64,000 bases of DNA from Sphingomonas ginsenosidivorax (GTDB taxonomy: Bacteria; Pseudomonadota; Alphaproteobacteria; Sphingomonadales; Sphingomonadaceae), in contig NZ_VOQR01000001.1 of the NCBI RefSeq assembly GCF_007995065.1, positions 1,367,001 to 1,431,000 of the forward strand, written 5' to 3'. Made by a program: the position numbers and the translations under genes. The notes under the pieces were generated by a model that saw only the letters and a list, made by a program, of their open reading frames with translations, was not told where the DNA came from and did not search any database. This document shows positions 1 to 64,000 of this stretch, one piece after another; position 1 is the first letter of the stretch; each line of letters begins with the position of its first letter.

Positions 1-381
1 TTTCGCCTTCTGGCGACGGACCATGCGCGCCGCGAGGAACAGCGGGAACGCGGCGAAGATGACGATCCGCAACACGAGCGCGCTCGCATTGTCGGTCACC
101 AGCGCCGCCAGCCCGTGCTGGTTGGCGATGATCAGATCGGTCTGCCCCAGCGCCGTCGCGATCGCATGCGCGACCAGCAACGCGAGGGCGAGAAACAGCG
201 GCGGGCTGAGGACGTCGGCATAGCGCTGGTCCTCGGGAAGCATCGCCGCCGCCTCGGTCTCGTGCAGGATCCGGATCGGATGGACGGCCGCCCGCCACAT
301 CGTGACGGGAAAGAACAGCAGCCAGCTCATCACTTCGTAGAGAAGTTCGTCGAGCGAGTTGAGCCACTTCATGAAGTCCAT
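1..381 (-). CDS. Partial integral membrane protein, function unknown (C-terminus cut by window edge)
   Basis: I read an uninterrupted frame on the minus strand from an ATG at 381 to base 1, giving 127 residues with no stop, so the gene continues outside the window. The protein begins MDFMKWLNSLDELLYEVMSW. It has a first hydrophobic stretch around residues 19-31, a hydrophilic segment containing LHETEAAAMLPEDQRYADVL (about 39-58), then two likely membrane helices around residues 60-75 and 100-118, followed by a basic MVRRQKAK tail at the cut. This layout resembles small permease-like or Yip1-like membrane proteins, but I recognise no diagnostic motif and give no function. It is divergent from the secreted-protein gene at 519, so the 137 bases between them should hold both promoters. 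Confidence 0.7.
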   Translation of the reverse strand, partial: MDFMKWLNSLDELLYEVMSWLLFFPVTMWRAAVHPIRILHETEAAAMLPEDQRYADVLSPPLFLALALLVAHAIATALGQTDLIIANQHGLAALVTDNASALVLRIVIFAAFPLFLAARMVRRQKAK

Positions 382-518
382 GCCGCATCATGGGCGATCG
401 GTGTCGGCGTCGCAACGGGCGGCGCGCGTCGCGATGCCGGTAACGGCTGGACGCGGCCGTTTCGCCGTCCTAGCCTTCGGTCTCATCGCAGGGATCGAGG
501 CCAAACGGGGGACTCAGC

Positions 519-1346
519 ATGCCAGGTGTCAAGGAAATCGCCGCTATCGTCGCTTCGCTGCTTCTGTCCGGAGCAGCAACCGCGCAATCGACCGGTCTCG
601 AAGACCTGGTCGGCGCCCGCGGCGGGCAAGCCGAAGGCGAGCTGCAGCGCCGCGGATACGTCAACGTCCGCACGGAGAAGGGCGACGACCGCAGCTACAG
701 CTATTGGTGGAACGCCGACCGCCGCCAGTGCGTGACCATCGCGACGATGGAGGGGCGCTACAACTCCATCCAGCCGACGCTGCCACCCGACTGCCGGCAG
801 TCGGCAAATCTCCGACCCGACCCGAACTACGCGAACCGGCCCGCCAGCCGAGCGCGCCCCGGCTACGACCCCGATCCCGGGTTCGGACGCCCCGGCTATC
901 CCGGCGGCGGACCGGTGGTCGGCGATAACACCGTCGATCTCGGCCTCGTCTGTTTCGGCGACGGCACCAAGCCCGGGATCGCCAGCGGCACGACCTGGAC
1001 GTGGAACAGGGATCGCGACCGCTACGAATATGGCCGGTACAACGAGACCCGGACCGAGGTGTTCGACGCATCGCTGATGGTCCAGACCTGGAGCGGCGGC
1101 GGACGCATCCGGCTTCCCCGCTCGCTGATTCCGCCGATCAACTCGCGCGGCAACAGCGGCTGGTGGGACCTCTACGACGTCTCGATCGGACCCGATATGA
1201 TCCGCGGCACCTATCGCCTCAACGGGCTCAACAAGCCGCGCGTGGTCATCGATCGCCGCAGCGGCAGGATCACGGTGCAGGGCATGAGCAGCTACGGGTT
1301 CCGCGGCACCTGCGACGTCATCGGCAACGAGCCGCGCAGGTTCTAG
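519..1346 (+). CDS. Secreted protein of unknown function with N-terminal signal peptide
   Basis: The 275-residue product starts with a clear Sec signal peptide (hydrophobic stretch IAAIVASLLLSGAA, cleavage probably after ATAQ around residue 23). A small conserved-looking module follows (about residues 25-85: GARGGQAEGELQRRGYVNV, then SYSYWWNADRRQCVTI), then a Pro/Arg/Gly-rich linker (about 90-130). The C-terminal domain (140-275) has two cysteines (LVCFGDG and GTCDVIG) that could form a disulfide in the periplasm. I do not recognise an enzymatic family. The start is chosen because the signal peptide begins there. The next gene starts 28 bases downstream on the same strand, so the two may be cotranscribed. 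Confidence 0.75.
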   Translation: MPGVKEIAAIVASLLLSGAATAQSTGLEDLVGARGGQAEGELQRRGYVNVRTEKGDDRSYSYWWNADRRQCVTIATMEGRYNSIQPTLPPDCRQSANLRPDPNYANRPASRARPGYDPDPGFGRPGYPGGGPVVGDNTVDLGLVCFGDGTKPGIASGTTWTWNRDRDRYEYGRYNETRTEVFDASLMVQTWSGGGRIRLPRSLIPPINSRGNSGWWDLYDVSIGPDMIRGTYRLNGLNKPRVVIDRRSGRITVQGMSSYGFRGTCDVIGNEPRRF

Positions 1347-1374
1347 CGGTCATCACCGGACCGTTTCCCTGCCG

Positions 1375-1800
1375 ATGCTGATCGAGCTCGCTCTGTCGAC
1401 GTTGCTCGTCCTGACGACCGCGGTGATCCACGGGCTCGGGTTGCTCACCATCGGTCGATCGCTGCGCGCGCTCGATCGCGGTGCGGTCGACCTCGAGCTC
1501 AACCCGCATTCGCTGACGGGGGCGGCCTATACGAGTGCGGTCGTGCTCGGCCTGCTCGCGCTGGCCGGCATCGAGATCTGGTTCTACGCGATCGTCTATC
1601 TGGGCATCGGAGCGACCACGACGCTGGCCGCCTCGGTCTATTTCTCGACGATCACCTATGCGGCGATCGGCTTTTCGGACGAATCGCTTGCCGCATCGTG
1701 GCGGCTGGTCAGGGCGATCGAGGGGATCAACGGCGTCCTGCTGATGGGCTGGTCGGTCGCCGTCCTCGTCTCCGAACTGCACCGTATCCGGCACCGGTGA
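1375..1800 (+). CDS. Small ion-channel-like membrane protein (two-TM potassium channel fold, altered filter)
   Basis: This 141-residue protein has an N-terminal helix (about 3-27), a central helix pair (about 53-85) and a C-terminal helix (about 117-134). Between the last two lies a pore-loop-like segment YFSTITYAAIGFSDESL (residues 89-105). In two-transmembrane potassium channels (Ion_trans_2 family) this position carries the selectivity filter TxGYGD; here it reads TITYAAIGFSD, so the signature glycines are changed and potassium selectivity cannot be assumed. The following RLVRAIEGINGVLLMGWSVA resembles the inner helix of that family. It follows the secreted-protein gene by 28 bases. Family membership is fairly likely; ion specificity is unknown. 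Confidence 0.7.
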   Translation: MLIELALSTLLVLTTAVIHGLGLLTIGRSLRALDRGAVDLELNPHSLTGAAYTSAVVLGLLALAGIEIWFYAIVYLGIGATTTLAASVYFSTITYAAIGFSDESLAASWRLVRAIEGINGVLLMGWSVAVLVSELHRIRHR

Positions 1801-1938
1801 CGGTTCAGGTCATCGGTCGGCGGGTCCGGGTCCTGCATCACTGAACGCCAGACCCGGGCACGCTCCGCGACCACTCCGGCCCCTCACCCAACCGACCCTG
1901 CGCGCTTGACCCCTCGCCCTCGAACGGTACGGGCGGGC

Positions 1939-2850
1939 ATGATCGACACAGCCTCCACCCCGGACCTCGCCGCCGAACTGGTCGGGCTTCTCGACCTCGA
2001 ACCGCTGGATACCAACCTGTTTCGCGGGTCGCAGCGGCCGGGCGCCAACGCGCGCGTCTTCGGCGGACAGGTCGTCGCGCAGGCGCTGATGGCCGCCCAG
2101 CGATCGGTCGACGGACCCGCCGTCGCGCACAGCATGCACGCCTATTTCCTGCGTGCGGGCGCCGAGACCCGACCGATCATCTTCCGGGTCGAGCGGGATT
2201 TCGACGGCACCTCGTTCGCGAACCGTCGCGTCACCGCCAGTCAGAACGACGCGACGATCCTGACCCTCACGGCGTCGTTCCAGCGCCCCGAAGCCGGTCT
2301 GGAGCATGCGGCCGCGATGCCCGACGTGCCGCCGCCCGAATCCCTCCGCTCGCTCGACGTCCGCGCGCGCGACTATGCGGACCGCTCCGCGCAGGCCGCC
2401 GCGTTCCTCGGCCAACCGTCCGCCTTCGATATCCGGCCCTGCGGCGTGCCGGCGTTCCTGCAGACCGAACCCGGCGTGCCCGTGTCCCATGTCTGGCTCC
2501 GGTTCCGCGGGCGCGCGCCGGCCGAACCGGCGGTGCGCCGGGGTGTGCTCGCCTATCTGTCGGACTACGCGCTGCTCAGTGCGTCGCTGATCCCGCACGG
2601 CGTCAACATGTTCGAGCACAGCATGCAGACCGCCAGCCTCGATCACGCGATGTGGTTCCACGAGGATGTCCCGCTCGACGACTGGCTGCTCTACTCCAGC
2701 GAGAGCCCGTGGTCCGGGCATGGCCGCGGCTTTGCGCGCGGCGTGTTCCACACCCGCGACGGGCGCGCGATCGCGCATGTGACGCAGGAAGGCCTGATCC
2801 GTTCGCGACCCGATCTGGCGCCGCGTACGACCATACCGCACATGCCCTGA
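1939..2850 (+). CDS. tesB: Acyl-CoA thioesterase II (TesB family)
   Basis: This is a double-hotdog thioesterase that hydrolyses acyl-CoA to free acid and CoA in the cytoplasm. The 303-residue protein has the N-terminal TesB signature (NLFRGSQRPGANARVFGGQV, then AQALMAAQRSV and HSMHAYFLRAG) and the C-terminal half with SLDHAMWFH, ESPWSGHGRGFARG and IAHVTQEGLIR. The Asp, Ser/Thr and Gln of these three segments match the Asp-Thr-Gln catalytic set of E. coli TesB. I start at the ATG at 1939; an in-frame TTG at 1906 would add eleven Arg/Pro-rich residues absent from the family. Length agrees with the usual 285-300 residues. It precedes the porin promoter and could recycle CoA for the neighbouring catabolic cluster, but that link is only positional. 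Confidence 0.9.
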   Translation: MIDTASTPDLAAELVGLLDLEPLDTNLFRGSQRPGANARVFGGQVVAQALMAAQRSVDGPAVAHSMHAYFLRAGAETRPIIFRVERDFDGTSFANRRVTASQNDATILTLTASFQRPEAGLEHAAAMPDVPPPESLRSLDVRARDYADRSAQAAAFLGQPSAFDIRPCGVPAFLQTEPGVPVSHVWLRFRGRAPAEPAVRRGVLAYLSDYALLSASLIPHGVNMFEHSMQTASLDHAMWFHEDVPLDDWLLYSSESPWSGHGRGFARGVFHTRDGRAIAHVTQEGLIRSRPDLAPRTTIPHMP

Positions 2851-2873
2851 CTCGCTTTTCGCGAGCCCCGCCG

Positions 2874-2903
2874 TTGACATTTCATTTGTACGGACATTAA
2901 GAC
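2874..2903 (+). promoter_or_regulatory. Porin promoter with candidate GntR operator
   Basis: TTGACA at 2874-2879 is a consensus -35 box. Sixteen to eighteen bases downstream lie weak -10 candidates (TTAAGA at 2897, TAAGAC at 2898). Between them, at 2885-2899, is TTTGTACGGACATTA, whose core TGTACGGACA is an imperfect palindrome (TGT-N4-ACA). The identical 15 bases occur inverted at 4558-4572 in the promoter of the hydratase gene. A repressor bound here would occupy the spacer and -10 region. Confidence 0.6.
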
Positions 2904-2980
2904 TATCCCAGCCGGCGCTGCCGGTCCCGGGCTATCGCGCTGCCGAAGACAGACGATCCCGATCACAAGAGGATGTCTGT

Positions 2981-4513
2981 ATGCGTACTTCCTACGCCGT
3001 CGCGCTGTGCGCGGTGCTTGCCGCCTCTCCATCGGCGGCGCAGGCCCAGGCCATGTCGGCGCTGGATACCGATCCGTCGTACCAGACCATGCTCGCGCTG
3101 ATCGACGAGATGGTCGAGAACAAGTTGGTCAGTCGCGAACGCGCCGATACGCTGATCGCCAACGCCAAGGCGAAGGCCGGGCGCGCCCTCGCCGCGAATG
3201 CGCCGCAACCACCAGTTCCGACGCCCCCCACCCCGACACCCGCGCCGACCCGCGTGCAGGTCGCCAGGCAGGAGGCCGATGCCGGCGCGAAGATCGCCCC
3301 CGTACCGGTCGGCAACGCCCAGGTCACGAGCACCGGTGGGGTCGCCTTGCCCGCCGACCTCGCGGTCGACTGGAGCCGCGGCGCGCCCGTGTTCAGCAGC
3401 CGCGACGGCAAGTTCACCTTCAAGATGCGCGGGCGCCTGCTGGCCGACGTGTCGTCCACGGGCGGATCCGACTTCGACCGCCGCAACATCACCGTCTCGA
3501 CGCTGCGCCAGTTCCGCGTCGGCGCGATCGGCACGATCGGCGATCACCTGTTCTACCAGTTCGAGACTGATTTCCGGCGCAACGCGACCGAAGTCGTGCA
3601 GGCGTTCGTCGGCTACCGCCAGAAGTTCGGCGCGACCGACGCCGACGTCCGGTTCGGCAATCTCATCACCGACCGCGGCATCGATATCGGCACCGCGTCG
3701 ACCGCCAACCCCTTCATCACGACCAACATCAACACCACCGCGCTCGCGACGCAGGGCGGCAAGGTCTTTCTGATGGGCGCGGTCGGACGCGCGGGCGGCA
3801 AGAACTGGCATGCGAGTTTCGGCGTGCACGGCGACGCGATCGACAGCGATTTCACGCGCAGCGACAACCGTCTGTTTCTGGGCCGCGCACACTGGAACCC
3901 GGTCCTCACCAAGCACGGGCTGATCCATATCGGCGGCTGGGCGTATAGCGAGAACATCCCCGACACGACGCTGCCGACGACCTTCGCGCAGGGCATGGCG
4001 GGGGCGCTCAACAACAGCGTACGCGTCGAATCCGCGGCGCTGACCGGCGCCGATGGGTCGAAGGCGTTCGGCCTCGAGCTCGGTGGCACGCTCGGGCCGT
4101 TCTATGCCTTCGGCGAATATGGCCAGCGTATCGTGCACGGCGGCCCGACCTCGACCTTCCGCAGCGGCAAGATCAAGGCGTTGTCGGTCAATGGCGGCTT
4201 CTGGATCACCGGCGAGACGCCGACCTATGCCGCACGCAGCGGCACCTATGTTGCGCCGAACGTGCTGAACTCGGTGCTCGATGGCGGCTGGGGCGCGCTG
4301 GAGGCCGTTGTGCGCTACGAGGATCTCGACAGTTCCAGCCTCCCGCTCGGGGGTACCGGCACGGCGGGTACGGTCGGGCTGAACTGGTCGCTGACCAACA
4401 ATTTCCGCTTCATGGCGGATTATACCCATTTCCGCACCGACAACCGGACGGGCAGCTTCGTCGGACGCGATTCCGGCGACACCTTCGCCGCAAGGGCCGA
4501 AGTGGCCTTCTGA
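2981..4513 (+). CDS. Outer-membrane porin, OprO/OprP (phosphate-selective porin) family
   Basis: The 510-residue precursor has a signal peptide cleaved after ASPSAAQAQA (about residue 24). Next come a short helical segment (DPSYQTMLALIDEMVENKLVSRERADTLI, quoted here only as about residues 31-60) that may form a coiled coil, a Pro-rich linker (about 74-90), and a beta-barrel region starting near residue 135 (FKMRGRLLADVS). The barrel has the family's repeated amphipathic strands and ends in the aromatic residue Phe (ARAEVAF), as outer-membrane proteins do. Members of this family form anion- or substrate-selective trimeric pores. The promoter carries the same candidate operator as the catabolic operon that starts 75 bases downstream, which suggests that this porin admits that pathway's acidic substrate rather than phosphate. 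That substrate assignment is inference. Confidence 0.85.
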   Translation: MRTSYAVALCAVLAASPSAAQAQAMSALDTDPSYQTMLALIDEMVENKLVSRERADTLIANAKAKAGRALAANAPQPPVPTPPTPTPAPTRVQVARQEADAGAKIAPVPVGNAQVTSTGGVALPADLAVDWSRGAPVFSSRDGKFTFKMRGRLLADVSSTGGSDFDRRNITVSTLRQFRVGAIGTIGDHLFYQFETDFRRNATEVVQAFVGYRQKFGATDADVRFGNLITDRGIDIGTASTANPFITTNINTTALATQGGKVFLMGAVGRAGGKNWHASFGVHGDAIDSDFTRSDNRLFLGRAHWNPVLTKHGLIHIGGWAYSENIPDTTLPTTFAQGMAGALNNSVRVESAALTGADGSKAFGLELGGTLGPFYAFGEYGQRIVHGGPTSTFRSGKIKALSVNGGFWITGETPTYAARSGTYVAPNVLNSVLDGGWGALEAVVRYEDLDSSSLPLGGTGTAGTVGLNWSLTNNFRFMADYTHFRTDNRTGSFVGRDSGDTFAARAEVAF

Positions 4514-4534
4514 ACGCCGGTCCCCGAACAGGAC

Positions 4535-4572
4535 TTGTCAACCTGCCGTAACTTCTGTAATGTCCGTACAAA
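4535..4572 (+). promoter_or_regulatory. Promoter and candidate GntR operator of the catabolic operon
   Basis: TTGTCA at 4535-4540 and TAATGT at 4558-4563 form a -35/-10 pair with an ideal 17-base spacer. The -10 box is the first part of TAATGTCCGTACAAA (4558-4572), the exact reverse complement of the 15-base element in the porin promoter. Overlap with the -10 is the usual geometry for repression. A strong Shine-Dalgarno, AAGGAGG at 4578-4584, precedes the ATG at 4589. Confidence 0.65.
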
Positions 4573-4588
4573 GCGATAAGGAGGATGT

Positions 4589-5098
4589 ATGAGCCTTTCG
4601 GCTATCAAGGTCGGCGAGCAGCGCTACCGCGCAAGCTATGGCCGCTATCTCGAGGATTTCATCGTCGGCGACATCTATGAGCACCGCCCCGGTCGGACGA
4701 TCACCGATGCGGACAATATCCAGTTCTCGCTGATGACGATGAACGCGCACCCGATGCACTGCGACGCGCAATATGCCGCCAAGAGCGAATTCGGGCGGCT
4801 GCTCGTCAACAGCGGGCTGACGCTGGCGATCGTGCTCGGCATGACCGTCAACGACGTCAGCGGCAAGTCGCCCGCCAATCTCGGCTGGACCGATATCAAG
4901 CTGACGCATCCGGTGTTCGGCGGCGATACGCTGACCGCGGAGACCGAAGTCCTCGCGATCCGGGACTCGAAGTCGCGGCCCACACAGGGGATCGTCACCA
5001 CCCGCACCCGCGCCTTCAACCAGGACGCCAAGCAGATCATGGAGTTCACGCGCAACTCGCTGGTCTACAAGCGCGGACAGTCCCCCGACGACCAGTGA
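4589..5098 (+). CDS. MaoC-family hydratase, probable itaconyl-/mesaconyl-CoA hydratase
   Basis: This single-hotdog hydratase of 169 residues carries the MaoC-type active-site segment ITDADNIQFSLMTMNAHPMH (residues 38-57) followed by CDAQYAAKSEFGR, then the substrate-channel segment NLGWTDIKLTHPVFGGDTL near residue 105-125. The N/H-x-HPMH-x-D pattern resembles hydratases of C4/C5 acids (mesaconyl-CoA and itaconyl-CoA hydratases) more than fatty-acid PhaJ enzymes. In the itaconate pathway such an enzyme adds water to itaconyl-CoA or mesaconyl-CoA to make citramalyl-CoA. The context supports this role, since a CoA-transferase and a citramalyl-CoA-lyase-like protein are encoded downstream. Exact substrate is inferred from context, not proven by residues. 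It is the first gene of the putative operon, with its own strong promoter and ribosome site. Confidence 0.8.
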   Translation: MSLSAIKVGEQRYRASYGRYLEDFIVGDIYEHRPGRTITDADNIQFSLMTMNAHPMHCDAQYAAKSEFGRLLVNSGLTLAIVLGMTVNDVSGKSPANLGWTDIKLTHPVFGGDTLTAETEVLAIRDSKSRPTQGIVTTRTRAFNQDAKQIMEFTRNSLVYKRGQSPDDQ

Positions 5099-5221
5099 TC
5101 CGAGCGACCGACCAACCGGCCGCCGCCCCGCGCCCCCGCGGTCGATCATCCCCGTGCATGCGCTGCGAGAGCGTCGTCCAAGACGCCCCGGCCGATCGTC
5201 ATTCCCTAGAGAGGTAGCCTC

Positions 5222-6595
5222 ATGGCCAGTACCATTGCCGTCAACGCCGGAGCCAGGCTGGACCGTCTGCCCATCTCCCGATTTCACTGGCGCATCCTGG
5301 GGCTGATCAGCGCCGGTGCGTTCCTCGATGCGTTCGACGTGTATCTGGCCGGCGGCGTCATCGCCGCGCTCAAGGCAGAGGGCTTCTCGACACTGGCGCA
5401 GGCCGCGGTGTTCATGTCGATGACGTTCCTCGGCATGATGATCGGTGCGGGCATGGCGGGCTATGTCGGCGACCGCTTCGGACGCCGCGCGTCGTACCAG
5501 TTCAACCTCGCGCTGTTCGGGCTCGCCTCGATCGCGGCGATCTTCTCGCCCAACATGAGTTTCCTGATCGTCTGCCGCTTCATCATGGGTATCGGCCTCG
5601 GTGCCGAGCTCGTCGTCGCGGCGGGGACGCTCGGCGAGTTCATCCCGCCCGCCTATCGCGGGCGCTGGGTGTCGATCATGGGCATGGTCGTCAATTCCGG
5701 CCTGCTGGTTGCGACCTCGGTCGGCTATATCGTCATCCCGACCCTCGGCTGGCGCTACATGTTCGCGATCGGCGGTATCCTCGCGCTGATCGTCTGGGTG
5801 ATGCGCAAGAAGATGCCGGAATCGCCGCGCTGGCTGGAATCGGTCGGCCGCAACGAAGAGGCCGAGGCGACGCTTCGCGAGATCGAAGCCGAAGTCGTCG
5901 CGCACAAGGGCCCTCTGGCGGCCGTCCCCGAGGTCCGCGTCGTGCAGCAGGTCCACGCGCCGCTCGGCGCGCTGTTCGGATCCAAGCTCCGCCGTCGCCT
6001 GATCGCCGCGACGCTCGCCGCGATCGCGGTCAACGTCTCGGTCTACGGCTTCGTCGCCTGGCTGCCGACCTTCCTGGTCAGCCATGGCACCGGCATCGTC
6101 ACCTCGCTCTGGTACACCACGCTGATGTCGTTCGGCAGCGTGTTCGGCGCGGTCGTCGCGATCGGCATCGCCGACCGTATCTCGCGTCGCGCCTCGCTGA
6201 TCGCGGCCGCGGTCGCGATCATGGTGTTCGGCTTCCTCTATCCCAATGCGCACGGCGACCTGATGGTGCCGCTGACCGGCTTCCTGCTCGTCTCCAGCAT
6301 CTACACGCTCGTGACGCTCGCGCTGTTCGCCTACATTCCCGAGCTGTTCCCGACCGCCTACCGCCTGCGCGGGACCGGGTTCGCCGGAATGTGCGGCCGC
6401 GCCGCATCGATGGTCACGCCCTACGCCACCGTCGCGCTGTTCGAGCGCTTCGGGCTGGAGGGCGTGCTCGGCATGGTCGGCGTCGTGCTTGCCTGCATGA
6501 TCGCGGCAGTCGGCCTGTTGAACATCGAGACCACCGGCCAGTCGCTCGACGACGTCTCGGACGACTCGCTGGTGACCGGGGGGGCGGCCAAGTGA
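5222..6595 (+). CDS. MFS transporter, probable carboxylate:H+ symporter
   Basis: This is a 457-residue major-facilitator protein with about twelve membrane helices. The family loop-2 motif is visible as GYVGDRFGRRASYQFNLALF (from about residue 80), and RFIMGIGLGAELVVAAG and AYRGRWVSIMG mark the fourth and fifth helices. The sequence type resembles the metabolite:H+ symporters that carry aromatic and aliphatic organic acids, and the sugar-porter-like YdjK group. It lies between the hydratase and PrpD-family genes, so it most likely imports the substrate of this pathway across the inner membrane. A purine-rich GAGAGGTAG lies 5-13 bases before the ATG. Its stop codon overlaps the GTG start of the next gene (GTGA), implying translational coupling. 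Confidence 0.85.
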   Translation: MASTIAVNAGARLDRLPISRFHWRILGLISAGAFLDAFDVYLAGGVIAALKAEGFSTLAQAAVFMSMTFLGMMIGAGMAGYVGDRFGRRASYQFNLALFGLASIAAIFSPNMSFLIVCRFIMGIGLGAELVVAAGTLGEFIPPAYRGRWVSIMGMVVNSGLLVATSVGYIVIPTLGWRYMFAIGGILALIVWVMRKKMPESPRWLESVGRNEEAEATLREIEAEVVAHKGPLAAVPEVRVVQQVHAPLGALFGSKLRRRLIAATLAAIAVNVSVYGFVAWLPTFLVSHGTGIVTSLWYTTLMSFGSVFGAVVAIGIADRISRRASLIAAAVAIMVFGFLYPNAHGDLMVPLTGFLLVSSIYTLVTLALFAYIPELFPTAYRLRGTGFAGMCGRAASMVTPYATVALFERFGLEGVLGMVGVVLACMIAAVGLLNIETTGQSLDDVSDDSLVTGGAAK

Positions 6596-7965
6596 CGCTC
6601 TCGCAGACCTTTGCCGACTTCGCGACGCGCCTGACGATCGATGCCATCCCGGACCGCGTCAAGGAACGGGCGCGCCACCTGATCCTCGACGCGGTCGGCA
6701 CCGGGCTCGCCGCGGTCGGCGCGCCCTGGGCGGAGGCGAGCTTCGCCACCGCCGAGGACCTGGGCAGCGGCACCGCCCCCGTGCTCGGCTATGGCCGCAC
6801 GCTGGCGATGCGCGACGCGGCGCTGCTGAACGGGATCGTCACGCACGGGCTCGACTATGACGATACGCACGCCCGCGGGATCATCCATGCGACCGTCAGT
6901 GCGTTCCCAACCGCGCTGGTCGCGGCGGACCAGGCGGGCGCCTCGGGCGCCGACCTGCTCGTCGCCTATATCGCCGCGATGGAGGTCTCGACCCGCGTGG
7001 CCGCCGTCGGCGCGGGCGGGTTCCACGGCTTCGGTTTCCACCCGACCGGCCTGATCGGCGCGTTCGGATCGACGCTCGCGGCCGGCAGGCTGCTCGGCCT
7101 CGACGCGCCGCAGACCGCGATGGCGCAGGGCATCGTCCTGTCGATGGCAGGCGGCAGCCTCGAATTCCTCGCCGACGGCGCCTGGACCAAGCGGCTTCAC
7201 CCCGGCTGGGCGGCGAGTTCGGCGCTCACCGCCGCCACGCTTGCGAAACGCGGCTTCGTCGGCCCGCCCGAGGCCTATGAAGGCCGGTTCGGACTCTACG
7301 CGCTCTACCTGCGCGACGCCGCGCCGGCCCTGCTCGCGCAGGCGACCGAAGGGCTCGGGGAGACCTGGGAGATCGAGACGGTTTCGGTCAAGCCGCTCCC
7401 CGCCTGCCACATGACGCACGCCGCGATCGACGCGGCGGTCGCACTCCGGTCGGAACATGACCTGACCGCAACCGACATCGCACGGGTCGTCGTACTGGTA
7501 CCCGAGGCGGTCATCCCGATCGTCTGCGAGCCCCTCGCGCCGAAGCGCACGCCGCGGACCGGCTACGATGCGCAATTCTCGATCCCCTATACCGTGGCCA
7601 CTGCGCTGCTGACCGGCAGGTTCACGCTCGACGCGCTCGATCCGCCGGCATTGAGCGATCCGGCGGTCCTCGATCTCGCCGGCCGCGTCACCTACGCCAT
7701 CGACCCGGACAGCGATTACCCCCGGCACTTTACCGGCGAGGTGATCGTCGAGACGACCGACGGCCGCATGCTTCGCCACCGCGAGGCGATCAACCGCGGC
7801 GCGCCCGACCGGCCGCTCGCCAACGCCGATATCGACGTCAAATATTTCGAGAACGCCGCGCGTACCGTCGACGTGACCCGCGCCGCCGCCATCCGGACTG
7901 CCGTGCTCGGCATGGACCGGCACCCCGCTTCCGCGCTCGGCGACATCCTCGCCCGGCGCGCCTGA
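6592..7965 (+). CDS. MmgE/PrpD family protein (aconitate decarboxylase/methylcitrate dehydratase fold)
   Basis: I place the start at the GTG at 6592, which overlaps the MFS stop (GTGA); the upstream open frame is Arg-rich and not family-like. The 457-residue protein has the full MmgE/PrpD layout: THGLDYDDTHARGIIHATVS (84-103), GFHPTGLIGAFG (148-159), DGAWTKRLHPGWAASS (195-210), SVKPLPACHMTHAAID (265-280) and GYDAQFSIPYTVATAL (324-339). These contain the Asp-His (D90/D91, H99), H150, K200 and K267 positions that correspond to catalytic residues of cis-aconitate decarboxylase and to the active site of 2-methylcitrate dehydratase. The family includes dehydratases, decarboxylases and epimerases, so the reaction cannot be read from sequence. 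A PrpD-family gene accompanies itaconate-degradation genes in Pseudomonas aeruginosa too, where its role is not settled to my knowledge. Confidence 0.85.
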   Translation: MTLSQTFADFATRLTIDAIPDRVKERARHLILDAVGTGLAAVGAPWAEASFATAEDLGSGTAPVLGYGRTLAMRDAALLNGIVTHGLDYDDTHARGIIHATVSAFPTALVAADQAGASGADLLVAYIAAMEVSTRVAAVGAGGFHGFGFHPTGLIGAFGSTLAAGRLLGLDAPQTAMAQGIVLSMAGGSLEFLADGAWTKRLHPGWAASSALTAATLAKRGFVGPPEAYEGRFGLYALYLRDAAPALLAQATEGLGETWEIETVSVKPLPACHMTHAAIDAAVALRSEHDLTATDIARVVVLVPEAVIPIVCEPLAPKRTPRTGYDAQFSIPYTVATALLTGRFTLDALDPPALSDPAVLDLAGRVTYAIDPDSDYPRHFTGEVIVETTDGRMLRHREAINRGAPDRPLANADIDVKYFENAARTVDVTRAAAIRTAVLGMDRHPASALGDILARRA

Positions 7966-7984
7966 TTTCTAGGAAGACCTCCCC

Positions 7985-9154
7985 ATGACCACTCAGATCC
8001 CGGAAGACACGATGACCGACGAAGAGATCATGATCCTCGATTCGATCGACAAGTTCATCGAGACCGATGTACGGCCGTTCGTCCACCAGCTCGAACATGA
8101 CGACGAATATCCGCAGAAGATCGTCGACACGATGAAGGAGATGGGCCTGTTCGGCCTGATGATCGCGCCCGAATTCGGCGGCTTCGGCGTCTCGACGCTG
8201 ACCTATGCGCGGATCATCGAGAAGATCTCGACCGTGTGGATGTCGGTCGCGGGCATCATCAACAGCCACATGATCATGGCGATGACGGTGCAGCGCTGCG
8301 GCACCGAGGCGCAGAAGGATCATTACCTGCCGAAGTTCGCGACCGGCGAGCTCCGCGGCGGGATCGGCCTGACCGAGCCCGATGCGGGCACCGACCTCCA
8401 GGCGATCCGCACCACCGCGGTGCGCGACGGCGACGACTATGTCGTCAACGGCAGCAAGATGTGGATCACCAATTCGGGCTCGGGCAACACCATCCTGCTG
8501 CTCGTCAAGACCGACACGACCGCCGAGCCGCGCCACAAGGGCATGAGCCTGCTGATCGCCGAGAAGGGCGATGGCTTCATCGTGTCCAAGAAGCTGGAGA
8601 AGCTCGGCTACAAGGGCATCGACAGCAACGCGCTCACCTTCGACGGGTACCGCGTGCCCGTCGACCGGCTGATCGGCGGGGTCGAGGGCGTCGGCCTGAA
8701 ACAGGTGCTCGGCGGGCTCGAGCTCGGGCGGATCAACGTGGCCGCGCGCGGCGTCGGGATCGCGCAGGCGGCGCTCGACGAGGCGGTCGCCTATGCGCAG
8801 ACGCGCAAGACGTTCGGCAAGCCGATCTGCGAGCATCAGGCGATCCAGCTCAAACTCGGCGAGATGACGACGCGCACTCATGCCGCGCGGCTGCTGACCG
8901 AGGCGGCGGCCAAAGCCTATGACCGCGGCGAGCGGTGCGACATGGAAGCCGGCATGGCGAAGTATTTCGCCACCGAAGCCGGCCTGGAGAATGCGATCGA
9001 GGCGATGCGGATCTTCGGCGGCTACGGCTATTCGAAGGAATACAATGTCGAGCGCCTCTACCGCGACGCGCCGCTGCTGACGATCGGCGAGGGCACCAAC
9101 GAGCTGCAGCGGATCATCATCGCCAAGCAGATCATCGCGCGGAACCCGGCATGA
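7985..9154 (+). CDS. Acyl-CoA dehydrogenase
   Basis: This 389-residue flavoprotein oxidises an acyl-CoA to the 2,3-enoyl-CoA and passes electrons to ETF. It has the N-terminal helical domain, the FAD-binding signatures GIGLTEPDAGTD (about 126-137) and MWITNSG (about 159-165), the C-terminal RKTFGKPICEHQAIQ and RIFGGYGYSKEY, and the catalytic base in LLTIGEGTNELQ (E369, equivalent to E376 of medium-chain dehydrogenase). Length is that of the short/medium-chain group. In a C5-dicarboxylate cluster the natural guess is methylsuccinyl-CoA or a related branched acyl-CoA, but the substrate cannot be read from the sequence. It starts 19 bases after the PrpD-family gene, and its TGA overlaps the ATG of the next gene (ATGA). 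Confidence 0.92.
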   Translation: MTTQIPEDTMTDEEIMILDSIDKFIETDVRPFVHQLEHDDEYPQKIVDTMKEMGLFGLMIAPEFGGFGVSTLTYARIIEKISTVWMSVAGIINSHMIMAMTVQRCGTEAQKDHYLPKFATGELRGGIGLTEPDAGTDLQAIRTTAVRDGDDYVVNGSKMWITNSGSGNTILLLVKTDTTAEPRHKGMSLLIAEKGDGFIVSKKLEKLGYKGIDSNALTFDGYRVPVDRLIGGVEGVGLKQVLGGLELGRINVAARGVGIAQAALDEAVAYAQTRKTFGKPICEHQAIQLKLGEMTTRTHAARLLTEAAAKAYDRGERCDMEAGMAKYFATEAGLENAIEAMRIFGGYGYSKEYNVERLYRDAPLLTIGEGTNELQRIIIAKQIIARNPA

Positions 9155-10359
9155 CCCAGCCCGCCCCTAACCAGCCACTCGCGGGACTCCGTATCGTCGC
9201 GATCGAACAATATGGCGCCGGGCCGTTCGGGACGCAGCAACTCGCCGACCTGGGTGCCGACGTCATCAAGATCGAGAACCACAAGGACGGCGGCGATATC
9301 GGCCGCCATGTCGGCCCGTATTTCTTCGCCCCCGGTGACAGCCATTTCTACGAATCGCTCAACCGCAACAAGCGCAGCATCGGCCTAGACCTGAAGAGCG
9401 CCGACGGGCGTGCGGTGCTGGAGAAGCTCGTCGCGGATTCCGACGTGGTGTTCAACAACCTGCGTGGCGATCTGCCGGCGAAGCTGGGGCTCGACTATGC
9501 CGCGCTGTCGCAGTTCAACCCGGCGATCGCGTGCGTCCACTTGTCCGCCTATGGCCGCACCGGCAGTCGCGCGGCGTGGCCCGGCTATGACTATCTGATG
9601 CAGGCCGAGGCCGGCTATCTGTCGCTGACCGGCGAGCCGGGAACACCGCCCTCGCGCTTCGGACTGTCGATCGTCGACTTCATGACCGGCACCACCGCCG
9701 CGCTCGCGATCCTCGCCGGCGTCGTCTCGGCGCGCGCCAGCGGCGTCGGGTGCGATCTGGACGTCAGCCTGTTCGACGTCGCGCTCGGCAACCTCAACTA
9801 TGTCGCGCAGTGGTATCTGAACGGCGGTGTCACCGTCGAACGCACCTCGCGCTCCAGCCACCCGTCGCTGACCCCCAGCCAGCTCTACACGACCAGCGAC
9901 GGCTGGATCTTCGTGATGTGCAACAAGGAGAAGTTCTTCGAGGTCCTGTGCGGGCTGATCGGGCGTCCGGACTGGACGACCGACCCGCGCTACGCGACCT
10001 TCGCCGCCAGGCTGGAGAACAGGCCTGCGTTCAACGCCGATCTCGATGCGGTGCTGTCGACCCGGACTACCGCGGACTGGATGCAGATGTTCGAAGGCAG
10101 GGTCCCTGCCGCGCCGGTGCTCGACGTCCAGCAGGCGCTCGACAACCCGTTTCTTGCCGAATCGAAGCGGATCGTCGACTTCCAGCATCCCGAGCACGGT
10201 CCCCTGCCCGGTATCGCCTCGTCGATCCGAGCGGCGGGTGTAGAGCATCCGGACAAGGCGGCGCCCGCCCTCGGCGCGGATACCGACGCCGTCCTCGCGA
10301 CGCTCGGCTATACCGTCGACGATGTCGATGCCTTGCGGGTCCGCGGCGCCGTCCGGTGA
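9151..10359 (+). CDS. CaiB/BaiF family III CoA-transferase, probable C5-dicarboxylate CoA-transferase
   Basis: Starting at the ATG that overlaps the dehydrogenase stop, the 402-residue protein is a complete class III CoA-transferase. It shows LRIVAIEQYGAGPFGTQQLA (13-32), DLGADVIKIE, the RNKRSIGLDLKS motif, WPGYDYLMQAEAGYLSLTGE and GLSIVDFMTGTTAALAILAG, whose Asp176 matches the acyl-anhydride-forming Asp169 of formyl-CoA transferase. Such enzymes activate carboxylic acids using succinyl-CoA or another donor. In P. aeruginosa the itaconate pathway uses a CoA-transferase encoded next to the lyase, and the neighbouring hydratase and lyase here point to activation of itaconate or mesaconate. Other C4/C5 acids remain possible. 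Confidence 0.85.
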   Translation: MTQPAPNQPLAGLRIVAIEQYGAGPFGTQQLADLGADVIKIENHKDGGDIGRHVGPYFFAPGDSHFYESLNRNKRSIGLDLKSADGRAVLEKLVADSDVVFNNLRGDLPAKLGLDYAALSQFNPAIACVHLSAYGRTGSRAAWPGYDYLMQAEAGYLSLTGEPGTPPSRFGLSIVDFMTGTTAALAILAGVVSARASGVGCDLDVSLFDVALGNLNYVAQWYLNGGVTVERTSRSSHPSLTPSQLYTTSDGWIFVMCNKEKFFEVLCGLIGRPDWTTDPRYATFAARLENRPAFNADLDAVLSTRTTADWMQMFEGRVPAAPVLDVQQALDNPFLAESKRIVDFQHPEHGPLPGIASSIRAAGVEHPDKAAPALGADTDAVLATLGYTVDDVDALRVRGAVR

Positions 10360-10403
10360 CACCGGCGCTTGCATCGAACGCCAAGGCGTTGAACGATATC
10401 CTA

Positions 10404-10423
10404 TTGTCCGGATTACCCGACAA
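10404..10423 (+). promoter_or_regulatory. Candidate autoregulatory operator of the GntR gene
   Basis: TTGTCCGGATTACCCGACAA is a 20-base imperfect palindrome with perfect TTGTC/GACAA ends, 19 bases before the GntR start codon. Its left half, TTGTCCGGATTA, resembles the TTGTACGGACATTA element in the porin and hydratase promoters. A second inverted repeat, GATATCC (10396-10402) and GGATATC (10434-10440), flanks it. Autoregulation is inferred. Confidence 0.5.
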
Positions 10424-10442
10424 ACCGAACGATGGATATCCG

Positions 10443-11186
10443 ATGCCGCAGCTTCGTCAGCAACCGCGCTACCTGCAACTCGCCCAGACGCTGATCACCG
10501 AGATCGAGGATGGACGCTACCCCATCGGCACGCTGCTGCCGACCGAGTTCGAACTCTGCGACCAGTTCGGCGCGAGCCGCTTCACCGTGCGCGAGGCGAT
10601 CAAGCGTCTCGTCCAATCGGGCATGGTCTCGCGCCAGGCGGGGGTCGGCACGCGGGTCCTGGGGCTGTCGCGGCCGGCCGCCTACCGCCAGGTGATGGAG
10701 GGTCTTGCCGATCTCCAGCAATACACCAACGAGACCCGCCTCTCGCTCATCGGGCGGTCGACGGTAACGCTGGACGGGCCGATCGCGGACCAGGTCGGTG
10801 CCACCCCCGGCCAGACCTGGCTCTACCTCCGCGCGCTGCGCCGCGCCGCCGGGATCAGCCCGATCTCCTATTCGGACATCTATCTCCACCCCGCGTTCCG
10901 CAGCGTGAAGCTGGAGGACGATGTCGGCTCGCTACCGATCTACAGCCGGATCGAGGAACAGTTCGGCGAACGCGTCGCCGAGGTTCGCCAGCATATCGAA
11001 GCGGTGGCGATCCCCGCACCGATCGCCAGACTGCTCGAAACCAAGCCCGGCGCTCCGGGCCTGCGACTGACTCGCCAGTATCTGAACGTCCGCGGCGAGG
11101 TCATCGAGATGGCGATCAATACCCATCCGGCAGACCGCTATTCCTATTCCCAGACCTTCCGCCAGGACTCCGTGTCCGGCGCCTAG
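10443..11186 (+). CDS. GntR-family transcriptional regulator, HutC/UTRA subfamily
   Basis: The 247-residue protein has an N-terminal winged helix-turn-helix (residues about 9-75: RYLQLAQTLITEIEDGRYPI, LPTEFELCDQFGASRFTVRE, IKRLVQSGMVSRQAGVGTRV) and a C-terminal UTRA ligand-binding domain (about 90-240, with YLRALRRAAGISPISYSDIY and GLRLTRQYLNVRGEVIEMA). HutC-type GntR proteins usually repress a catabolic operon until a pathway metabolite binds. It sits between the CoA-transferase and lyase genes and probably controls them through the TTGTnCGGA elements described separately. I prefer the ATG at 10443, about ten residues before the helix-turn-helix as is normal. A GTG at 10356 overlapping the CoA-transferase stop is also in frame and would place the palindrome inside the gene. 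Confidence 0.85.
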   Translation: MPQLRQQPRYLQLAQTLITEIEDGRYPIGTLLPTEFELCDQFGASRFTVREAIKRLVQSGMVSRQAGVGTRVLGLSRPAAYRQVMEGLADLQQYTNETRLSLIGRSTVTLDGPIADQVGATPGQTWLYLRALRRAAGISPISYSDIYLHPAFRSVKLEDDVGSLPIYSRIEEQFGERVAEVRQHIEAVAIPAPIARLLETKPGAPGLRLTRQYLNVRGEVIEMAINTHPADRYSYSQTFRQDSVSGA

Positions 11187-11197
11187 AGGATGATCTC

Positions 11198-12019
11198 ATG
11201 ACCATTGCCGCCCGCAGCATCCTGTTCGTCCCCGGCGACCGCCCCGAGCGTTTCGACAAGGCGCGCGCGAGCGGCGCGGACCTCGTGGTGATCGACCTCG
11301 AGGATGCGGTCCTCCCCGACCGCAAGGCCGCAGCGCGCGACACGATCCATGATACGCTCGCGGACCTGACCGAGCCGCGCTTCGTCGTCCGCATCAACAG
11401 CCTCGACACGGAGTGGCACGCCGACGACGTCCGCGCGCTGGCGGGCCTGCCGGGCGTATCGGGCTTGATGCTGCCCAAGGCCGAGCGTGCGTCGGACTTC
11501 GCCGCCATGCACGAGGCCGCGACCGGCAAGCCGTTGCATGCGCTGGTCGAGACGGTCTCGGCGGTCTTCGCGCTCGCCGATCTCGTCACCGCGCCGGGGC
11601 TCGCGCGGCTGTCGTTCGGGACGGTCGATTTCCAGGCCGACGCCGGCATCGACGGCGACGGTGCCGAGATCGACCATGTCCGCACGATGATTGTCCTCCA
11701 TTCGCGCAACGCCGGGCTCGCCGCCCCGGTCGACGGCGTTTCGACCGACCTGTCGGACGATGCGGCGCTGGCACGCGACGCCGACCACGCGCGGCGCTTC
11801 GGCTTCGGCGGAAAGCTCTGCGTCCATCCCCGCCAGGTACAGGTCGTCAACACGGCCTTCCTTCCCTCGGACGTCGACGTCCAATGGGCGACCCGCGTGA
11901 TGGCGGCGATCGACGGCGGGTTCGGCGCCGTCGCGCTGGACGGCAAGCTGATCGACAAACCCGTCGTCGATCGGGCCCGCCGGCTTCTGGGCGCTCACGC
12001 CGCATACCAGTCGGCGTGA
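11198..12019 (+). CDS. CitE-like (HpcH/HpaI) acyl-CoA lyase, probable citramalyl-CoA lyase
   Basis: This 273-residue TIM-barrel lyase of the citrate-lyase beta-subunit family has RSILFVPGDRPERFDKA (6-22), the ADLVVIDLEDAV strand, FVVRINS (R65), GLMLPKAE, HALVETVSAV (E119) and FGTVDFQADAG (D144), and ends with FGGKLCVHPRQVQVV. The Arg, Glu and Asp are the CoA-ester and Mg2+ binding residues of this family. Stand-alone CitE-like proteins include malyl-CoA and citramalyl-CoA lyases. With a CoA-transferase and a MaoC hydratase in the same cluster, cleavage of citramalyl-CoA to pyruvate and acetyl-CoA is the most economical reading. It lies 11 bases after the GntR gene with an AGAGGA ribosome site, so it is probably cotranscribed with the regulator. 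Confidence 0.87.
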   Translation: MTIAARSILFVPGDRPERFDKARASGADLVVIDLEDAVLPDRKAAARDTIHDTLADLTEPRFVVRINSLDTEWHADDVRALAGLPGVSGLMLPKAERASDFAAMHEAATGKPLHALVETVSAVFALADLVTAPGLARLSFGTVDFQADAGIDGDGAEIDHVRTMIVLHSRNAGLAAPVDGVSTDLSDDAALARDADHARRFGFGGKLCVHPRQVQVVNTAFLPSDVDVQWATRVMAAIDGGFGAVALDGKLIDKPVVDRARRLLGAHAAYQSA

Positions 12020-12050
12020 GCGTGTCGGCGCGTCCCGATACCGGCCGCGC

Positions 12051-13127
12051 TCACCGCAAGCGGTAGGCCGCCGCCGACCCGAAGACTGCGAGTTGGAGCA
12101 CCAGAACCGCGAGCGCACCGCGGACTTCGCCCAGCGATGCGCCCATCTGGTTCAGCGGCACGAAGATGTGCGTCGCAGGCGTCACGGGGATCATCCACGC
12201 GATCGCCTGAACCCAGTCGGGCATCGCGAACAGCGGCCAGGCGAATCCCGACAGGAAGACGAACGGGATCGACGTCGGGATCAGCAACTTCAGCGCGTCG
12301 TCGCCGCTCCTCACCAGGCTGCCGATCGTCATAGCGAGTGCGGATACCGTCGCGGCGAATATCGGAACGGTCAGCAGCAGTGCCGGGATGTTGCCGCCGT
12401 GCGGGATGTCCTGCAGCCAGTAGATCAAACCGAAATAGAACAGCCCGGCAAGGGTCCCGATCGTCGTGCACGCGGCCCACACGCCGAGGAACGCCCCCCG
12501 CTGCCACCGGCCGGTGCGGCGCCGCTCGGCGATCAGGCGCGCGACCGAGAACAGCAAGGTCTGTTGCAGGATGATGTTGGCGACCGCCGGGAAGATATAG
12601 TCGCGGTAGCCTTGGGTGGTGTTGAACAGCGGGCGCGTGACGACCGGCGTGACGGGCACCGCCGCGGATCGCGCCAGCCCCGACAGCCGTCCCTCCAGCG
12701 TCGCGCCGATCGCCGCGCCGATCGTCTTGCCGACCGCCTCCGCGCGCAGGAGATAGGCCCCGTTCAGCCACACCGCGATCCCGCCGCCGGGCCGCCCCTC
12801 GACCAGCGCCGGACCCAGATCGCGCGGGATCAGCAGGATGCCCTCGGCCTGCCGGCTGCGCACCAGCGCCCGCGCCGCCGCCATGTCCGGGACGTCGGCA
12901 GCGATCTCGACCTCGTGCGACGCGCCGAGGTTGCGGACGATCGCGCGCGACACGGCGCTGCGATCGGCATCGACGATGACGATGGGAAGCCCCTCGACGA
13001 CCTGATGCGCATAGGGCGCCGGATAATAGAAGGCGTAGAACAGCACCGAGACCACCGCGACCGCGACCAGGTCGCGCGTCCGCAGTATCTCGAGGAGCGC
13101 GCCTTCGAAGGCTGGAGCGAACCTCAT
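12051..13127 (-). CDS. ABC-2 type transporter permease (second of pair)
   Basis: This 358-residue YhhJ/YbhR-like permease has an N-terminal helix (about 20-40), a large periplasmic domain (about 45-165, with PIVIVDADRSAVSRAIVRNL), and five helices in the C-terminal half ending with the conserved P-x-TH segment ATHIFVPLNQMGASL. The ATG at 13127 overlaps the stop of the preceding permease gene (ATGA). The frame is open far upstream, but that part is antisense-like shadow of the neighbour. It forms the end of a four-gene operon with a TolC-like channel, an HlyD-like fusion protein and another permease, so it probably exports a small molecule. No ABC ATPase is encoded nearby. Confidence 0.87.
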   Translation of the reverse strand: MRFAPAFEGALLEILRTRDLVAVAVVSVLFYAFYYPAPYAHQVVEGLPIVIVDADRSAVSRAIVRNLGASHEVEIAADVPDMAAARALVRSRQAEGILLIPRDLGPALVEGRPGGGIAVWLNGAYLLRAEAVGKTIGAAIGATLEGRLSGLARSAAVPVTPVVTRPLFNTTQGYRDYIFPAVANIILQQTLLFSVARLIAERRRTGRWQRGAFLGVWAACTTIGTLAGLFYFGLIYWLQDIPHGGNIPALLLTVPIFAATVSALAMTIGSLVRSGDDALKLLIPTSIPFVFLSGFAWPLFAMPDWVQAIAWMIPVTPATHIFVPLNQMGASLGEVRGALAVLVLQLAVFGSAAAYRLR

Positions 13128-14260
13128 GCCGATCGACGCGCCTGCCGCCGCAGCAGCAGCGTCGCCCCGCCGCCCGCGACGAGCGCGGCGAGCGCGAGGA
13201 TCGCGGCCTGCCTCGCCCATACCGCGATGTCGACGCCGATCGTCTGGTCCATCTCCAGCGTGACATAATGGGTGAGCGGCAGGATCGCGCTCCAGATCCG
13301 CGCGACCACGATGCCGCCGGTGATGGGCAGCGACGCGCCCGAATAGGCGAGCGCCGACCCTGCATAGATCACGCTCGCGGACAGGCTGGTGGCGACCTCG
13401 CCGGTCAGCGTGACGAGCAATGTCGCAATCGCCGCGGTCGCGACGAACAGCAACAGCCCGCCGATCGCGACGAGCCCGATCGCGCCGGTGAAGGCGAAGC
13501 CTTGCCCGATCGTCAGCCACACGTGCCACAGGCACAGCCAGAGCGTTCCCACCACGACATGCGGCACCAGCCGCCCCGCCGCCGCAGCTGCGGGCGCACC
13601 GACCCGCACCGCCCAGGGTCCCATCGACCCATCGACCAGCTCGCGTCCGAGCGATGCCGCGCAGGTCACGGCGATCAGCAGGTGGAGGATCGCGGGACCG
13701 ATCAGCAGCCCGAGATACCATTCCAGGCTGGCGGACGGATTGCCGAGCAACGTCACCTCCACGCCCGGCAGCGGTACGCGCAGCAGCGCCACCCCCGCGA
13801 CGCCGGCGTCCTCGGGCGCCTGTCGCGCGAGGTCCGCGGTGATCGTCGCCTGCAGCAGCGCCGACGTCAGCGCGCCTGTCGACAGGAACGCGGTCTGGTA
13901 GAAGATCTCGATCGTGCGCGGGGTCGCATCCGCCCGCCTGCCGCCCAGACCCGACGGCAGCACGACCACCGCGACCGCGCGCTCGCGCCGGATCGCCGAG
14001 AGCCCCTCTGCCAGGCCGGAGACGTCGTCGACGACCTTCAGCGCATCGACCGCGCCGATCGCGCGGACGATCGACCGCGACGCGGCGCTGCGATCCTGGT
14101 CGACGATCACGACGCCGAGCCCGCGTGGCGACCCCTGCGACAGCATCCCGCCCATGACAACGAGGCACACCAGCGGCACAAGGGTCAGCAGCGCGAGGTC
14201 GAACCGGTCGCGCCACAGATGCGCGAGCTCCGCGGCCAGCGCGCGCCGGAACACGCTCAT
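13124..14260 (-). CDS. ABC-2 type transporter permease (first of pair)
   Basis: The 378-residue protein has the same architecture as its neighbour: N-terminal helix (about 22-40, ending MLSQGSPRGL), a periplasmic domain with VVIVDQDRSAASRSIVRAIG (about 49-68), and a membrane region from about residue 178 onward with five or six helices, including LPLTHYVTLEMDQTIGVD near the end. The repeated DQDRSAxSR/DADRSAVSR element in both permeases shows they are paralogues that probably form a heterodimer. It overlaps the HlyD-like gene by four bases at its start and the second permease at its end, indicating one translationally coupled operon. Confidence 0.87.
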   Translation of the reverse strand: MSVFRRALAAELAHLWRDRFDLALLTLVPLVCLVVMGGMLSQGSPRGLGVVIVDQDRSAASRSIVRAIGAVDALKVVDDVSGLAEGLSAIRRERAVAVVVLPSGLGGRRADATPRTIEIFYQTAFLSTGALTSALLQATITADLARQAPEDAGVAGVALLRVPLPGVEVTLLGNPSASLEWYLGLLIGPAILHLLIAVTCAASLGRELVDGSMGPWAVRVGAPAAAAAGRLVPHVVVGTLWLCLWHVWLTIGQGFAFTGAIGLVAIGGLLLFVATAAIATLLVTLTGEVATSLSASVIYAGSALAYSGASLPITGGIVVARIWSAILPLTHYVTLEMDQTIGVDIAVWARQAAILALAALVAGGGATLLLRRQARRSA

Positions 14261-15258
14261 CGCGCCCAGTCGAACAGCACGCTCATCCCCGGACGCAGGT
14301 CCGCCACGCGCTCGACCGGGCGCAGCTCGACCGCGAACGCCCGGACGTCGTAGCCGCTCGACTGCCGCGTCGCGCGGACCGTCGCGAACGCGGCCTCGGG
14401 CGCGATATGCGTGACCCGGAACCGGACGTCGCGCGCCAGCGCCGGGACGTGGCCGACCAGGATGCCGCCCGGACGGACGCCGGCATATTGGCTCTCGCGC
14501 ACCGTGATCTCGACATGGGGATGGTCGATGTCGATCACCTGATAGGCGGGCAGCACCGGGCTGACGATCTCGCCGGGCTGGAGCAACTTGCGCGACACCT
14601 CGCCGGCGATCGGCGACACCAGCCGGGTCTCGGTCATCAGCGACTGCGCGGTCGACAGCCCCGCCTGCGCGATCCGAACCTGCGCTGCCGCCGCCTGCTT
14701 GTCCTCGCTACGCGGCCCGGCGAGCGCCTTCTCATATTGCAGCCGCGCGGCCTCCGCGGACATGCGGCTGCTGTCGCGCGCCGCATGCGCCTCGTCGCGG
14801 CGCTGCGCCGCGATCACGCCTTCGGCATAGAGCGTGTCCGCGCGGCGGCTCGACGTCGCGCCCAGATCCGCCGCCGCCTGTGCCGATCGCCAGATCGCGC
14901 GGAGCGATCCGACATCCTCGCTGCGCGCACCCGCCTGCGCCACCGCATCGAGCGCCCGCGCGGTGTCGAGCACACCCTGCGCCTGGCGTTCGGCATTGCC
15001 CAGTTCCGGACTCGACAGCGTGGCGAGCACCTGCCCCGCCTTCACGCGCGCGCCCTCGTCGACGAGCAGGCGGTCGACACGCGCGAGCGCCTTGGTCGCG
15101 ACGTTGACGCTGTCCGCCTCGACCATGCCCTGAATCTGCTCGGGCCCCGGACGGCTCGCGAGCCACAACCCGACCCCGACGATCGCGACGACGACGATCA
15201 GGCCGGCATAGAGCAGCAGGCGGGCGCGGCGGGTCGGCGGGGCGGTGGGGTCGCTCAT
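14257..15258 (-). CDS. HlyD/EmrA-type membrane fusion (periplasmic adaptor) protein
   Basis: The 333-residue adaptor has one N-terminal membrane anchor (about residues 11-29, LLLYAGLIVVVAIVGVGLWL), a biotinyl-lipoyl half (VNVATKALARVDRLLVDEGARV, quoted in part as residues about 50-72), a long alpha-helical hairpin (about 85-200) rich in Ala, Glu and Arg, the second lipoyl half (LVSPIAGEVSRKLLQPGEIV), and a beta-barrel domain (about 235-325). It would bridge the inner-membrane permeases and the TolC-like channel. Four-base overlaps with both neighbours place it in the same operon. Confidence 0.9.
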   Translation of the reverse strand: MSDPTAPPTRRARLLLYAGLIVVVAIVGVGLWLASRPGPEQIQGMVEADSVNVATKALARVDRLLVDEGARVKAGQVLATLSSPELGNAERQAQGVLDTARALDAVAQAGARSEDVGSLRAIWRSAQAAADLGATSSRRADTLYAEGVIAAQRRDEAHAARDSSRMSAEAARLQYEKALAGPRSEDKQAAAAQVRIAQAGLSTAQSLMTETRLVSPIAGEVSRKLLQPGEIVSPVLPAYQVIDIDHPHVEITVRESQYAGVRPGGILVGHVPALARDVRFRVTHIAPEAAFATVRATRQSSGYDVRAFAVELRPVERVADLRPGMSVLFDWAR

Positions 15259-16772
15259 CGGTCGGTTCCGTAGGTGAGGCGCTGGTCGGCCTGGGCGAGA
15301 TGCGTGCCGAACGCGTCGAGCCGGCTGGCCGATGCGAGCAGCCCGGCGAGCGCGAGGTCGTATTCATAGGCGACCGCGATGCGCTGCGCCTCCGCGGTGT
15401 CGAGCGCGGCCTGCGCGGCGATCACCGGCGTCGCGGTCCCCTCGCCCTCGCGGAACGCCACCGCCTGCACGCGGACATTCTCGCGCGCCGCGACGAGGCT
15501 GCTGTCGAGCAGGACGAACGAGCGGCGTGCGCCCTCGACGAGATTATAGGCGCGGATCGTCGCGCTGGTGGCGATCCGGCGCGATTCGGCGGCGGTATCG
15601 GCGGCGGCGGCAGCCTGCGAGCGCGCGGCGTCCTCGGTACGCCGGCGATCGATGTTCGAGAGGATGGTGTACCGGACGCCGACGCCCGCGATCCAGTCCG
15701 GCTCGATCGGCAACGCGTTCGAGCGGTTGAAGTTGTATTCGCCGAACGCATAGGCCTGCGGCAACCGGCGCGACCGGGCAAGCGCGACGCCGGCGTCGGC
15801 GATCTGGCGCCCGGCGTCCGCGGTGCGGGCCTCCGGCGCCTTGCCCTCGCTGCCGAGGAAGGTCTCGACCGGCGCCAGCGGGCGCGTCTGGACGAACAAC
15901 GCGGTCGTCGGCACCACCGCGCCGTCGATCTCGAGCAGCCGGGCGAGTTCGTCGCGCGCGGTCGCACTGGAAAGCTCGGCGCGCTGATACACGCGTTCGG
16001 CGGTATCGCGCGCGACCTGCACTTCCAGCGTGCGGGCGCGGGGAATGACGCCCGCCGATTCCAGCTTGCGCGTATCCGCGAGGATCTTGTCGAGCGCATC
16101 GCGGCTGCGGCGCGCGGAATCGAGCAGTCCCGCGGCGGCCTGCTGGCCGAAATAGGCACGGATGAGATTGATCCGCGCCAGGTCCACCACCTGCGCGCGC
16201 CGCCCCTCCGCCATTGCGACCCCGCCCTGCGCCGCACGCTGGATCGCCGGGATCGCGCCACCCGTATAGAGCGGCATCGCCGCCTGCACGGTCGGCCGGA
16301 AGACCTCGTCGCGGAAGCGGTAGCTGAGCTGGTCGGGGATCGCATCGAACAGTCCCGGCAGCGCCTGCGACAGCCGGCCGGTGATCTCGCTCGCGATCTG
16401 CTGGTAAGCGGGCGGCACGCTGGCGGGGAAGGACGCGAGGAAATCCTGCGTGCTGCCCAGCGCATCGCCCTTGGCCCCGGCAAGATCGACCGACAGCGTC
16501 TTCTCGTAGACCAGATACTGCGCCGACGCAGTGACGATCGGCCGGTGCAGCGTCCGCATCGCGTCGGCCCCCGCCTTCGCAGCGTCGACCCCGTGATCGG
16601 CCGCGCTGACTGCCCGCGACGTCCGGTCGAACCGCATTTGCGCCGCATCGAAACTCAGCGCCGTCTGGGCGTCCGCAGCCGACGACACGGGCACGGGCGC
16701 TGCCAGCGCGACCGCCGTCGCCATCGACCAATGCCACTTGCCCGCCACTGTTGCCGCCCTCGAAATCGCCAC
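15255..16772 (-). CDS. TolC-family outer-membrane efflux protein
   Basis: The 505-residue protein has a signal-like N-terminus ending ...SSAADAQ (about residue 36) and two OEP-type repeats with long Ala/Arg/Glu-rich helices (for example AGVIPRARTLEVQVARDTAE and EGTATPVIAAQAALDTAEAQ, the latter typical of the family's second repeat). It would form the outer-membrane channel of the tripartite exporter. The frame opens with GTG at 16772. An internal ATG at 16724 would leave a shorter signal peptide, and either start is possible. A hairpin CCCTGCT/AGCAGGG at 16772-16792 overlaps the GTG start, which mildly favours the internal start. The gene is first in the four-gene operon. Confidence 0.85.
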   Translation of the reverse strand: MAISRAATVAGKWHWSMATAVALAAPVPVSSAADAQTALSFDAAQMRFDRTSRAVSAADHGVDAAKAGADAMRTLHRPIVTASAQYLVYEKTLSVDLAGAKGDALGSTQDFLASFPASVPPAYQQIASEITGRLSQALPGLFDAIPDQLSYRFRDEVFRPTVQAAMPLYTGGAIPAIQRAAQGGVAMAEGRRAQVVDLARINLIRAYFGQQAAAGLLDSARRSRDALDKILADTRKLESAGVIPRARTLEVQVARDTAERVYQRAELSSATARDELARLLEIDGAVVPTTALFVQTRPLAPVETFLGSEGKAPEARTADAGRQIADAGVALARSRRLPQAYAFGEYNFNRSNALPIEPDWIAGVGVRYTILSNIDRRRTEDAARSQAAAAADTAAESRRIATSATIRAYNLVEGARRSFVLLDSSLVAARENVRVQAVAFREGEGTATPVIAAQAALDTAEAQRIAVAYEYDLALAGLLASASRLDAFGTHLAQADQRLTYGTDR

Positions 16773-16896
16773 CCTGCTTCGTTGTAGCAGGGCATCGCGC
16801 GGGATGCGACGTATGTCGAGCCGCCGTCAGAGGAGGCCGAGCGGAGCCGGCGCTCCTGAACTGGCTAGCCAGCCTTCTCCAGAAACGCCGGACCGG

Positions 16897-19278
16897 TCAC
16901 GAGCGCGGCAACGCATAGGCCAGCGTGTAATCCCCGTACCGCGTCCCCAGCGCGCCGTGCCCGCCAGCCGTGATGACGACATATTGCCGCCCGTCGGCAC
17001 CGCGATACGTCATCGGGGTTGCCTGCGCGCCGGCCGGGAGCCGTGCCTTCCACACCACCTTACCGGTCCTGAGGTCGAACGCACGCAGATACTGGTCGGT
17101 GGTCGCGGCGATGAAGGCGAGCCCGCCGGCCGTGACGATCGATCCGCCCAGGTTCGGCACGCCGGTCTTGATCGGAACGCCCAGATGCGAACCGAACAGC
17201 CCGGTATCGCGCGCGGTCCCCAGCACTTCGCGCCACAGCACCTTCTGCGTCTTCAGGTCGACCGCCGTCAGATGGCCCCAGGGCGGGGCGTTGCACGGCG
17301 CGCCGAAGATGCCGATCCACGCCTGGACGACCGCGACGTACGGCGTGTTGTACTGCGTCTGCAGCTGCGCCTGCCGCGCGTTCTCGCCACCCTGCTTCTG
17401 CTTCATCAGCGGCGCGACGCGCGGGTCGTCGCGGCGCATCAGCCACAGCTTGAACGGCATCTCCATCGTGTTGACGGTCATGATGCCGCGCACCGGGTCG
17501 ACCGCGGCGCCGCCCCAGTCGGTCACGCCGTCGAACGCGGGATGGCCGATGATGGGTTTCAGGCCGAGCGGCTGATAGATGCCCGCGCCCTGCGACCGCC
17601 GGATATCGATCCGGCACATCAACTGGTCGATCGGCGTCGCGCCCCAGGTCGCCTTCTCGCTCGGCGCAGGCGGCGTGAACGACGGCATCCCGACGGAGAA
17701 GGGCTGCGTCGGCGATACCGTGACGCCGGGCGTGGCGCCGTCCGTCCGAACGGGTCGCTCGGCCACCGCGGCGATCGGTGCGCCGGTCAGCCGGTTGAGG
17801 AAATAGACCTGGCCCATCTTTGTGGTCTGCAGCAGCGCCGGAATCGTCCGCCCGTCGGGCGCGCGATAGTCGAACAGCGACGGCCCGATCGGCAGGTCCA
17901 TGTCCCACATGTCGTGATGCACCAGCTGGCGGCTCCAGCGCAGCTTGCCGGTCGCGACGTCCAGCGCGACGATCGAGCTCCCGAACCGGTCGTCGAACGG
18001 CCGGCGATAGCCGATCCAATAGTCCGGGGACGCGTTGCCCGTGCCCAGATAGACGATGCCGTTCGCGGCATCCGCGGTGATCGCACCCCAGACATTCGGC
18101 GTCCCGCGCGTATAGACCTGCCCCGCGGGCAAGGGCGCGATGGCGTCCTGCGACCGGCCGACGTCCCACGCCCAGACCGGTGCGCCCGAGACGGGATCAT
18201 AGGCGCGGACGACGCCGCTGGGGATGTTGCGGTTGACGTTGTCGGTGATGCGCTCGCCGATGATCAGCCGCCCGTTGACGACCATCGGCGGCGACGTCCC
18301 GATCTGGTCGGACGCCTTCGAGACGCCCATGTTCGCGCGCAGGTCGATGCTGCCGTTCTGGCCGAAGCTCGGACACACCCGCCCGGTCTCCGCATCGAGC
18401 GCGACCAGCCGCGCGTTGAAGGTCGGCGCGAAGATGCGGTGCGGGCACGGCGTCCCCGCCGGCGCCTCGAAATGGGCGACGCCGCGGCACACGAGATAGT
18501 TGTTGCCCTTGACGCTCGCCGCCTCGTGCCAGCTCCACCGCGTCCGCCCGGTGGTCGCGTCGATCGCCTGGACGAACGAATGCGGCGTGCAGGTGTAGAG
18601 CGTGTTGCCGATATGGATCGGTGTCGCCTCGGAATGATATTCGCGCTTGTGCTCGGTGGTCTCCGCCGCGACCGGCAGGTCGCCGGTGCGCTGGGTCCAG
18701 GCGAGCGTCAGGCGATCGGCGTTGGCCGGGGTGATGTCGGCGAGCGAGGAATAGCGCCGACCCGACGCGGTGCCGCCATATTCCGTCCAGTCGCCATCCG
18801 CTTCGCTGCCAGGCGATACAGGGCCGGCGCGCATGGCGTGCGCCGGCGCCTGCGCCTCGACCGCCCGTCCGCGGACCGCGAGCGTCGCGACGAACAACAC
18901 TGCAACGCCGGCCGCGATGGCGGGTGCGGCGTGCCCAAGGCCCGTCCGCCGCCGCGCGGTGCCGCCGCGGTGCCAGCTCACCAGCAGGATCAGGACCAGC
19001 AGCACGGTCGGCGCGATGACCCGCGGCACGAGCTGCAGGCCGTCGAACCCGACCTCCCACACCGCCCAGACGAGCGTCCCGATCCAGATCCCCAGGAACA
19101 GCCAGCTGCCGCGCGGGTCCTGCCGACCGACCAGCGCACCGCTGACGATCATCGCAAGACCCGCGATCAGGTAATAGGGCGACCCATGCCACGCCACCAA
19201 CACCGCGCCCGCGACGGCGAAGAATCCGCCGAGTATCGCGACGATCCACCCGAGCGCGCGTGCCAGAATTCGTCTCAT
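16897..19278 (-). CDS. gcd: Membrane-bound PQQ-dependent dehydrogenase, glucose/quinate/shikimate family
   Basis: The 793-residue protein has five N-terminal membrane helices (about 8-30, 33-50, 57-75, 83-103, 117-137) followed by a periplasmic quinoprotein beta-propeller. Family marks include DWTEYGGTASGRRYSSLADI, RTGDLPV, the ASDQIGTSPPMVVNGRLIIG segment, GTPNVWGAITADAANGIVYL, the LVHHDMWDMDLP motif, and the C-terminal TATPMTYR-like ATPMTYRGADGRQYVVITAG. Such enzymes oxidise aldose sugars or quinate/shikimate in the periplasm and pass electrons to ubiquinone. Length is that of E. coli Gcd (796). I cannot separate glucose from quinate/shikimate dehydrogenase by eye, so the symbol gcd is provisional. 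It follows the L,D-transpeptidase gene on the same strand by 106 bases. Confidence 0.88.
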   Translation of the reverse strand: MRRILARALGWIVAILGGFFAVAGAVLVAWHGSPYYLIAGLAMIVSGALVGRQDPRGSWLFLGIWIGTLVWAVWEVGFDGLQLVPRVIAPTVLLVLILLVSWHRGGTARRRTGLGHAAPAIAAGVAVLFVATLAVRGRAVEAQAPAHAMRAGPVSPGSEADGDWTEYGGTASGRRYSSLADITPANADRLTLAWTQRTGDLPVAAETTEHKREYHSEATPIHIGNTLYTCTPHSFVQAIDATTGRTRWSWHEAASVKGNNYLVCRGVAHFEAPAGTPCPHRIFAPTFNARLVALDAETGRVCPSFGQNGSIDLRANMGVSKASDQIGTSPPMVVNGRLIIGERITDNVNRNIPSGVVRAYDPVSGAPVWAWDVGRSQDAIAPLPAGQVYTRGTPNVWGAITADAANGIVYLGTGNASPDYWIGYRRPFDDRFGSSIVALDVATGKLRWSRQLVHHDMWDMDLPIGPSLFDYRAPDGRTIPALLQTTKMGQVYFLNRLTGAPIAAVAERPVRTDGATPGVTVSPTQPFSVGMPSFTPPAPSEKATWGATPIDQLMCRIDIRRSQGAGIYQPLGLKPIIGHPAFDGVTDWGGAAVDPVRGIMTVNTMEMPFKLWLMRRDDPRVAPLMKQKQGGENARQAQLQTQYNTPYVAVVQAWIGIFGAPCNAPPWGHLTAVDLKTQKVLWREVLGTARDTGLFGSHLGVPIKTGVPNLGGSIVTAGGLAFIAATTDQYLRAFDLRTGKVVWKARLPAGAQATPMTYRGADGRQYVVITAGGHGALGTRYGDYTLAYALPRS

Positions 19279-19384
19279 GCCAGTTCGCTCCGCCCGGTGT
19301 CCTCGTTCAGCTAACGTAGGATAAGCGGACAGGCTGCTTCATGACAAAGAATTCATCGCCGGTTCACCCGGAACAGCGCGCTTC

Positions 19385-20815
19385 TCAGGGGCCGACATCG
19401 GCAGCACCGCTCTCGACGCGCAACGCCTTTCCGGCCTTGAACCCCAGTGCCGTGCCGACGCGGTCGTCCCAGCCATAGGGATCGTTGCGCACGATCGGCT
19501 CGCCGGCATCGTCGAACAGCACCGTCTGGTACAGCATCCGGACCGGGATCTGGCGCGGCAGCTTGACGAACGTCTCCTTGCCCGTCGCGCGCGCCTGCTG
19601 CCACTGTTCGTACACGCCCCCGTCGCGTGCCAGCATGTCGGCGAACCCCAGCGCATCCTCAACGCGGACGCAGCCATGGCTGCGCTGGCGCTGGACCTCG
19701 GCGAACAGCGCCTTTGCTGGCGTGTCGTGAAGATAGATCGCATGCTCGTTCTGCATGTCGAACTTTACCAGCCCGAGCGAGTTCTTCGGCCCGGGCTGCT
19801 GGACGATCCAGCCGTTCTTCCAGACCATGTTGTTCGCCTTGAGATAGCCTGCGCCCTTGCTGGCGAGATCCTTCTTCTGGATCGAACGCGGCACCGTCCA
19901 GGTCGGGTTGGCGACCAGGCGGAAGATCGGCGATCCGAGCTGCGGCGTCTCGGTATCGGGTTCGCCGACCACGACCTTGCGGCTGTCGGCGATCTTCCCG
20001 TCGCGCCAATAGGTCAGCCGTGCCGCGGCGAGGTTGACGTCGATCCGCGTCGCGGGCGGCGTCCGCTCCAGCCAGCGCAGCCGTTCCATCGCCACCGCGA
20101 TCGCGCGCGAGCGGTCGACGTCCGACATGTTGAGGATCGCGAGCGCCTCGCCGCCGATGATCCCGTCGGGCTTCATCGCATAGTCCGCCTGCATCCGCCG
20201 TACCGCGGCCACCATCGCGGGCGTGTACCGGTCGCCGGACGCGGCGTCGGGCGCGAGATAGTCGAGGACCGCCAGTTCGCGCGCGATCGCGGGCAGGCGC
20301 GGATCGGCCGCGCCCGGCTCGATCGCCTCGCCGGTGCTGGCAATCGCGGCAACCGGCGCCTGGGGGTCGCGTCGCAGCGCGCGATAGGCATCCGACAGTT
20401 TCTTGTAATTGGCGTCCTGCGGCGCCAGTCCGTCCAGCCACCCCGTCAGGTCACCGGCGGCGAGCGCCGCCGCCAGTCCCGCCTTCAGATCGGGCGCGGG
20501 CCGCGGGACGCTGTACACCTCGTAGAGTTTCGAAGGATCGGTCGCACCGCGCGCCAACGCTCCGGCGAAGCGCAGCGCCTGGGCGGTACGGCCCGCGTCG
20601 TCGTTCGCTGCCGCGCCGAAATCGACCTGGTCGAGACTGTGGGTGGCGCGGGCATCGATCGCGTTGCGCAACTGCGCCGCCGTCCGGTCGCTCCACTTTG
20701 CGGCCTCGGCCGACGCCGCGGCGTTCGATGCAGCACTCTGGTCCGGCACCACCTGGACGCTACAGGCAGGCAGCAACAGCCCCAGTGCCAATGACTTAGT
20801 GAAGATCGAACGCAC
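19385..20815 (-). CDS. Murein L,D-transpeptidase-like lipoprotein (YcbB/YkuD domain)
   Basis: The 476-residue precursor has a lipoprotein signal (LGLLLPAC, lipidated Cys18), a helical region, a peptidoglycan-binding-like segment (about 195-225, with MVAAVRRMQADYAMKPDGII), and a YkuD catalytic domain (about 255-420). The active-site motif is complete: IYLHDTP (His363) and RQRSHGCVRVED (Cys382, Arg384). This is the YcbB (LdtD) type, which makes 3-3 cross-links in peptidoglycan from the periplasm. The gene diverges from an M15-like peptidase gene 193 bases away, so the two cell-wall enzymes share a regulatory region. Specific reaction (3-3 cross-linking versus protein anchoring) is inferred from the YcbB-like domain order. 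Confidence 0.9.
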   Translation of the reverse strand: MRSIFTKSLALGLLLPACSVQVVPDQSAASNAAASAEAAKWSDRTAAQLRNAIDARATHSLDQVDFGAAANDDAGRTAQALRFAGALARGATDPSKLYEVYSVPRPAPDLKAGLAAALAAGDLTGWLDGLAPQDANYKKLSDAYRALRRDPQAPVAAIASTGEAIEPGAADPRLPAIARELAVLDYLAPDAASGDRYTPAMVAAVRRMQADYAMKPDGIIGGEALAILNMSDVDRSRAIAVAMERLRWLERTPPATRIDVNLAAARLTYWRDGKIADSRKVVVGEPDTETPQLGSPIFRLVANPTWTVPRSIQKKDLASKGAGYLKANNMVWKNGWIVQQPGPKNSLGLVKFDMQNEHAIYLHDTPAKALFAEVQRQRSHGCVRVEDALGFADMLARDGGVYEQWQQARATGKETFVKLPRQIPVRMLYQTVLFDDAGEPIVRNDPYGWDDRVGTALGFKAGKALRVESGAADVGP

Positions 20816-21008
20816 GCATTACTCCCCATGACTTGCTCGTTGAACGCACCCGGACCCGGTCGGCTCCGCATTTCCGCCCGGGTCGCGATCTATTCGCTTC
20901 AAACCGATTGAGCCGGCCCGTTCGCGCGCTGCGACCAACGCCCGCGCGGCAACGAAAGATTCACCCGATCATGCTGTAAGGCGGGGACAATCTTCGACCG
21001 GAACCCCC

Positions 21009-21557
21009 ATGCCCCAATCCCTGCTCTCGCGCCGCGCCCTCATCAACGGCGGGACCGCCGCCCTCGTCATGGCGGCCCTGTCCGAACGGGTGTCCGCACG
21101 CACGCCGGAACGCCGCCTCAAACTGACCAACGCGAACACCGGGGAGCATTACGACGCCTGCTTCTTCGCCAATGGCCGCTATCGGCCCGAGGGGCTGGCC
21201 GAGCTCAACCACGCCATGCGCGACTGGCGGACGGGCGCGACGCGGACGATGGATCCCAGGCTGCTCGACCTGCTGGTCGATGTCCGCGACCGCCTCGACG
21301 TCGCCCCGCGCAGCCCCTTGAAGCTGGTCTGCGGCTATCGCAGTCCCAAGACGAACGGCGCGATGCATGCGCGCTCGCACGGGGTCGCCAGCAACAGCCA
21401 GCACATGCTCGGCAAGGCGACCGACATCGCGATTCCCGGCGTGCCGCTCGCGCGCCTGCGGGATGCCGCCCTGTCGCTGCGGGGCGGCGGCGTCGGCTAT
21501 TATCCGCACGATGGCTTCGTCCACGTCGACACCGGCCCCGTGCGCCACTGGAGCTGA
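21009..21557 (+). CDS. DUF882 / M15-like peptidoglycan peptidase with Tat-type leader (MepK/YcbK-like)
   Basis: The 182-residue protein begins with a twin-arginine-like leader (LLSRRALINGGTAALVMAAL, residues 5-24). The mature part has the DUF882/YcbK layout: LKLTNANTGEHYDACFF, then a basic/helical middle, then LKLVCGYRSPKTNGAMHARS, NSQHMLGKATDIAI and the terminal FVHVDTGPVRHWS. The His-x6-Asp (QHMLGKATD) and the terminal HVD provide the zinc ligands of the M15-like fold. E. coli MepK of this family cleaves 3-3 cross-links, the product of L,D-transpeptidases, and the gene faces away from an L,D-transpeptidase gene here. That functional pairing is inference from position and family. Confidence 0.88.
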   Translation: MPQSLLSRRALINGGTAALVMAALSERVSARTPERRLKLTNANTGEHYDACFFANGRYRPEGLAELNHAMRDWRTGATRTMDPRLLDLLVDVRDRLDVAPRSPLKLVCGYRSPKTNGAMHARSHGVASNSQHMLGKATDIAIPGVPLARLRDAALSLRGGGVGYYPHDGFVHVDTGPVRHWS

Positions 21558-21602
21558 TCCGCGCGTCGGCGTTTCCCGCGACGATGGCCCGGGGGCTGCT
21601 GC

Positions 21603-24011
21603 CTAAGGCGCGACTGCCAGACTAACCGGAGCCTCGGGTGCGTCCCGCAGCGACACCGCCAGTCGTCCGCTCGCGGGTCGCGGCACCTCGATCGTCCCGC
21701 CGGTGAAGCCGTCGGGGATCGCGGTGGCCGGCGCGTCGGTGCCGTCCGACACGCTGCGCACCAGGAACAATCCGTCGCCCGCCAGCATGCATCGTCCGCC
21801 CGCAGGCGGGCAGCGGAGCGCGGTGAGTGTCGGCAGCCGCACGAGCGTCGCGAGCGGCTGCCAGTCGCCCGCAACGCCATTCTGGACCAGCCGGAAGCGA
21901 AGCGGCCCATGCGCCGAATCGCCCAGCGTGACGGAGGGCACGAAAGCCGCGATCCCGACCCGTGGATCCTGCAGCCGCAAGGGAAGCGCCACCACCGGCA
22001 GGCTCTCGCCGGCCGTCACCTCCACCACGGTGCCGGCGGTCAGGCGCGTCGCCCCCTCCGCGCGCAGCGAGAATGTCAGCCGCGCGTCCGCGGGCACCAG
22101 CTCGTCGCCCGACAGCGCGAGGGGCAGCGCGGGTGCCGGCCCGATCCGCTCGACCGTCTTGCCGACCAGCGTGGCCGCGGGGCGCGCGGGCGCGACGGTC
22201 ATCTTCAACGGTACCACGCGACCGTCGTTGAGCGTGACCCTGGCCTCGCGCGACTGCCCGGGCTGCAACGCACCGACCGCGGCCATGTCTGTCGTCATCG
22301 GCAGCCGGTCGGTCGCGCCGCTGCGCTCGAGCGGGCCTGGCCGGAACTCGACTCCGTCGATGTCGAGCGCCGCCACCTGGTCGAGCCGCGTGCCGGTCAG
22401 CACCCCGCCCCGGTCGCCCGCGCGCAGGTCGAAGCTCGCGATCCGGCTGGCTTCGGCGAACGCACGGATCCGGATCCGCTGCGGCTCGGTCGCGCCCTGG
22501 CTGCTCACGACGATCGTCACGTCGCCCGGGCCGGCACCGGCGAGCGGCACTTTCAGCGCCAGCGCGTCCGCCCCGTCCGCGCGCCACGCCACGCCCTGTA
22601 CCGGGCCGGTGCCGCGCTCCATCGCCACCGTGGTGACGCATGCCGCAGCGGCCCCGGTGAGCCGCAACGGCGTCTCGCGTCCGACGACCAGCGTCGCATC
22701 CCCCGCTGCCCGCCAGCTGCGACCGGCGGGGGCCACCAGCCGGAACGTCGGTCCGTCGAACGGCTGGAAACCCCACAGGCCGTGCAGCGTCGCCTGCGTG
22801 CCCGGCCCGAACGCGGTCGCGTCCGCCGCGCCGAGCACATAGCCGCCGCGTGCCGGGTCGGCGGTAGCCGGGATCTCCATCACGCGGCCGCCCGAGCCCG
22901 TCAGCCGCACGGCCATCTGCCGCGCATAGTCGGTCGCGAATACCAGCGGCGCCCCACTGACCGGCAGCACCAGACCGGGCTGAGTGGCGCATAACGCGCT
23001 CTCGTCGCCGGCGGACAGCGGCGGCAGCGCGGGGGGTGCTACGCTCGGCAGTGCGGCCACCAGGACCGACTGCGGCTTGCGGAACGACGGCACCGTGTTG
23101 AGCAGCAGCGCGGTCGTCGGGCCGTGCTGGACGCCCAGCGCCGGGATGAACTGGAGTTGCGCCGACTGGAACGCGCCGAAGATACGCGCGACGTCGCGGA
23201 TCACGCCGACATAGGGGCTGTAATAGCCGAACCCGGCCTGCGGCGTGGAGCTGAGCTGCAGCGCGATGTCAGCGGGCGCACCGGCCAGCGTCTGCGCGAT
23301 CGAGCTGGTCTGCCCGTCGGCGAGCACCGCGGCGTTGCTCCCCTGCGTCAGGCAGGCGACGCGCGCGTCGGGCTGGCGGAGCAGGCAGTCGGTATCGAGC
23401 TTGACCGCCAGGCTGCGCGCGAGCTGCGGCGACACTGCCGAGAGCGCAGCGGGATCGCGCCGGGTCACGCGGTCGACGAACGTCTCGAGCCGCGCGCGGT
23501 CGAGCATCGCCTGGTTGAGTTCCTGCGACGCGCGCACGAACGCGCCCGGCCGGCTGCGGATCGCGGACCCCACCGCGTCGAGCGCACCGCCCGTCTCCGG
23601 CACCATCAGCACCACCGCCTGGCCCGCGCCCTGGGGCACGACCGCGTCGATGGTCGCCTTTTTCGGTTTCCAGGTCTCGGCCGAGACCAGCCAGTTCTTG
23701 GGTGGCGGATTGGTCGCGCCGCGCAGGAACGCCAGCACCAGCCGGTACCGCGCGCCCTGCCCCGCCGGCAGCTCAGCTGCGATCCGCAGCCGGTCGCCGG
23801 CCGACAGATTGGGCACCTGCGACAAGGGCAGCGTCTCGCCGCCATGCGTCACCGAGATACGCAACACCGGCCCCGCCAGGTCGAACGCCGTCGTCTCCGC
23901 GGCGGCCGGACCGATGCCGAGCCCCGCCGTCGCCACGCAGGCGATCCCGCGCATCGCACGGCGGACAATCGCTCGGAGGACAAGGGCAATCGACGTCACG
24001 GCGACGGTCAT
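21603..24011 (-). CDS. Large secreted protein of unknown function
   Basis: This 802-residue protein has an N-terminal hydrophobic leader ending GIGPAAAET (about residue 38); an internal ATG at 23954 would give a more standard signal peptide (MRGIACVATAGLGIGPAAA). The rest is Ala/Pro/Val-rich, low in Lys, and looks like a chain of beta-sandwich domains. Only a few cysteines occur, mostly as likely pairs (DCLLRQPDARVACL; CPPAGGRC). About residues 45-170 contain ISVTHGGETLPLSQVPNLSA and a segment on helical pairing (RASQELNQAMLDRARLETF). I recognise no enzymatic motif. It may be a surface or periplasmic scaffold. The gene stands alone: 45 bases from the convergent DUF882 gene and 121 bases from the divergent heme-oxygenase-like gene. 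Confidence 0.75.
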   Translation of the reverse strand: MTVAVTSIALVLRAIVRRAMRGIACVATAGLGIGPAAAETTAFDLAGPVLRISVTHGGETLPLSQVPNLSAGDRLRIAAELPAGQGARYRLVLAFLRGATNPPPKNWLVSAETWKPKKATIDAVVPQGAGQAVVLMVPETGGALDAVGSAIRSRPGAFVRASQELNQAMLDRARLETFVDRVTRRDPAALSAVSPQLARSLAVKLDTDCLLRQPDARVACLTQGSNAAVLADGQTSSIAQTLAGAPADIALQLSSTPQAGFGYYSPYVGVIRDVARIFGAFQSAQLQFIPALGVQHGPTTALLLNTVPSFRKPQSVLVAALPSVAPPALPPLSAGDESALCATQPGLVLPVSGAPLVFATDYARQMAVRLTGSGGRVMEIPATADPARGGYVLGAADATAFGPGTQATLHGLWGFQPFDGPTFRLVAPAGRSWRAAGDATLVVGRETPLRLTGAAAACVTTVAMERGTGPVQGVAWRADGADALALKVPLAGAGPGDVTIVVSSQGATEPQRIRIRAFAEASRIASFDLRAGDRGGVLTGTRLDQVAALDIDGVEFRPGPLERSGATDRLPMTTDMAAVGALQPGQSREARVTLNDGRVVPLKMTVAPARPAATLVGKTVERIGPAPALPLALSGDELVPADARLTFSLRAEGATRLTAGTVVEVTAGESLPVVALPLRLQDPRVGIAAFVPSVTLGDSAHGPLRFRLVQNGVAGDWQPLATLVRLPTLTALRCPPAGGRCMLAGDGLFLVRSVSDGTDAPATAIPDGFTGGTIEVPRPASGRLAVSLRDAPEAPVSLAVAP

Positions 24012-24132
24012 AACCGTCTGCGACCGCGTGGCAATCCGTTCGGGCCGTTCGGGCCCGCGCGATGCGGCCCTCGTATCCGGGCCGACCGCGCCCCATCTTG
24101 CGGTTGTCCGTCAGACGCAGGAGCCCGCGCGC

Positions 24133-24465
24133 ATGTTCATCGCCATGAACCGTTTCCAGGTCATTCCCGACAAGGCGCCTGCCTTCGAGGAGCTCTGGCT
24201 GTCGCGCGATTCGCATCTGGCCGGCGTCCCCGGGTTCGTCGCGTTCAGCATGCTGCGCGGGCCGGCGGCCGACGACCATGTTCTCTATTCGTCGCACACG
24301 ACGTGGCAATCCCGCGAGGATTTCGAGGCGTGGACGCGCTCGGACGCGTTCCGCGCCGCGCACCGCGGGGCGGGCAACCACGCGCCGCTGTATCTCGGGC
24401 CACCCCGCTTCGAGGGCTTCGAGATCATCCAGACGGTGACGCCGTCGACGGGCGCCGCTTCGTGA
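24133..24465 (+). CDS. IsdG-like heme-degrading monooxygenase (ABM fold)
   Basis: I choose the ATG at 24133, giving 110 residues. The protein is an antibiotic-biosynthesis-monooxygenase-fold dimer of the heme-degrading type: MFIAMNRFQVIPDKAPAFEE at the start, GVPGFVAFSMLRG in the middle, and SREDFEAWTRSDAFRAAH. Asn6, Trp67 and His77 fall at the positions of the catalytic Asn, Trp and His of staphylococcal IsdG/IsdI (6-7, 66-67, 76-77). The family opens heme to release iron. Its TGA overlaps the GTG start of a carotenoid oxygenase gene, so the two are translationally coupled. An alternative is a general quinol monooxygenase, but the three matching residues favour heme. Confidence 0.8.
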   Translation: MFIAMNRFQVIPDKAPAFEELWLSRDSHLAGVPGFVAFSMLRGPAADDHVLYSSHTTWQSREDFEAWTRSDAFRAAHRGAGNHAPLYLGPPRFEGFEIIQTVTPSTGAAS

Positions 24466-25958
24466 CGGCCAGGCGATCGGCGATCGCCAGCCGCGTCGAA
24501 CTCGCGATCGACCGGGCCGTGAGCGCGGTCGCCGGGCCGATCGTTGGTGGCATCGCCGCGTTCAACAAGAGCCGACTGCCGCCGCGCGATGCGCCGCACC
24601 CGCTGCTGACTGGCATCCACCAGCCGATGACCAAGGAGCTGACCCTCACCGACCTCGCGGTCGTGGGCAGCATCCCGCCCGAGCTCGACGGCCGCTATGT
24701 TCGCATCGGTCCCAACCCGGTCGCAGCGGACCCGCGCGCCTACCATTTCTTCACCGGCGACGGCATGCTGCACGGCGTGCGCATCGCAGGCGGTCGCGCG
24801 CACTGGTATCGCAATCGCTGGATCCGCTCGACCGACGTCGCCGCCGCCAGGCAGGTGCCCGCCGCCCCCGGACCGCGGCACGTCTTCGATACCGTCAACA
24901 CCAGCGTGTTGCACCACGCCGGGAGCGGCTGGGCGCTGGTCGAGGCGGGCAGCACCCCGGTCCGGTTCGACGAGCATCTCGAGGGCCAGCGCTACGACGA
25001 TTTCGGCGGCACCCTGCCCGGCTCGTTCACCGCCCACCCGCGGCGCGATCCGGCGACGGGCGAGCTTCACGCGCTCTGCTACGAGGCGACCGACCCCAAG
25101 CGCGTCCGCTACAACGTCATCGACGTCGCGGGCACGGTCCGGCGCTCGGTTACGATTCCGGTCGCGCACGGACCGCTGATCCACGACTGCGCCATCACCG
25201 AACGCTATGTCGTCGTCATGGACCTGCCGCTCACCCTGTCGATGCGCACGGTACTGGCGGGGCACGGCTTTCCCTACCGCTGGAACGAGAAGCACCCGGC
25301 CCGGATCGGGCTGCTGCCGCGGGAGGGCGGTGCCGAGGACATCCGCTGGTGTGCGCTCGATCCGTGCTTCGTGTTCCACACCGCCAACGCCTACGACCTG
25401 CCCGACGGGCGCGTGGTGCTCGACGTCATCGCCTATGACCGCATGTTCGCCGGCGACAATCTGGCGCCCGACGAACAGCCGCGCGGGTTCGAGCGCTGGA
25501 CGATCGATCCGGAGACCGGGACGGTGGAGCAGCGCCCGATCGACTTCGCGCCGCAGGAACTGCCGACGATCGACGAACGCCGCACCGGCCTGCCCTATCG
25601 CTACGCCTATGCGCTTGGCCTGCCCGAGCAGCTGACCGACACGCTGGTCGGCGAGGCCCCGCTGATCAAGCATGATCTGGCGCGCGGCACGCGGCAGCTG
25701 CACGCGTTCGGGCCGGGACGCATCGCCGGCGAGTTCGTCTTCGTGCCGCGCGCGCCCGATGCGGACGAGGATGACGGCTGGCTGCTGGGGTTCGTGATCG
25801 ACGCAGACGGTACCAGCAGTGCGCTGGAGATCCTCGATGCGAGGGACCTGCAGGCATCCCCCGTCGCGTCCATCACGATTCCCCACCGCATCCCGCCCGG
25901 CATCCATGGTGCCTGGCTCCAATCCGCCGGTCCGGCCACCGGACCCCGACGCGCGTAG
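24462..25958 (+). CDS. Carotenoid oxygenase family protein (apocarotenoid/stilbene cleavage)
   Basis: With the GTG start that overlaps the preceding stop (GTGA) the protein has 498 residues. It is an RPE65/CCD-type non-heme iron dioxygenase: GRYVRIGPNPVAADPRAYHF near residue 78-97, GDGMLHGVRI, and the four iron-binding histidines in FTAHPRRD (H192), GPLIHDCAIT (H241), CFVFHTANAYD (H306) and PPGIHGAW (H482). These enzymes cut carotenoids, apocarotenoids or lignostilbenes at a C=C bond; the sphingomonad group contains both carotenoid and lignostilbene dioxygenases, so the substrate is open. The long upstream reading frame is a shadow of the neighbouring minus-strand gene. Coupling to an IsdG-like protein is notable. 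Confidence 0.88.
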   Translation: MTARRSAIASRVELAIDRAVSAVAGPIVGGIAAFNKSRLPPRDAPHPLLTGIHQPMTKELTLTDLAVVGSIPPELDGRYVRIGPNPVAADPRAYHFFTGDGMLHGVRIAGGRAHWYRNRWIRSTDVAAARQVPAAPGPRHVFDTVNTSVLHHAGSGWALVEAGSTPVRFDEHLEGQRYDDFGGTLPGSFTAHPRRDPATGELHALCYEATDPKRVRYNVIDVAGTVRRSVTIPVAHGPLIHDCAITERYVVVMDLPLTLSMRTVLAGHGFPYRWNEKHPARIGLLPREGGAEDIRWCALDPCFVFHTANAYDLPDGRVVLDVIAYDRMFAGDNLAPDEQPRGFERWTIDPETGTVEQRPIDFAPQELPTIDERRTGLPYRYAYALGLPEQLTDTLVGEAPLIKHDLARGTRQLHAFGPGRIAGEFVFVPRAPDADEDDGWLLGFVIDADGTSSALEILDARDLQASPVASITIPHRIPPGIHGAWLQSAGPATGPRRA

Positions 25959-25985
25959 GGGGCCGCCCCCGCCCGGTCGCCCCGG

Positions 25986-26981
25986 TCAGCCGAGCGCGGC
26001 GACGATGTCCTCGATCGTGGCATTGGCGACGCCGCGGCGTGCGAGATGCGTCGCCATCCGGTCCCACCAGCCGTGGAACCGCGCCAGGTCCGCTGCATCG
26101 CGCACATAGGGCGTATGGCCGGGCACCAGCGACGGCGAATGGAACGAAAAGGTCAGCAGGCGCACGCCATCGTCCACGGCAACGTCGACCGCCTCGATCG
26201 CCGCCTCGATCGGCATGTCCTCCGGGGTCAGCGCGATCCGTGACAGCAGCCCCGCGCGGGAGAACACGCCGCGGCCCCGCGGAACGCGACCGAGCGCCCG
26301 GTGCAGCGGCGCGCCGTACCGCCGCAAACCGCCGGTGAACACCGTCGTCAGCGGCAGTTCGACCAGCCCGCCGGTGCGATAGGCGCCGCTGTCGAGCGCC
26401 GTGAAATCGGGCCCGCCATCCGCGCTGTAGTCGTAGCCGGGACGCACCGAGCTATCGATCCGGTACCCGCGCTCGGCGAGCAGCGCGACCGTGCGCGGCC
26501 CGATCCCGTAGCGCCCCGCGCGATAGACGCGCGGCCGCCGGCCGAACGCGTCCGCGACCCGGTCGGTCAGCGCATCGATCTTCGCCGCCTCGAGCGCCGG
26601 GAGCAGGTTCCCCGCATAGCTCGTCACCGGCGTGACGGGTTCGTCGAATGGCGGGTTGACCCAGGGGTGGAGCTGAGTCCCGATCTCGGAGCGGCCATCT
26701 TCCACCACGCGCGACAGGATGGCGACGGCGGCGGGATCGGTCGCGATCGGATGGTCGATCAGGCAGGCGAGCGCGATGCCGTGGTCGACGAACCGGCGAT
26801 GCGCATCGGCAAATCCCGCCATCGCCGTCGTCGCGCGGTTCGCCCTATCCAACGGCTTGCGCCAATCGAACTCCTCCTCGACGTCGACGAAGACGGTGTA
26901 GCGCGTGCCGAACGACGCCGGCCACGCCACTCTCTGCGCGTCGGTGGCGGGCGGTACGCGGTACGCGGGCCCGGCGGTCAC
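25986..26981 (-). CDS. Polysaccharide-deacetylase-like protein (WalW type)
   Basis: From the GTG at 26981 (overlapping the histidine-kinase stop, GTGA) the product has 331 residues. It has a NodB/glycoside-hydrolase-deacetylase fold: a first strand TVFVDVEEEFDW (about 29-40, metal-binding Asp region), SEIGTQLHPWVNPPF (about 98-112, metal His), RVYRAGRYGIG (about 152-162) and LLTFSFHSPSLVPG (about 274-287, C-terminal His). The pattern follows the WalW group of sphingan and cell-envelope loci rather than chitin deacetylases. There is no signal peptide, so it may be cytoplasmic. Substrate unknown. It is translationally coupled to a sensor-kinase-like gene. Confidence 0.8.
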   Translation of the reverse strand: MTAGPAYRVPPATDAQRVAWPASFGTRYTVFVDVEEEFDWRKPLDRANRATTAMAGFADAHRRFVDHGIALACLIDHPIATDPAAVAILSRVVEDGRSEIGTQLHPWVNPPFDEPVTPVTSYAGNLLPALEAAKIDALTDRVADAFGRRPRVYRAGRYGIGPRTVALLAERGYRIDSSVRPGYDYSADGGPDFTALDSGAYRTGGLVELPLTTVFTGGLRRYGAPLHRALGRVPRGRGVFSRAGLLSRIALTPEDMPIEAAIEAVDVAVDDGVRLLTFSFHSPSLVPGHTPYVRDAADLARFHGWWDRMATHLARRGVANATIEDIVAALG

Positions 26982-28747
26982 CGGACGGTGTCGGACGCCT
27001 GCCCCAGACCGCGATCCCGTGCCGAGGGCAGGCGCAGGGTCAGGCGATTAACATCGATCGTGAGCCCACCGCCCAGCTCGCCGGCGAGGTTCTGCACCAG
27101 CCGCAACGTGAAGCCCGTGCCTAGCAGCGGTGCGCCCTCGATCTCGTCCTCGGCATCGATGCTGAGCAGCGTGTCGCCCGCATGTGCCGGAAGCGCGCGC
27201 GGGCGATCGAACGCCAGTGAGACCTCGCCGGCCGCGGTGCCCGTTGCGATGCCGATCCGCTCGCCCTGCCCGCAGGCCGAGACGAGCGCGGCCAGCAGGC
27301 GACCGACCAGCCGCTCGACGACGCGGTCGTCCCCTGCGATGGCGCAGTCCGAACTGCCCGGATCGACCAGCAGCGTCGCGCCACGCAGGCTCGCGAGCGG
27401 CGCCAGGTCGCGCACGACACGCTCGAGCAGCGGCACCACCGGCACGATCGTCGGGCGCAGGTCGAGCGCGTGCCCCTCGATCCGCGCGGCGGTATCGAGG
27501 TCGTCGATCGCGGCGAGCAGGTCGCCGGCCTGGGTGCGGATCGCGGTCGCGCGCTCGCGATAGGTCGGCGACACCGGCCCCAGCAGCTCGGTCTCGATCA
27601 GTTCGGCAAAGCCGGCGATGGCGTTGGTCGGCGTACGCAGTTCGTGGACCAGCTGGCGCAGCGAATCGGAGACGGGCGACGTCGCCGCCATCCGTTCCGC
27701 GACCTCGTCGGCGCGCGGCCGGCGCGCGGTGCCGCGCATGCCCGTGAAGCGCCCGCTGTCGTGATCGAACGCCGGGATCCCCGACATCCGCCACGCGCCC
27801 GCCGCATCGGACTGCCCGCCGACCTGCAACCGTGCATCGCCGAAGCGCGACCGGCGCCGGAAGGCACCGGCGACGACGCCGTCGACCTGCGCGTCGCCCT
27901 GCCGGGTGGCGTGTGCCAGCGAGACCCCGACCAACGGCGAGCGCGTGACCCCCTCGATCCAGCGGATGACGCCGCTCGCGTCGGTCTCGAACCGGAAGCT
28001 TTCCGCCTCGACCCGTGGCGCGACCGGCGGCGCAGGGGGGATCACCCGGTCGCGATTGAAGGCGTCGATCCGCGCGACCAGGTCGGAAATCTCGAACCGC
28101 GCGGGGTCGCTCGATCGCTCGGCGGCGATGTGGCGGAACGCCTGCGCGACCACCGGCAGGCCACGGGCGATGTCGCCGAGCGCCATGAACGGGGTCTCGC
28201 TGAGCGGTGCGGCCACGACGCCGGGCGTCGCGACAGGCGCAGGCACGGGCTCGACCGCCGGGGCGGACTCCACCACCGTCTCGACCACCGGTTCGACGAA
28301 GGTCTCGGCGACCAGCTCGGGCTGCGGCAGAACGAAATCGACCGCACCGAAACTCTGCAGCCCCCGCGCGACCTCGGCGGGCAGGTCGCGGCGATGGCGC
28401 AGCACCGACCGCCCCGTCGGCGACAGCCGCGGCAGCAGGCCGAGCCAGTCCGCCGCAGGCAACGTCACCATGCGCAGCACGGGCGCGGCGATCGCCAGTT
28501 CGTCCTCGGCGAAGAACCCGACCAACGCGGCCCCGGGCGACGCGAACGCCAGCGCACGCGCACTCGCGGCGCGTACGCTCGCGGGCACCGCCTCGCGCAG
28601 CACGCGCAACCGCTCGATCGCGGACTCGTCCGCGACCGCACGCCCGCGACCCATCAGGTCGACCAGCTGGCGCCATGCCGACTGCGCGCCGAAGCCGGTC
28701 GCCATGTCGGCGGAAAGCACCGTCTTCAGGCTGTCGTCGAACCGCAC
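26978..28747 (-). CDS. Sensor histidine-kinase-like protein with degenerate ATP-binding domain
   Basis: I prefer the GTG at 28747 (VRFDDSLKTVLSADM, 589 residues); the frame stays open to 28843, which would add 32 residues of unlikely sequence reaching into the promoter. The N-terminal half (about residues 1-150) is helical and contains an Arg/Leu-rich region, followed by a Pro/Val/Glu-rich linker (about 165-205). A PAS-like region lies near 250-350 (RFETDASGVIRWIEGVTRSP). The HisKA box is clear: RQLVHELRTPTNAIAGFAEL. In the ATPase domain the N-box Asn is missing (RLVGRLLAALVSACGQG) and no DxGxG motif is seen; only a G2-like GTGFTLRLVQNLAGELGGG remains. No transmembrane helix. It may be a cytoplasmic receptor or phosphotransfer protein without normal kinase activity. 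Confidence 0.75.
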   Translation of the reverse strand: MRFDDSLKTVLSADMATGFGAQSAWRQLVDLMGRGRAVADESAIERLRVLREAVPASVRAASARALAFASPGAALVGFFAEDELAIAAPVLRMVTLPAADWLGLLPRLSPTGRSVLRHRRDLPAEVARGLQSFGAVDFVLPQPELVAETFVEPVVETVVESAPAVEPVPAPVATPGVVAAPLSETPFMALGDIARGLPVVAQAFRHIAAERSSDPARFEISDLVARIDAFNRDRVIPPAPPVAPRVEAESFRFETDASGVIRWIEGVTRSPLVGVSLAHATRQGDAQVDGVVAGAFRRRSRFGDARLQVGGQSDAAGAWRMSGIPAFDHDSGRFTGMRGTARRPRADEVAERMAATSPVSDSLRQLVHELRTPTNAIAGFAELIETELLGPVSPTYRERATAIRTQAGDLLAAIDDLDTAARIEGHALDLRPTIVPVVPLLERVVRDLAPLASLRGATLLVDPGSSDCAIAGDDRVVERLVGRLLAALVSACGQGERIGIATGTAAGEVSLAFDRPRALPAHAGDTLLSIDAEDEIEGAPLLGTGFTLRLVQNLAGELGGGLTIDVNRLTLRLPSARDRGLGQASDTVR

Positions 28748-28838
28748 AGGCACCCCCGGACCGACGCTTCGGGAACGCGCGCCGTCGCCCTGCACTACCG
28801 CGCTCCACACGCGGAAGGAACAGGCGATTTCATCGCGT

Positions 28839-28912
28839 CGCAATGTGGGACAATTGCGTTTCGCCGCAATTATCTTATCGCTATGGGGGTGTGTGACAGC
28901 GCGGATCGCAAT
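28839..28912 (+). promoter_or_regulatory. CGCAAT/ATTGCG half-site array in the kinase/Lrp divergent promoter
   Basis: Within 74 bases the hexamer CGCAAT occurs at 28839, 28865 and 28907, and as its reverse complement ATTGCG at 28853. Two of these form the inverted repeat AATTGCG-N6-CGCAATT (28852-28871). Arrays of loosely palindromic sites at roughly helical spacing are typical for Lrp/AsnC proteins, which often control their own gene; the lrp-type start is 21 bases further. Function is inferred. Confidence 0.5.
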
Positions 28913-28932
28913 GTCTTGGGAGTAATGCTGAA

Positions 28933-29400
28933 ATGACTTTTGACCGGATCGATCGGCAGATCCTGTCGCTGTTGCAGGCCGACGGCCGGATGACGAACGT
29001 CGATCTCGCCGATCGCGTCGGGCTGACCGCGCCGCCCTGCCTGCGCCGCGTCCGCGCGCTCGAAGAAGCCGGGGCGATCCGAGGCTACCACGCCGATCTC
29101 GACGCCGGGAAGCTCGGCTTCCCGATCACGGTGTTCGCGATGGTCAGCCTGCGCAGCCAGGCCGAGCACGACCTGACCGCGTTCGAGCAGCATATCGCCG
29201 ATGTTCCCGAAATTCGCGAATGTCATATGCTGAACGGTGAAATCGACTTCATCCTGAAGATCGTGGCGGCGGACCTGAAGAGCTTTCAGGAGATCCTGAC
29301 GACGCATCTGACGCCCGCGCCGAACGTCGCGAGCGTGAAGACCTCGCTGACCATCCGGACCGCAAAGGCGTTGTCGGGCATCCCCGTGACGCTGGACTGA
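28933..29400 (+). CDS. Lrp/AsnC family transcriptional regulator
   Basis: The 155-residue protein has the AsnC-type winged helix-turn-helix at the N-terminus (residues 4-60: RIDRQILSLLQADGRMTNVD, LADRVGLTAPPCLRRVRALE) and the RAM effector/oligomerisation domain (about 70-150: ITVFAMVSLRSQAEHDLTAF, IRECHMLNGEIDFILKIVAA). Proteins of this kind bind amino acids and form octamers that wrap DNA. The start ATG directly precedes TFDRIDRQIL, the family's usual N-terminus. It is divergent from the degenerate kinase gene; the region between holds a repeated CGCAAT motif that could be its own operator. Branched-chain amino-acid genes occur 6 kb away but a link is not shown. Confidence 0.92.
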   Translation: MTFDRIDRQILSLLQADGRMTNVDLADRVGLTAPPCLRRVRALEEAGAIRGYHADLDAGKLGFPITVFAMVSLRSQAEHDLTAFEQHIADVPEIRECHMLNGEIDFILKIVAADLKSFQEILTTHLTPAPNVASVKTSLTIRTAKALSGIPVTLD

Positions 29401-29436
29401 CGCGCCAGCGGGCGCGCCGTTATCCCGGCGGCGCGC

Positions 29437-30738
29437 TTACCGGGAAGCCAGCTGCATCCCGGTCTTGCGAACCCACTGCGCCATCTGGTCGCCCGCGTTC
29501 AGGCGGACGAAGCAGGTCCCGCCGCGCGCACGATACTGGCGGCAGACCGAATCGGCGTCTGCACGGCTGAACCCGCCAACCGACAGGCGATAGAAGTCCT
29601 CACCCTTCGCGCGGAAGTTCATCCCGTTGGGCGTGTGGCCGGCAAAGGCGGCGAACCGCCGCGTCGCCCGACCCCAGGCATCCTTGGCAACGCCCGCGCT
29701 GTCGAACGCGCCGAGCTGGACGAACCAGTTGCCGGTCGCGGGCTTGCGTGCCGTGTCCGCAACCGTGGCCGCCGGGCGCGATGCCAACGCGACCTTCATC
29801 GCGCCGGCCGGCCGCAACAGCATCGCGGGCAGCGCCTGGACGACTTCCTGCCGCGGGGCATAGGTGATCTTCGTCGCGCCGTTCGCAGCCGGGGCCATCG
29901 CAACCGCCACCGGCGACGTCGCCATCGGGGCTTCGGCAACCGGCGCGACCGCGGCCAGCGCCTGCGGATCGGCATCGCGCGCGACCGGCGCGGTGTTCAA
30001 CGCGAGGGCGACCGGCTGGCCGCCATCCTGCACCGCGCGCACGCCGAGCAACCCTGCGACCTGGTCGGACGCCCTGGCGGGCTGCGCGAACGCCGCCCAT
30101 TGCTCGAGCCGCGCATCGACGTCGCCCGGCGCCATGTCGGCTGCCGCGACGACGCGTGCCGCCTGCCAGTTGCCCGCCAGCGCGAAACTGAGCGCCAGGT
30201 TCTGCCGGACCTTGGCCGTCGTCGCAGGCGAGCGCGCCAGCGCGGTCAGCACCTCGATGCCCCCCGCCGTATCACCCGCCAGCGACAGCGCCAGCCCGCG
30301 ATCGCTCGCCGGGATCACGCCCGCATAGGTCGCAAGCGTCGTCCGCGCGGCCTGCCAGTCGCCGGTCGCGACCTGCGACAGCGCCAGGTTGAGCGCCGCC
30401 TTGCCGTTGCCCGGCGACAGCGACAGCACGTCGCCATAGGCCTGCGTCGCCGACGCGAACCGCCCGCCCTGCATATAGCTCTGCGCCAGCAGCTGCCGAT
30501 ATTCCGCCGACCGCGGCATCAGCGCGACCGCGCTCTCGGCAAAGCCGATCGCGGCCTGTCCGTTGTTCTTCGCCAGCGCACTCTGTGCACGGCCCGCATT
30601 GCTCGCCGCGCTCTTGGCCGCCAGCGCGCCGGCACGATCGCTGGCCGACGCCACCCCGTTGCCGTTCGCCGTGCATCCGACCATCGGGCCGCCGAGCACC
30701 AGCGCGGACAGACCGGCCATCAGGAATTTGGTCTTCAT
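29437..30738 (-). CDS. Lipoprotein with tetratricopeptide repeats and C-terminal SPOR domain
   Basis: The 433-residue precursor has a lipobox (LVLGGPMVGCTA, Cys22), TPR-like helices over about residues 45-210 (for example AAIGFAESAVALMPRSAEYR and FASATQAYGDVLSLSPGNGK), an Ala/Pro/Val-rich linker (about 225-340), and a SPOR domain at the end (NWFVQLGAFDSAGVAKDAWG through YRARGGTCFVRLN). SPOR domains bind denuded glycan strands at the division septum, so the protein is probably a periplasmic septal lipoprotein. It is the last gene of a three-gene minus-strand group with a ParA ATPase and its partner, 11 bases downstream of the latter. Confidence 0.88.
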   Translation of the reverse strand: MKTKFLMAGLSALVLGGPMVGCTANGNGVASASDRAGALAAKSAASNAGRAQSALAKNNGQAAIGFAESAVALMPRSAEYRQLLAQSYMQGGRFASATQAYGDVLSLSPGNGKAALNLALSQVATGDWQAARTTLATYAGVIPASDRGLALSLAGDTAGGIEVLTALARSPATTAKVRQNLALSFALAGNWQAARVVAAADMAPGDVDARLEQWAAFAQPARASDQVAGLLGVRAVQDGGQPVALALNTAPVARDADPQALAAVAPVAEAPMATSPVAVAMAPAANGATKITYAPRQEVVQALPAMLLRPAGAMKVALASRPAATVADTARKPATGNWFVQLGAFDSAGVAKDAWGRATRRFAAFAGHTPNGMNFRAKGEDFYRLSVGGFSRADADSVCRQYRARGGTCFVRLNAGDQMAQWVRKTGMQLASR

Positions 30739-30749
30739 CGGAAGAGCCC

Positions 30750-31277
30750 CTATTTCGCCGTCTTTGCCGACGGCAGCTGCGCGATCAACGCGTCCACCTC
30801 CGGCAAGGACGAGAGGAATGCGTCCAGCGCCTGGGTCACAAGCTTCTGGGACGAAAGATTGGTGACCGCGCTCGCCAGCCGCAGCCGCAGATGGCGCTCG
30901 GTCTCGAGACGCAGCGTGAACGCGGCCTTCGACTTCTTGGTCAGTGCGGCACTCTCGCGCCCGATCCGCGTCGCGGTGGCGACCGACACCAGCTTCACCG
31001 CGACCGGTGCGGCTTCCGATGCCACGCGCTCGATCTCGGCCTTCAGTTCCTCGCGTTCGACGAGCACGGCGGGCACCGGCACGGGGGCAGGCACCGGCGT
31101 ATGAACGGCCTGATCCGGCTCGGGCGCACCCATGTCGTTCCAGCCGAGATCGTCGGCGGTCGACGCCATCGTCGCGAACCCGCCGCCGAACCCCTGCGGG
31201 CGCATTGCCGGACGTGCGGTACCCTTGCGCGCGAGCAGCGTCGACGACAGCGACGCGAGAGCCTTGGGCTGTGCCAT
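30750..31277 (-). CDS. ParA-partner protein with probable ribbon-helix-helix domain
   Basis: The 175-residue product starts at the ATG at 31277, which shares one base with the parA-like stop (TGATG). The N-terminal 95 residues are low-complexity and Pro/Ala-rich (VHTPVPAPVPVPAVLVE) and probably disordered. The C-terminal part reads AAFTLRLETERHLRLRLASA then SSQKLVTQALDAFLSSL, which fits a strand-helix-helix (MetJ/Arc ribbon-helix-helix) pattern, the fold of many ParA partner centromere-binding proteins. I therefore infer a DNA-binding adaptor for the ATPase. Direct homologues are not recognised. The gene is sandwiched between parA and the SPOR lipoprotein gene. Confidence 0.65.
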   Translation of the reverse strand: MAQPKALASLSSTLLARKGTARPAMRPQGFGGGFATMASTADDLGWNDMGAPEPDQAVHTPVPAPVPVPAVLVEREELKAEIERVASEAAPVAVKLVSVATATRIGRESAALTKKSKAAFTLRLETERHLRLRLASAVTNLSSQKLVTQALDAFLSSLPEVDALIAQLPSAKTAK

Positions 31278-31990
31278 CACCCGACCACCCGGCGACCGAA
31301 GCCGCTCGACGCGCTGCGCTGGCCGTAGGCGGCGGGCGCGGTCGGCACGCTGAACACCGTGCGGCGGAAGTTCTTCTCGAGCCGGTCGGAGATATAGACC
31401 CACAAGGCGGTGATCTCGGCGGCCGACTTGCCCTTGGGGTCGACCTCCATGACCGTGCGGCCGTCGATCATCGACGCGGCGAAATCGGTGCGCTGGTGGA
31501 TCGTGATCGGCGCCACCGTGCCGTGCTGCGACAGCGCGACCGCGGCGTCGGCGGTGATCCGCGCCTTGGGAGTGGCGGCGTTGACGACGAAGATCAGCGG
31601 CTTGCCCGCGCGCTCGCACAGGTCGACGGTCGCGCCCACCGCGCGAAGATCGTGCGGGCTCGGCCGGGTCGGCACGACGATCAGCTCGGCGACCGCGATC
31701 ACGCTCTGGATCGCGACGGTGATCGCCGGCGGCGTATCGATCATCGCCAGCTTGAAGCCCTGCTGGCGCAGCACCTCGAGATCGGCGGCGAGCCGGGCGA
31801 CGGTCGTCTGGGCAAAGGCGGGATATTCCGCCTCGCGCTCGTTCCACCAGTCGGACAGCGAGCCTTGCGGATCGATATCGATCAGCACGACCGGACCTTG
31901 CCCGGCCAGCTGCGCCTGCACGGCCAGATGTCCAGACAGGGTGGTCTTGCCCGACCCCCCCTTTTGTGATGCCAACGCCAGAACGCGCAT
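31277..31990 (-). CDS. ParA family partition/positioning ATPase
   Basis: Starting at the ATG at 31990 (MRVLALASQKGGSGKTTLSG), the 237-residue protein has a deviant Walker A box KGGSGKTT at residues 9-16, the A' motif VVLIDIDPQGSLSDWW and the Walker B-like KLAMIDTPPA. The rest of the fold includes VPTRPSPHDLRAVGATV and VNAATPKARI. The small size with no N-terminal DNA-binding extension is that of type Ib plasmid ParA, MipZ-like and McdA-like positioning ATPases. Chromosomal parA of the parABS locus is usually next to gidB and parB, which are absent here, so this is an additional, probably cargo-positioning system. The upstream frame extension is ignored because the family begins at this ATG. 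Confidence 0.88.
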   Translation of the reverse strand: MRVLALASQKGGSGKTTLSGHLAVQAQLAGQGPVVLIDIDPQGSLSDWWNEREAEYPAFAQTTVARLAADLEVLRQQGFKLAMIDTPPAITVAIQSVIAVAELIVVPTRPSPHDLRAVGATVDLCERAGKPLIFVVNAATPKARITADAAVALSQHGTVAPITIHQRTDFAASMIDGRTVMEVDPKGKSAAEITALWVYISDRLEKNFRRTVFSVPTAPAAYGQRSASSGFGRRVVG

Positions 31991-32157
31991 AGTCCCCCGA
32001 ACTCCGCCAATTGACCGGAGCAATGGCACGCCGGGGGCTAAGAACCGGTTAACGCGGCATCACGACCCGATATGGTGAATATCCCGTTTCCCTTCCCCTT
32101 TGCGTTCGCTGCGGAAGGGCGGCATTATGCGGGCATGGACTTGGTTGGGGTGGGACG

Positions 32158-33213
32158 ATGCGGAAGCTGATTTTTGGCGCGGTGGCGGCGGGGCTGATGG
32201 GCGCGGCGCTGCCTGCCGGGGCGGACGTGAAGGCCGGCGTCGATGCCTGGTCCAGGGGAGACTTCCTCAAGGCCGTCGCCGAATGGCGGCCGCTCGCGAT
32301 CGCCGGCGATGCCGACGCGCAGTTCAACCTGGCGCAGGCGTACAAGCTCGGTCGCGGCGTGCCGCTCGATCCGGGGCTCGCCGAGAGCTGGTTCCGCAAG
32401 GCCGCGGTCCAGGGGCACCTGCAGGCCGAGGACAATTACGGGCTCGCGCTGTTCCAGTCGGGCAAGAAGACCGAGGCGCTGCCGTGGCTCGAGAAATCGG
32501 TCGCGCGTGGCGAACCTCGTACGCAGCTGGTGCTCGGCACGATGCTGTTCAACGGCGACGGCGTCGCGCGCGACTATCCCCGCGCCTATGCGCTGATGAC
32601 GCGCGCCTCGGCGTCGGGGCTGCAATCGGCCTCGCAGACGCTCGCGCAGATGGACCAGTATATCTCGCCCGCGGATCGCGAAAAGGGCACAGCCCTCGCC
32701 CAGCAATATGCCGCGCAGACCCGCATGACGCCTGCGCCGACCGGCACGCGCCCGCGCCAGACGGTCGCCAACGAACGGCCGACCGCACCCTCGCGCCAGC
32801 CCGCGCCGCAGGTCGCTGCCGCGCCGCCACGCCCGACGGTCGCCCAGACCACGGCCGCATCCGCGCCGACGCGCACGACGCCGCCGCGCGCTACCCCCGC
32901 TCCCGCGACGCGACCGGCGCCGGTGGCAAAGCCTGCTCCGACGCCCAAGGCCGTGGCGAAGGCGCCACCGAAGCCCGAGCCCAAGCCCGCGGCCCCTTCG
33001 GGCAACTGGCGGATCCAGCTCGGCGCGTTCGGTACGCCCGGCAATGCCGAGGCGCTGTGGAACCGCATCCGCGGCAAGCTCGGCGGCGCACAGCCCTATT
33101 ACGTCAAGGCCGGCACGGTGACCCGCCTCCAGGCCGGCGGCTTCGGCTCGAAGGCCGCGGCGACGCGCGCCTGCGCCGCCTCCGGGCAGCCCTGCGTCAT
33201 CGTCGCACCCTGA
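32158..33213 (+). CDS. Secreted Sel1-like repeat protein with C-terminal SPOR domain
   Basis: The 351-residue precursor has a signal peptide (FGAVAAGLMGAALPAGA, cleaved near residue 22), three or four Sel1-like repeats (about 25-165: YKLGRGVPLDPGLAESWFRK, NYGLALFQSGKKTEALPWLE, LFNGDGVARDYPRAYALMTR), a long Pro/Ala/Thr-rich linker (about 190-275), and a SPOR domain (NWRIQLGAFGTPGNAEALWN through SGQPCVIVAP). The order matches periplasmic septal SPOR proteins. It diverges from the ParA-like gene 167 bases away, so the ParA group and this SPOR protein bracket one promoter region; both SPOR proteins may belong to the same cell-division or envelope module. Confidence 0.87.
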   Translation: MRKLIFGAVAAGLMGAALPAGADVKAGVDAWSRGDFLKAVAEWRPLAIAGDADAQFNLAQAYKLGRGVPLDPGLAESWFRKAAVQGHLQAEDNYGLALFQSGKKTEALPWLEKSVARGEPRTQLVLGTMLFNGDGVARDYPRAYALMTRASASGLQSASQTLAQMDQYISPADREKGTALAQQYAAQTRMTPAPTGTRPRQTVANERPTAPSRQPAPQVAAAPPRPTVAQTTAASAPTRTTPPRATPAPATRPAPVAKPAPTPKAVAKAPPKPEPKPAAPSGNWRIQLGAFGTPGNAEALWNRIRGKLGGAQPYYVKAGTVTRLQAGGFGSKAAATRACAASGQPCVIVAP

Positions 33214-33272
33214 CACGGATCAATAGCCCCGCTAGGTCGTTCCGGTCTGACATCGACCGGGAGAAAGATGTA

Positions 33273-33758
33273 ATGCGTTTCACGAAATTCGCGCTGGCGG
33301 TTGCCGGCGCTGGCCTGGCCTGCGCCTGTTCGCCAAGCTCGACGACCGCGGGCAATGCCGCCGATACCGGAGCCGGCGACACCGTCTCGATCCGCAATCT
33401 CGCGGAAACCGAGGTCGCCCGGCCGGCGCGCGAGCCCGACCGGATCGCCGGCCGGTTGATCCCGACGCCGTCGGACAGCGGCTCGCGCTATTATCTGCTG
33501 CGCGAGCGCAAGGCGCTGACCGACACGCACATCGCCATCATCCGGCAGGAGCATGCCGGTCGCGTCGCCTATGCGCGCGCGGAGGTCGATTGCGACAAGC
33601 GCCTGTTCCACGTCCTCGGCACCGGGCCCAACCGCGCGCTGGTCGAAACCAACATCGCGCATGACGGGCCGCTGCGGCCGATCAAGGGCCTGCCGCTCCG
33701 CGAGGAACTGGCGCGCTATGTCTGCGAGGTCGCGGGTACGCCGCTCAAGGCCGCCTGA
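33273..33758 (+). CDS. Small lipoprotein of unknown function
   Basis: From the ATG at 33273 the product has 161 residues. The N-terminus is a lipoprotein leader (ALAVAGAGLACACSPSS) with two closely spaced cysteines, one of which is the likely lipidation site. The mature part contains ADTGAGDTVSIRNLAETEVA, a hydrophilic stretch, and two more cysteines (VDCDKRLF and YVCEVAG) that could be disulfide-bonded. I do not recognise a family. It follows the SPOR-protein gene by 59 bases, with a GGGAGAAAGATG ribosome-site-like region ahead of it, and ends just before a large inverted repeat that separates it from serB. Confidence 0.7.
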   Translation: MRFTKFALAVAGAGLACACSPSSTTAGNAADTGAGDTVSIRNLAETEVARPAREPDRIAGRLIPTPSDSGSRYYLLRERKALTDTHIAIIRQEHAGRVAYARAEVDCDKRLFHVLGTGPNRALVETNIAHDGPLRPIKGLPLREELARYVCEVAGTPLKAA

Positions 33759-33762
33759 TAGC

Positions 33763-33845
33763 CGTCATCCCGGGTTCGTCCCGGGATCCAGGGTTGTAGG
33801 CCTCAGCGTTCGTAACCCTGGATCCCGGGACACGCCCGGGATGAC
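33763..33845. repeat. Inverted repeat (GTCATCCCGGG family), probable bidirectional terminator
   Basis: The left arm GTCATCCCGGGTTCGTCCCG (33763-33782), followed by GGATCCAGGGTT, is mirrored by AACCCTGGATCCCGGG and CGCCCGGGATGAC ending at 33845. The structure fills the space between two convergent genes (small lipoprotein and serB), four bases from each stop. It looks like one copy of a chromosomal REP-type element and could end transcription from both sides. Confidence 0.7.
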
Positions 33846-33849
33846 GCAA

Positions 33850-34731
33850 TCAAGCCAGAACCCACTCGCTCCGCGCGATCCCCTGCGCATACAACAAAGC
33901 CGTCAGGTCCCCGTGATCGATCCGCGCCGCCGCCGCCGCCGCGACGATCGGCTTGGCGTGATAGGCGACCCCCAGCCCCGCCGCCTCGATCATCGCGAGG
34001 TCGTTCGCGCCGTCGCCGACCGCCAGCGTCGCCTCGGGCGCGAGCCCGTGCTCGGCGATCGCCGCCTGCAGCGTCGCCAGCTTGGTGTGCGACCCGACGA
34101 TCGGCTTGGTCACCGTCCCCGTCAGCGCCCCGTCGGCGATCTCAAGCACGTTGGCGATCGCGCGCTCGAACCCGATCTCGGCGGCCACGGGTTCGGCAAA
34201 CCGCGTGAACCCGCCCGACACCAGCACCGTCCGCGCGCCCCGCGCCCGCATCGTGCCGACCAGCGCCTTCGCCCCCGGCATGATCGTCACCCGCTCGGCC
34301 AGGCAGCGCGCGATCTCGCGCTCGTCCAGCCCCTCGAGCAGCGCCACGCGCGCGTCCAGGGCCGCCTCGAAATCGAGTTCGCCACGCATCGCGCGTTCGG
34401 TGATCTCGGCGATCTGCGGCTTGATCCCCGCATAGTCGGCGAGTTCGTCGATGCATTCGACCGTGATCATCGTCGAATCCATGTCGGCGATCAGCAGCGT
34501 CTTGGTGCGCGAGAAGCTCGGCTGCACGACGACGTCGGTCCGCGCGAACGCGCCCTCCAGCGCGCTTCGCGCGGCGTCGGGTGCCATGCCGAACAGCAGG
34601 TCGGCGGCGTACCCCTCGTCGATCCACCCCTGCCCGGCCGGCGCGCAGCCCGCCGCGGCCAGGCGGTCCATCGCGCTCGAAATATCGCCTGCGGTCAGCG
34701 TTCCTGCTGCTATCAACGTTGCGATGAACAT
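33850..34731 (-). CDS. serB: Phosphoserine phosphatase
   Basis: The 293-residue HAD-family enzyme makes L-serine from phosphoserine. Motif I is [20 protein letters not shown], with nucleophile and acid Asp in DMDST; motif II is [17 protein letters not shown]; motif IV/III is [20 protein letters not shown]. The N-terminal ~80 residues form a degenerate ACT-like region typical for alphaproteobacterial SerB. The ATG at 34731 gives the family N-terminus [10 protein letters not shown]. This start codon overlaps the divergent miaA start: bases 34729-34732 read CATG, a start codon on both strands. Expression of each gene must therefore use a promoter within the other gene or a leaderless start. Confidence 0.93.
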
Positions 34732-35650
34732 GGTTATCTCCGACCGTCCGAGGGTCGCGCTCATCGCAGGGCCGACCGCCAGCGGCAAGTCCGCGCTCGC
34801 GGTCGCGATCGCCCGCGCGCATGACGGCGTCGTCATCAACGCGGACTCCGCGCAGGTCTATGCAGACCTCCGCATCCTCACCGCGCGCCCCTCGCCCGAG
34901 GAAGAAGCGCAAGCCCCCCACGTCCTGTTCGGCCATGTCGACGCCGCCGACACCAGCTACTCCGCCGCGCGCTGGGCGTCCGAAGCGCGCGCCGCGATCG
35001 AGACCGCGCTGGGCGAGGGCAAGCTCCCGATCCTCGTCGGCGGTACCGGCCTCTACCTTCGCACGCTGATCGACGGCATCGCGCCGATCCCGGACATCGA
35101 CGCCGACATCCGTGCCACCGTCCGCGCGCTCCCCGTCGCGCAGGCACATGCCGCGCTGGCGCTAGAAGACCCGCACGCCGCCCAGCGCCTGTCTGCCAAC
35201 GACACCACCCGCGTCGCCCGTGCGTTGGAAGTCGTCCGTTCGACCGGTCGCACGCTCGCCGACTGGCACGCGGTCCCGACCGGCGGGATCGGCGATCGCA
35301 TCGCGCTCGGCGCCGGCATCCTCCTCCCCGACCGCGACTGGCTGTTCGACCGAATCGACGCGCGCGCCGCGCAGATGCTGGACGCTGGTGCGACCGACGA
35401 GGTCGCCTGCCTGCTCGCCCGCGCCGACCTGCCCCCCGAGGCCCCGATCCGCCGCACCATCGGCGTCCCCGAGATCGCGGCGTTGCTCGCCGGAGGGGCG
35501 GACCATACGACCACCCTCGACGCGCTGCGCCTCGTCACCCGCCGCTACGCCAAGCGCCAATATACCTGGTTCCGCAACCAGCCCCCCGCCGCCTGGACAA
35601 GGCTATCGGATTCAGAGCAGGCGCAGCAATTCGCAACAATGTTTCAATAG
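34724..35650 (+). CDS. miaA: tRNA dimethylallyltransferase
   Basis: This enzyme adds a dimethylallyl group to A37 of tRNAs that read UNN codons. The protein (308 residues from the ATG at 34724, or 306 from the ATG at 34730) has the P-loop [52 protein letters not shown] and the C-terminal [15 protein letters not shown]. These are all the family's substrate and tRNA-binding motifs. Length is normal. The gene is divergent from serB with overlapping start codons, and ends 87 bases before ilvB. The choice between the two ATGs cannot be made from sequence. Confidence 0.94.
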
Positions 35651-35737
35651 ATACGGTTGACGCGCACTATAAATACCATTAGCCGCAGCCCCCACAGGGC
35701 GCTAAGGAGCCCGCACAACCACGAAGGACGTAGTGAC

Positions 35738-37495
35738 ATGGCCGAGAAAAGCGGAGCCGATATCCTGATCGAGGCGCTGGGCGATCTCGGTGTGGAGGTC
35801 GTCTTCGGCTATCCGGGTGGCGCCGTGCTGCCGATCTACGACGCGCTGTTCCGCGCCAACGCGAACGGCTCGCGGATCAAGCACATCCTGGTGCGCCACG
35901 AACAGGCCGCTACGCACGCCGCCGAGGGCTATGCCCGCTCGACCGGCAAGCCAGGCGTCGTGCTCGTGACGTCGGGCCCCGGCGCGACCAACGCGGTCAC
36001 CGGGATCACCGACGCGCTGATGGACTCGATTCCGATGGTGGTGATCACCGGCCAGGTGCCGACCGGCCTGATCGGCACCGACGCGTTCCAGGAGGCCGAC
36101 ACCGTCGGCATCACGCGTCACTGCACCAAGCACAATTATCTCGTGAAGGACCCGGCGAAGCTCGGCAGCGTGATCCACGAGGCGTTCCACATCGCCACGT
36201 CGGGCCGCCCCGGCCCGGTGGTCGTGGACATCCCCAAGGACGTCCAGGTCGCCACCGCGCGCTATGCGAAGCCCGGCCCGATCCAGCACAAGACCTATCG
36301 CCCGCAGGTGAAGGCCGACCAGAAGCAGATCGAGACGCTGGTCGACATGATCGCGGCCGCCGAACGCCCGATCTTCTACACCGGCGGCGGCATCATCAAT
36401 TCGGGTCCGGCAGCGTCGCAGCTGCTGCGCGAGCTGGTGCGCCTCACCGGCGTTCCGGTGACGTCGACGCTGATGGGCCTCGGCGCCTATCCCGCGAGTG
36501 GCGAGCACTGGCTCGGCATGCTCGGCATGCACGGCACCTACGAAGCCAACATGTCGATGAACCAGGCCGACCTCGTCGTCGCGCTCGGGTCCCGCTTCGA
36601 CGACCGCGTGACCGGCCGCCTCGACGCGTTCAGCCCGAACAGCCGGAAGGTGCATATCGACATCGATCGCTCGTCGGTGAACAAGACGGTGCGCGTCGAC
36701 CTCGCGATCATCGCCGATGTCGGCCACGCGCTCGAGGACATGGTGCGGATCTGGAAGGCGCGCCAGCACCCGAAGCCCGACACCACCGAGTGGCAGCAGC
36801 GCATCAAGGGCTGGCGCGCGATCAAGTGCCTCGACTTCCCCGAGACCGCGGACGAGATCGCACCGCAGCGCGCCATTCGCGCGCTGTGGGAGGCGACGCA
36901 CGCGCGCAACCCGATCATCACCACCGAGGTCGGCCAGCACCAGATGTGGGCGGCGCTCTATTACGGGTTCGAACAGCCGAACAAATGGCTGACCAGCGGC
37001 GGCCTCGGCACGATGGGCTACGGCCTGCCCGCCGCGATCGGCGCGCAGCTCGGCAACCCGAACGCGCTGGTCATCGACATCGCCGGCGAAGCGTCGATCC
37101 AGATGAACATCCAGGAGCTCGCCACCGCCGCGCAATACCGGCTGCCGGTCAAGATCTTCATCCTCAACAACGAATATATGGGGATGGTCCGCCAGTGGCA
37201 GGAGCTCACCTATGAGAGCCGCTATGCAGAGAGTTACAGCGATTCCCTGCCGGACTTCGTGAAGCTCGGCGAGGCCTATGGCTGGAAGGGCATCCGGATC
37301 GAGACCAACGACGAGCTGGACGCCGGGATCGCCGCGATGCTCGACCATGACGGCCCGGTGATCGTCGACTGCCGCGTCGCGAAGCTCGCCAACTGCTTCC
37401 CGATGATCCCGAGCGGAGCGGCGCATACCGACATGATCCTCCAGGCCAACGAGGTCTCGGGCACGATGGACGACGAAGCGAAGGCGCTGGTTTAA
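35738..37495 (+). CDS. ilvB: Acetolactate synthase, large (catalytic) subunit
   Basis: The 585-residue ThDP enzyme condenses two pyruvates to acetolactate, or pyruvate with 2-ketobutyrate, in the first common step of valine, leucine and isoleucine synthesis. N-terminal marks are VVFGYPGGAVLPIYDAL and LVRHEQAATHAAEGYARSTG (catalytic Glu); the FAD region contains NQADLVVALGSRFDDRVTGR; the ThDP-Mg motif is VIDIAGEASIQMNIQELATA followed by ILNNEYMGMVRQWQ. I start at the ATG at 35738, with AAGGACG ahead; the in-frame TTG at 35657 would add 27 non-conserved residues. The small subunit gene follows after a palindromic repeat. A possible promoter (TTGACG, 35657) is weak. Confidence 0.96.
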   Translation: MAEKSGADILIEALGDLGVEVVFGYPGGAVLPIYDALFRANANGSRIKHILVRHEQAATHAAEGYARSTGKPGVVLVTSGPGATNAVTGITDALMDSIPMVVITGQVPTGLIGTDAFQEADTVGITRHCTKHNYLVKDPAKLGSVIHEAFHIATSGRPGPVVVDIPKDVQVATARYAKPGPIQHKTYRPQVKADQKQIETLVDMIAAAERPIFYTGGGIINSGPAASQLLRELVRLTGVPVTSTLMGLGAYPASGEHWLGMLGMHGTYEANMSMNQADLVVALGSRFDDRVTGRLDAFSPNSRKVHIDIDRSSVNKTVRVDLAIIADVGHALEDMVRIWKARQHPKPDTTEWQQRIKGWRAIKCLDFPETADEIAPQRAIRALWEATHARNPIITTEVGQHQMWAALYYGFEQPNKWLTSGGLGTMGYGLPAAIGAQLGNPNALVIDIAGEASIQMNIQELATAAQYRLPVKIFILNNEYMGMVRQWQELTYESRYAESYSDSLPDFVKLGEAYGWKGIRIETNDELDAGIAAMLDHDGPVIVDCRVAKLANCFPMIPSGAAHTDMILQANEVSGTMDDEAKALV

Positions 37496-37515
37496 TGAAG
37501 AACAACGCGAAACTG

Positions 37516-37617
37516 CTCCCCTCCCGCATGCGGGAGGGGCTGGGGGAGGGCCTGTCCGACGCACGCGCGTCGTTCGGGACATGCCCTCCCCTAACCCCTC
37601 CCATGAATGGGAGGGGG
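37516..37617. repeat. Palindromic repeat pair (CTCCC...GGGAG family) between ilvB and ilvN
   Basis: A hairpin CTCCCGCATGCGGGAG is followed by GGGCTGGGGGAGGGCCTGTC, then about 20 bases later the mirrored GGGACATGCCCTCCCCTAAC and a second hairpin CTCCCATGAATGGGAG. The two halves form one larger imperfect inverted repeat, like a paired REP element. It ends five bases before the ilvN ATG, so ilvN's ribosome site (GGGGGATCTG) lies in the element's edge. Confidence 0.75.
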
Positions 37618-37622
37618 ATCTG

Positions 37623-38138
37623 ATGCACATCACCACCGCCCCCACCGAGCGTCACACGCTCGCCGTCGTCGTCGACAACGAACCCGGCATCCTCGCCCGG
37701 ATCGCCGGCCTGTTCACCGCGCGCGGCTACAACATCGAGAGCCTGACGGTGAGCGAGATCACGGCGGACAAGTCGGTCAGCCGCATCACCATCGTCACGT
37801 CCGCGTCCGCGGCGACGATGGAGCAGATCCTCGCGCAGCTCGACCGGCTGATCCCGGTCCACAGCGTCACCGACCTGACCGCGCTCGGGCCGCACGTCGA
37901 ACGCGAGCTCGCGCTGGTGAAGGTCCGCGGCACCGGCGACCACCGGATCGAGGCACTCCGCCTCGCAGACGTCTACCGCGCGCGCGTGGTCGACGCGACG
38001 ACGTCGAGCTTCGTGTTCGAGGTCACCGGCGGCCGCGAGAAGATCGACACCTTCGTCACGCTGATGGCGGAGGTCGGCCTGATCGAGGTCGCGAGAACCG
38101 GCATCGTCGCCATCGCCCGCGGCAAGGACGCGGCGTAA
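37623..38138 (+). CDS. ilvN: Acetolactate synthase, small (regulatory) subunit
   Basis: The 171-residue protein has the N-terminal ACT domain (HTLAVVVDNEPGILARIAGL, TARGYNIESLTV, residues about 10-85) and the C-terminal IlvH-type domain (RELALVKVRGTGDHRIEALR, ATTSSFVFEVTGGREKIDTF). It binds valine and tunes the catalytic subunit. I choose the ATG at 37623 (MHITTAPTERHTL). Translation starts immediately after a repeat element that carries its ribosome-binding region, which may limit expression relative to ilvB. Naming ilvN versus ilvH is conventional. Confidence 0.94.
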   Translation: MHITTAPTERHTLAVVVDNEPGILARIAGLFTARGYNIESLTVSEITADKSVSRITIVTSASAATMEQILAQLDRLIPVHSVTDLTALGPHVERELALVKVRGTGDHRIEALRLADVYRARVVDATTSSFVFEVTGGREKIDTFVTLMAEVGLIEVARTGIVAIARGKDAA

Positions 38139-38143
38139 CCTAA

Positions 38144-39286
<1,143 letters not shown>

Positions 39287-39307
39287 AGGCGTCAGGCGAC
39301 AATACTC

Positions 39308-39430
39308 ATCCTCCCCCGCCAGGGGGAGGTGGCAGGCGCAGCCTGACGGAGGGGGCGGTAAGCGATGCAACCGTTCCGTGTCCGCCCCCTCCGTCACCTT
39401 CGGCGACACCTCCCCCTTGCGGGGGAGGAT
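39308..39430. repeat. Inverted repeat (ATCCTCCCCC family)
   Basis: ATCCTCCCCCGCCAGGGGGA at the left is mirrored by CTCCCCCTTGCGGGGGAGGA at the right, and the inner arms ACGGAGGGGGCGG and CCGCCCCCTCCGT also pair. It lies 22 bases after the ilvC stop and could act as its transcription end. Confidence 0.75.
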
Positions 39431-39437
39431 TCTGCCT

Positions 39438-39515
39438 GTTCCCCCGCGAAAGCGGGGGTCCAGGAGCCCCAAGCGCCACCGCCCGCAACCCTGGACTCCC
39501 GCCTTCGCGGGAGAA
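39438..39515. repeat. Inverted repeat (GTTCCCCCGCGAAAGCGGGG family), copy 1
   Basis: GTTCCCCCGCGAAAGCGGGG followed by GTCCAGG is mirrored by CCTGGACTCCCGCCTTCGCG and GGAGAAC. A degenerate second copy of the same element is found at 40582-40660. Confidence 0.75.
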
Positions 39516-39548
39516 CAGCTCGGCGAGGCGGCGCCGCACCCCGAACCC

Positions 39549-39650
39549 CACCCCGGCGAAGGCCGGGGCCCAGCTGGGGGACTCGCATGGCGGCGGACGA
39601 TCCTCCGTTATATCCACCTTCCCAACTGGACCCCGGCCTCCGCCGGGGTG
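39549..39650. repeat. Inverted repeat (CACCCCGGCGAAGGCCGGGG family)
   Basis: CACCCCGGCGAAGGCCGGGG then CCCAGCTGG at the left pairs with CCAACTGGACCCCGGCCTCC then GCCGGGGTG at the right. Each arm also folds alone (CCCCGGC/GCCGGGG). Confidence 0.75.
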
Positions 39651-39790
39651 GCGTCATGGCAAAATTGAGTCTGTCCTACACGGCCAGCCAATGTCATCCT
39701 CCGCCCATGACTCGCGCATTCTCCCCTAGCGACCACACCGCACCCCGGCGCAGCCACCCGAGCCGCCCCCCGCGAATTTTCGCCGTTCTC

Positions 39791-39874
39791 GGTAAGTTCG
39801 TAAACTTACCCCACGGCGCCAACCGCCCGAAACCTCCAACCCAAGGGGTACGTAGCGTGAAGTTCCTCAACTTC
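39791..39874. promoter_or_regulatory. Two palindromes with AAGTT-N4-AACTT half-sites upstream of yceI
   Basis: GGTAAGTTCGTAAACTTACC (39791-39810) is a perfect 8-base inverted repeat with a 4-base spacer. GAAGTTCCTCAACTTC (39859-39874) repeats the same AAGTT-N4-AACTT core, exactly 66 bases downstream (core to core). Two matching palindromes on a non-REP pattern suggest binding sites for a dimeric regulator, for instance of TetR type, acting on yceI. No regulator gene is adjacent. Confidence 0.5.
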
Positions 39875-39976
39875 CGCGGCCGCGCGCGGTCTCTCGCGAA
39901 ACGCTCCGTTGCCACAACGACGTTTGACGCCAGCCCCCCGCTCGGCCAGCATCCCGCCATCAACAGGAGACCCCCC

Positions 39977-40576
39977 ATGCGCCTCATTCTCGCCGCCGTC
40001 CTCGCCGTCACCGCCGCCCCGCTGCTCGCGCAGGGCCTGCCGGGCGCCCCCGACAAGACGCGCGTCGCCGCCGGCACCTATGCCGTCGACCCGAACCACA
40101 CGCAGGTCACGTGGCAGGTCAACCACATGGGCTTCTCGATGCTCGAGGGGCAATTCGGCGCGTCGGGCGGCACCATCACGATCGATCCGGCCAAGCCCAA
40201 CGCGACCAAGGTCGAGGTGAGCTTCGCCACCGACCAGCTCTCGGTCACCGCGCCGGCCTTTGCCAATCACCTGAAGTCGAAGGACTTCTTCGACGTCGCC
40301 ACCAATCCGACCGCGACCTTCGTCTCGACCGGCGTCGTCGCGAGCGGCAACACCGCCAAGATCACCGGCAACCTGACGATCAAGGGCATCACCAAGCCCG
40401 TCACGCTCGATGCGACCTTCGTCGGCGCAGGCGGCAACCCGATGAACAAGAAAGTCAATTTCGGCTTCCGCGCGACCGGCTCGATCAAGCGCAGCGATTT
40501 CGGGCTCGGCATGGCGGTGCCCGTGGTGTCGGACAAGGTCGACCTGACGATCAACGCGGCCTTCTCGGCCAAGTAA
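39977..40576 (+). CDS. YceI family periplasmic protein (lipocalin-like isoprenoid binder)
   Basis: The 199-residue precursor has a signal peptide (LILAAVLAVTAAPLLA, cleaved near residue 19). The mature protein is a YceI beta-barrel: GTYAVDPNHTQVTWQVNHMG, SATDQLSVT-like FATDQLSVTAPAFANHLKSK, FFDVATNPTATFVS, ITGNLTIKGITKPVTLDATF and KRSDFGLGMAVPVVSDKVDL. The family binds amphipathic polyisoprenoids in the periplasm. I start at the ATG at 39977, preceded by AGGAGA. Palindromes upstream suggest specific regulation. Confidence 0.93.
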   Translation: MRLILAAVLAVTAAPLLAQGLPGAPDKTRVAAGTYAVDPNHTQVTWQVNHMGFSMLEGQFGASGGTITIDPAKPNATKVEVSFATDQLSVTAPAFANHLKSKDFFDVATNPTATFVSTGVVASGNTAKITGNLTIKGITKPVTLDATFVGAGGNPMNKKVNFGFRATGSIKRSDFGLGMAVPVVSDKVDLTINAAFSAK

Positions 40577-40581
40577 TCCCC

Positions 40582-40660
40582 GTTCCCCCGCGAAAGCGCG
40601 GGCCTGAGAGTCGCGCGCGCCTGCGCACGTGACCCCGGGCCCCCGCCTTCTCGGTAGAAC
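40582..40660. repeat. Inverted repeat (GTTCCCCCGCGAAAGC family), degenerate copy 2
   Basis: Begins GTTCCCCCGCGAAAGCGCGG and ends CCCCGCCTTCTCGGTAGAAC, matching the element at 39438-39515 but with several changes in the arms. It follows the yceI stop by five bases. Confidence 0.65.
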
Positions 40661-40706
40661 AACCTACTGGACAAGGGCCGCGCCCCTCCGATAGGGCGGT
40701 CCCCAG

Positions 40707-40748
40707 ATGATGCGTCCGCTGCTCTCGCTACGACTTACGCGCCCTTAG
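40707..40748 (+). CDS. Leucine-rich leader peptide of leuA
   Basis: A 13-codon frame reads MMRPLLSLRLTRP and ends at a TAG. Four of thirteen residues are leucine, encoded by CTG, CTC, CTA and CTT, and the first is preceded by AGGGCGG about seven bases before the ATG. It lies 84 bases before the 2-isopropylmalate synthase start. Short peptides rich in the pathway's end product are the hallmark of translation-coupled attenuation. This is too short for normal gene finding and was identified by eye. Confidence 0.6.
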   Translation: MMRPLLSLRLTRP

Positions 40749-40798
40749 GCGCGTCACCGTTTCGCGCGCCCGCTATGGCGCGCCCAGCGCCTAAGGGC
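40741..40798 (+). promoter_or_regulatory. Candidate leu attenuator (alternative hairpins) before leuA
   Basis: GCCCTTAGGCGC (40741-40752) overlaps the end of the leader peptide and pairs perfectly with GCGCCTAAGGGC (40787-40798). Between them GCGCGCC (40764-40770) pairs with GGCGCGC (40777-40783). Alternative pairings are possible: GGCGCG (40748-40753) with CGCGCC (40765-40770), and GGCGC (40777-40781) with GCGCC (40787-40791). Ribosome stalling at the Leu codons would change which form occurs. There is no clear U-run after the last hairpin, so control may act on translation or by a Rho-type mechanism. Confidence 0.5.
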
Positions 40799-40832
40799 TG
40801 ACCCATACGCTCCCGAACACGAGAGACCGGCC

Positions 40833-42491
40833 ATGCTGCGCGACCCATCGACCAAGTACCGACCCTTTCCCCAGGTAGATTTGCCCGACCGTCAGTGGCC
40901 GTCCAAGACGATCACCCAGCCCCCGCGCTGGCTGTCGACCGACCTCCGCGACGGCAACCAGGCGCTCATCGACCCGATGGACGCGGAAAAGAAGACGCGG
41001 TTCTTCGACCTGCTGATCAAGGTCGGCCTCAAGGAGATCGAGGTCGGCTTCCCGAGCGCCGGCGCCACCGAATTCGACTTCATCTCAGGCCTGGTGAAGA
41101 CTGGCCGCATCCCCGACGACGTCCTGATCCAGGTCCTGACGCAGTCGCGCCGCGACCTGATCGAGACCAGCTTTTCGAGCCTGATGGGCGCGAAGGCCGC
41201 GATCGTCCACCTCTACAACGCCGTCTCCCCCGCCTGGCGCAAGATCGTCTTCGGCATGGACCGCGCCCAGGTGAAGCAGATCGCGATCGACGGCGCCAAG
41301 GTGCTCCGCGACGAGGCCGCCAAGCAGCCCGACACGCAGTGGCATTTCGAATACAGCCCCGAGACCTTCTCGACCGCCGAACTCGATTTCTCGGTCGAGG
41401 TCTGCGAGGCGGTGATGGACATCCTGATGCCCACGCCCGGGCATCCGCTGATCCTCAACCTCCCCGCGACGGTCGAGGCCGCGAGCCCCAACGTCTATGC
41501 CGACCAGATCGAATGGTTCGGCAAACACATTCGCAACCGCGACTCAATCGTGATCAGCCTGCACCCGCACAACGACCGCGGCACCGGCGTCGCCGCCGCA
41601 GAGCTCGGCCTGATGGCGGGCGCCGACCGCGTCGAGGGCTGCCTGCTCGGCAATGGCGAGCGCACCGGCAACTGCGACCTCGTGACCGTCGCGCTCAACA
41701 TGTACACGCATGGTGTCGACCCGAAGATCCACTTCGACGACATCGACGAGATCATCAACACCGTCACCTATTGCAACCAGCTGCCCGTCCATCCGCGCCA
41801 TCCCTATGCGGGCGACCTGGTCTTCACCGCCTTCTCGGGCAGCCACCAGGACGCGATCAAGAAGGGCTTCGCCGCGCAGGACGCGCGCAACGACGATTTC
41901 TGGGAAGTCCCCTACCTGCCGATCGATCCCGCCGATCTCGGCCGCTCCTACGAGGCGGTGATCCGCGTGAACTCGCAGTCGGGCAAGGGCGGCGTCGCCT
42001 GGGTGATCGAGCAGGACAAGGGCCTCAAACTCCCCAAGCGCCTCCAGGCCGATTTCAGCCGCCACACCCAGGCGCTCGCCGACCGGACCAGCAAGGAACT
42101 CGACGCCAGCGACATCTGGAGCCTATTCGAGCGCACCTACCTGCCGCAGGCCACCGACCGGTTCGTGCTGCGCGACTATGAGGAGAGCGGCCAGGTCGGG
42201 CACCGCCTGTTCGTCGGCCATGTCGCGGTCGACGGCGAGGACCGGTCGATCTCGGGCCGCGGCAACGGCCTGATCTCGGGCGTGATCGCCGCGCTCGGCG
42301 AGAGCACCGGCCCGACGCTCGACGTGGTGGACTATAACGAGCACGCGATCGGCCACGGTGCCGATGCGCAGGCCGCCGCCTATGTCGAATGTCGCACTGC
42401 CGACGGCCGCACGGTGTTCGGCGTCGGGATCGACGGCGACATCGCCACCGCCTCGGTCCGCGCCGTTCTGAGCGCCGCCAACCGAGCCTGA
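40833..42491 (+). CDS. leuA: 2-isopropylmalate synthase (LeuA type 2)
   Basis: The 552-residue enzyme condenses 2-ketoisovalerate with acetyl-CoA in the first step specific to leucine. It belongs to the long alphaproteobacterial/fungal-like group starting [19 protein letters not shown]. The catalytic barrel has [54 protein letters not shown] and the metal motif [17 protein letters not shown]; the leucine-binding regulatory domain covers the last ~130 residues ([40 protein letters not shown]). A leucine-rich leader peptide and hairpins precede it, while a GAGAG ribosome site is weak. Confidence 0.96.
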
Positions 42492-42495
42492 CGTG

Positions 42496-42592
42496 CTGCC
42501 CTCACCCTTCCCACCCGGCTGCGCCGGGCGGGCCCCTTCCCTCTCCCGTTGGGAGAGGGAGAGACGGCGAAGCCGGCGATGGGTGAGGGCAG
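42496..42592. repeat. Inverted repeat between convergent leuA and folB, probable bidirectional terminator
   Basis: CTGCCCTCACCC (42496-42507) is mirrored exactly by GGGTGAGGGCAG (42581-42592). Inside are two smaller hairpins (CCCGGCTGCGCCGGGCGGG and CCCTCTCCCGTTGGGAGAGG). It fills the space between the two convergent stop codons. Confidence 0.75.
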
Positions 42593-42598
42593 GCGCGC

Positions 42599-42946
42599 TT
42601 ACCGCTCGCGCGAAATCTCGCATCCGACCGCGGCATCCGGATACACGTCGGTCTTCATCGTCCGGACCCGGACCCGCCGGACCCGGGCATCCCCCAGGCA
42701 CAAAGCCGCGATCGCCTCGCACAGCGTTTCCTGCAGCGCGAACTTGCGCTCCGTCAGCGCCAGCACGCCCGCGCGGACGAAGTCATAGTCGAGCACCTGC
42801 TCGATCGCGTCCTCGCGCAGCGGCTCGGGATAGACCACGGTCATCTCGATCGAGACCATGACCCGCTGCGGCTCGACCTCATGCGGATGGATGCCGAGCC
42901 GGATCGCGATCGACAGGCTGTCGAGGATCGTGGTGAACTCAGCCAC
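42599..42946 (-). CDS. folB: Dihydroneopterin aldolase
   Basis: The 115-residue FolB converts dihydroneopterin to hydroxymethyl-dihydropterin and glycolaldehyde in folate synthesis. Visible are SIAIRLGIHPHEVEPQRVMV (with the family's active-site Glu22-like residue), VLDYDFVRAGVLAL (Tyr), and KFALQETLCEAIAALCLGD (the Lys/Glu pair). Length is typical. Its ATG at 42946 overlaps the end of the SDR gene by eight bases, so it is the last gene of the pterin operon. Confidence 0.93.
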   Translation of the reverse strand: MAEFTTILDSLSIAIRLGIHPHEVEPQRVMVSIEMTVVYPEPLREDAIEQVLDYDFVRAGVLALTERKFALQETLCEAIAALCLGDARVRRVRVRTMKTDVYPDAAVGCEISRER

Positions 42947-43700
42947 CGCGCGTCTCGAACATCACGTCGCGGGCGGACGGCAGAAACCGCTGCCCGCAAT
43001 CGACGTACAGGTTCTGCCCGGTGACGCCGCGCGCGCGCATCAGGTACGCGACCGCATCGGCCACGGCTTCCGCACCGACCGGCCGCTCGAGCAGGTTGCG
43101 GCTGGCAACCGCGGCGAACTCCGCTTCGGTCTGGTCCCCGCTCGGCAAGGTCAGCCCGGGCGACACCGCATTCACCCGGATCCGCGGCCCCAGCGCCTGC
43201 GCCAGCATCGTCGTCGCCCCCTCCAGCGCGACCTTCGCACAGGTGTAGGAGAAGAAATCGGGGTTCAGGTTCGCGACCTTCTGGTCGAGGATGTTGACCG
43301 CGCTCGCATCCGCCACGTCGTCCTGTCCCGCCAACGCCGATGCCAGCGCCGCCGGTGCACCGCAGTTGATCGCGGCAAGCTCGGCGAACACCGACGGATC
43401 GATCGCCCTCGGTTCGTCGAACGTGAACCGCGACGCCGAATTGACCAGTCCGTCGATCGGTCCCCCGGCGGCGTCCCGCGCCGCGGCGAACAGCGAGGCG
43501 ACGCCCGGCAGATCGGCAAGGTCCCCGACGATCGTGGCCGCCCGGCCGCCGGCGCGCTCGATCTCGGCGGCGAGATCGACCATCGCCCGATCGGCATGCC
43601 CCTGGTGGATGATTACGGCATGCCCGTCGGCCGCGAGGCGCCGCACGATCGCGGCGCCCAGTCGCCTCGCGCCACCGGTGACCAGGACCGTTCGCGTCAC
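42939..43700 (-). CDS. SDR family oxidoreductase, FolM/pteridine-reductase type
   Basis: Starting at the GTG that overlaps the folE stop (GTGA), the product has 253 residues. It is a classical short-chain dehydrogenase, with cofactor motif VLVTGGARRLGAAIVRRLAA: TGxxxRxG is the pattern of pteridine reductases and FolM rather than TGxxxGIG. Other parts are VNSASRFTFDE (equivalent to NNAS), the catalytic YTCAKVALEGATTML (Tyr-x3-Lys), and RVNAVSPGLTLPSGDQ. FolM reduces dihydromonapterin or dihydrofolate with NADPH. Location between folE and folB makes a pterin-reductase role very likely; an FolA-independent dihydrofolate reductase function is possible. Confidence 0.85.
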   Translation of the reverse strand: MTRTVLVTGGARRLGAAIVRRLAADGHAVIIHQGHADRAMVDLAAEIERAGGRAATIVGDLADLPGVASLFAAARDAAGGPIDGLVNSASRFTFDEPRAIDPSVFAELAAINCGAPAALASALAGQDDVADASAVNILDQKVANLNPDFFSYTCAKVALEGATTMLAQALGPRIRVNAVSPGLTLPSGDQTEAEFAAVASRNLLERPVGAEAVADAVAYLMRARGVTGQNLYVDCGQRFLPSARDVMFETRGG

Positions 43701-44320
43701 GCCCTGGCGCCCATCAACGCCAGCACCTCCTTGCGGCTGCGGTCGTCGTCGCGGAACACGCCCATCATCCGGCTGGTCACCATCGTGACGCCCGGCGTCC
43801 GTACGCCGCGCGCGGTCATGCATGCATGGCTCGCCTCGATCACCACGGCCACGCCCAACGGCTTCAAGTTATCCCAGATACAGTCCGCGACTTCGGCGGT
43901 CAGCCGCTCCTGGACCTGCAGCCGCCGCGCGAAGCCGTGCAGCACGCGCGCCAGCTTGGAAATGCCGACGACATGGTCGCGCGGCAGATAGGCGATGTGC
44001 GCCTTGCCGATGATCGGCGCCATGTGGTGCTCGCAATGCGACTGGAACGGGATGTCCTTGAGCAGCACGATCTCGTCATAGCCGCCGACCTCCTCGAACA
44101 CGCGCTCGAGATGGCGCGCGGGATCGTCGGCATAGCCGGCGCAATATTCCTTCCACGCGCGCGCCACGCGCCGCGGGGTGTCGACCAGCCCCTCGCGATC
44201 GGGATCGTCCCCCGACCAGCGGATCAGCGTGCGGATCGCCTCGGCGACGTCGGACGGCACCAGCGGCTTGCCGTCCGTGTCGATCTGATCGTGGCCTAGC
44301 GACGGGTAGGTATCGGACAT
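43697..44320 (-). CDS. folE: GTP cyclohydrolase I
   Basis: The 207-residue FolE makes dihydroneopterin triphosphate from GTP. The zinc and catalytic motif is QSHCEHHMAPIIGKAHIAYL, with the third ligand in ASHACMTARGVRTPG; other family segments are LVDTPRRVARAWKEYCAGYA and VVGISKLARVLHGFARRLQV, and TMVTSRMMGVFRDD near the end. I start at the ATG at 44320 (MSDTYPSLG); a TTG/GTG-type start twelve bases upstream is less likely. The gene lies only 31 bases downstream of the formylglutathione hydrolase gene, so it may be cotranscribed with the formaldehyde genes. Confidence 0.95.
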   Translation of the reverse strand: MSDTYPSLGHDQIDTDGKPLVPSDVAEAIRTLIRWSGDDPDREGLVDTPRRVARAWKEYCAGYADDPARHLERVFEEVGGYDEIVLLKDIPFQSHCEHHMAPIIGKAHIAYLPRDHVVGISKLARVLHGFARRLQVQERLTAEVADCIWDNLKPLGVAVVIEASHACMTARGVRTPGVTMVTSRMMGVFRDDDRSRKEVLALMGARA

Positions 44321-44351
44321 GCGCAGCTCCACAGTTTCACGACGGCATAGC

Positions 44352-45182
44352 TCAACTCAAGCGCGCTGCGTGCCACTCAACATGATCCGCTATGAACGTC
44401 GAAACGAAGCTATAGCTATGATCATAGCCCGGCTGCATCCGCAGCGTCAGGGGAATTCCGGCCGTCTCGCAGGCCGCCGCCAGTAGTTCGGGCTTCAACT
44501 GCTCGGTCAGAAAAGCGTCCGCCTGCCCTTGATCCACCAGGATTTCCTCGGCGCGCGCACCATCCTCGATGAGCGCGCACGCGTCATAGGCACGCCAGGC
44601 GGCACGGTCCGGACCGAGATATCGCTCCAGCGCTTTCTCGCCCCAGGGGCACCGGAGCGGCGATGCGATCGGGGCGAACGCCGAGATGCTGCGAAACCGG
44701 TCCGGGTTCCGCAAGGCGATCGTCAGCGCGCCGTGGCCGCCCATCGAGTGCCCGGTAATCCCCTGCCGCGCCATGTCGACCGGGAAGTGCGCGGCGATCA
44801 GGGCCGGCAGTTCGTCCTCGACATAGCTGCGCATCCGGAAATTGGTCGCCCAAGGGTCTTGCGTGGCGTCGACGTAGAAGCCTGCACCCTGCCCGAAGTC
44901 ATAGGCGTCGTCGTCGGGCACGCCGTCGCCGCGCGGGCTCGTATCCGGCGCGACGAAGACGATCCCCGCCTCCGCACAGGCGCGACGATACTCGCCCTTG
45001 TCCATGACGTTGGCGTGGGTGCACGTCAGTCCCGACAGATACCACAGCACCGGCAGGCGCGCGCCGTCCTGATGCGGCGGCACATAGACCGCGAAGGTCA
45101 TGTCGGTGCCGGTGACGGTCGAGGCGTGGCGGTACACCCCCTGAACGCCCCCATGGGCCTTGGCCGTCGAGATGGTTTCCAT
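44352..45182 (-). CDS. fghA: S-formylglutathione hydrolase
   Basis: From the ATG at 45182 (METISTAKAHGGVQGVYRHA) the enzyme has 276 residues, the family length. It hydrolyses S-formylglutathione to formate and glutathione. The alpha/beta-hydrolase nucleophile is in ITGHSMGGHGALTIALRNPD; LTCTHANVMDKGEYRRACAE and ASPRGDGV-like DTSPRGDGVPDDDAYDFGQG are diagnostic of esterase D/FGH; the final catalytic His is in GYDHSYSFVSTF. An upstream ATG at 45206 is in frame but not typical. It is 26 bases downstream of the adhC gene, completing glutathione-dependent formaldehyde oxidation. Confidence 0.94.
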   Translation of the reverse strand: METISTAKAHGGVQGVYRHASTVTGTDMTFAVYVPPHQDGARLPVLWYLSGLTCTHANVMDKGEYRRACAEAGIVFVAPDTSPRGDGVPDDDAYDFGQGAGFYVDATQDPWATNFRMRSYVEDELPALIAAHFPVDMARQGITGHSMGGHGALTIALRNPDRFRSISAFAPIASPLRCPWGEKALERYLGPDRAAWRAYDACALIEDGARAEEILVDQGQADAFLTEQLKPELLAAACETAGIPLTLRMQPGYDHSYSFVSTFIADHVEWHAARLS

Positions 45183-45208
45183 GCGCGCCTCCGTCGTGTC
45201 GACCATCG

Positions 45209-46327
45209 TCAGTAGATCACGACGCTGCGGATGCTCTCGCCCGCATGCATCAGATCGAACCCCTTGTTGATCTCGTCCAGCGTCAGCCGGTGCGTGATCA
45301 TCGGGTCGATCTGGATCATGCCGTTCATGTACCAGTCGACGATCTTCGGCGTGTCGGTCCGCCCGCGCGCGCCACCGAACGCGGTGCCGCGCCAGTTTCG
45401 CCCGGTGACGAGCTGGAACGGCCGGGTCGAGATCTCCTTGCCCGCCTCGGCCACGCCGATCACGATCGACGTGCCCCAACCGCGATGGCACGCCTCGAGC
45501 GCCTGCCGCATCACCGTCGTGTTGCCGGTCGCGTCGAAGGTGAAGTCCGCGCCACCGTCGGTCAGCGCGACGATGTGCGCAACGATGTCGCCCCCCAAAA
45601 CCGATGGGTCCTTGGGGTTCGCGAAATGCGTCATGCCGAAGCGCCGGCCCCATTCCTCGCGGTCGGGGTTGATGTCGACGCCGACGATCATCCCCGCGCC
45701 CGCCAGCTTCGCGCCCTGGATCACGTTCAGCCCGATCCCGCCCAGCCCGAACACCACGACCGTGTCGCCCGGCTGCACCTTGGCGGTATGCACCACCGCG
45801 CCGACCCCGGTCGTCACGCCGCAGCCGATATAGCAGCTCGTGTCGAACGGCGCGTCGGTCCGGATCTTCGCGACCGCAATCTCCGGCAGGACCGTGAAGT
45901 TCGAAAAGGTCGAGCAGCCCATGTAATGGAAGATCGGCTGGCCCTTGTAGCTGAACCGCGTCGTCCCGTCGGGCATCAGGCCCTTCCCCTGCGTAGCACG
46001 GATCGCGGTGCACAGGTTGGTCTTCTGGCTCAGGCACGACTTACACTGGCGGCACTCGGGGGTGTAGAGCGGGATAACATGATCGCCGACCGCGACGCTG
46101 GTCACGCCCGTGCCGATCTCGCGGACGATACCGGCGCCTTCATGGCCCAGCACGCTCGGGAAAAGGCCTTCCGAATCAAGTCCGTCCAGCGTGTAGGCGT
46201 CGGTGTGGCAGATGCCCGTCGCCATGATTTCGACCAGAACCTCGCCGGATTTCGGCCCCTCGAGGTCGAGTTCGACGATTTCCAGTGGTTTTTTTGCCTC
46301 GAAGGCAACGGCGGCGCGGGTTTTCAT
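45209..46327 (-). CDS. adhC: S-(hydroxymethyl)glutathione dehydrogenase / class III alcohol dehydrogenase
   Basis: The 372-residue zinc enzyme ([20 protein letters not shown]) oxidises the glutathione adduct of formaldehyde and also reduces S-nitrosoglutathione. Catalytic zinc ligands are in [24 protein letters not shown] and [15 protein letters not shown]; the structural zinc site is the four-Cys group [17 protein letters not shown]. The NAD fold has [20 protein letters not shown]. Upstream extension to 46393 is unlikely because the family starts at this ATG. The gene is divergent from the HVA-TUDOR gene at 46448; the 120 bases between should hold its promoter. Confidence 0.95.
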
Positions 46328-46447
46328 GGCAGTCGATCTCCTGGGTTCGCGCCTGATGCCGCCTGATCGTGCGTTCCGCAACCGCCGCGACACGCAACCA
46401 AAACCGTCGTCGGGCGATTAATTCAGCAAGACCAAGGAGATGGGCTG

Positions 46448-46666
46448 ATGACGAAGGCAAAGGACGACGAACCCAAAAAGGGCGACGAGGTCACCTGGAA
46501 CAGCCATGGCGGCACCGCTCACGGCAAGGTCGTGAAGAAGCAGACCAGTGACACGACGATCAAGAGCCATACCGTACGCGCGTCGAAGGACGATCCGCAG
46601 TACATCGTAGAGAGTGACAAGGGCGGAAAGGCAGCGCACAAGGCGTCCGCGCTCAAAAAAGCGTGA
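46448..46666 (+). CDS. Small HVA/TUDOR-domain protein (DUF2945)
   Basis: The 72-residue basic protein reads KKGDEVTWNSHGGTAHGKVV then DTTIKSHTVRASKDDPQYIV, ESDKGGKAAHKASALKK. This is the hypervirulence-associated TUDOR-type SH3-like barrel found in many bacteria, of unknown role. AAGGAGATGGGCTG precedes the ATG, an excellent ribosome site. It is followed after 51 bases by a SWIB-domain gene; both domain types are eukaryote-like chromatin folds, used here as small bacterial proteins. Confidence 0.88.
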   Translation: MTKAKDDEPKKGDEVTWNSHGGTAHGKVVKKQTSDTTIKSHTVRASKDDPQYIVESDKGGKAAHKASALKKA

Positions 46667-46717
46667 CCAACCGCGCCCTTGCGAAGCGGCATGCGGCGCG
46701 AACAGGAAGGAATGCTT

Positions 46718-46978
46718 ATGGCTACAGCTCCCAAGACCGGCGGCATCCACGCCCCCGTTCAGCCCTCACCCGAACTCGCCGAGATCGTCGGCAAGGACAA
46801 GCTGCCCCGCAGCGAGGTCATCAGCAAGGTGTGGGTCTATATCAAGGAGCACAACCTCCAGAATCCCGAGAACAAGCGCGAGATTCTGGCGGATGAGAAG
46901 CTGAAGAAGGTCTTCGGCCGCGACAAGTGCACGATGTTCGAGATGAACAAGTACATCGCACAGCACGTCAAGGCGTAA
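46718..46978 (+). CDS. SWIB/MDM2 domain protein
   Basis: The 86-residue protein (MATAPKTGGIHAPVQPSPEL) is almost entirely a SWIB domain: LPRSEVISKVWVYIKEHNLQ, NPENKREILADEKLKKVFGR, CTMFEMNKYIAQHVK. Such domains occur in chromatin-remodelling proteins of eukaryotes and in chlamydiae and a range of alphaproteobacteria; their bacterial role is probably DNA-associated but not established. AGGAAGGA lies six bases before the ATG at 46718. A strong hairpin follows the stop by nine bases. Confidence 0.92.
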   Translation: MATAPKTGGIHAPVQPSPELAEIVGKDKLPRSEVISKVWVYIKEHNLQNPENKREILADEKLKKVFGRDKCTMFEMNKYIAQHVKA

Positions 46979-46987
46979 GCCTGTCGC

Positions 46988-47024
46988 AAGCGGCGGTCGT
47001 TACCGCTGGGTAACGCCGCCGCTT
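46988..47024 (+). terminator. Strong hairpin after the SWIB gene
   Basis: AAGCGGCGG (46988-46996) pairs perfectly with CCGCCGCTT (47016-47024), with GTTACC/GGTAAC pairing inside. No U-run follows, so this is a terminator-like hairpin rather than a textbook intrinsic terminator. Confidence 0.6.
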
Positions 47025-47062
47025 GATCGACCCTCCCGCTCGGCTTAGAGGCCGATGAGAGT

Positions 47063-47139
47063 GCCCCCGTAGCTCAGCCGGATAGAGCGACGGTTTCCTA
47101 AACCGTAGGCCGCGTGTTCAAATCTCGCCGGGGGCACCA
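47063..47139 (+). tRNA. tRNA-Arg (anticodon CCT)
   Basis: The 77 bases fold as a complete cloverleaf. The acceptor stem is GCCCCCG/CGGGGGC with discriminator A and an encoded CCA end; the D arm is GCTC/GAGC; the anticodon stem is ACGGT/ACCGT with loop TTCCTAA, giving anticodon CCT, which reads the rare AGG codon. The T arm GCGTG-TTCAAAT-CTCGC contains one T-T mismatch. A single copy is seen in the window. Confidence 0.95.
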
Positions 47140-47190
47140 GCTTTCGAACCCACCACGTCCGGCTATCGCGTCGCCTTCTCGAAGGAAGGC

Positions 47191-47217
47191 GAGCGCGGTC
47201 GGGTTGTGACCGCGCTC
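47191..47217. terminator. Hairpin between tRNA-Arg and the TonB receptor gene
   Basis: GAGCGCGGTC (47191-47200) pairs perfectly with GACCGCGCTC (47208-47217) around a seven-base loop. It sits six bases after the minus-strand receptor stop and 52 bases after the tRNA, and may end transcription from both directions. There is no U-run. Confidence 0.55.
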
Positions 47218-47223
47218 GATCGA

Positions 47224-49578
47224 TCAGCGGAACTTGCCGCTCAGCTGCACGCCGATGACGCGCGGCTCGTTGAAGACGGCGGCCATGTAGTTTTCGATGA
47301 CGCCCTTCAGGTTCTTCTCGTTGGTGATGTTGCGCGCGAACGCGGCCAGCTCCCAGCTGTCGTCCGGTGCGGCATAGCCGACCTTCAGACCGCCCTCGAA
47401 GTTGCCGTTCGCAGTGAACTCCCTGGTCTTGTACAGCACGAACTGCGTGTAGCCCTGGATATTGAAGTCGCCGGCGATGAACACGCGCGCGCCGTTGCCG
47501 ACCGGCTGGTCGTAGCGCGCGGTGATGTCGACATTGTACTCGGGCGCGTTGGGCAGCGGGTTGCCGTTGATCTGCGCCAGCACCGCGGGCGACCCGAAGA
47601 TCGTCCGCGTGATCGTCGGATCCTCGACCGTGCACACCACCACGCCATTGAGCGCGCAGACCTGCGCATAGACGCGTGTGTCCTTGATCTCGCTGTGCAG
47701 CAGGCTGAGGCCCAGGCCCAGCGACAGGTTGCGCACCGGCCGCCAGTTGGCCTCGCCCTCGAAGCCGTACGCGTCCGCCTTGTCGGCATTGAACAGCACG
47801 CCGTTGCCGTTGGCGTCGTTGCCGTTCAGCTGGATATCGCTGACCCGGTAGCCGAAGATCGTGCCGTTGAGCGTCAGCGTGTTGTCGAGCAGCCTGGTCT
47901 TGATGCCCGTCTCCCACGACAGGATCGTCTCGGAATCGGCGGTCGTGAAGTCCGAATTGAACACCGCCGATCGACCCTGGATCGTCGGCCCGCGGAAGCC
48001 GCGCGCGACCCGGCTGTACAGGCTGACGTCGGGGCTCGCCTCATACAGCACGCTGACGTCCCAGCTCGGCTGGGTGTCCTTGAGCGTCACGTCGCGGCGC
48101 CCGCTCGCGGGATACTGGTTGACGCCCGCCGCGGTCGCCGAGGTCTTGAGGAGCTGCGTGCGCTTCTTGTCCTCGGTGATCCGCCCGCCGGCGGTCAGCG
48201 TCAGTCTGTCGTCGAGCTTGTAGCTCAGCTGGCCGAACCCGGCCCAGGACGTGTTGACGTCGTGCAGCCGCACCCAGTTGTTCGGGTTCGGACCCACCCC
48301 GTTGAGGTCGGGGCGGACGAGGAAATAGCCGCGCTGGTAGAAGTCGGTGATGTCGCGGCTTTCGAAATACATGCCGCCGACCTGCCAGTTGAAGCGATCG
48401 CCGCCGGGGCTGGCGAGCCGCACTTCCTGCGTCCACTGGTCGAGATCGCGGATCTGGCCCTGGCTCTGGCCATAGGACGGACGGCCCGGGAAGTTCGCGG
48501 CCGCGCCGCCATCGGTATCGCCGCGGCTGAAGCCCGACGTGGTCTCGTAGGCGGTGATCGAGGTCAGGACTGCGGGCCCGAAATCGTACGACGCGCGCGC
48601 CGAGCCGCCATAGGTGTTGTAGCTCTGCGGGTTGTCGTTGCCTTCGTCGAGCGAAACCGAGCCGCGCGGCTCGTTCTCGACGCTGTTCGAGCCCTTGCGC
48701 AGCGCACCGCGGTGGAACAGCGTCGAGGTGCCGTCATACCAGCGCGCATGCCCCGACAGGTCGACCGAGAACTTCTCGCCCGGCGTGAACAGCAGCTGCC
48801 CGCGTACGTTGCGGTCGTCGAAGCCACCCATAGCGTTCTTGCGCGGCGTCGCGGTGTTGTCGGCGCTGACCCCGTTGAAGCGGTTGTCGACGAAGTTCGC
48901 GCGGTGCTGGACCAGCGTCGAGAGGCGGAACGCGAGCAGCCCGTCGATTAGCGGTCCGCCGAAGCCGGTGTCGAGGTTGGTCGTGTAGTTGGTCCCGACC
49001 GACATCGTCGCGCGTCCCTGGAACGTCTGGGTCGGCTTGTAGGTGTCGAACTTGATGATGCCGGCCGTGGTGTTGCGCCCGAACAGCGACCCCTGCGGCC
49101 CGCGCAGAACCTCGACCTGCTGGACGTCGTAGACCGGGTTCGACTTCAGCACGACATGCTCGAGCACGACGTCGTCCTGGATGATCGACACCGGCTGCGA
49201 CGCGCCGAGATAGAAATCGATGTTGCCGAGGCCACGGATGTAGAAGCGCGGGAAGATGCGGCCGGTGGTCGTCTCGACGTACAGGCCGGGGACGCGGCCC
49301 GACAGCGAGAGCAACGTGTCGTCGCCGCCCGACGTGTAATCGCGAAGCTGGTCGCCGGCGACGACGCCGACCGATACCGGCACCTTCTGCAGGTTCTCGG
49401 ACCGCCGCTCGGCCGTCACGACGATGTCGCCGACGCCGTCCTCGGGCGTAGCAGCCATAGCATCCTGCGCGGCCTGGGTGGTGCTGACGTCCTGCGCGTG
49501 GGCGATGCCCGGGCAGGCCAGCACGCCGAGCGCGCCGGTCAACAGGAAGCGGGTCCGCAAGGCGGCAATCTTGGTCAC
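47224..49578 (-). CDS. TonB-dependent outer-membrane receptor
   Basis: I start at the GTG at 49578, with AAGGGGAATTTC directly ahead; a TTG eight codons upstream is less likely. The 784-residue protein has a signal peptide ending GIAHAQD, a TonB box-like DIVVTAERR (about residue 50), a plug domain (GRVPGLYVETTTGRIFPRFY, RGPQGSLFGRNTTAGIIKFD) and a 22-strand barrel ending in the aromatic strand GVQLSGKFR. The plug is of the siderophore/catecholate-receptor kind, but the substrate is unknown. It is downstream of a GH130 gene on the same strand, separated by about 226 bases, so a carbohydrate-linked role is also possible. Confidence 0.92.
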   Translation of the reverse strand: MTKIAALRTRFLLTGALGVLACPGIAHAQDVSTTQAAQDAMAATPEDGVGDIVVTAERRSENLQKVPVSVGVVAGDQLRDYTSGGDDTLLSLSGRVPGLYVETTTGRIFPRFYIRGLGNIDFYLGASQPVSIIQDDVVLEHVVLKSNPVYDVQQVEVLRGPQGSLFGRNTTAGIIKFDTYKPTQTFQGRATMSVGTNYTTNLDTGFGGPLIDGLLAFRLSTLVQHRANFVDNRFNGVSADNTATPRKNAMGGFDDRNVRGQLLFTPGEKFSVDLSGHARWYDGTSTLFHRGALRKGSNSVENEPRGSVSLDEGNDNPQSYNTYGGSARASYDFGPAVLTSITAYETTSGFSRGDTDGGAAANFPGRPSYGQSQGQIRDLDQWTQEVRLASPGGDRFNWQVGGMYFESRDITDFYQRGYFLVRPDLNGVGPNPNNWVRLHDVNTSWAGFGQLSYKLDDRLTLTAGGRITEDKKRTQLLKTSATAAGVNQYPASGRRDVTLKDTQPSWDVSVLYEASPDVSLYSRVARGFRGPTIQGRSAVFNSDFTTADSETILSWETGIKTRLLDNTLTLNGTIFGYRVSDIQLNGNDANGNGVLFNADKADAYGFEGEANWRPVRNLSLGLGLSLLHSEIKDTRVYAQVCALNGVVVCTVEDPTITRTIFGSPAVLAQINGNPLPNAPEYNVDITARYDQPVGNGARVFIAGDFNIQGYTQFVLYKTREFTANGNFEGGLKVGYAAPDDSWELAAFARNITNEKNLKGVIENYMAAVFNEPRVIGVQLSGKFR

Positions 49579-49804
49579 GAAATTCCCCTTTGAAGTCTGC
49601 AAGGTGCCCTGGTCCGGCTACGTCGTTCGATCGCGTAGCGGTACGTCACACAGCGCGGCCCTTACGGGGAGAATGTGACATGTTCGCGGCATGCAGACGG
49701 CCCTTGTCGTCTGCGCTGCGGAAGCCTGTTGCAGGCGAGCTACGCGGACCCGCCCGGCGTCCTACCGCCGGGCGAAAGGCCGCATGATCCTCACGACGCT
49801 GCAA

Positions 49805-51094
49805 TCAGGCGGGGACCATGACGCTCAGCAGGTCGTCGATACTTGCGGCAGCGAACGCGGTATATTCGTCGCCGATCGCATAGGGCAGCAACACGCGGCG
49901 CCCGACCAGCAGCCCCCCGCAGCTATAGGTGACGTTGGGAACATAGCCGCCACGCTGCTCCGCGCTCGGGAACAGCAGCGGCGACGCAGTGCGGGCCAGC
50001 ACCCTGGAAGGGTCGTCCTTGTCGAGCAGGCAAGCGCCGATGCAATAGCCGCGGACCAGCCCGACGCCGTGCGTGAACACCAGCCAGCCCTCGTCGATCT
50101 CGAGCGGCGACCCGCAATTGCCGAGCTGGACGAATTCCCACGGATATTTGGGCGCCATGATCGGCGCGCCCTGTTCCCAGGTGTACAGGTCGTCGGACCG
50201 CAGCAGCCAGATATTCTCGCTGTCCTGGCGGCCGAGCATGACGAACTGCCCGTCGATGCGCCGGGGGAACAGCGCCATCCCCTTGTAGCCGGTCATCGCG
50301 CCGTTCAGCGGGCGCATCTCGAAGGTGCGCAGGTCGACCCCGCGCAGCATCTCCTGGCGGACCGACTTGCCGTCGAACGCGGTATACGTGCCGATGACGC
50401 TCTGCGTGCCGTCATGGTCGGTGAAGTTCACCAGCCGCAGATCCTCGACGCCCTGATGCTGACTTGGCAGCACGGGGAAGATCACGGTTTCGGACACGTG
50501 CTGGCTGTCGTCGCATTCTAAACGGACCCATTCGCCCTCGGTCCGGTCGATCCGCGGCGGGACGCCCTGCGCGCTGGGGGGATGGATCACCAGCGCGTCG
50601 CCGGGGCCCCAGACGCCGGTGCGGAACGTGACTGACGAGATATGGCCCTCGCCGATGCCGCGCAGCGACAGCAGGAACTCGACGCTGCCATCCGCCGCCG
50701 GTTCCTGGTCCGGGATATGGACGATGCTCGGGTTGAACAGCGCCGCGGACTCGAACGCATATTCCTGGCTGAAATAGGCGCCGATCAGGATCTGCTCGTC
50801 ACGGTCGGTCGCTACCGCGCCGAGCCGGTCCTCCACCTCGGCATAGCGTCGCAGGAACACCTGTTCGGCACCCCGATGACGCGCGTTCATCGGTGCGGCG
50901 AGCAGCGTTCGCATCCGCACCCGGACCTCGGGATCGAGGCCCTGCAGGCGCTGCATGACCATTTCCGGACGCGTCGGCCGCCCCGCCTCGAACGCAGCGG
51001 GATAGGTGAAGTCGAACGGCCGGATCACCGTCCGCGAGGGATCGGGCTTCAGCTCGACGTCGAGCTTGGTAAATACGTCGGCAGCTTGCATCAT
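49805..51094 (-). CDS. Glycoside hydrolase/phosphorylase family GH130-like
   Basis: With the ATG at 51094 (GAGGGA eight bases ahead) the protein has 429 residues; a second ATG lies one codon later. It is a five-bladed propeller of GH130 type (mannoside phosphorylases and beta-1,2-mannosidases): ILIGAYFSQEYAFESAALFN, NPSIVHIPD, FLLSLRGIGEGHISSVTFRT, LRLVNFTDHDGTQSVIGTYT, KGMALFPRRIDGQFVMLGRQ, then LGNCGSPLEIDEGWLVFTHG and a terminal YVPNVTYSCGGLLVGRRVLL. Lack of a signal peptide suggests cytoplasmic action on imported mannosides. Whether it is a phosphorylase or hydrolase cannot be told from sequence alone. Upstream extension to 51145 is not family-like. Confidence 0.8.
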   Translation of the reverse strand: MMQAADVFTKLDVELKPDPSRTVIRPFDFTYPAAFEAGRPTRPEMVMQRLQGLDPEVRVRMRTLLAAPMNARHRGAEQVFLRRYAEVEDRLGAVATDRDEQILIGAYFSQEYAFESAALFNPSIVHIPDQEPAADGSVEFLLSLRGIGEGHISSVTFRTGVWGPGDALVIHPPSAQGVPPRIDRTEGEWVRLECDDSQHVSETVIFPVLPSQHQGVEDLRLVNFTDHDGTQSVIGTYTAFDGKSVRQEMLRGVDLRTFEMRPLNGAMTGYKGMALFPRRIDGQFVMLGRQDSENIWLLRSDDLYTWEQGAPIMAPKYPWEFVQLGNCGSPLEIDEGWLVFTHGVGLVRGYCIGACLLDKDDPSRVLARTASPLLFPSAEQRGGYVPNVTYSCGGLLVGRRVLLPYAIGDEYTAFAAASIDDLLSVMVPA

Positions 51095-51229
51095 CGACCG
51101 GATCCCTCGACACCCGGACCCGGATGGGTCGGCAGTCCCTGTCATAGCGCTAGGACGCGCTAAAATATCCGTCGCCTTTCGTCGTTCGACGCAGGACGAC
51201 TATCGGGCACCCGAGTTGCCGCGCTCAGG

Positions 51230-52117
51230 TCAGATGCCGACGGCGTAGAGCGCGTGGTGCGTCAGGACGAACAGCGTCCGTCGATCCGCGCCGCCGATAA
51301 CGAGCTGCAACGGGCGGTCGGGCACGTCGATACGGCGCACGGGCCTGCCCGCGGGATCATGGACGAAGACCTGGCCGTTCGCGACATAGAGGTTGCCCGC
51401 GGCGTCCTGCGCAACGCTCTCGCCGCCGCGGTCGGCGACGATCTTGAGATCGGTGACCTGCCCCCCGTCTCCGACCAGCCCGCTATAGGTGCGGTTCTCC
51501 GATCCGTTGGTCAGCACGACACGCGTCCCCGGCCTGGCGGTGACGAAGCCGTGCGCGTCGAGCGTGTCCGACCAGCGCCATCCCTGGTGATCGTCGGGAC
51601 CCTGGTTCCAGACCCGGAACGCAGGCAACGCCAGCGGTCCGTCGAGCGAGAGATATTCCTGCGGCTTCGCCTCGCCCATCTTCTGCGTGAAGAAGTCGGC
51701 CAGGGTCGGGAACTGATAGGTCGCGGGGTCGATCCGGTCGGCAAATTCGCCGTTCGCCCAGGCGTTGACGGGCAGTACGGTCGCCGCGTCGCGGTGCGGT
51801 TTGGCCGGCGCGGGCGCGATGACCCTGACGTCGGCCGGTTTGGCGGGATCGATGCTGTACACCGTGGCGTCGCGCCCGGCGGACGACAGGACCAACAGGT
51901 CGCCCGATTTGTCGACCGCGAGGTTGACCGCGTCGAGCGGCGCGTCGGCGACGATCGACAGCCCCTCCGCCTTCGACCAGCCATGGATCCGCTGGAACTG
52001 CCGGTCGATGAAGTAGAGCTTCCCCTTCGCATCCACCGCACCGCCCGCGATCGAGTAGAAGCCGTCGGCGAGCGGGTCGACGACGTGTTCGATCACGATC
52101 CCGAACCCGCCCCGCAA
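51230..52117 (-). pseudogene. SMP-30/gluconolactonase-like protein, probably N-terminally truncated
   Basis: The frame gives up to 295 residues from a TTG at 52117 with no good start or ribosome site. The sequence HVVDPLADGFYSIAGGAVDA, GKLYFIDRQFQRIHGW, DAVNLAVDKSGDLLVLSSAG and SVAQDAAGNLYVANGQVFVH shows six-bladed propeller repeats of the SMP-30 type. In related secreted proteins, such a segment follows a larger N-terminal part; here the recognisable homology begins right at the edge of a TonB-receptor remnant on the other strand (52109-52201), and no signal peptide is present. I infer a deletion or rearrangement removed the front. If a GTG near 52098 is used it might still make a short cytoplasmic protein. 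Confidence 0.6.
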
Positions 52118-52201
52118 ACCAAGACCGGGCTCGACGTCAACCCGGCGCTGTACGACACGCTGGGTCGCTTCTACCGCGCCGGCGTCCGCGCCCGCTTCTA
52201 G
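52109..52201 (+). pseudogene. Remnant of a TonB-dependent receptor C-terminus
   Basis: The plus strand encodes TKTGLDVNPALYDTLGRFYR then AGVRARF and a TAG stop at 52199-52201. The ending xYDxLGRxYRxGVRxRF with terminal Phe is the last beta-strand of TonB-dependent receptors. No matching barrel is encoded upstream; instead the antisense SMP-30-like gene begins at the same point. This is a decayed fragment marking a rearrangement junction near 52.1 kb. Confidence 0.55.
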
Positions 52202-52223
52202 GCGCCGGTATCGCCCGGCCCCG

Positions 52224-53228
52224 TCAGCGAGCGATGGCGGCGGTCAGCGCGTCCAGGAAACGCGCCGGCGCTTCCACCTGCGGGGCATGTCCGAGGCCGT
52301 CGAGGCGGACGAGGCGCGCGCCGGGAATGGCCTTTGCTGCGGCTTCGGCAGCCTGCGGGACTGTGCGGATCGTGGACCGGCGTTCGGGCGGGGCACTGTT
52401 CGCGCGGAACGCGGTCAGGTCGCGCTCGCCGATGATCAGGGTGACCGGCATGGCCAGGCGCGGCAGGTCTGCGGCGACGGGCTGCGTCTGGATCATGTCG
52501 GACAGTCGCGCCTGCGCATCACGCACGACGTCGCCGTCGGGGCTCGCATATTGCCCCGCCAGCATCGCCACCCATTGGTCGTACGCGGGACGCCACTCGC
52601 CGTGATAATAGTTGCGCAGCTGATAGGCCTTGATCGAGGCGGCATCGGTCTTCGCCTCCTCCGCACGCAGCGAGCCCAGGTCCGTATAGGGCACCCCTTC
52701 CGCCAGAGTGTCGTTGAGGCCGAGCGGGTTGACCAGCACGAGCTTCGACACGCGATCGGGATGCAGCAACGCGAACCGCGCCGCCAGGATTCCGCCAGTC
52801 GAGTGACCGACGAGGACGACCTTGCCCACCCCGGCGCGGTCGAAGAGCCCGCGGGTCAGTTCGGCCATGGTGTGGAAGCTGTATTGATAGCCCGCGAGCT
52901 TGGACGATTTGCAGAAACCGACCTGGTCCGGCGCGATCACGCGGAACCCCGCGCCGGCAAGCCCGCGCGCGGTCTCGTCCCAGGTCGCCGCGCAGAAATT
53001 CTTGCCGTGGAGCAGCACGATCGTCGTCCCGTTGGCGCGGCCGGTCGGAGCCAGATCGAGATACGCCATGCGGATCGGCTGGCCCTGCGACGAGGCGTCA
53101 TACCAGCGGACCGGTGCCGGATAGTCGAAGCGCTCAAGATTCGCGCCGAGGGGTACGGTCTGCGCCGTGCTGGAGGTGGCCGACACGGCGAGCGTGCCGA
53201 TCGCGACGGTGGTGAGGAAGCGGATCAT
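52224..53228 (-). CDS. Secreted alpha/beta hydrolase
   Basis: From the ATG at 53228 (MIRFLTTVAIGTLAVSATSS) the precursor has 334 residues with a signal peptide ending STAQT near residue 23. The alpha/beta-hydrolase core shows the oxyanion strand TTIVLLHGKNFCAATW, the nucleophile elbow VVLVGHSTGGILAARFALLH, an acid in IIGERDLTAF, and the histidine in DGLGHAPQVEAP. These features fit a periplasmic esterase or epoxide/haloalkane-hydrolase-like enzyme; no substrate can be assigned. The upstream extension to 53396 is Arg-rich and rejected. It is divergent from the aldehyde-oxidoreductase operon (248-base spacer). Confidence 0.88.
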   Translation of the reverse strand: MIRFLTTVAIGTLAVSATSSTAQTVPLGANLERFDYPAPVRWYDASSQGQPIRMAYLDLAPTGRANGTTIVLLHGKNFCAATWDETARGLAGAGFRVIAPDQVGFCKSSKLAGYQYSFHTMAELTRGLFDRAGVGKVVLVGHSTGGILAARFALLHPDRVSKLVLVNPLGLNDTLAEGVPYTDLGSLRAEEAKTDAASIKAYQLRNYYHGEWRPAYDQWVAMLAGQYASPDGDVVRDAQARLSDMIQTQPVAADLPRLAMPVTLIIGERDLTAFRANSAPPERRSTIRTVPQAAEAAAKAIPGARLVRLDGLGHAPQVEAPARFLDALTAAIAR

Positions 53229-53476
53229 CGCCCTACAACGAACCGATACCGATGCGGTGCCCTTCGCCCGGTTCGATGGGACGGAAGCCGGATCGCCGAC
53301 GCGTGATGGAGTGAACCGAACGCGTGGAACGGTCTGTCGCGGCGCTCGGGCCGTCCGGCGACCTCTCGGTTGCCTTGCCATTCCGGTGCACCACATGGTT
53401 CGGCAGTGAGACGTATCGTGGCACGAATGACGCGCGCGATCGTTCGCTATCTGGATCGAAGGACAGGACGCTCGCG

Positions 53477-53998
53477 ATGTCGATTATCGTCAATGGGTTA
53501 CCGTCGACACTTCCCCAGGACCCGCGGGTGTCGCTGCTAGATTTCCTGCGCGAATATCAGCACCTGCCCGGCACCAAGAAAGGCTGCAACCAGGGGGCGT
53601 GCGGGGCGTGCACGGTCCTGGTCGATGGCGAGCGCATCCTGTCCTGCCTGGCGCTTGCCGTACAGTATGACGGGCGGCAGGTGACGACGATCGAGGGACT
53701 CGGCGACGACCAGGGTCTGCATCCGCTGCAACAGGCGTTCATCGACCATGACGGGTTCCAGTGCGGCTATTGCACGCCGGGGCAGATCTGTTCGGCGATC
53801 GGGATGGCAGCGGAGGCCAGGCGCGGGGTGCCGAGCCATGTCAGCGCCGACCTGACCGGGGCAGCGACGCTCACCCGCGAAGAGGTCCAGGAACGGATGA
53901 GCGGCAATCTGTGCCGGTGCGGCGCGCACAACGGCATCGTCGACGCGATCCGCGAAACCTTTACCGAGGATACCGGCGCATCGGAGACCGTGGCATGA
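53477..53998 (+). CDS. paoA: Aldehyde oxidoreductase 2Fe-2S subunit (PaoA-like)
   Basis: The 173-residue subunit of a xanthine-oxidase-family enzyme carries two 2Fe-2S clusters. The plant-ferredoxin type is GCNQGACGACTVLVDGERIL with a later SCLAL Cys; the second is QCGYCTPGQICSAIGM and GNLCRCGAHNGIVDAI. It has no clear Tat leader at the N-terminus (MSIIVNGLPS), unlike E. coli PaoA, which suggests a cytoplasmic enzyme. The next subunit gene overlaps by four bases (ATGA). Confidence 0.93.
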   Translation: MSIIVNGLPSTLPQDPRVSLLDFLREYQHLPGTKKGCNQGACGACTVLVDGERILSCLALAVQYDGRQVTTIEGLGDDQGLHPLQQAFIDHDGFQCGYCTPGQICSAIGMAAEARRGVPSHVSADLTGAATLTREEVQERMSGNLCRCGAHNGIVDAIRETFTEDTGASETVA

Positions 53999-54981
53999 CC
54001 CCGTTCGACTATACCCGCGCCGGCGATGTGGCCGAGGCCGTGCGGCTGGGCGCCACACCCGCGACGGCCTTCCTCGGCGGCGGTACCAACCTCGTCGATC
54101 TGATGCGCGAGACCGTGGCACGCCCCGACCGCCTCGTCGATGTCACCGGGCTGTCGGGCACGATCGCGGAGTCTGCCTCAGGCGGCCTGATGATCGGCGC
54201 CAGCGTCAAGAACACCGCGCTGGCCGAGCACCGCGTCGTCCGCACGCGGTATCCGGTCCTCGCCCGTGCGATACTGGCCGGCGCGTCGGCGCAGATCCGC
54301 AACATGGCGACGGTCGGCGGCAATGTGTTGCAGCGGACACGGTGCACTTATTTCTACGATACCGACGGATCGCGCTGCAACAAGCGCAGCCCGGGGTCCG
54401 GTTGCGATGCGATCGACGGTTTCAGTCGCGGCCATGCGATCCTGGGTGCGTCCGCCGCCTGCGTCGCGACGCATCCCTCGGACATGTGCGTCGCGCTCGC
54501 GGCACTCGACGCCGTGGTGCATGTGGAAGGCGCAAGCGGCAAGCGCACGGTGCCGTTCGGCGACCTTCACCGCCTGCCGGGCGATCACCCGGAGATCGAC
54601 ACCGTGCTGGAGCCGGGTGAGCTGATCACGGCGATCGAACTGCCCGCGCTGCCGGACTCGGCGCGATCGAGCTATCGCAAGGTCCGCGACCGATCGAGCT
54701 ATGCCTTCGCGCTGGTCTCTGTCGCCGCCGTGCTGGACATCCACGATGGCGTGATCACCGATATACGGCTGGCGCTGGGCGGTGTCGCCCACAGGCCCTG
54801 GCGCGCGAGGACGGCGGAAGCGCTGCTGCGCGGCGGCCCCGCCACCGCGCAAGCGTTCAGGGATGCCGCGATTGCCGAACTGGCGGATGCCCGGCCGCTT
54901 CGCGACAACGGCTTCAAGGTGCCGCTCGCCACACGCACCATCGTCGCCGTGCTCGGCGACCTTGCAGGGGACCAGGCATGA
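53995..54981 (+). CDS. paoB: Aldehyde oxidoreductase FAD-binding subunit (PaoB-like)
   Basis: The 328-residue FAD subunit has the flavin motif TAFLGGGTNLVDLMRETVAR (about 26-45) and ASAQIRNMATVGGNVLQRTR, followed by a four-Cys insert (TRCTYFYD, SRCNKRSPGSGCDA) that in PaoB binds an additional 4Fe-4S cluster. The C-terminal CO-dehydrogenase flavoprotein domain contains YRKVRDRSSYAFALVSVAAV. Overlaps with both neighbours show tight coupling of the three subunits. Confidence 0.93.
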   Translation: MTPFDYTRAGDVAEAVRLGATPATAFLGGGTNLVDLMRETVARPDRLVDVTGLSGTIAESASGGLMIGASVKNTALAEHRVVRTRYPVLARAILAGASAQIRNMATVGGNVLQRTRCTYFYDTDGSRCNKRSPGSGCDAIDGFSRGHAILGASAACVATHPSDMCVALAALDAVVHVEGASGKRTVPFGDLHRLPGDHPEIDTVLEPGELITAIELPALPDSARSSYRKVRDRSSYAFALVSVAAVLDIHDGVITDIRLALGGVAHRPWRARTAEALLRGGPATAQAFRDAAIAELADARPLRDNGFKVPLATRTIVAVLGDLAGDQA

Positions 54982-57320
54982 GCATCGTCGAAACCGCCAA
55001 GGCTGCCGCGCAGGGCCTCGTGCAGGGCGCGATGGCAAAGCTGGTACCGCTCGCGCCCGACAGCTGGATCCCGGGGGGCGTCCCCGACCCGCTGATCGCG
55101 CGCAAGCATGGTCTCATCGGCGCGCCCGTGTCGCGTCTCGACGGCGCGCTCAAGGTGAAGGGCGCGGCGCGCTTCGCGGCCGAATTCGTGTTCGACGACA
55201 TGGCTTATGCCGCACTGGCCTATGCGACCATCCCGCGCGGGCGGATCGCCGGGATCGACGCCGCGGCAGCCGAGGCCGCGCCGGGCGTGGTCCTCGTCAT
55301 GACGCACCGCAATGCGCCGCGGATGAACACGCCCGGCGTGTTCGGATCCTCCCCGACCGCCGTCGGTCCGGCCGACCTGCCGATCCTGCAGGACGACCGC
55401 ATCCACTGGAACGGCCAGCCGATCGCGGTCGTGCTGGCCGAGACGCAGGAACAGGCCGACCACGCCGCGTCGCTGCTCTGCTTTACCTACGAGGCGGATC
55501 CGTCGACCACGACGCTCGCCGGGGCCAAGGCGGACGGGATCGAACAGGGCCTGTTCATGGGCCAGCCGCTGCTCAACGAGATCGGCGATGCGGACGCCGC
55601 GCTCGCGGCCGCGCCGCACCGCGTCGACAACCTCTATCGCACGCCGCGGCACACGCATAACCCGATCGAGCCGCACGCCGCGACCATCGCCTGGATCGAC
55701 GGCGGACTGGTCCTGCACGACGCCAGCCAGATGGTGACGCAGCAGGCGCAGACGATCGCAGACGTGTTCGACCTGGAGACCGATCAGGTCCGGTTGAGCT
55801 CGCCCTATGTCGGCGGCGGCTTCGGCAGCAAGGGTCTCTGGGATCACCAGATCCTCGGCGCGGCGGCCGCCAAGCTTTCGGGTCGGCCCGTACGCATCAC
55901 ACTGTCGCGCGAGGGCGTGTACCGGATCGTGGGCGGGCGGACCCTGACCGAACAGCGCGTGGCGCTGGGCGCGCAGGCCGACGGCACGCTCGATGCGCTG
56001 ATCCATACCGGCCTGTCGATCATGACCCCGCACAACAACATGCCCGAGCCCTTCATCCTGGGCTCGCGTGCCGCCTATGCCGCACCCAACATCACGCTGC
56101 AGGTCAACGTCGCGAAGATGACCATGCTCGCCAACACGTTCATGCGCGCGCCGGGCGAATCCGTCGGCACGTTCGCGCTCGAATCGGCGATCGACGAACT
56201 CGCGGTCGACCTGGGCATGGACCCGATCGCGCTGCGGATCCGGAACGAACCGGACAAGGACCCGACCTCGGGCCTGCCCTTCTCGTCGCGCCACATTGTC
56301 GAGGCCTGGCGCGCCGGCGCCGAACGCTTCGGCTGGGCCGAACGCAGTGCCGTGCCGGGCGGCCGGACCGACGGCGAATGGCAGATCGGCATGGGGTGCG
56401 CGACCGGGACCTATCCCTATTACCGCATGCCGGGCGCCGCGGCACGGATCACGCTGATCCGCGACGGCGGCGACGTGCGCGCCAAGGTCGAGGTTGCCGC
56501 GGCCGAGATGGGCATGGGTACGTCGACGACGACCGCGATCGTCGCGGCGGAGCGGCTGGGCCTGCCCCTCGACCGGATCGAGGTTGGCTATGGCGATTCG
56601 CTGATCCCCGGCGCGATCATGGCCGGGGGGTCGCAGCAGACCGCCGCGATCGGCGCGGCGGTGATCGCCGCGCACAATGCGCTGGTCGCCGAACTGCTGA
56701 AGCTCGCCGGCAACGATTCCCCGCTCGCCGGCCTGTCGCCGGACGACGTCGGCAGCGAGGATGGCGGCCTTGCCCGGCTCGATGACCCCGCGATGCGCGA
56801 AAGCTACGCCTCGATCCTCGCGCGCGCGCGGCGCGACGATCTGGAAGTGACGGCGGAGGCGTCGCCGCCGCTCGAGTTGATGCATTGGTCGATGCATTCG
56901 CACAGCGCGATCTTCTGCGAGGTGCGGGTCAACAGCGTCACCGGCGAGACGCGCGTCAGCCGGATCCTGGGATCGTTCGACTGCGGTCGCATCCTCAACC
57001 CCAAGACGGCGCGCAGCCAGTTTCGCGGCGGCATCATCATGGGGCTGGGCATGGCGCTGATGGAGGAGACGCAGTTCGACGAGCGCAACGGCCGGATCAT
57101 GAACCCCAGCCTCGCCGAATATCACGTGCCGGTGCATCTCGACGTGCCGGAGATCGACGTGATCTGGACCGACATCGCCGACCCGCACACCCCGATGGGC
57201 GCCCACGGCATCGGCGAGATCGGCATCACCGGCGTCGCCGCGGCCGTCGCCAACGCGGTGTACAACGCAACCGGCAAGCGGATCCGCGACCTGCCGATCA
57301 CGCTCGACAAGCTCCTGTAG
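54978..57320 (+). CDS. paoC: Aldehyde oxidoreductase molybdenum-binding subunit (PaoC-like)
   Basis: The 780-residue catalytic subunit binds molybdopterin-cytosine dinucleotide. Marks include LIGAPVSRLDGALKVKGAAR, the Mo-site FVGGGFGSKG-like PYVGGGFGSKGLWDHQILGA, TFMRAPGESVGTFALESAID, AGGSQQTAAIGAAV, and the C-terminal GAHGIGEIGITGVAAAVANA, whose Glu is the conserved base of the family. Enzymes of this kind oxidise aromatic or aliphatic aldehydes to acids. The ~40-residue N-terminus (AKAAAQGLVQGAMAKLVPLA) is longer than usual. The maturation gene (paoD/xdhC type) is not in the window. Confidence 0.93.
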   Translation: MSIVETAKAAAQGLVQGAMAKLVPLAPDSWIPGGVPDPLIARKHGLIGAPVSRLDGALKVKGAARFAAEFVFDDMAYAALAYATIPRGRIAGIDAAAAEAAPGVVLVMTHRNAPRMNTPGVFGSSPTAVGPADLPILQDDRIHWNGQPIAVVLAETQEQADHAASLLCFTYEADPSTTTLAGAKADGIEQGLFMGQPLLNEIGDADAALAAAPHRVDNLYRTPRHTHNPIEPHAATIAWIDGGLVLHDASQMVTQQAQTIADVFDLETDQVRLSSPYVGGGFGSKGLWDHQILGAAAAKLSGRPVRITLSREGVYRIVGGRTLTEQRVALGAQADGTLDALIHTGLSIMTPHNNMPEPFILGSRAAYAAPNITLQVNVAKMTMLANTFMRAPGESVGTFALESAIDELAVDLGMDPIALRIRNEPDKDPTSGLPFSSRHIVEAWRAGAERFGWAERSAVPGGRTDGEWQIGMGCATGTYPYYRMPGAAARITLIRDGGDVRAKVEVAAAEMGMGTSTTTAIVAAERLGLPLDRIEVGYGDSLIPGAIMAGGSQQTAAIGAAVIAAHNALVAELLKLAGNDSPLAGLSPDDVGSEDGGLARLDDPAMRESYASILARARRDDLEVTAEASPPLELMHWSMHSHSAIFCEVRVNSVTGETRVSRILGSFDCGRILNPKTARSQFRGGIIMGLGMALMEETQFDERNGRIMNPSLAEYHVPVHLDVPEIDVIWTDIADPHTPMGAHGIGEIGITGVAAAVANAVYNATGKRIRDLPITLDKLL

Positions 57321-57457
57321 TCAACCGGAAGAGCGCTCTGCGACAATCGAAGAGGAAGGTTCGGGAGCGCGACTGGTCCGAAAAGCGCAGACCATGGCGC
57401 GCGGGAGCACAAGATCGCGCCTGGCCCGCCGTCCCTCGGCGCCCTATGCCCTCGCCG

Positions 57458-58156
57458 ATGGACGGCTATCCCCTCCTCTACTCGTTCCGACGCTGCCCCT
57501 ATGCGATCCGCGCGCGGCTCGCTCTGCTTGCGAGCGGTACGGCCTGCATCATCCGCGAGGTCAAGCTTTCCGCCAAGCCTGCCGAGATGCTCGCGGCCTC
57601 GCCCAAGGCCACCGTGCCCGTGCTGATCACGCCCGATGGCCGCGTCATCGACCAGAGCCTCGACATCATGCGGTGGGCGCTTTCGAGCCGCGACCCGGCG
57701 GGTTGGCTCGACCACGAGGACACGCACCTGATCGCAACCAACGACGACGCGTTCAAGCATCATCTCGATCGCGCCAAATACCCCGAGCGCCACGACGGCG
57801 ACCCCGCCCCGCACCGCGCCGCCTGTATCGACCTGCTGCGTCCGCTGGAGGACAGGCTGAGGACGACGCGCCACCTCTGCGGTGAGACACCGGGCCTGAC
57901 CGACGCCGCGATCCTGCCGTTCGTGCGGCAATTCGCCTCGATCGACCGCGACTGGTTCGACGCGCAACCGTTGCCGTACGTCCGTGCCTGGCTCGACCGG
58001 TGGGTCGCGTCCGACGGCTTCGAGGCCGCGATGGTCCGGTTGACGCCGTGGCGCGCCGGCGACCCCGACGTCCTGTTCCCATCGGCGCAGGATCCGGAGA
58101 CGCCGGCACCGGCCGATCGTCCCGGACGCGGTTACTCCGAGGGGCTCTTGCGATAA
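57458..58156 (+). CDS. Glutathione S-transferase-like protein
   Basis: From the ATG at 57458 (MDGYPLLYSFRRCPYAIRAR) the product has 232 residues; the ATG at 57446 would add four. The N-terminal thioredoxin-like domain has RRCPYAIRARLALLASG, PKATVPVLITPDGRVIDQSL (cis-Pro before Val and the glutathione-contacting Gln-Ser) and ALSSRDPAGW. The C-terminal helical domain contains TDAAILPFVRQFASIDRDWF. The Cys in the first helix may be catalytic, as in omega/beta classes and glutaredoxin-2-like proteins. It ends overlapping the M20 amidohydrolase gene tail-to-tail by 25 bases. Confidence 0.85.
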   Translation: MDGYPLLYSFRRCPYAIRARLALLASGTACIIREVKLSAKPAEMLAASPKATVPVLITPDGRVIDQSLDIMRWALSSRDPAGWLDHEDTHLIATNDDAFKHHLDRAKYPERHDGDPAPHRAACIDLLRPLEDRLRTTRHLCGETPGLTDAAILPFVRQFASIDRDWFDAQPLPYVRAWLDRWVASDGFEAAMVRLTPWRAGDPDVLFPSAQDPETPAPADRPGRGYSEGLLR

Positions 58157-59589
58157 TCGAGCGGCGGCTTGCGGTCACCGAGCATCGCCTTGTAGGTGAA
58201 GTTCGGTCCCCGCCGCTTCTCGAACTCCGCCTTGGCGGCGGCGATCTCGGCCGGGTTGCGGAACAGTTCGGCTGCGGTCAGCGCCAGCGTCTTGGTGGCG
58301 ACAATCGCGCCCTTCACCCCGATGCTCGACCCCGCGGCGGCGACGTTCTGCCAGCTATGGCCCGCCGACCCCGGCACGAAGGTCGCGGTCGACAGGCCGA
58401 CCGTGGGCGTGACCCAGCTGACGTCGGACACGTCGGTCGAACCGCCGATCGCCTTGGTCTCGAGTTGCGCCGGTTCGATCTGCGACACGCTGGTCAGCGG
58501 GGGCGCGCCGGCGGGCATCGACTTCTGCAGCTGCGTGGCGAACGCGGTTTCCTCGGGCGTCCAGGTGATCCCGCCCGCGGCGTGCAGGCCGCGGTCCATC
58601 GCCTTCATCAGCACTTCGTTCGACAACAGGCTGTAGACGCCGCCGGTCTGTTCGAAATCGACCGTCGTCTCGGTGCCCATAGCGGCGCCCTGCGCGGCCT
58701 TCTTGACACGCTCCATCACCGACTTGACGATCTCGGGGTCCTGGTCGCGGACGTAGTAATAGACCTCGGCCTCATCGGGCACGACGTTGGGCGCCTTGCC
58801 GCCGTTGGTGATGACATAGTGGATGCGGGTGTGGTCGGGGATGTGCTCGCGCATCATGTTGACCATCATGTCCATGCCCTCGACCGCGTCGAGCGCGGAC
58901 CGGCCCTTTTCGGGCGCGCCCGAGGCGTGCGACGACTGGCCGTGGAAGCGGAACTTGCCGCTGATATTGGCGAGCGAGGGCGCCTGCGAGGCCGAATTCT
59001 CGTTGCCCGGATGCCAGTGCAGCACGGTGTCGACGTCGTTGAACAGGCCGTCGCGGACCATATAGACCTTGCCCGACCCGCCTTCCTCGGCGGGCGTGCC
59101 ATAGACGCGGATCTCGCCCTGCACCTTGTTCTTGACCATCCAGTCCTTGACCGCGATCGCGGCATAGGTGGACGCCGTGCCGAACAGGTTATGCCCGCAG
59201 CCATGGCCCGCATCGCCGCCCATCGGCTGGCGCACCGGCACCGCCGCCTGCGACAGCCCGGGCAGCGCATCATATTCGGCGAGCACGCCGATCACCGGCC
59301 CCGCCCCGGTCCTGAAGCTCGCGACGAAGGCGGTCGGTTCGCCCGCAACGCCTGCCTTCACGGTGAAGCCCGCGGCCTTCAACCGGGTCTGGAGCAGCGC
59401 CGAGCTCTGCGTCTCGAGATAGCCCATCTCGGCATATTTCCAGATCTGCAGCGCGGTGTCGGAGATCGGCTTGGCGTTCGCGTCGACTGCGCCGATCAGC
59501 GCGGTGCGATCGGCGGCGGGCAGGTCCTGCGCCGCCGCGGGGATCGCGGCGGTCGTCATCAGCGCTGCCAGAAACATCGTCGTCTTCAT
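58132..59589 (-). CDS. Secreted M20 family metallohydrolase (AbgB/amidohydrolase type)
   Basis: With the ATG at 59589 (MKTTMFLAALMTTAAIPAAA) the precursor has 485 residues and a signal peptide cleaved after PAAAQ. The M20 dinuclear metal centre is visible: VIGVLAEYDALPGLSQ, GDAGHGCGHNLFGTA (metal His), YGTPAEEGGSGKVYM (catalytic Glu-Glu), and VLHWHPGNENSAS; the dimerisation domain contains HGQSSHASGAPEKGRSALDA. This resembles the p-aminobenzoyl-glutamate hydrolase subunit B and indole-acetyl-amino-acid hydrolase group. A TonB receptor gene ends 26 bases upstream, so the pair probably imports and hydrolyses an amide or peptide. Confidence 0.92.
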   Translation of the reverse strand: MKTTMFLAALMTTAAIPAAAQDLPAADRTALIGAVDANAKPISDTALQIWKYAEMGYLETQSSALLQTRLKAAGFTVKAGVAGEPTAFVASFRTGAGPVIGVLAEYDALPGLSQAAVPVRQPMGGDAGHGCGHNLFGTASTYAAIAVKDWMVKNKVQGEIRVYGTPAEEGGSGKVYMVRDGLFNDVDTVLHWHPGNENSASQAPSLANISGKFRFHGQSSHASGAPEKGRSALDAVEGMDMMVNMMREHIPDHTRIHYVITNGGKAPNVVPDEAEVYYYVRDQDPEIVKSVMERVKKAAQGAAMGTETTVDFEQTGGVYSLLSNEVLMKAMDRGLHAAGGITWTPEETAFATQLQKSMPAGAPPLTSVSQIEPAQLETKAIGGSTDVSDVSWVTPTVGLSTATFVPGSAGHSWQNVAAAGSSIGVKGAIVATKTLALTAAELFRNPAEIAAAKAEFEKRRGPNFTYKAMLGDRKPPLDYRKSPSE

Positions 59590-59615
59590 GGTCAATGTCC
59601 TTATGCGAGGCAGGA

Positions 59616-62600
59616 TCAGAACTTCTTGGTGATGCCGAGGAAGAAGTAGCGGCCGATCACGTCGTAGTTCTGCGCGTCGTAATTGGCCTCGGTATCGCCG
59701 ACCTGCGGCGGCTTCTTGTTGAACGCATTGGTGACGCCCATCCGGAACTCGGTCTTCTCGCCGGTCTCGAACCGTGCGTTCAGGTCGAACACGTTATAGG
59801 CGTCGACGCCGCGCGTGGTGCTCGCGGGGTTCACCACCTTGGCCGAGGCGATCATGTTGTCGATATACCGCCAGCGGACGCCCAGCGTCGCGCCGCCGAC
59901 CGAATAGCTGAACGAGGTCACCGACTTCCATTCGGGGTGCGCGAGGCCGGCCGTGGTCTCGACGCCGGTACCGATGCTGCCGGCATAGTCGTAGCTGGGC
60001 GCGCCCGGCAGCGCCTGGATCTTGAACGACTCCAGATACGACACCGCGGTGTTGAGCGCGATCGTGCCGGCATTGCCGCCAAGCCCGATGTCGGACAGGT
60101 TGACCTTCCAGTCGAACTGCACGTCGATGCCGCGCACCTTGAACGTCCCGAGGTTGAGCAAGGGCTGGAGCGGGTTGACCGGAACGCCGTTCCCGGTGTT
60201 GCGCGAGATCAGCGAGCAATAGTAATTGCTGGCCGCGTAGGTCGGATTGTTGCCGCCCGAGTTGAAGCAGAACTGGAACGCCTGCGCGATCGAGAGCGGC
60301 CCGACCGCCTGCTTGATGCCGATGCGGTAGTAGTCGACCGACAGCGACATGTTGCGGAACACCGGCGACGAGAAGGGCGACTGGATCACCCCGCCCGCCG
60401 AATAGGTGTCGGCGATTTCTTCCTGCAGGTCGGGATTGCCGCCGGTCAGCGCGAACACCTGTGCGGTGCCGAGCTGATAGCTGTCGATGATCGCGGTCGG
60501 GATGCCCTGTGCGAGGCAGAGCGCGCGGACCTGAGTGCCGTTCGCGCCGACGCGGTAGGACGAGCGCACGTCGCACGGATCGCCGGTCGAGGTCGTCGCT
60601 GCCGGGCTGCCGATCGCGACGCTGCCCGTCGAGACGGGGGCGTAGAGCTCGCCCACGCTCGGCGCGCGGATCGCGCGGTTATAGCCGCCGCGCAGCCGCA
60701 GCGCGTCGAACACCTGCCAGTTCGCATCCGCCTTGTACGCGTGCACGCCACCGACGGAATTGTAGTTGGAATAGCGATAGCCGAGATCGAGATCGAACTG
60801 CTGGATCAGCGGGATGTCGTGCAGCAACGGCACGAGCAGCTCGCCATACGCCTCGCCGACCTTGACCTTGCCGCTGGCCGCGCGGAGCACGCTGTAGCCG
60901 AGGATATCGCTGGTGCCGTCGGGCAGCGACAGCTGCGAGTCCGGCTGGAAGGCGTAGGAATTCTCGCGGTAATCCGCGCCGACCGCGAAGCGCAGTTCGC
61001 CGGCCGGCAGGCGGGCAAGGCCGCCCTGGATATTGCCCTCGACGGTGCGCTGCTTCAGTTCGTTGGTGTTGAGCGTGCGGCGCGAGATGTAGGCGATGCA
61101 TTCCTGCGACGGGGTGACGTTGCCGAACGGGTTGAACCCGCCCGCGCACAGCTCGGTCCCGCCGGTCGGGCTGTTGAGCAGGCGCGAGACCGCGCCGGCG
61201 CTGGCGCCGCCGGTCTGCGAATTGTCGAACTTCGCGCGGCTGGTGTTGGCATAGAGGTCCCAGGTCCAGTCGCGCACGCCGATCTTGCCCGAAAGCCCGG
61301 CGGTGATCTGGTAGACGTCATACTCGTAGGTCTGGATGCGCGGCCCCAAAATGCTGAGCGCCTTGTAGAAGGTGAAGGGCGCGTTCGGCGTTGGCCGCGA
61401 CGCGAGGATCGAGCGGAAGGCGGGCGTGATGAACGGATTGGTCGTCGGCACGGTCAGCCCGTACACGTTCGAGGCCAAAGTCGGGTTGGTGATGCCCGTC
61501 GAGCTGTAGGTCGTGTAGCTGAACTGGGTGAACGCCTTGATGTCGTCGGTGACGTCGTAGTCGACCTTGCCGAACACCGAATAGCGATCGAGATCGGCCT
61601 GGATCGATCCCCCGTTATAGCCGAAATTGACCTGCTGGCTGTTGGTGCCGCTGTTGACGATATAGGCCTCGTCGGTCTGCGGGTCGCGGTAGTTGAGCAC
61701 GGGCACGCCCGCGGTGCTGAACAGCGTCTGGTCGGTGTTGAACCCGATCTGCCCGGTGTAGCGGCCCGCGGCGTTGCCGGTCAGCGCGCGCGTGCCATAT
61801 TGCCCGACGAACACCGAATTGACCGCGGCGAGCGTCGGCAGGTTGCTGCCGAAGATCGCGTTGCCCTGCGGGATCGTGCTGAGGCCCGGCGTCGACGTGC
61901 GGAAGGTGAAATAGTCGCGCTCGGCCTGCTGCGCGGTATCGCGGCGGGTATAGTCGACCGACAGCACCGCATGGCCGCGCTCGTCGGCGAAGACGGAGCC
62001 TGCGGTCGCGGTGATGCGATAGGTGTTGCCGTCGCCATAGTTGCTGACGCCGGTCTGGCCGTTGAGCTCCAGTCCCTTGAAGTTGCGGCGCAGGCGGAAG
62101 TTGACGACGCCCGCAGTCGCGTCGGAACCATAGGTGGTCGAGGCGCCGCCGGTGATGACCTCGATATTCTCGATCAGCGCTTCGGGAATGGTGTTGAGAT
62201 CGACCGAGCCGTCGGGGTTGGACGGCTGCAGGCGGCGGCCGTCCATCAGGATCAGCGTGCGCTTCGACCCCAGCCCGCGAAGGCTGGCATTCGCCTGGCC
62301 GCCGTTGAGCCCGGTGCTGGTGCTGCCGGTATTGCCCTGGCCGAACGCGCCGGCGAATTGCGGCATCTGCGTCAGCGCGGCTTCGACGGTGACGCGGCCG
62401 GTATTCTCGAGCGTGTCGGTGGACAGCGAGACGATCGGGCTGTTGGCGACATAGTCGGACCGCGCGATTCGCGATCCGGTGACCGTGATCTCTTCGGGGG
62501 GCGCGTTGCTGTCCTGTTCGGGCTCGACGCTCGCGGGCGGTGCGGTCGGCACCGTGCTCTGCGCGTGCGCCGCGCCCGCGATCAGCGCGATGGACGCGCA

Positions 62601-62642
62601 GCTGCCAATGAGAAACGCGCGCGTGATACCCCGTGCAACCAT
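59616..62642 (-). CDS. TonB-dependent receptor (large, peptide/oligomer type)
   Basis: The 1008-residue receptor has a signal peptide ending AGAAHAQ (about residue 28), a TonB box EEITVTGSRIARSDYVANSP, a plug domain (SLRGLGSKRTLILMDGRRLQ, ITGGASTTYGSDATAGVVNF) and a long barrel finishing in GRYFFLGITKKF with the terminal Phe. The 'LGSKRTLILMDGRRLQ' plug type is common in sphingomonads and xanthomonads with many large receptors for peptides and plant compounds. Located 26 bases upstream of the secreted M20 hydrolase gene in the same direction, it probably shares its transcript and substrate. Confidence 0.94.
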   Translation of the reverse strand: MVARGITRAFLIGSCASIALIAGAAHAQSTVPTAPPASVEPEQDSNAPPEEITVTGSRIARSDYVANSPIVSLSTDTLENTGRVTVEAALTQMPQFAGAFGQGNTGSTSTGLNGGQANASLRGLGSKRTLILMDGRRLQPSNPDGSVDLNTIPEALIENIEVITGGASTTYGSDATAGVVNFRLRRNFKGLELNGQTGVSNYGDGNTYRITATAGSVFADERGHAVLSVDYTRRDTAQQAERDYFTFRTSTPGLSTIPQGNAIFGSNLPTLAAVNSVFVGQYGTRALTGNAAGRYTGQIGFNTDQTLFSTAGVPVLNYRDPQTDEAYIVNSGTNSQQVNFGYNGGSIQADLDRYSVFGKVDYDVTDDIKAFTQFSYTTYSSTGITNPTLASNVYGLTVPTTNPFITPAFRSILASRPTPNAPFTFYKALSILGPRIQTYEYDVYQITAGLSGKIGVRDWTWDLYANTSRAKFDNSQTGGASAGAVSRLLNSPTGGTELCAGGFNPFGNVTPSQECIAYISRRTLNTNELKQRTVEGNIQGGLARLPAGELRFAVGADYRENSYAFQPDSQLSLPDGTSDILGYSVLRAASGKVKVGEAYGELLVPLLHDIPLIQQFDLDLGYRYSNYNSVGGVHAYKADANWQVFDALRLRGGYNRAIRAPSVGELYAPVSTGSVAIGSPAATTSTGDPCDVRSSYRVGANGTQVRALCLAQGIPTAIIDSYQLGTAQVFALTGGNPDLQEEIADTYSAGGVIQSPFSSPVFRNMSLSVDYYRIGIKQAVGPLSIAQAFQFCFNSGGNNPTYAASNYYCSLISRNTGNGVPVNPLQPLLNLGTFKVRGIDVQFDWKVNLSDIGLGGNAGTIALNTAVSYLESFKIQALPGAPSYDYAGSIGTGVETTAGLAHPEWKSVTSFSYSVGGATLGVRWRYIDNMIASAKVVNPASTTRGVDAYNVFDLNARFETGEKTEFRMGVTNAFNKKPPQVGDTEANYDAQNYDVIGRYFFLGITKKF

Positions 62643-62743
62643 GTCGAAGCCCCCTTGGAAACGGCCGCATCGTTGGCGGCCTCACGGGGTAAGACGCGGT
62701 AGTTTCGGGGGCCCTCACTCACGAGACGCAAAAAAGTTGCATG

Positions 62744-62774
62744 AAAAAGGGAGCGGCCGTTTCCGGTCGCTCCC
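62744..62774 (-). terminator. Intrinsic terminator of the M14-like peptidase gene
   Basis: On the minus strand GGGAGCG (62774-62768) and CGCTCCC (62755-62749) form a stem extended by GACCGG/CGGCC-type pairs, followed immediately by five T residues. This textbook Rho-independent terminator would stop transcription from the peptidase gene before the TonB receptor promoter. Confidence 0.75.
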
Positions 62775-62817
62775 CGATGCGATTGCGTATGCAACGATAG
62801 AATGTGACCCCCTGCCC

Positions 62818-62886
62818 CCGTTCGTGCTGAGCGCAGTCGAAGCACCTAGAGGAGAGGTGCCCTTCGACTTCGCTCAGGGCGAACGG
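62818..62886. repeat. Inverted repeat (CCGTTCGTGCTGAGC family)
   Basis: CCGTTCGTGCTGAGCGCAGT then CGAAGCAC at the left is mirrored by GTGCCCTTCGACTTCGCTCA then GGGCGAACGG at the right. This is the common sphingomonad intergenic repeat; it lies 38 bases downstream of the partial M14-like gene. Confidence 0.8.
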
Positions 62887-62923
62887 CAAGGGGGGAAGAA
62901 CGGAACGGCCGCCGTCGTATCGC

Positions 62924-64000
62924 CTACCGCGTCGCCGCCACCGCCGGCCCGTAGATCAACCCGTTGAACAGCAGCTTGAACGTCGCATAGGGCTGCGCGC
63001 GCTGCGTGACCTCGGGGCCCATCGCGAACAGTTTCCCGCGGCCGAGATCGACGTCGGTGACCGCGACGGTGCCGTTCAGCCGCTGCTGACCGACCGCCCA
63101 GCCGCTGCGCAGCGGCGCGGGGCCCTCAAACCACGCGACCTTCTTCGCCGCGGTGCCCGAGAGCGTGAACGGCTGGCTTTCGTCGAAGAAGATGTCGACC
63201 GTCGGCGTCATCCCGTAGGCGAGCGGCTGGCGCGGATCGACCTTCGCCGACAGGATCGCGCCGGGGATGTAGAACGCCTTCTTGTCGAGCGCGGCGAGCG
63301 TGCCGTCGGGCTTCTTCGTCACCAGCGCAGGCTGGATTTGCGGATCGAGCAGCGTGGCCAGCCGGTTCGCGCTGCCGACCGTGACGACGGTACCGCCCGC
63401 CTTCGCGAACGCGGCGACCGACGGCAGCGTCTTCTCGGGCGTCACCTCGCCCAGCCAGCCGCGATACTCGGCGGGGATCGTCTTCGCATCGGGCATGCCG
63501 AACCGATAGCCGCCCGGATACGGCCCGCCCGCGGTCGACGGCACGGTGCCGTCGGCGAACAGCAGCACGTCGTATTTCGCGTTGAGGTTCCCCGCGTCGA
63601 GCTCCTGCGGATAGACGACGCTGAACGGGAACTCGTATTGCTCGAGCACCCAGCGCGTCCAGCCGGCGGCGATCACCCCGCCATAGCGGTCGACCAGACC
63701 CACGCGGACCGGTTTCAACGCGAGCTTCGCCCCCGTGGGCGCCTTGGCCACCGCATAGGCGTCGATCCCGAGCTGCCGGGTCGACGAGGCGAGGATACCG
63801 CTCGCGGCAGGCGACGCCGGGACCCAGATCGCGCCCGGCGCCAGCGTCTTGCCGCCGGCCTTCGTCTCGGGTTCGATCCAGGATACCGGCACGCCGGCCT
63901 TGAGCAGGCGGTTGGTCAGCAGGAAGGCGTTGTTCGCCTCGTGCCCGACGAGCCAGCCCGCCTTGCCCGCGCCGATCACGCGACCGGGCGCCACCGTCAT
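62924..64000 (-). CDS. C-terminal part of a large M14-type carboxypeptidase-like protein (5' end outside window)
   Basis: The frame is open to the window edge with 358 residues; the Met at the edge is probably internal. The fragment has two glutamine-amidotransferase-like sections: GAGKAGWLVGHEANNAFLLT, VGLVDRYGGVIAAGWTRWVL, YDVLLFADGTVPSTAGG, and a final KVAWFEGPAPLRSGWAVGQQ, GKLFAMGPEVTQRAQPYATF. I recognise this as the C-terminal region that follows the zinc-carboxypeptidase domain in long secreted M14 family proteins, but the catalytic domain itself is not in the window. It sits next to an M20 hydrolase and TonB receptor, fitting a peptide-utilisation locus. Confidence 0.7.
   Translation of the reverse strand: MTVAPGRVIGAGKAGWLVGHEANNAFLLTNRLLKAGVPVSWIEPETKAGGKTLAPGAIWVPASPAASGILASSTRQLGIDAYAVAKAPTGAKLALKPVRVGLVDRYGGVIAAGWTRWVLEQYEFPFSVVYPQELDAGNLNAKYDVLLFADGTVPSTAGGPYPGGYRFGMPDAKTIPAEYRGWLGEVTPEKTLPSVAAFAKAGGTVVTVGSANRLATLLDPQIQPALVTKKPDGTLAALDKKAFYIPGAILSAKVDPRQPLAYGMTPTVDIFFDESQPFTLSGTAAKKVAWFEGPAPLRSGWAVGQQRLNGTVAVTDVDLGRGKLFAMGPEVTQRAQPYATFKLLFNGLIYGPAVAATR

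Follow-up and report, generated by a model that had tools for sequence, protein, structure and literature searches.

Eight genes in a 64-kb stretch of Sphingomonas ginsenosidivorax DNA (the whole of the sequence analysed, termed the window) are interpreted here, with somewhat better than even confidence, as a GntR-controlled catabolic regulon for a branched C5 diacid. Methylsuccinate is its most likely substrate, and itaconate may enter at the step of CoA transfer. The observations underlying this reading are the identity and order of the genes, an operator sequence common to them, the recurrence of the gene set, the grouping of its lyase, and the non-orthology of its other four catabolic enzymes to the Pseudomonas set.

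All eight reading frames are open and run in one direction on the + strand, with Pfam matches far above chance to the families named in the preliminary description. They encode an outer-membrane porin of the Porin_O_P family (2981..4513, 510 aa; PF07396, 92 bits), a MaoC-type, RipB/Ich-like hydratase (4589..5098, 169 aa; MaoC, 71 bits), an MFS carrier (5222..6595, 457 aa; PF00083/PF07690, Sugar_tr/MFS 163 bits), an MmgE/PrpD protein with a GTG start (6592..7965; MmgE/PrpD, 210 and 134 bits), an acyl-CoA dehydrogenase (ACAD; 7985..9154, 389 aa; 170 bits), a class III (CaiB/BaiF) CoA-transferase (CoAT; 9151..10359; PF02515, CoA_transf_3, 375 bits), a GntR/UTRA (HutC-like) regulator with a revised ATG start (10443..11186; PF00392, 68 bits; PF07702, UTRA, 73 bits) and a CitE-family lyase (11198..12019, 273 aa; HpcH_HpaI, 119 bits). 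The 4-base overlaps reported earlier are clear at MFS/PrpD (GTGA, with the PrpD start at 6592) and ACAD/CoAT (ATGA, at 9151). That at CoAT/GntR (GTGA at 10356) depends on a doubtful GntR start, and gaps are present at other junctions (MaoC-MFS 123, PrpD-ACAD 19 and GntR-CitE 11 bases).

Two copies of a putative 15-bp GntR operator, TTTGTACGGACATTA, were found in the window, compared with 0.02 expected. One, an exact match at 2885..2899 (+ strand), is situated 81 bases before the porin ATG, and the other, inverted, at 4558..4572 (- strand), 16 bases before the MaoC ATG. They are the only copies across the 4.14 Mb genome with up to two mismatches allowed. As the porin and MaoC genes each carry one copy, the porin gene is probably a transcription unit of its own, separate from MaoC-CitE. 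The operator sequence in common also makes it probable that the porin and GntR belong to the catabolic cluster, as had been proposed. Promoters were read by eye only, since a sigma-70 scan of positions 1800-12500 gave none at the scanner's threshold; position 2874, where the cluster had previously been taken to begin, is that of a TTGACA hexamer upstream of the porin.

The 10-mer core of the operator is also present upstream of MaoC in a relative, L025, and TTTGTCCGTACAAA is found upstream of MaoC in Caballeronia (L160). The 10-mer was absent from 4 of 14 loci of the window or paralogue kind with a related GntR (L039, L041, L133 and L149). No copy of the perfect palindrome TTGTCCGGACAA was detected in the sphingomonad's own genome with at most one mismatch (reversed control, 3), and the window's operator variant therefore stands apart. 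The letters of the operator palindrome occur in four papers, all with unrelated titles. As for the regulator itself, the long GntR frame starts at 10356, and only its residues from 45 onwards align with the L025 relative, so that the ATG at 10443 is the likelier start. Before it lies an imperfect inverted repeat, TTGTCCGG-ATTA-CCCGACAA (10404..10423, read by eye, with no strand assigned), which is possibly an auto-operator of GntR; in L025, TGTCCGGACA lies between CoAT and GntR.

The CitE protein is predicted to be an (S)-citramalyl-CoA lyase. Among 62 selected sequences in a tree, it falls on the 38-member side of a split supported at 100/96, where P. aeruginosa Ccl and the Pseudomonas-type cluster lyases are placed as well. 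It is 43% identical to the P. aeruginosa lyase, and it scored 329 bits on an HMM of Pseudomonas-type lyases, compared with 343-420 for the 19 training sequences, which match by construction, and 184-211 for six paralogue-cluster lyases. The segments FGx[VLI]D and P[VIL]DGV are common to this protein and the Ccl-side lyases, varying in a few of these, and Arg, Glu and Asp are kept at the positions of Rv2498c Arg64, Glu112 and Asp138. On the NCBIfam model RipC_Ccl, the operon lyase (161 bits) and P. aeruginosa Ccl (157) are both under the cut-off of 375. The lyases of the window kind cluster weakly (89/62). Lyases from other genetic contexts (L126/L127, Cupriavidus and, from the same genome as the window, a long-branched paralogue) fall on the Ccl side too, and PMC12290011 considers the second C. 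necator lyase homologue not to be for itaconate; the grouping is for these reasons no proof of substrate.

The core MaoC-PrpD-ACAD-CoAT-GntR occurs with a Ccl-side lyase at the window's own locus, in L025 and in Caballeronia L160 (lyase assigned by HMM, at 307 bits), where the seven-gene order is identical (identities of 71/62/58/74/65/53/50%). Ccl-side lyases are situated next to incomplete or partly exchanged cores in L130 and L133. The lyase of an Azospirillum relative (L161) scored 227 bits on RipC_Ccl, and its best solved relative is 3qll, titled RipC (161 bits; 8khl, 97). Judged from these comparisons, citramalyl-CoA cleavage is the common denominator of both lyase kinds found with the same core. 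With tblastn at 1e-8, no lyase was detected in the examined stretches of L142, L144, L146 and L148, and no MaoC in those of L133, L144, L146 and L148. Behind the lyase in L130/L133 lies a methyltransferase, for which trans-aconitate methyltransferase was absent among the NCBIfam matches listed (up to 25 for L133).

The hydratase, dehydrogenase, PrpD and CoA-transferase all fall outside the HMMs of Pseudomonas-type enzymes. The MaoC protein, a predicted mesaconyl-C4-CoA/itaconyl-CoA hydratase with an N-x4-H motif at residues 52-57, had no convincing match to P. aeruginosa Ich (17 bits on the PaIch-family HMM vs 371-450). Its best family by far was RipB_Ich (NF038241), at 222.6 bits against a cut-off of 340, the next scoring 83 bits; the hydratase of a paralogue cluster, L042, scored higher on the same model (242 vs 223). 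No Pseudomonas-type hydratase was found elsewhere in the genome by a search without positive control. CoAT, predicted to be a succinyl-CoA:diacid transferase, fits best to NCBIfam diacid transferases (succinate--glutarate, 243 bits; succinyl-CoA:mesaconate, 197 bits; both under cut-off) and scored 237 bits on an Ict-type HMM (vs 551-752). ACAD, a predicted methylsuccinyl-CoA dehydrogenase, scored 232 bits on an Mcd-type HMM (vs 724-825). Its Glu in GEGTNE (starting at residue 368) is present in 17/17 sequences of the window and paralogue kinds and in none of 14 aligned Pseudomonas-type sequences.

The MmgE/PrpD protein (P0003) is a predicted isomerase of the free diacid. It scored 216 bits on an HMM built here from 12 Msi-like sequences (787-860 bits), a model that differs from that described in PMC12290011 (cut-off 550). 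Msi residues His88, Glu91, His102, His152, Lys202 and Lys266 correspond to H84, D87, H98, H149, K199 and K266, which are invariant in 38 of 38 sequences picked from the query and 120 relatives among the matches listed; Msi Glu91 is Asp also in IDS epimerase. The catalytic Tyr148 of Msi is present in all 33 sequences with 60% or more identity to PA7 Msi and absent from all nine of the window kind. Its place is taken by His144, likewise invariant in the 38. Low-confidence stretches of the structural model include 91-93 and 146-148, which adjoin active-site residues.

The MFS carrier, predicted to be a diacid:H+ symporter, is 71% and 62% identical to those at the same operon position in L025 and L160, respectively, and its best NCBIfam match is TIGR00895 (aromatic acid/H+ symport; 189 bits, under its cut-off). 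In L025, a porin of the OprB type with a similar operator takes the place of Porin_O_P. There are no TRAP genes among the eight; diacid-type TRAP transport genes are present in relatives and count in favour of the diacid reading. The TRAP binding proteins of L133 and L130 were considered as IctP orthologues and rejected (25% identity and no match among those listed, respectively).

We infer the substrate, its stereochemistry, the direction of control and the binding of GntR at the operator sites from these data. The porin and MFS carrier would import the diacid, whose stereoisomers PrpD would interconvert, and the class III transferase would load CoA onto it from succinyl-CoA. The dehydrogenase would then yield mesaconyl-C4-CoA, which (or itaconyl-CoA) the RipB-like MaoC enzyme would hydrate to (S)-citramalyl-CoA, to be cleaved by the CitE protein to acetyl-CoA and pyruvate. 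GntR would repress both transcription units via TTTGTACGGACATTA until released by the substrate or a CoA ester. Degradation of a C5 diacid, as first suggested, is favoured by the gene types and the lyase grouping. ACAD and PrpD would be superfluous for itaconate by itself, which makes methylsuccinate the better first guess.

Four of the five enzymes fall beyond the characterised Pseudomonas group and may differ from it in specificity, so that the same chemistry might serve another 2-substituted succinate: tricarballylate or aconitate, for instance, with oxaloacetate as the product, or an alkyl- or arylsuccinate, from which the corresponding 2-oxo acid would arise. This explanation deserves a substantial minority of the weight. 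The CitE family includes citryl-CoA lyases, and the subfamily match of the MFS carrier to aromatic acid symport points the same way. The Msi site, moreover, could accept larger C3-modified substrates, according to PMC12290011. Against this stand the occurrence of the same core with two different citramalyl-CoA lyase kinds and the closest matches of CoAT, which are transferases for glutarate and mesaconate. It is improbable that PrpD is instead a decarboxylase or dehydratase (e.g. cis-aconitate to itaconate) feeding the route to pyruvate and acetyl-CoA: by sequence it is nearer to IDS epimerase (150 bits) than to the decarboxylase chain 12vw (114), which has Met, not His, at the exchanged Tyr/His site, and the dehydrogenase would be left without a role.

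A leucine-type (HMG-CoA) or aromatic-acid pathway, with a CitE lyase like M. tuberculosis Rv2498c, is very unlikely. That enzyme is active in both itaconate and leucine breakdown (PMC6689899), and its structure (6aq4) is 38% identical to the operon lyase over a structural alignment made with VIA-align 2; it lies, however, on the opposite side of the lyase split, and the eight genes include no carboxylase or ring-cleaving enzyme. Least credible of all is that the operon is simply orthologous to the P. aeruginosa cluster. The gene types and the lyase identity would suit it, but orthology to the whole cluster is contradicted by the HMM scores, the position of the catalytic Glu, the PrpD residue and the hydratase family.

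If the operon performs the predicted methylsuccinate/itaconate role, the 2025 census of methylsuccinate isomerases, which used a Pseudomonas/Cupriavidus-type HMM and placed 78 of 1767 in Alphaproteobacteria (PMC12290011), misses a second set, and the itaconate/methylsuccinate capacity of soil and plant-associated bacteria is undercounted. The operon would also serve as a natural experiment in swapping the catalytic base, in two enzyme families, and TTTGTACGGACATTA as a simple predicted operator for sensing a diacid. Itaconate is of relevance as an immune metabolite, a fungal product and a bio-based monomer.

No description of this operon variant was found in the literature searched, which consisted mostly of titles and abstract openings, with few subscription papers, and of PMC12599236 and PMC9875883 by search terms. 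Similar in kind is a sphingomonad paralogue cluster, in its fullest form (e.g. L042) CitE-MaoC-ACAD-CoAT-CoAT2-GntR-PrpD-PrpD. It resembles the operon in MaoC (56-62%), ACAD (61-66%) and CoAT (50-55%), in a related GntR and in the same kind of operator, but differs in its other-side lyase, second transferase and two quite different PrpD proteins, and, in L042, in adjoining TonB receptors. The Yersinia-type itaconate operon has genes named ripABC, and its RipA transferase is taken to be of a class other than III. Likenesses to this other convergent type (PMC12290011) are the operon hydratase, nearest RipB, and the RipC-like lyase of the Azospirillum relative; the present operon adds a dehydrogenase and PrpD and has a class III transferase and a Ccl-like lyase.

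With the ich-mcd-msi-ict-ccl cluster of P. aeruginosa and C. necator (PMC12290011), the operon has in common the clustering of genes and all five catabolic gene types, as types only (CoA-transferase, hydratase, lyase, acyl-CoA dehydrogenase and MmgE/PrpD), which upholds the itaconate-type gene set of the preliminary description. Both have a class III transferase, and their lyases share one side of the tree; the assignment of the CitE-like protein to the citramalyl-CoA lyase type agrees with tree, HMM and structural comparison alike. Among the enzymes set against characterised itaconate enzymes, it is the lyase that groups with them, and the hydratase, dehydrogenase, PrpD and transferase that do not. 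The notion that the operon differs from the Pseudomonas locus in transport and control alone finds no support, as identity to the P. aeruginosa PA7 counterparts is only 32-34% for the dehydrogenase, PrpD and CoA-transferase, and the hydratase is of another family (169 aa MaoC vs 275 aa). The dehydrogenase Glu is elsewhere, His replaces the Msi Tyr, and the eight genes include GntR, MFS and porin genes and none for TRAP transport. With enzymes so largely different, the short pathway has seemingly been built again from unrelated parts. There is about an even chance that it represents a third, convergent solution to methylsuccinate/itaconate breakdown, with four of five catabolic enzymes non-orthologous: it would combine a RipB-kind hydratase, a dehydrogenase whose catalytic Glu occupies the classical site, another class III transferase and a PrpD isomerase whose base pair is His/His rather than His/Tyr. 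A HutC-type GntR dedicated to the module would, with its palindrome, tie in transport (a porin of either of two families, TRAP or MFS), and the module, common to alpha- and betaproteobacteria and often plasmid-borne, would take either kind of citramalyl-CoA lyase.

All eight genes named in the preliminary description (porin, MaoC hydratase, MFS carrier, MmgE/PrpD protein, acyl-CoA dehydrogenase, class III CoA-transferase, GntR regulator and CitE-family lyase) were found on the + strand, with families as named, in a host genome of 4.14 Mb in two contigs. Their products probably activate the substrate with CoA, oxidise and hydrate it, and split it in a retro-Claisen reaction into acetyl-CoA and a 2-oxo acid, and the substrate is, with less assurance, a branched C5 diacid; both gradings are our own estimates. 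The four-base overlaps also described were present at two junctions, but that between the transferase and GntR hinges on a GTG start at 10356, unsupported by the relative in L025, a locus of the window kind. That relative aligned from residue 45 of the long GntR frame of the window, and ATG 10443 appears the likelier start. Named close relatives of the lyase and PrpD protein came from Sphingomonas and Novosphingobium records, and on this basis we assign the host to Sphingomonas.

A TesB-like acyl-CoA thioesterase gene (1906-2850, +) lies directly upstream of the cluster and is probably outside the regulon; in L025 a 53% relative also lies close to the cluster, but at a different place. ABC-2 permease, HlyD-type and outer-membrane efflux genes (12051-16772, -) look like an efflux operon. 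A PQQ-dependent dehydrogenase (16897-19278, -) and an L,D-transpeptidase domain protein (19385-20815, -) are also encoded.

Scores against the NCBIfam families RipC_Ccl and RipB_Ich all fell below the NCBI cut-offs. For RipC_Ccl they were 227 (lyase of the Azospirillum plasmid locus L161), 161 (window) and 157 (P. aeruginosa Ccl). The best solved relative of the L161 lyase was 3qll, titled RipC from Yersinia pestis (161 bits; 8khl, 97). The lyase of L149, a locus like L161, fell in the tree beyond the split, on the far side from the window lyase. One core is thus paired with two separate lyase kinds, both from known citramalyl-CoA pathways. RipB_Ich was the nearest family of the hydratase (window, 222.6; L160, 224.5; L130, 225.4; L161, 189.8); a sphingomonad paralogue cluster (L042) scored higher than the window (242.3), and P. 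aeruginosa Ich gave no match to that family. No other evidence points as strongly to a C5 substrate as this lyase exchange together with the RipB_Ich-nearest hydratase, though at sub-cut-off scores.

The Glu in GEGTNE was present in 17/17 window-kind dehydrogenases (11 W-type, i.e. of the window kind proper, and six from paralogue clusters). AP[IV]STN occupies that place in 14/14 Pseudomonas-type dehydrogenases, whose Glu sits in an earlier stretch, NAER, which we take to be the isovaleryl-CoA-dehydrogenase-type base position. Window-kind PrpD proteins keep all six carboxylate/enolate residues named in PMC12290011, Glu91 as Asp. Tyr148 is missing from 9/9 W-type PrpD rows and present in 33/33 Pseudomonas-type rows, as well as in L145 and L151, each only 40% like the window PrpD; a His five residues ahead of the conserved His was invariant (38/38 picked relatives). 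Since the predicted structure (pLDDT 87) resembles cis-aconitate decarboxylase as closely as it does IDS epimerase, it is from gene context that we infer an isomerase role.

A putative operator, TTTGTACGGACATTA, occurs exactly at 2885 (+), ahead of the porin, and 4558 (-), ahead of MaoC, against 0.02 expected in the window; no other copy with up to two mismatches was found in the host genome. In L025, TGTACGGACA stands before MaoC and again, inverted, upstream of a porin of the OprB type, while GntR is preceded by TGTCCGGACA. Across 133 loci (L025-L157), the 10-mers TGTCCGGACA, TGTACGGACA or TGTCCGTACA were present in 16 of 34 window- or paralogue-kind loci (33 sites) versus one of 99 others (one site). 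Caballeronia and Azospirillum carry variants, which precede MaoC, separate it from the lyase, or stand upstream of the TRAP binding protein. The 10-mer was absent from 4/14 window- or paralogue-kind loci with a related GntR (L039, L041, L133, L149). This co-occurrence suggests that GntR would bind the operator.

The gene order of the window recurs in L025 (MaoC 89, MFS 71, PrpD 70, dehydrogenase 87, transferase 76, GntR 61 and lyase 73%), whose genome alone, among the 297 others of the family, has a MaoC above 70% (89%; next, 61-62%). MaoC relatives at E<=1e-50 were counted by hand in 56/298 family genomes, host included, with window and paralogue kinds pooled. All seven genes also stand in exactly this order in L160, on plasmid pSBC1_2 of Caballeronia sp. 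SBC1 (71/62/58/74/65/53/50%). On Azospirillum plasmids (L161, L162), MaoC-PrpD-ACAD-CoAT-GntR is accompanied by TRAP genes and a lyase that is divergent, and Pseudosulfitobacter plasmid pSMR1-4 (L130) carries MaoC-PrpD-ACAD-GntR-CitE, its transferase being nearer the Pseudomonas kind (434 bits, HMM). L133 comprises TRAP-PrpD-ACAD-CoAT-GntR-MFS-CitE, with no MaoC found. Within the stretch around each locus, no lyase was found in L142, L144, L146 or L148, and no MaoC in the last three.

Azospirillum-kind clusters include an amidase gene close to GntR and transport genes (L161, 13939-15327; L162, 14020-15408; L149, 10863-12257), and one natural substrate may be an amide of the diacid. Homologous SAM methyltransferase genes (39-44% identical) stand directly behind the lyase in the otherwise different clusters L130 (9798-10484) and L133 (9858-10559); among the matches listed, none to NCBIfam exceeded the cut-off. 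The paralogue cluster is common in Sphingomonadaceae (L028, L030, L036, L037, L040, L042, L043, L044), is fullest as CitE-MaoC-ACAD-CoAT-CoAT2-GntR-PrpD-PrpD with TGTCCGGACA palindromes, and in L042 is accompanied by further copies with TonB receptors beside them.

The reference for comparisons was L045, the cluster of P. aeruginosa PA7, which came from a genome scan. According to PMC12290011, ich-mcd-msi-ict-ccl of C. necator and P. aeruginosa degrades itaconate and methylsuccinate, its PrpD-family protein being an (S)-(R)-methylsuccinate isomerase and its dehydrogenase acting on (RS)-methylsuccinyl-C4-CoA; the Pseudomonas and Yersinia itaconate types are described there as convergent. The window operon appears to work like the Pseudomonas cluster, yet four of its five enzymes fall outside membership of that type.
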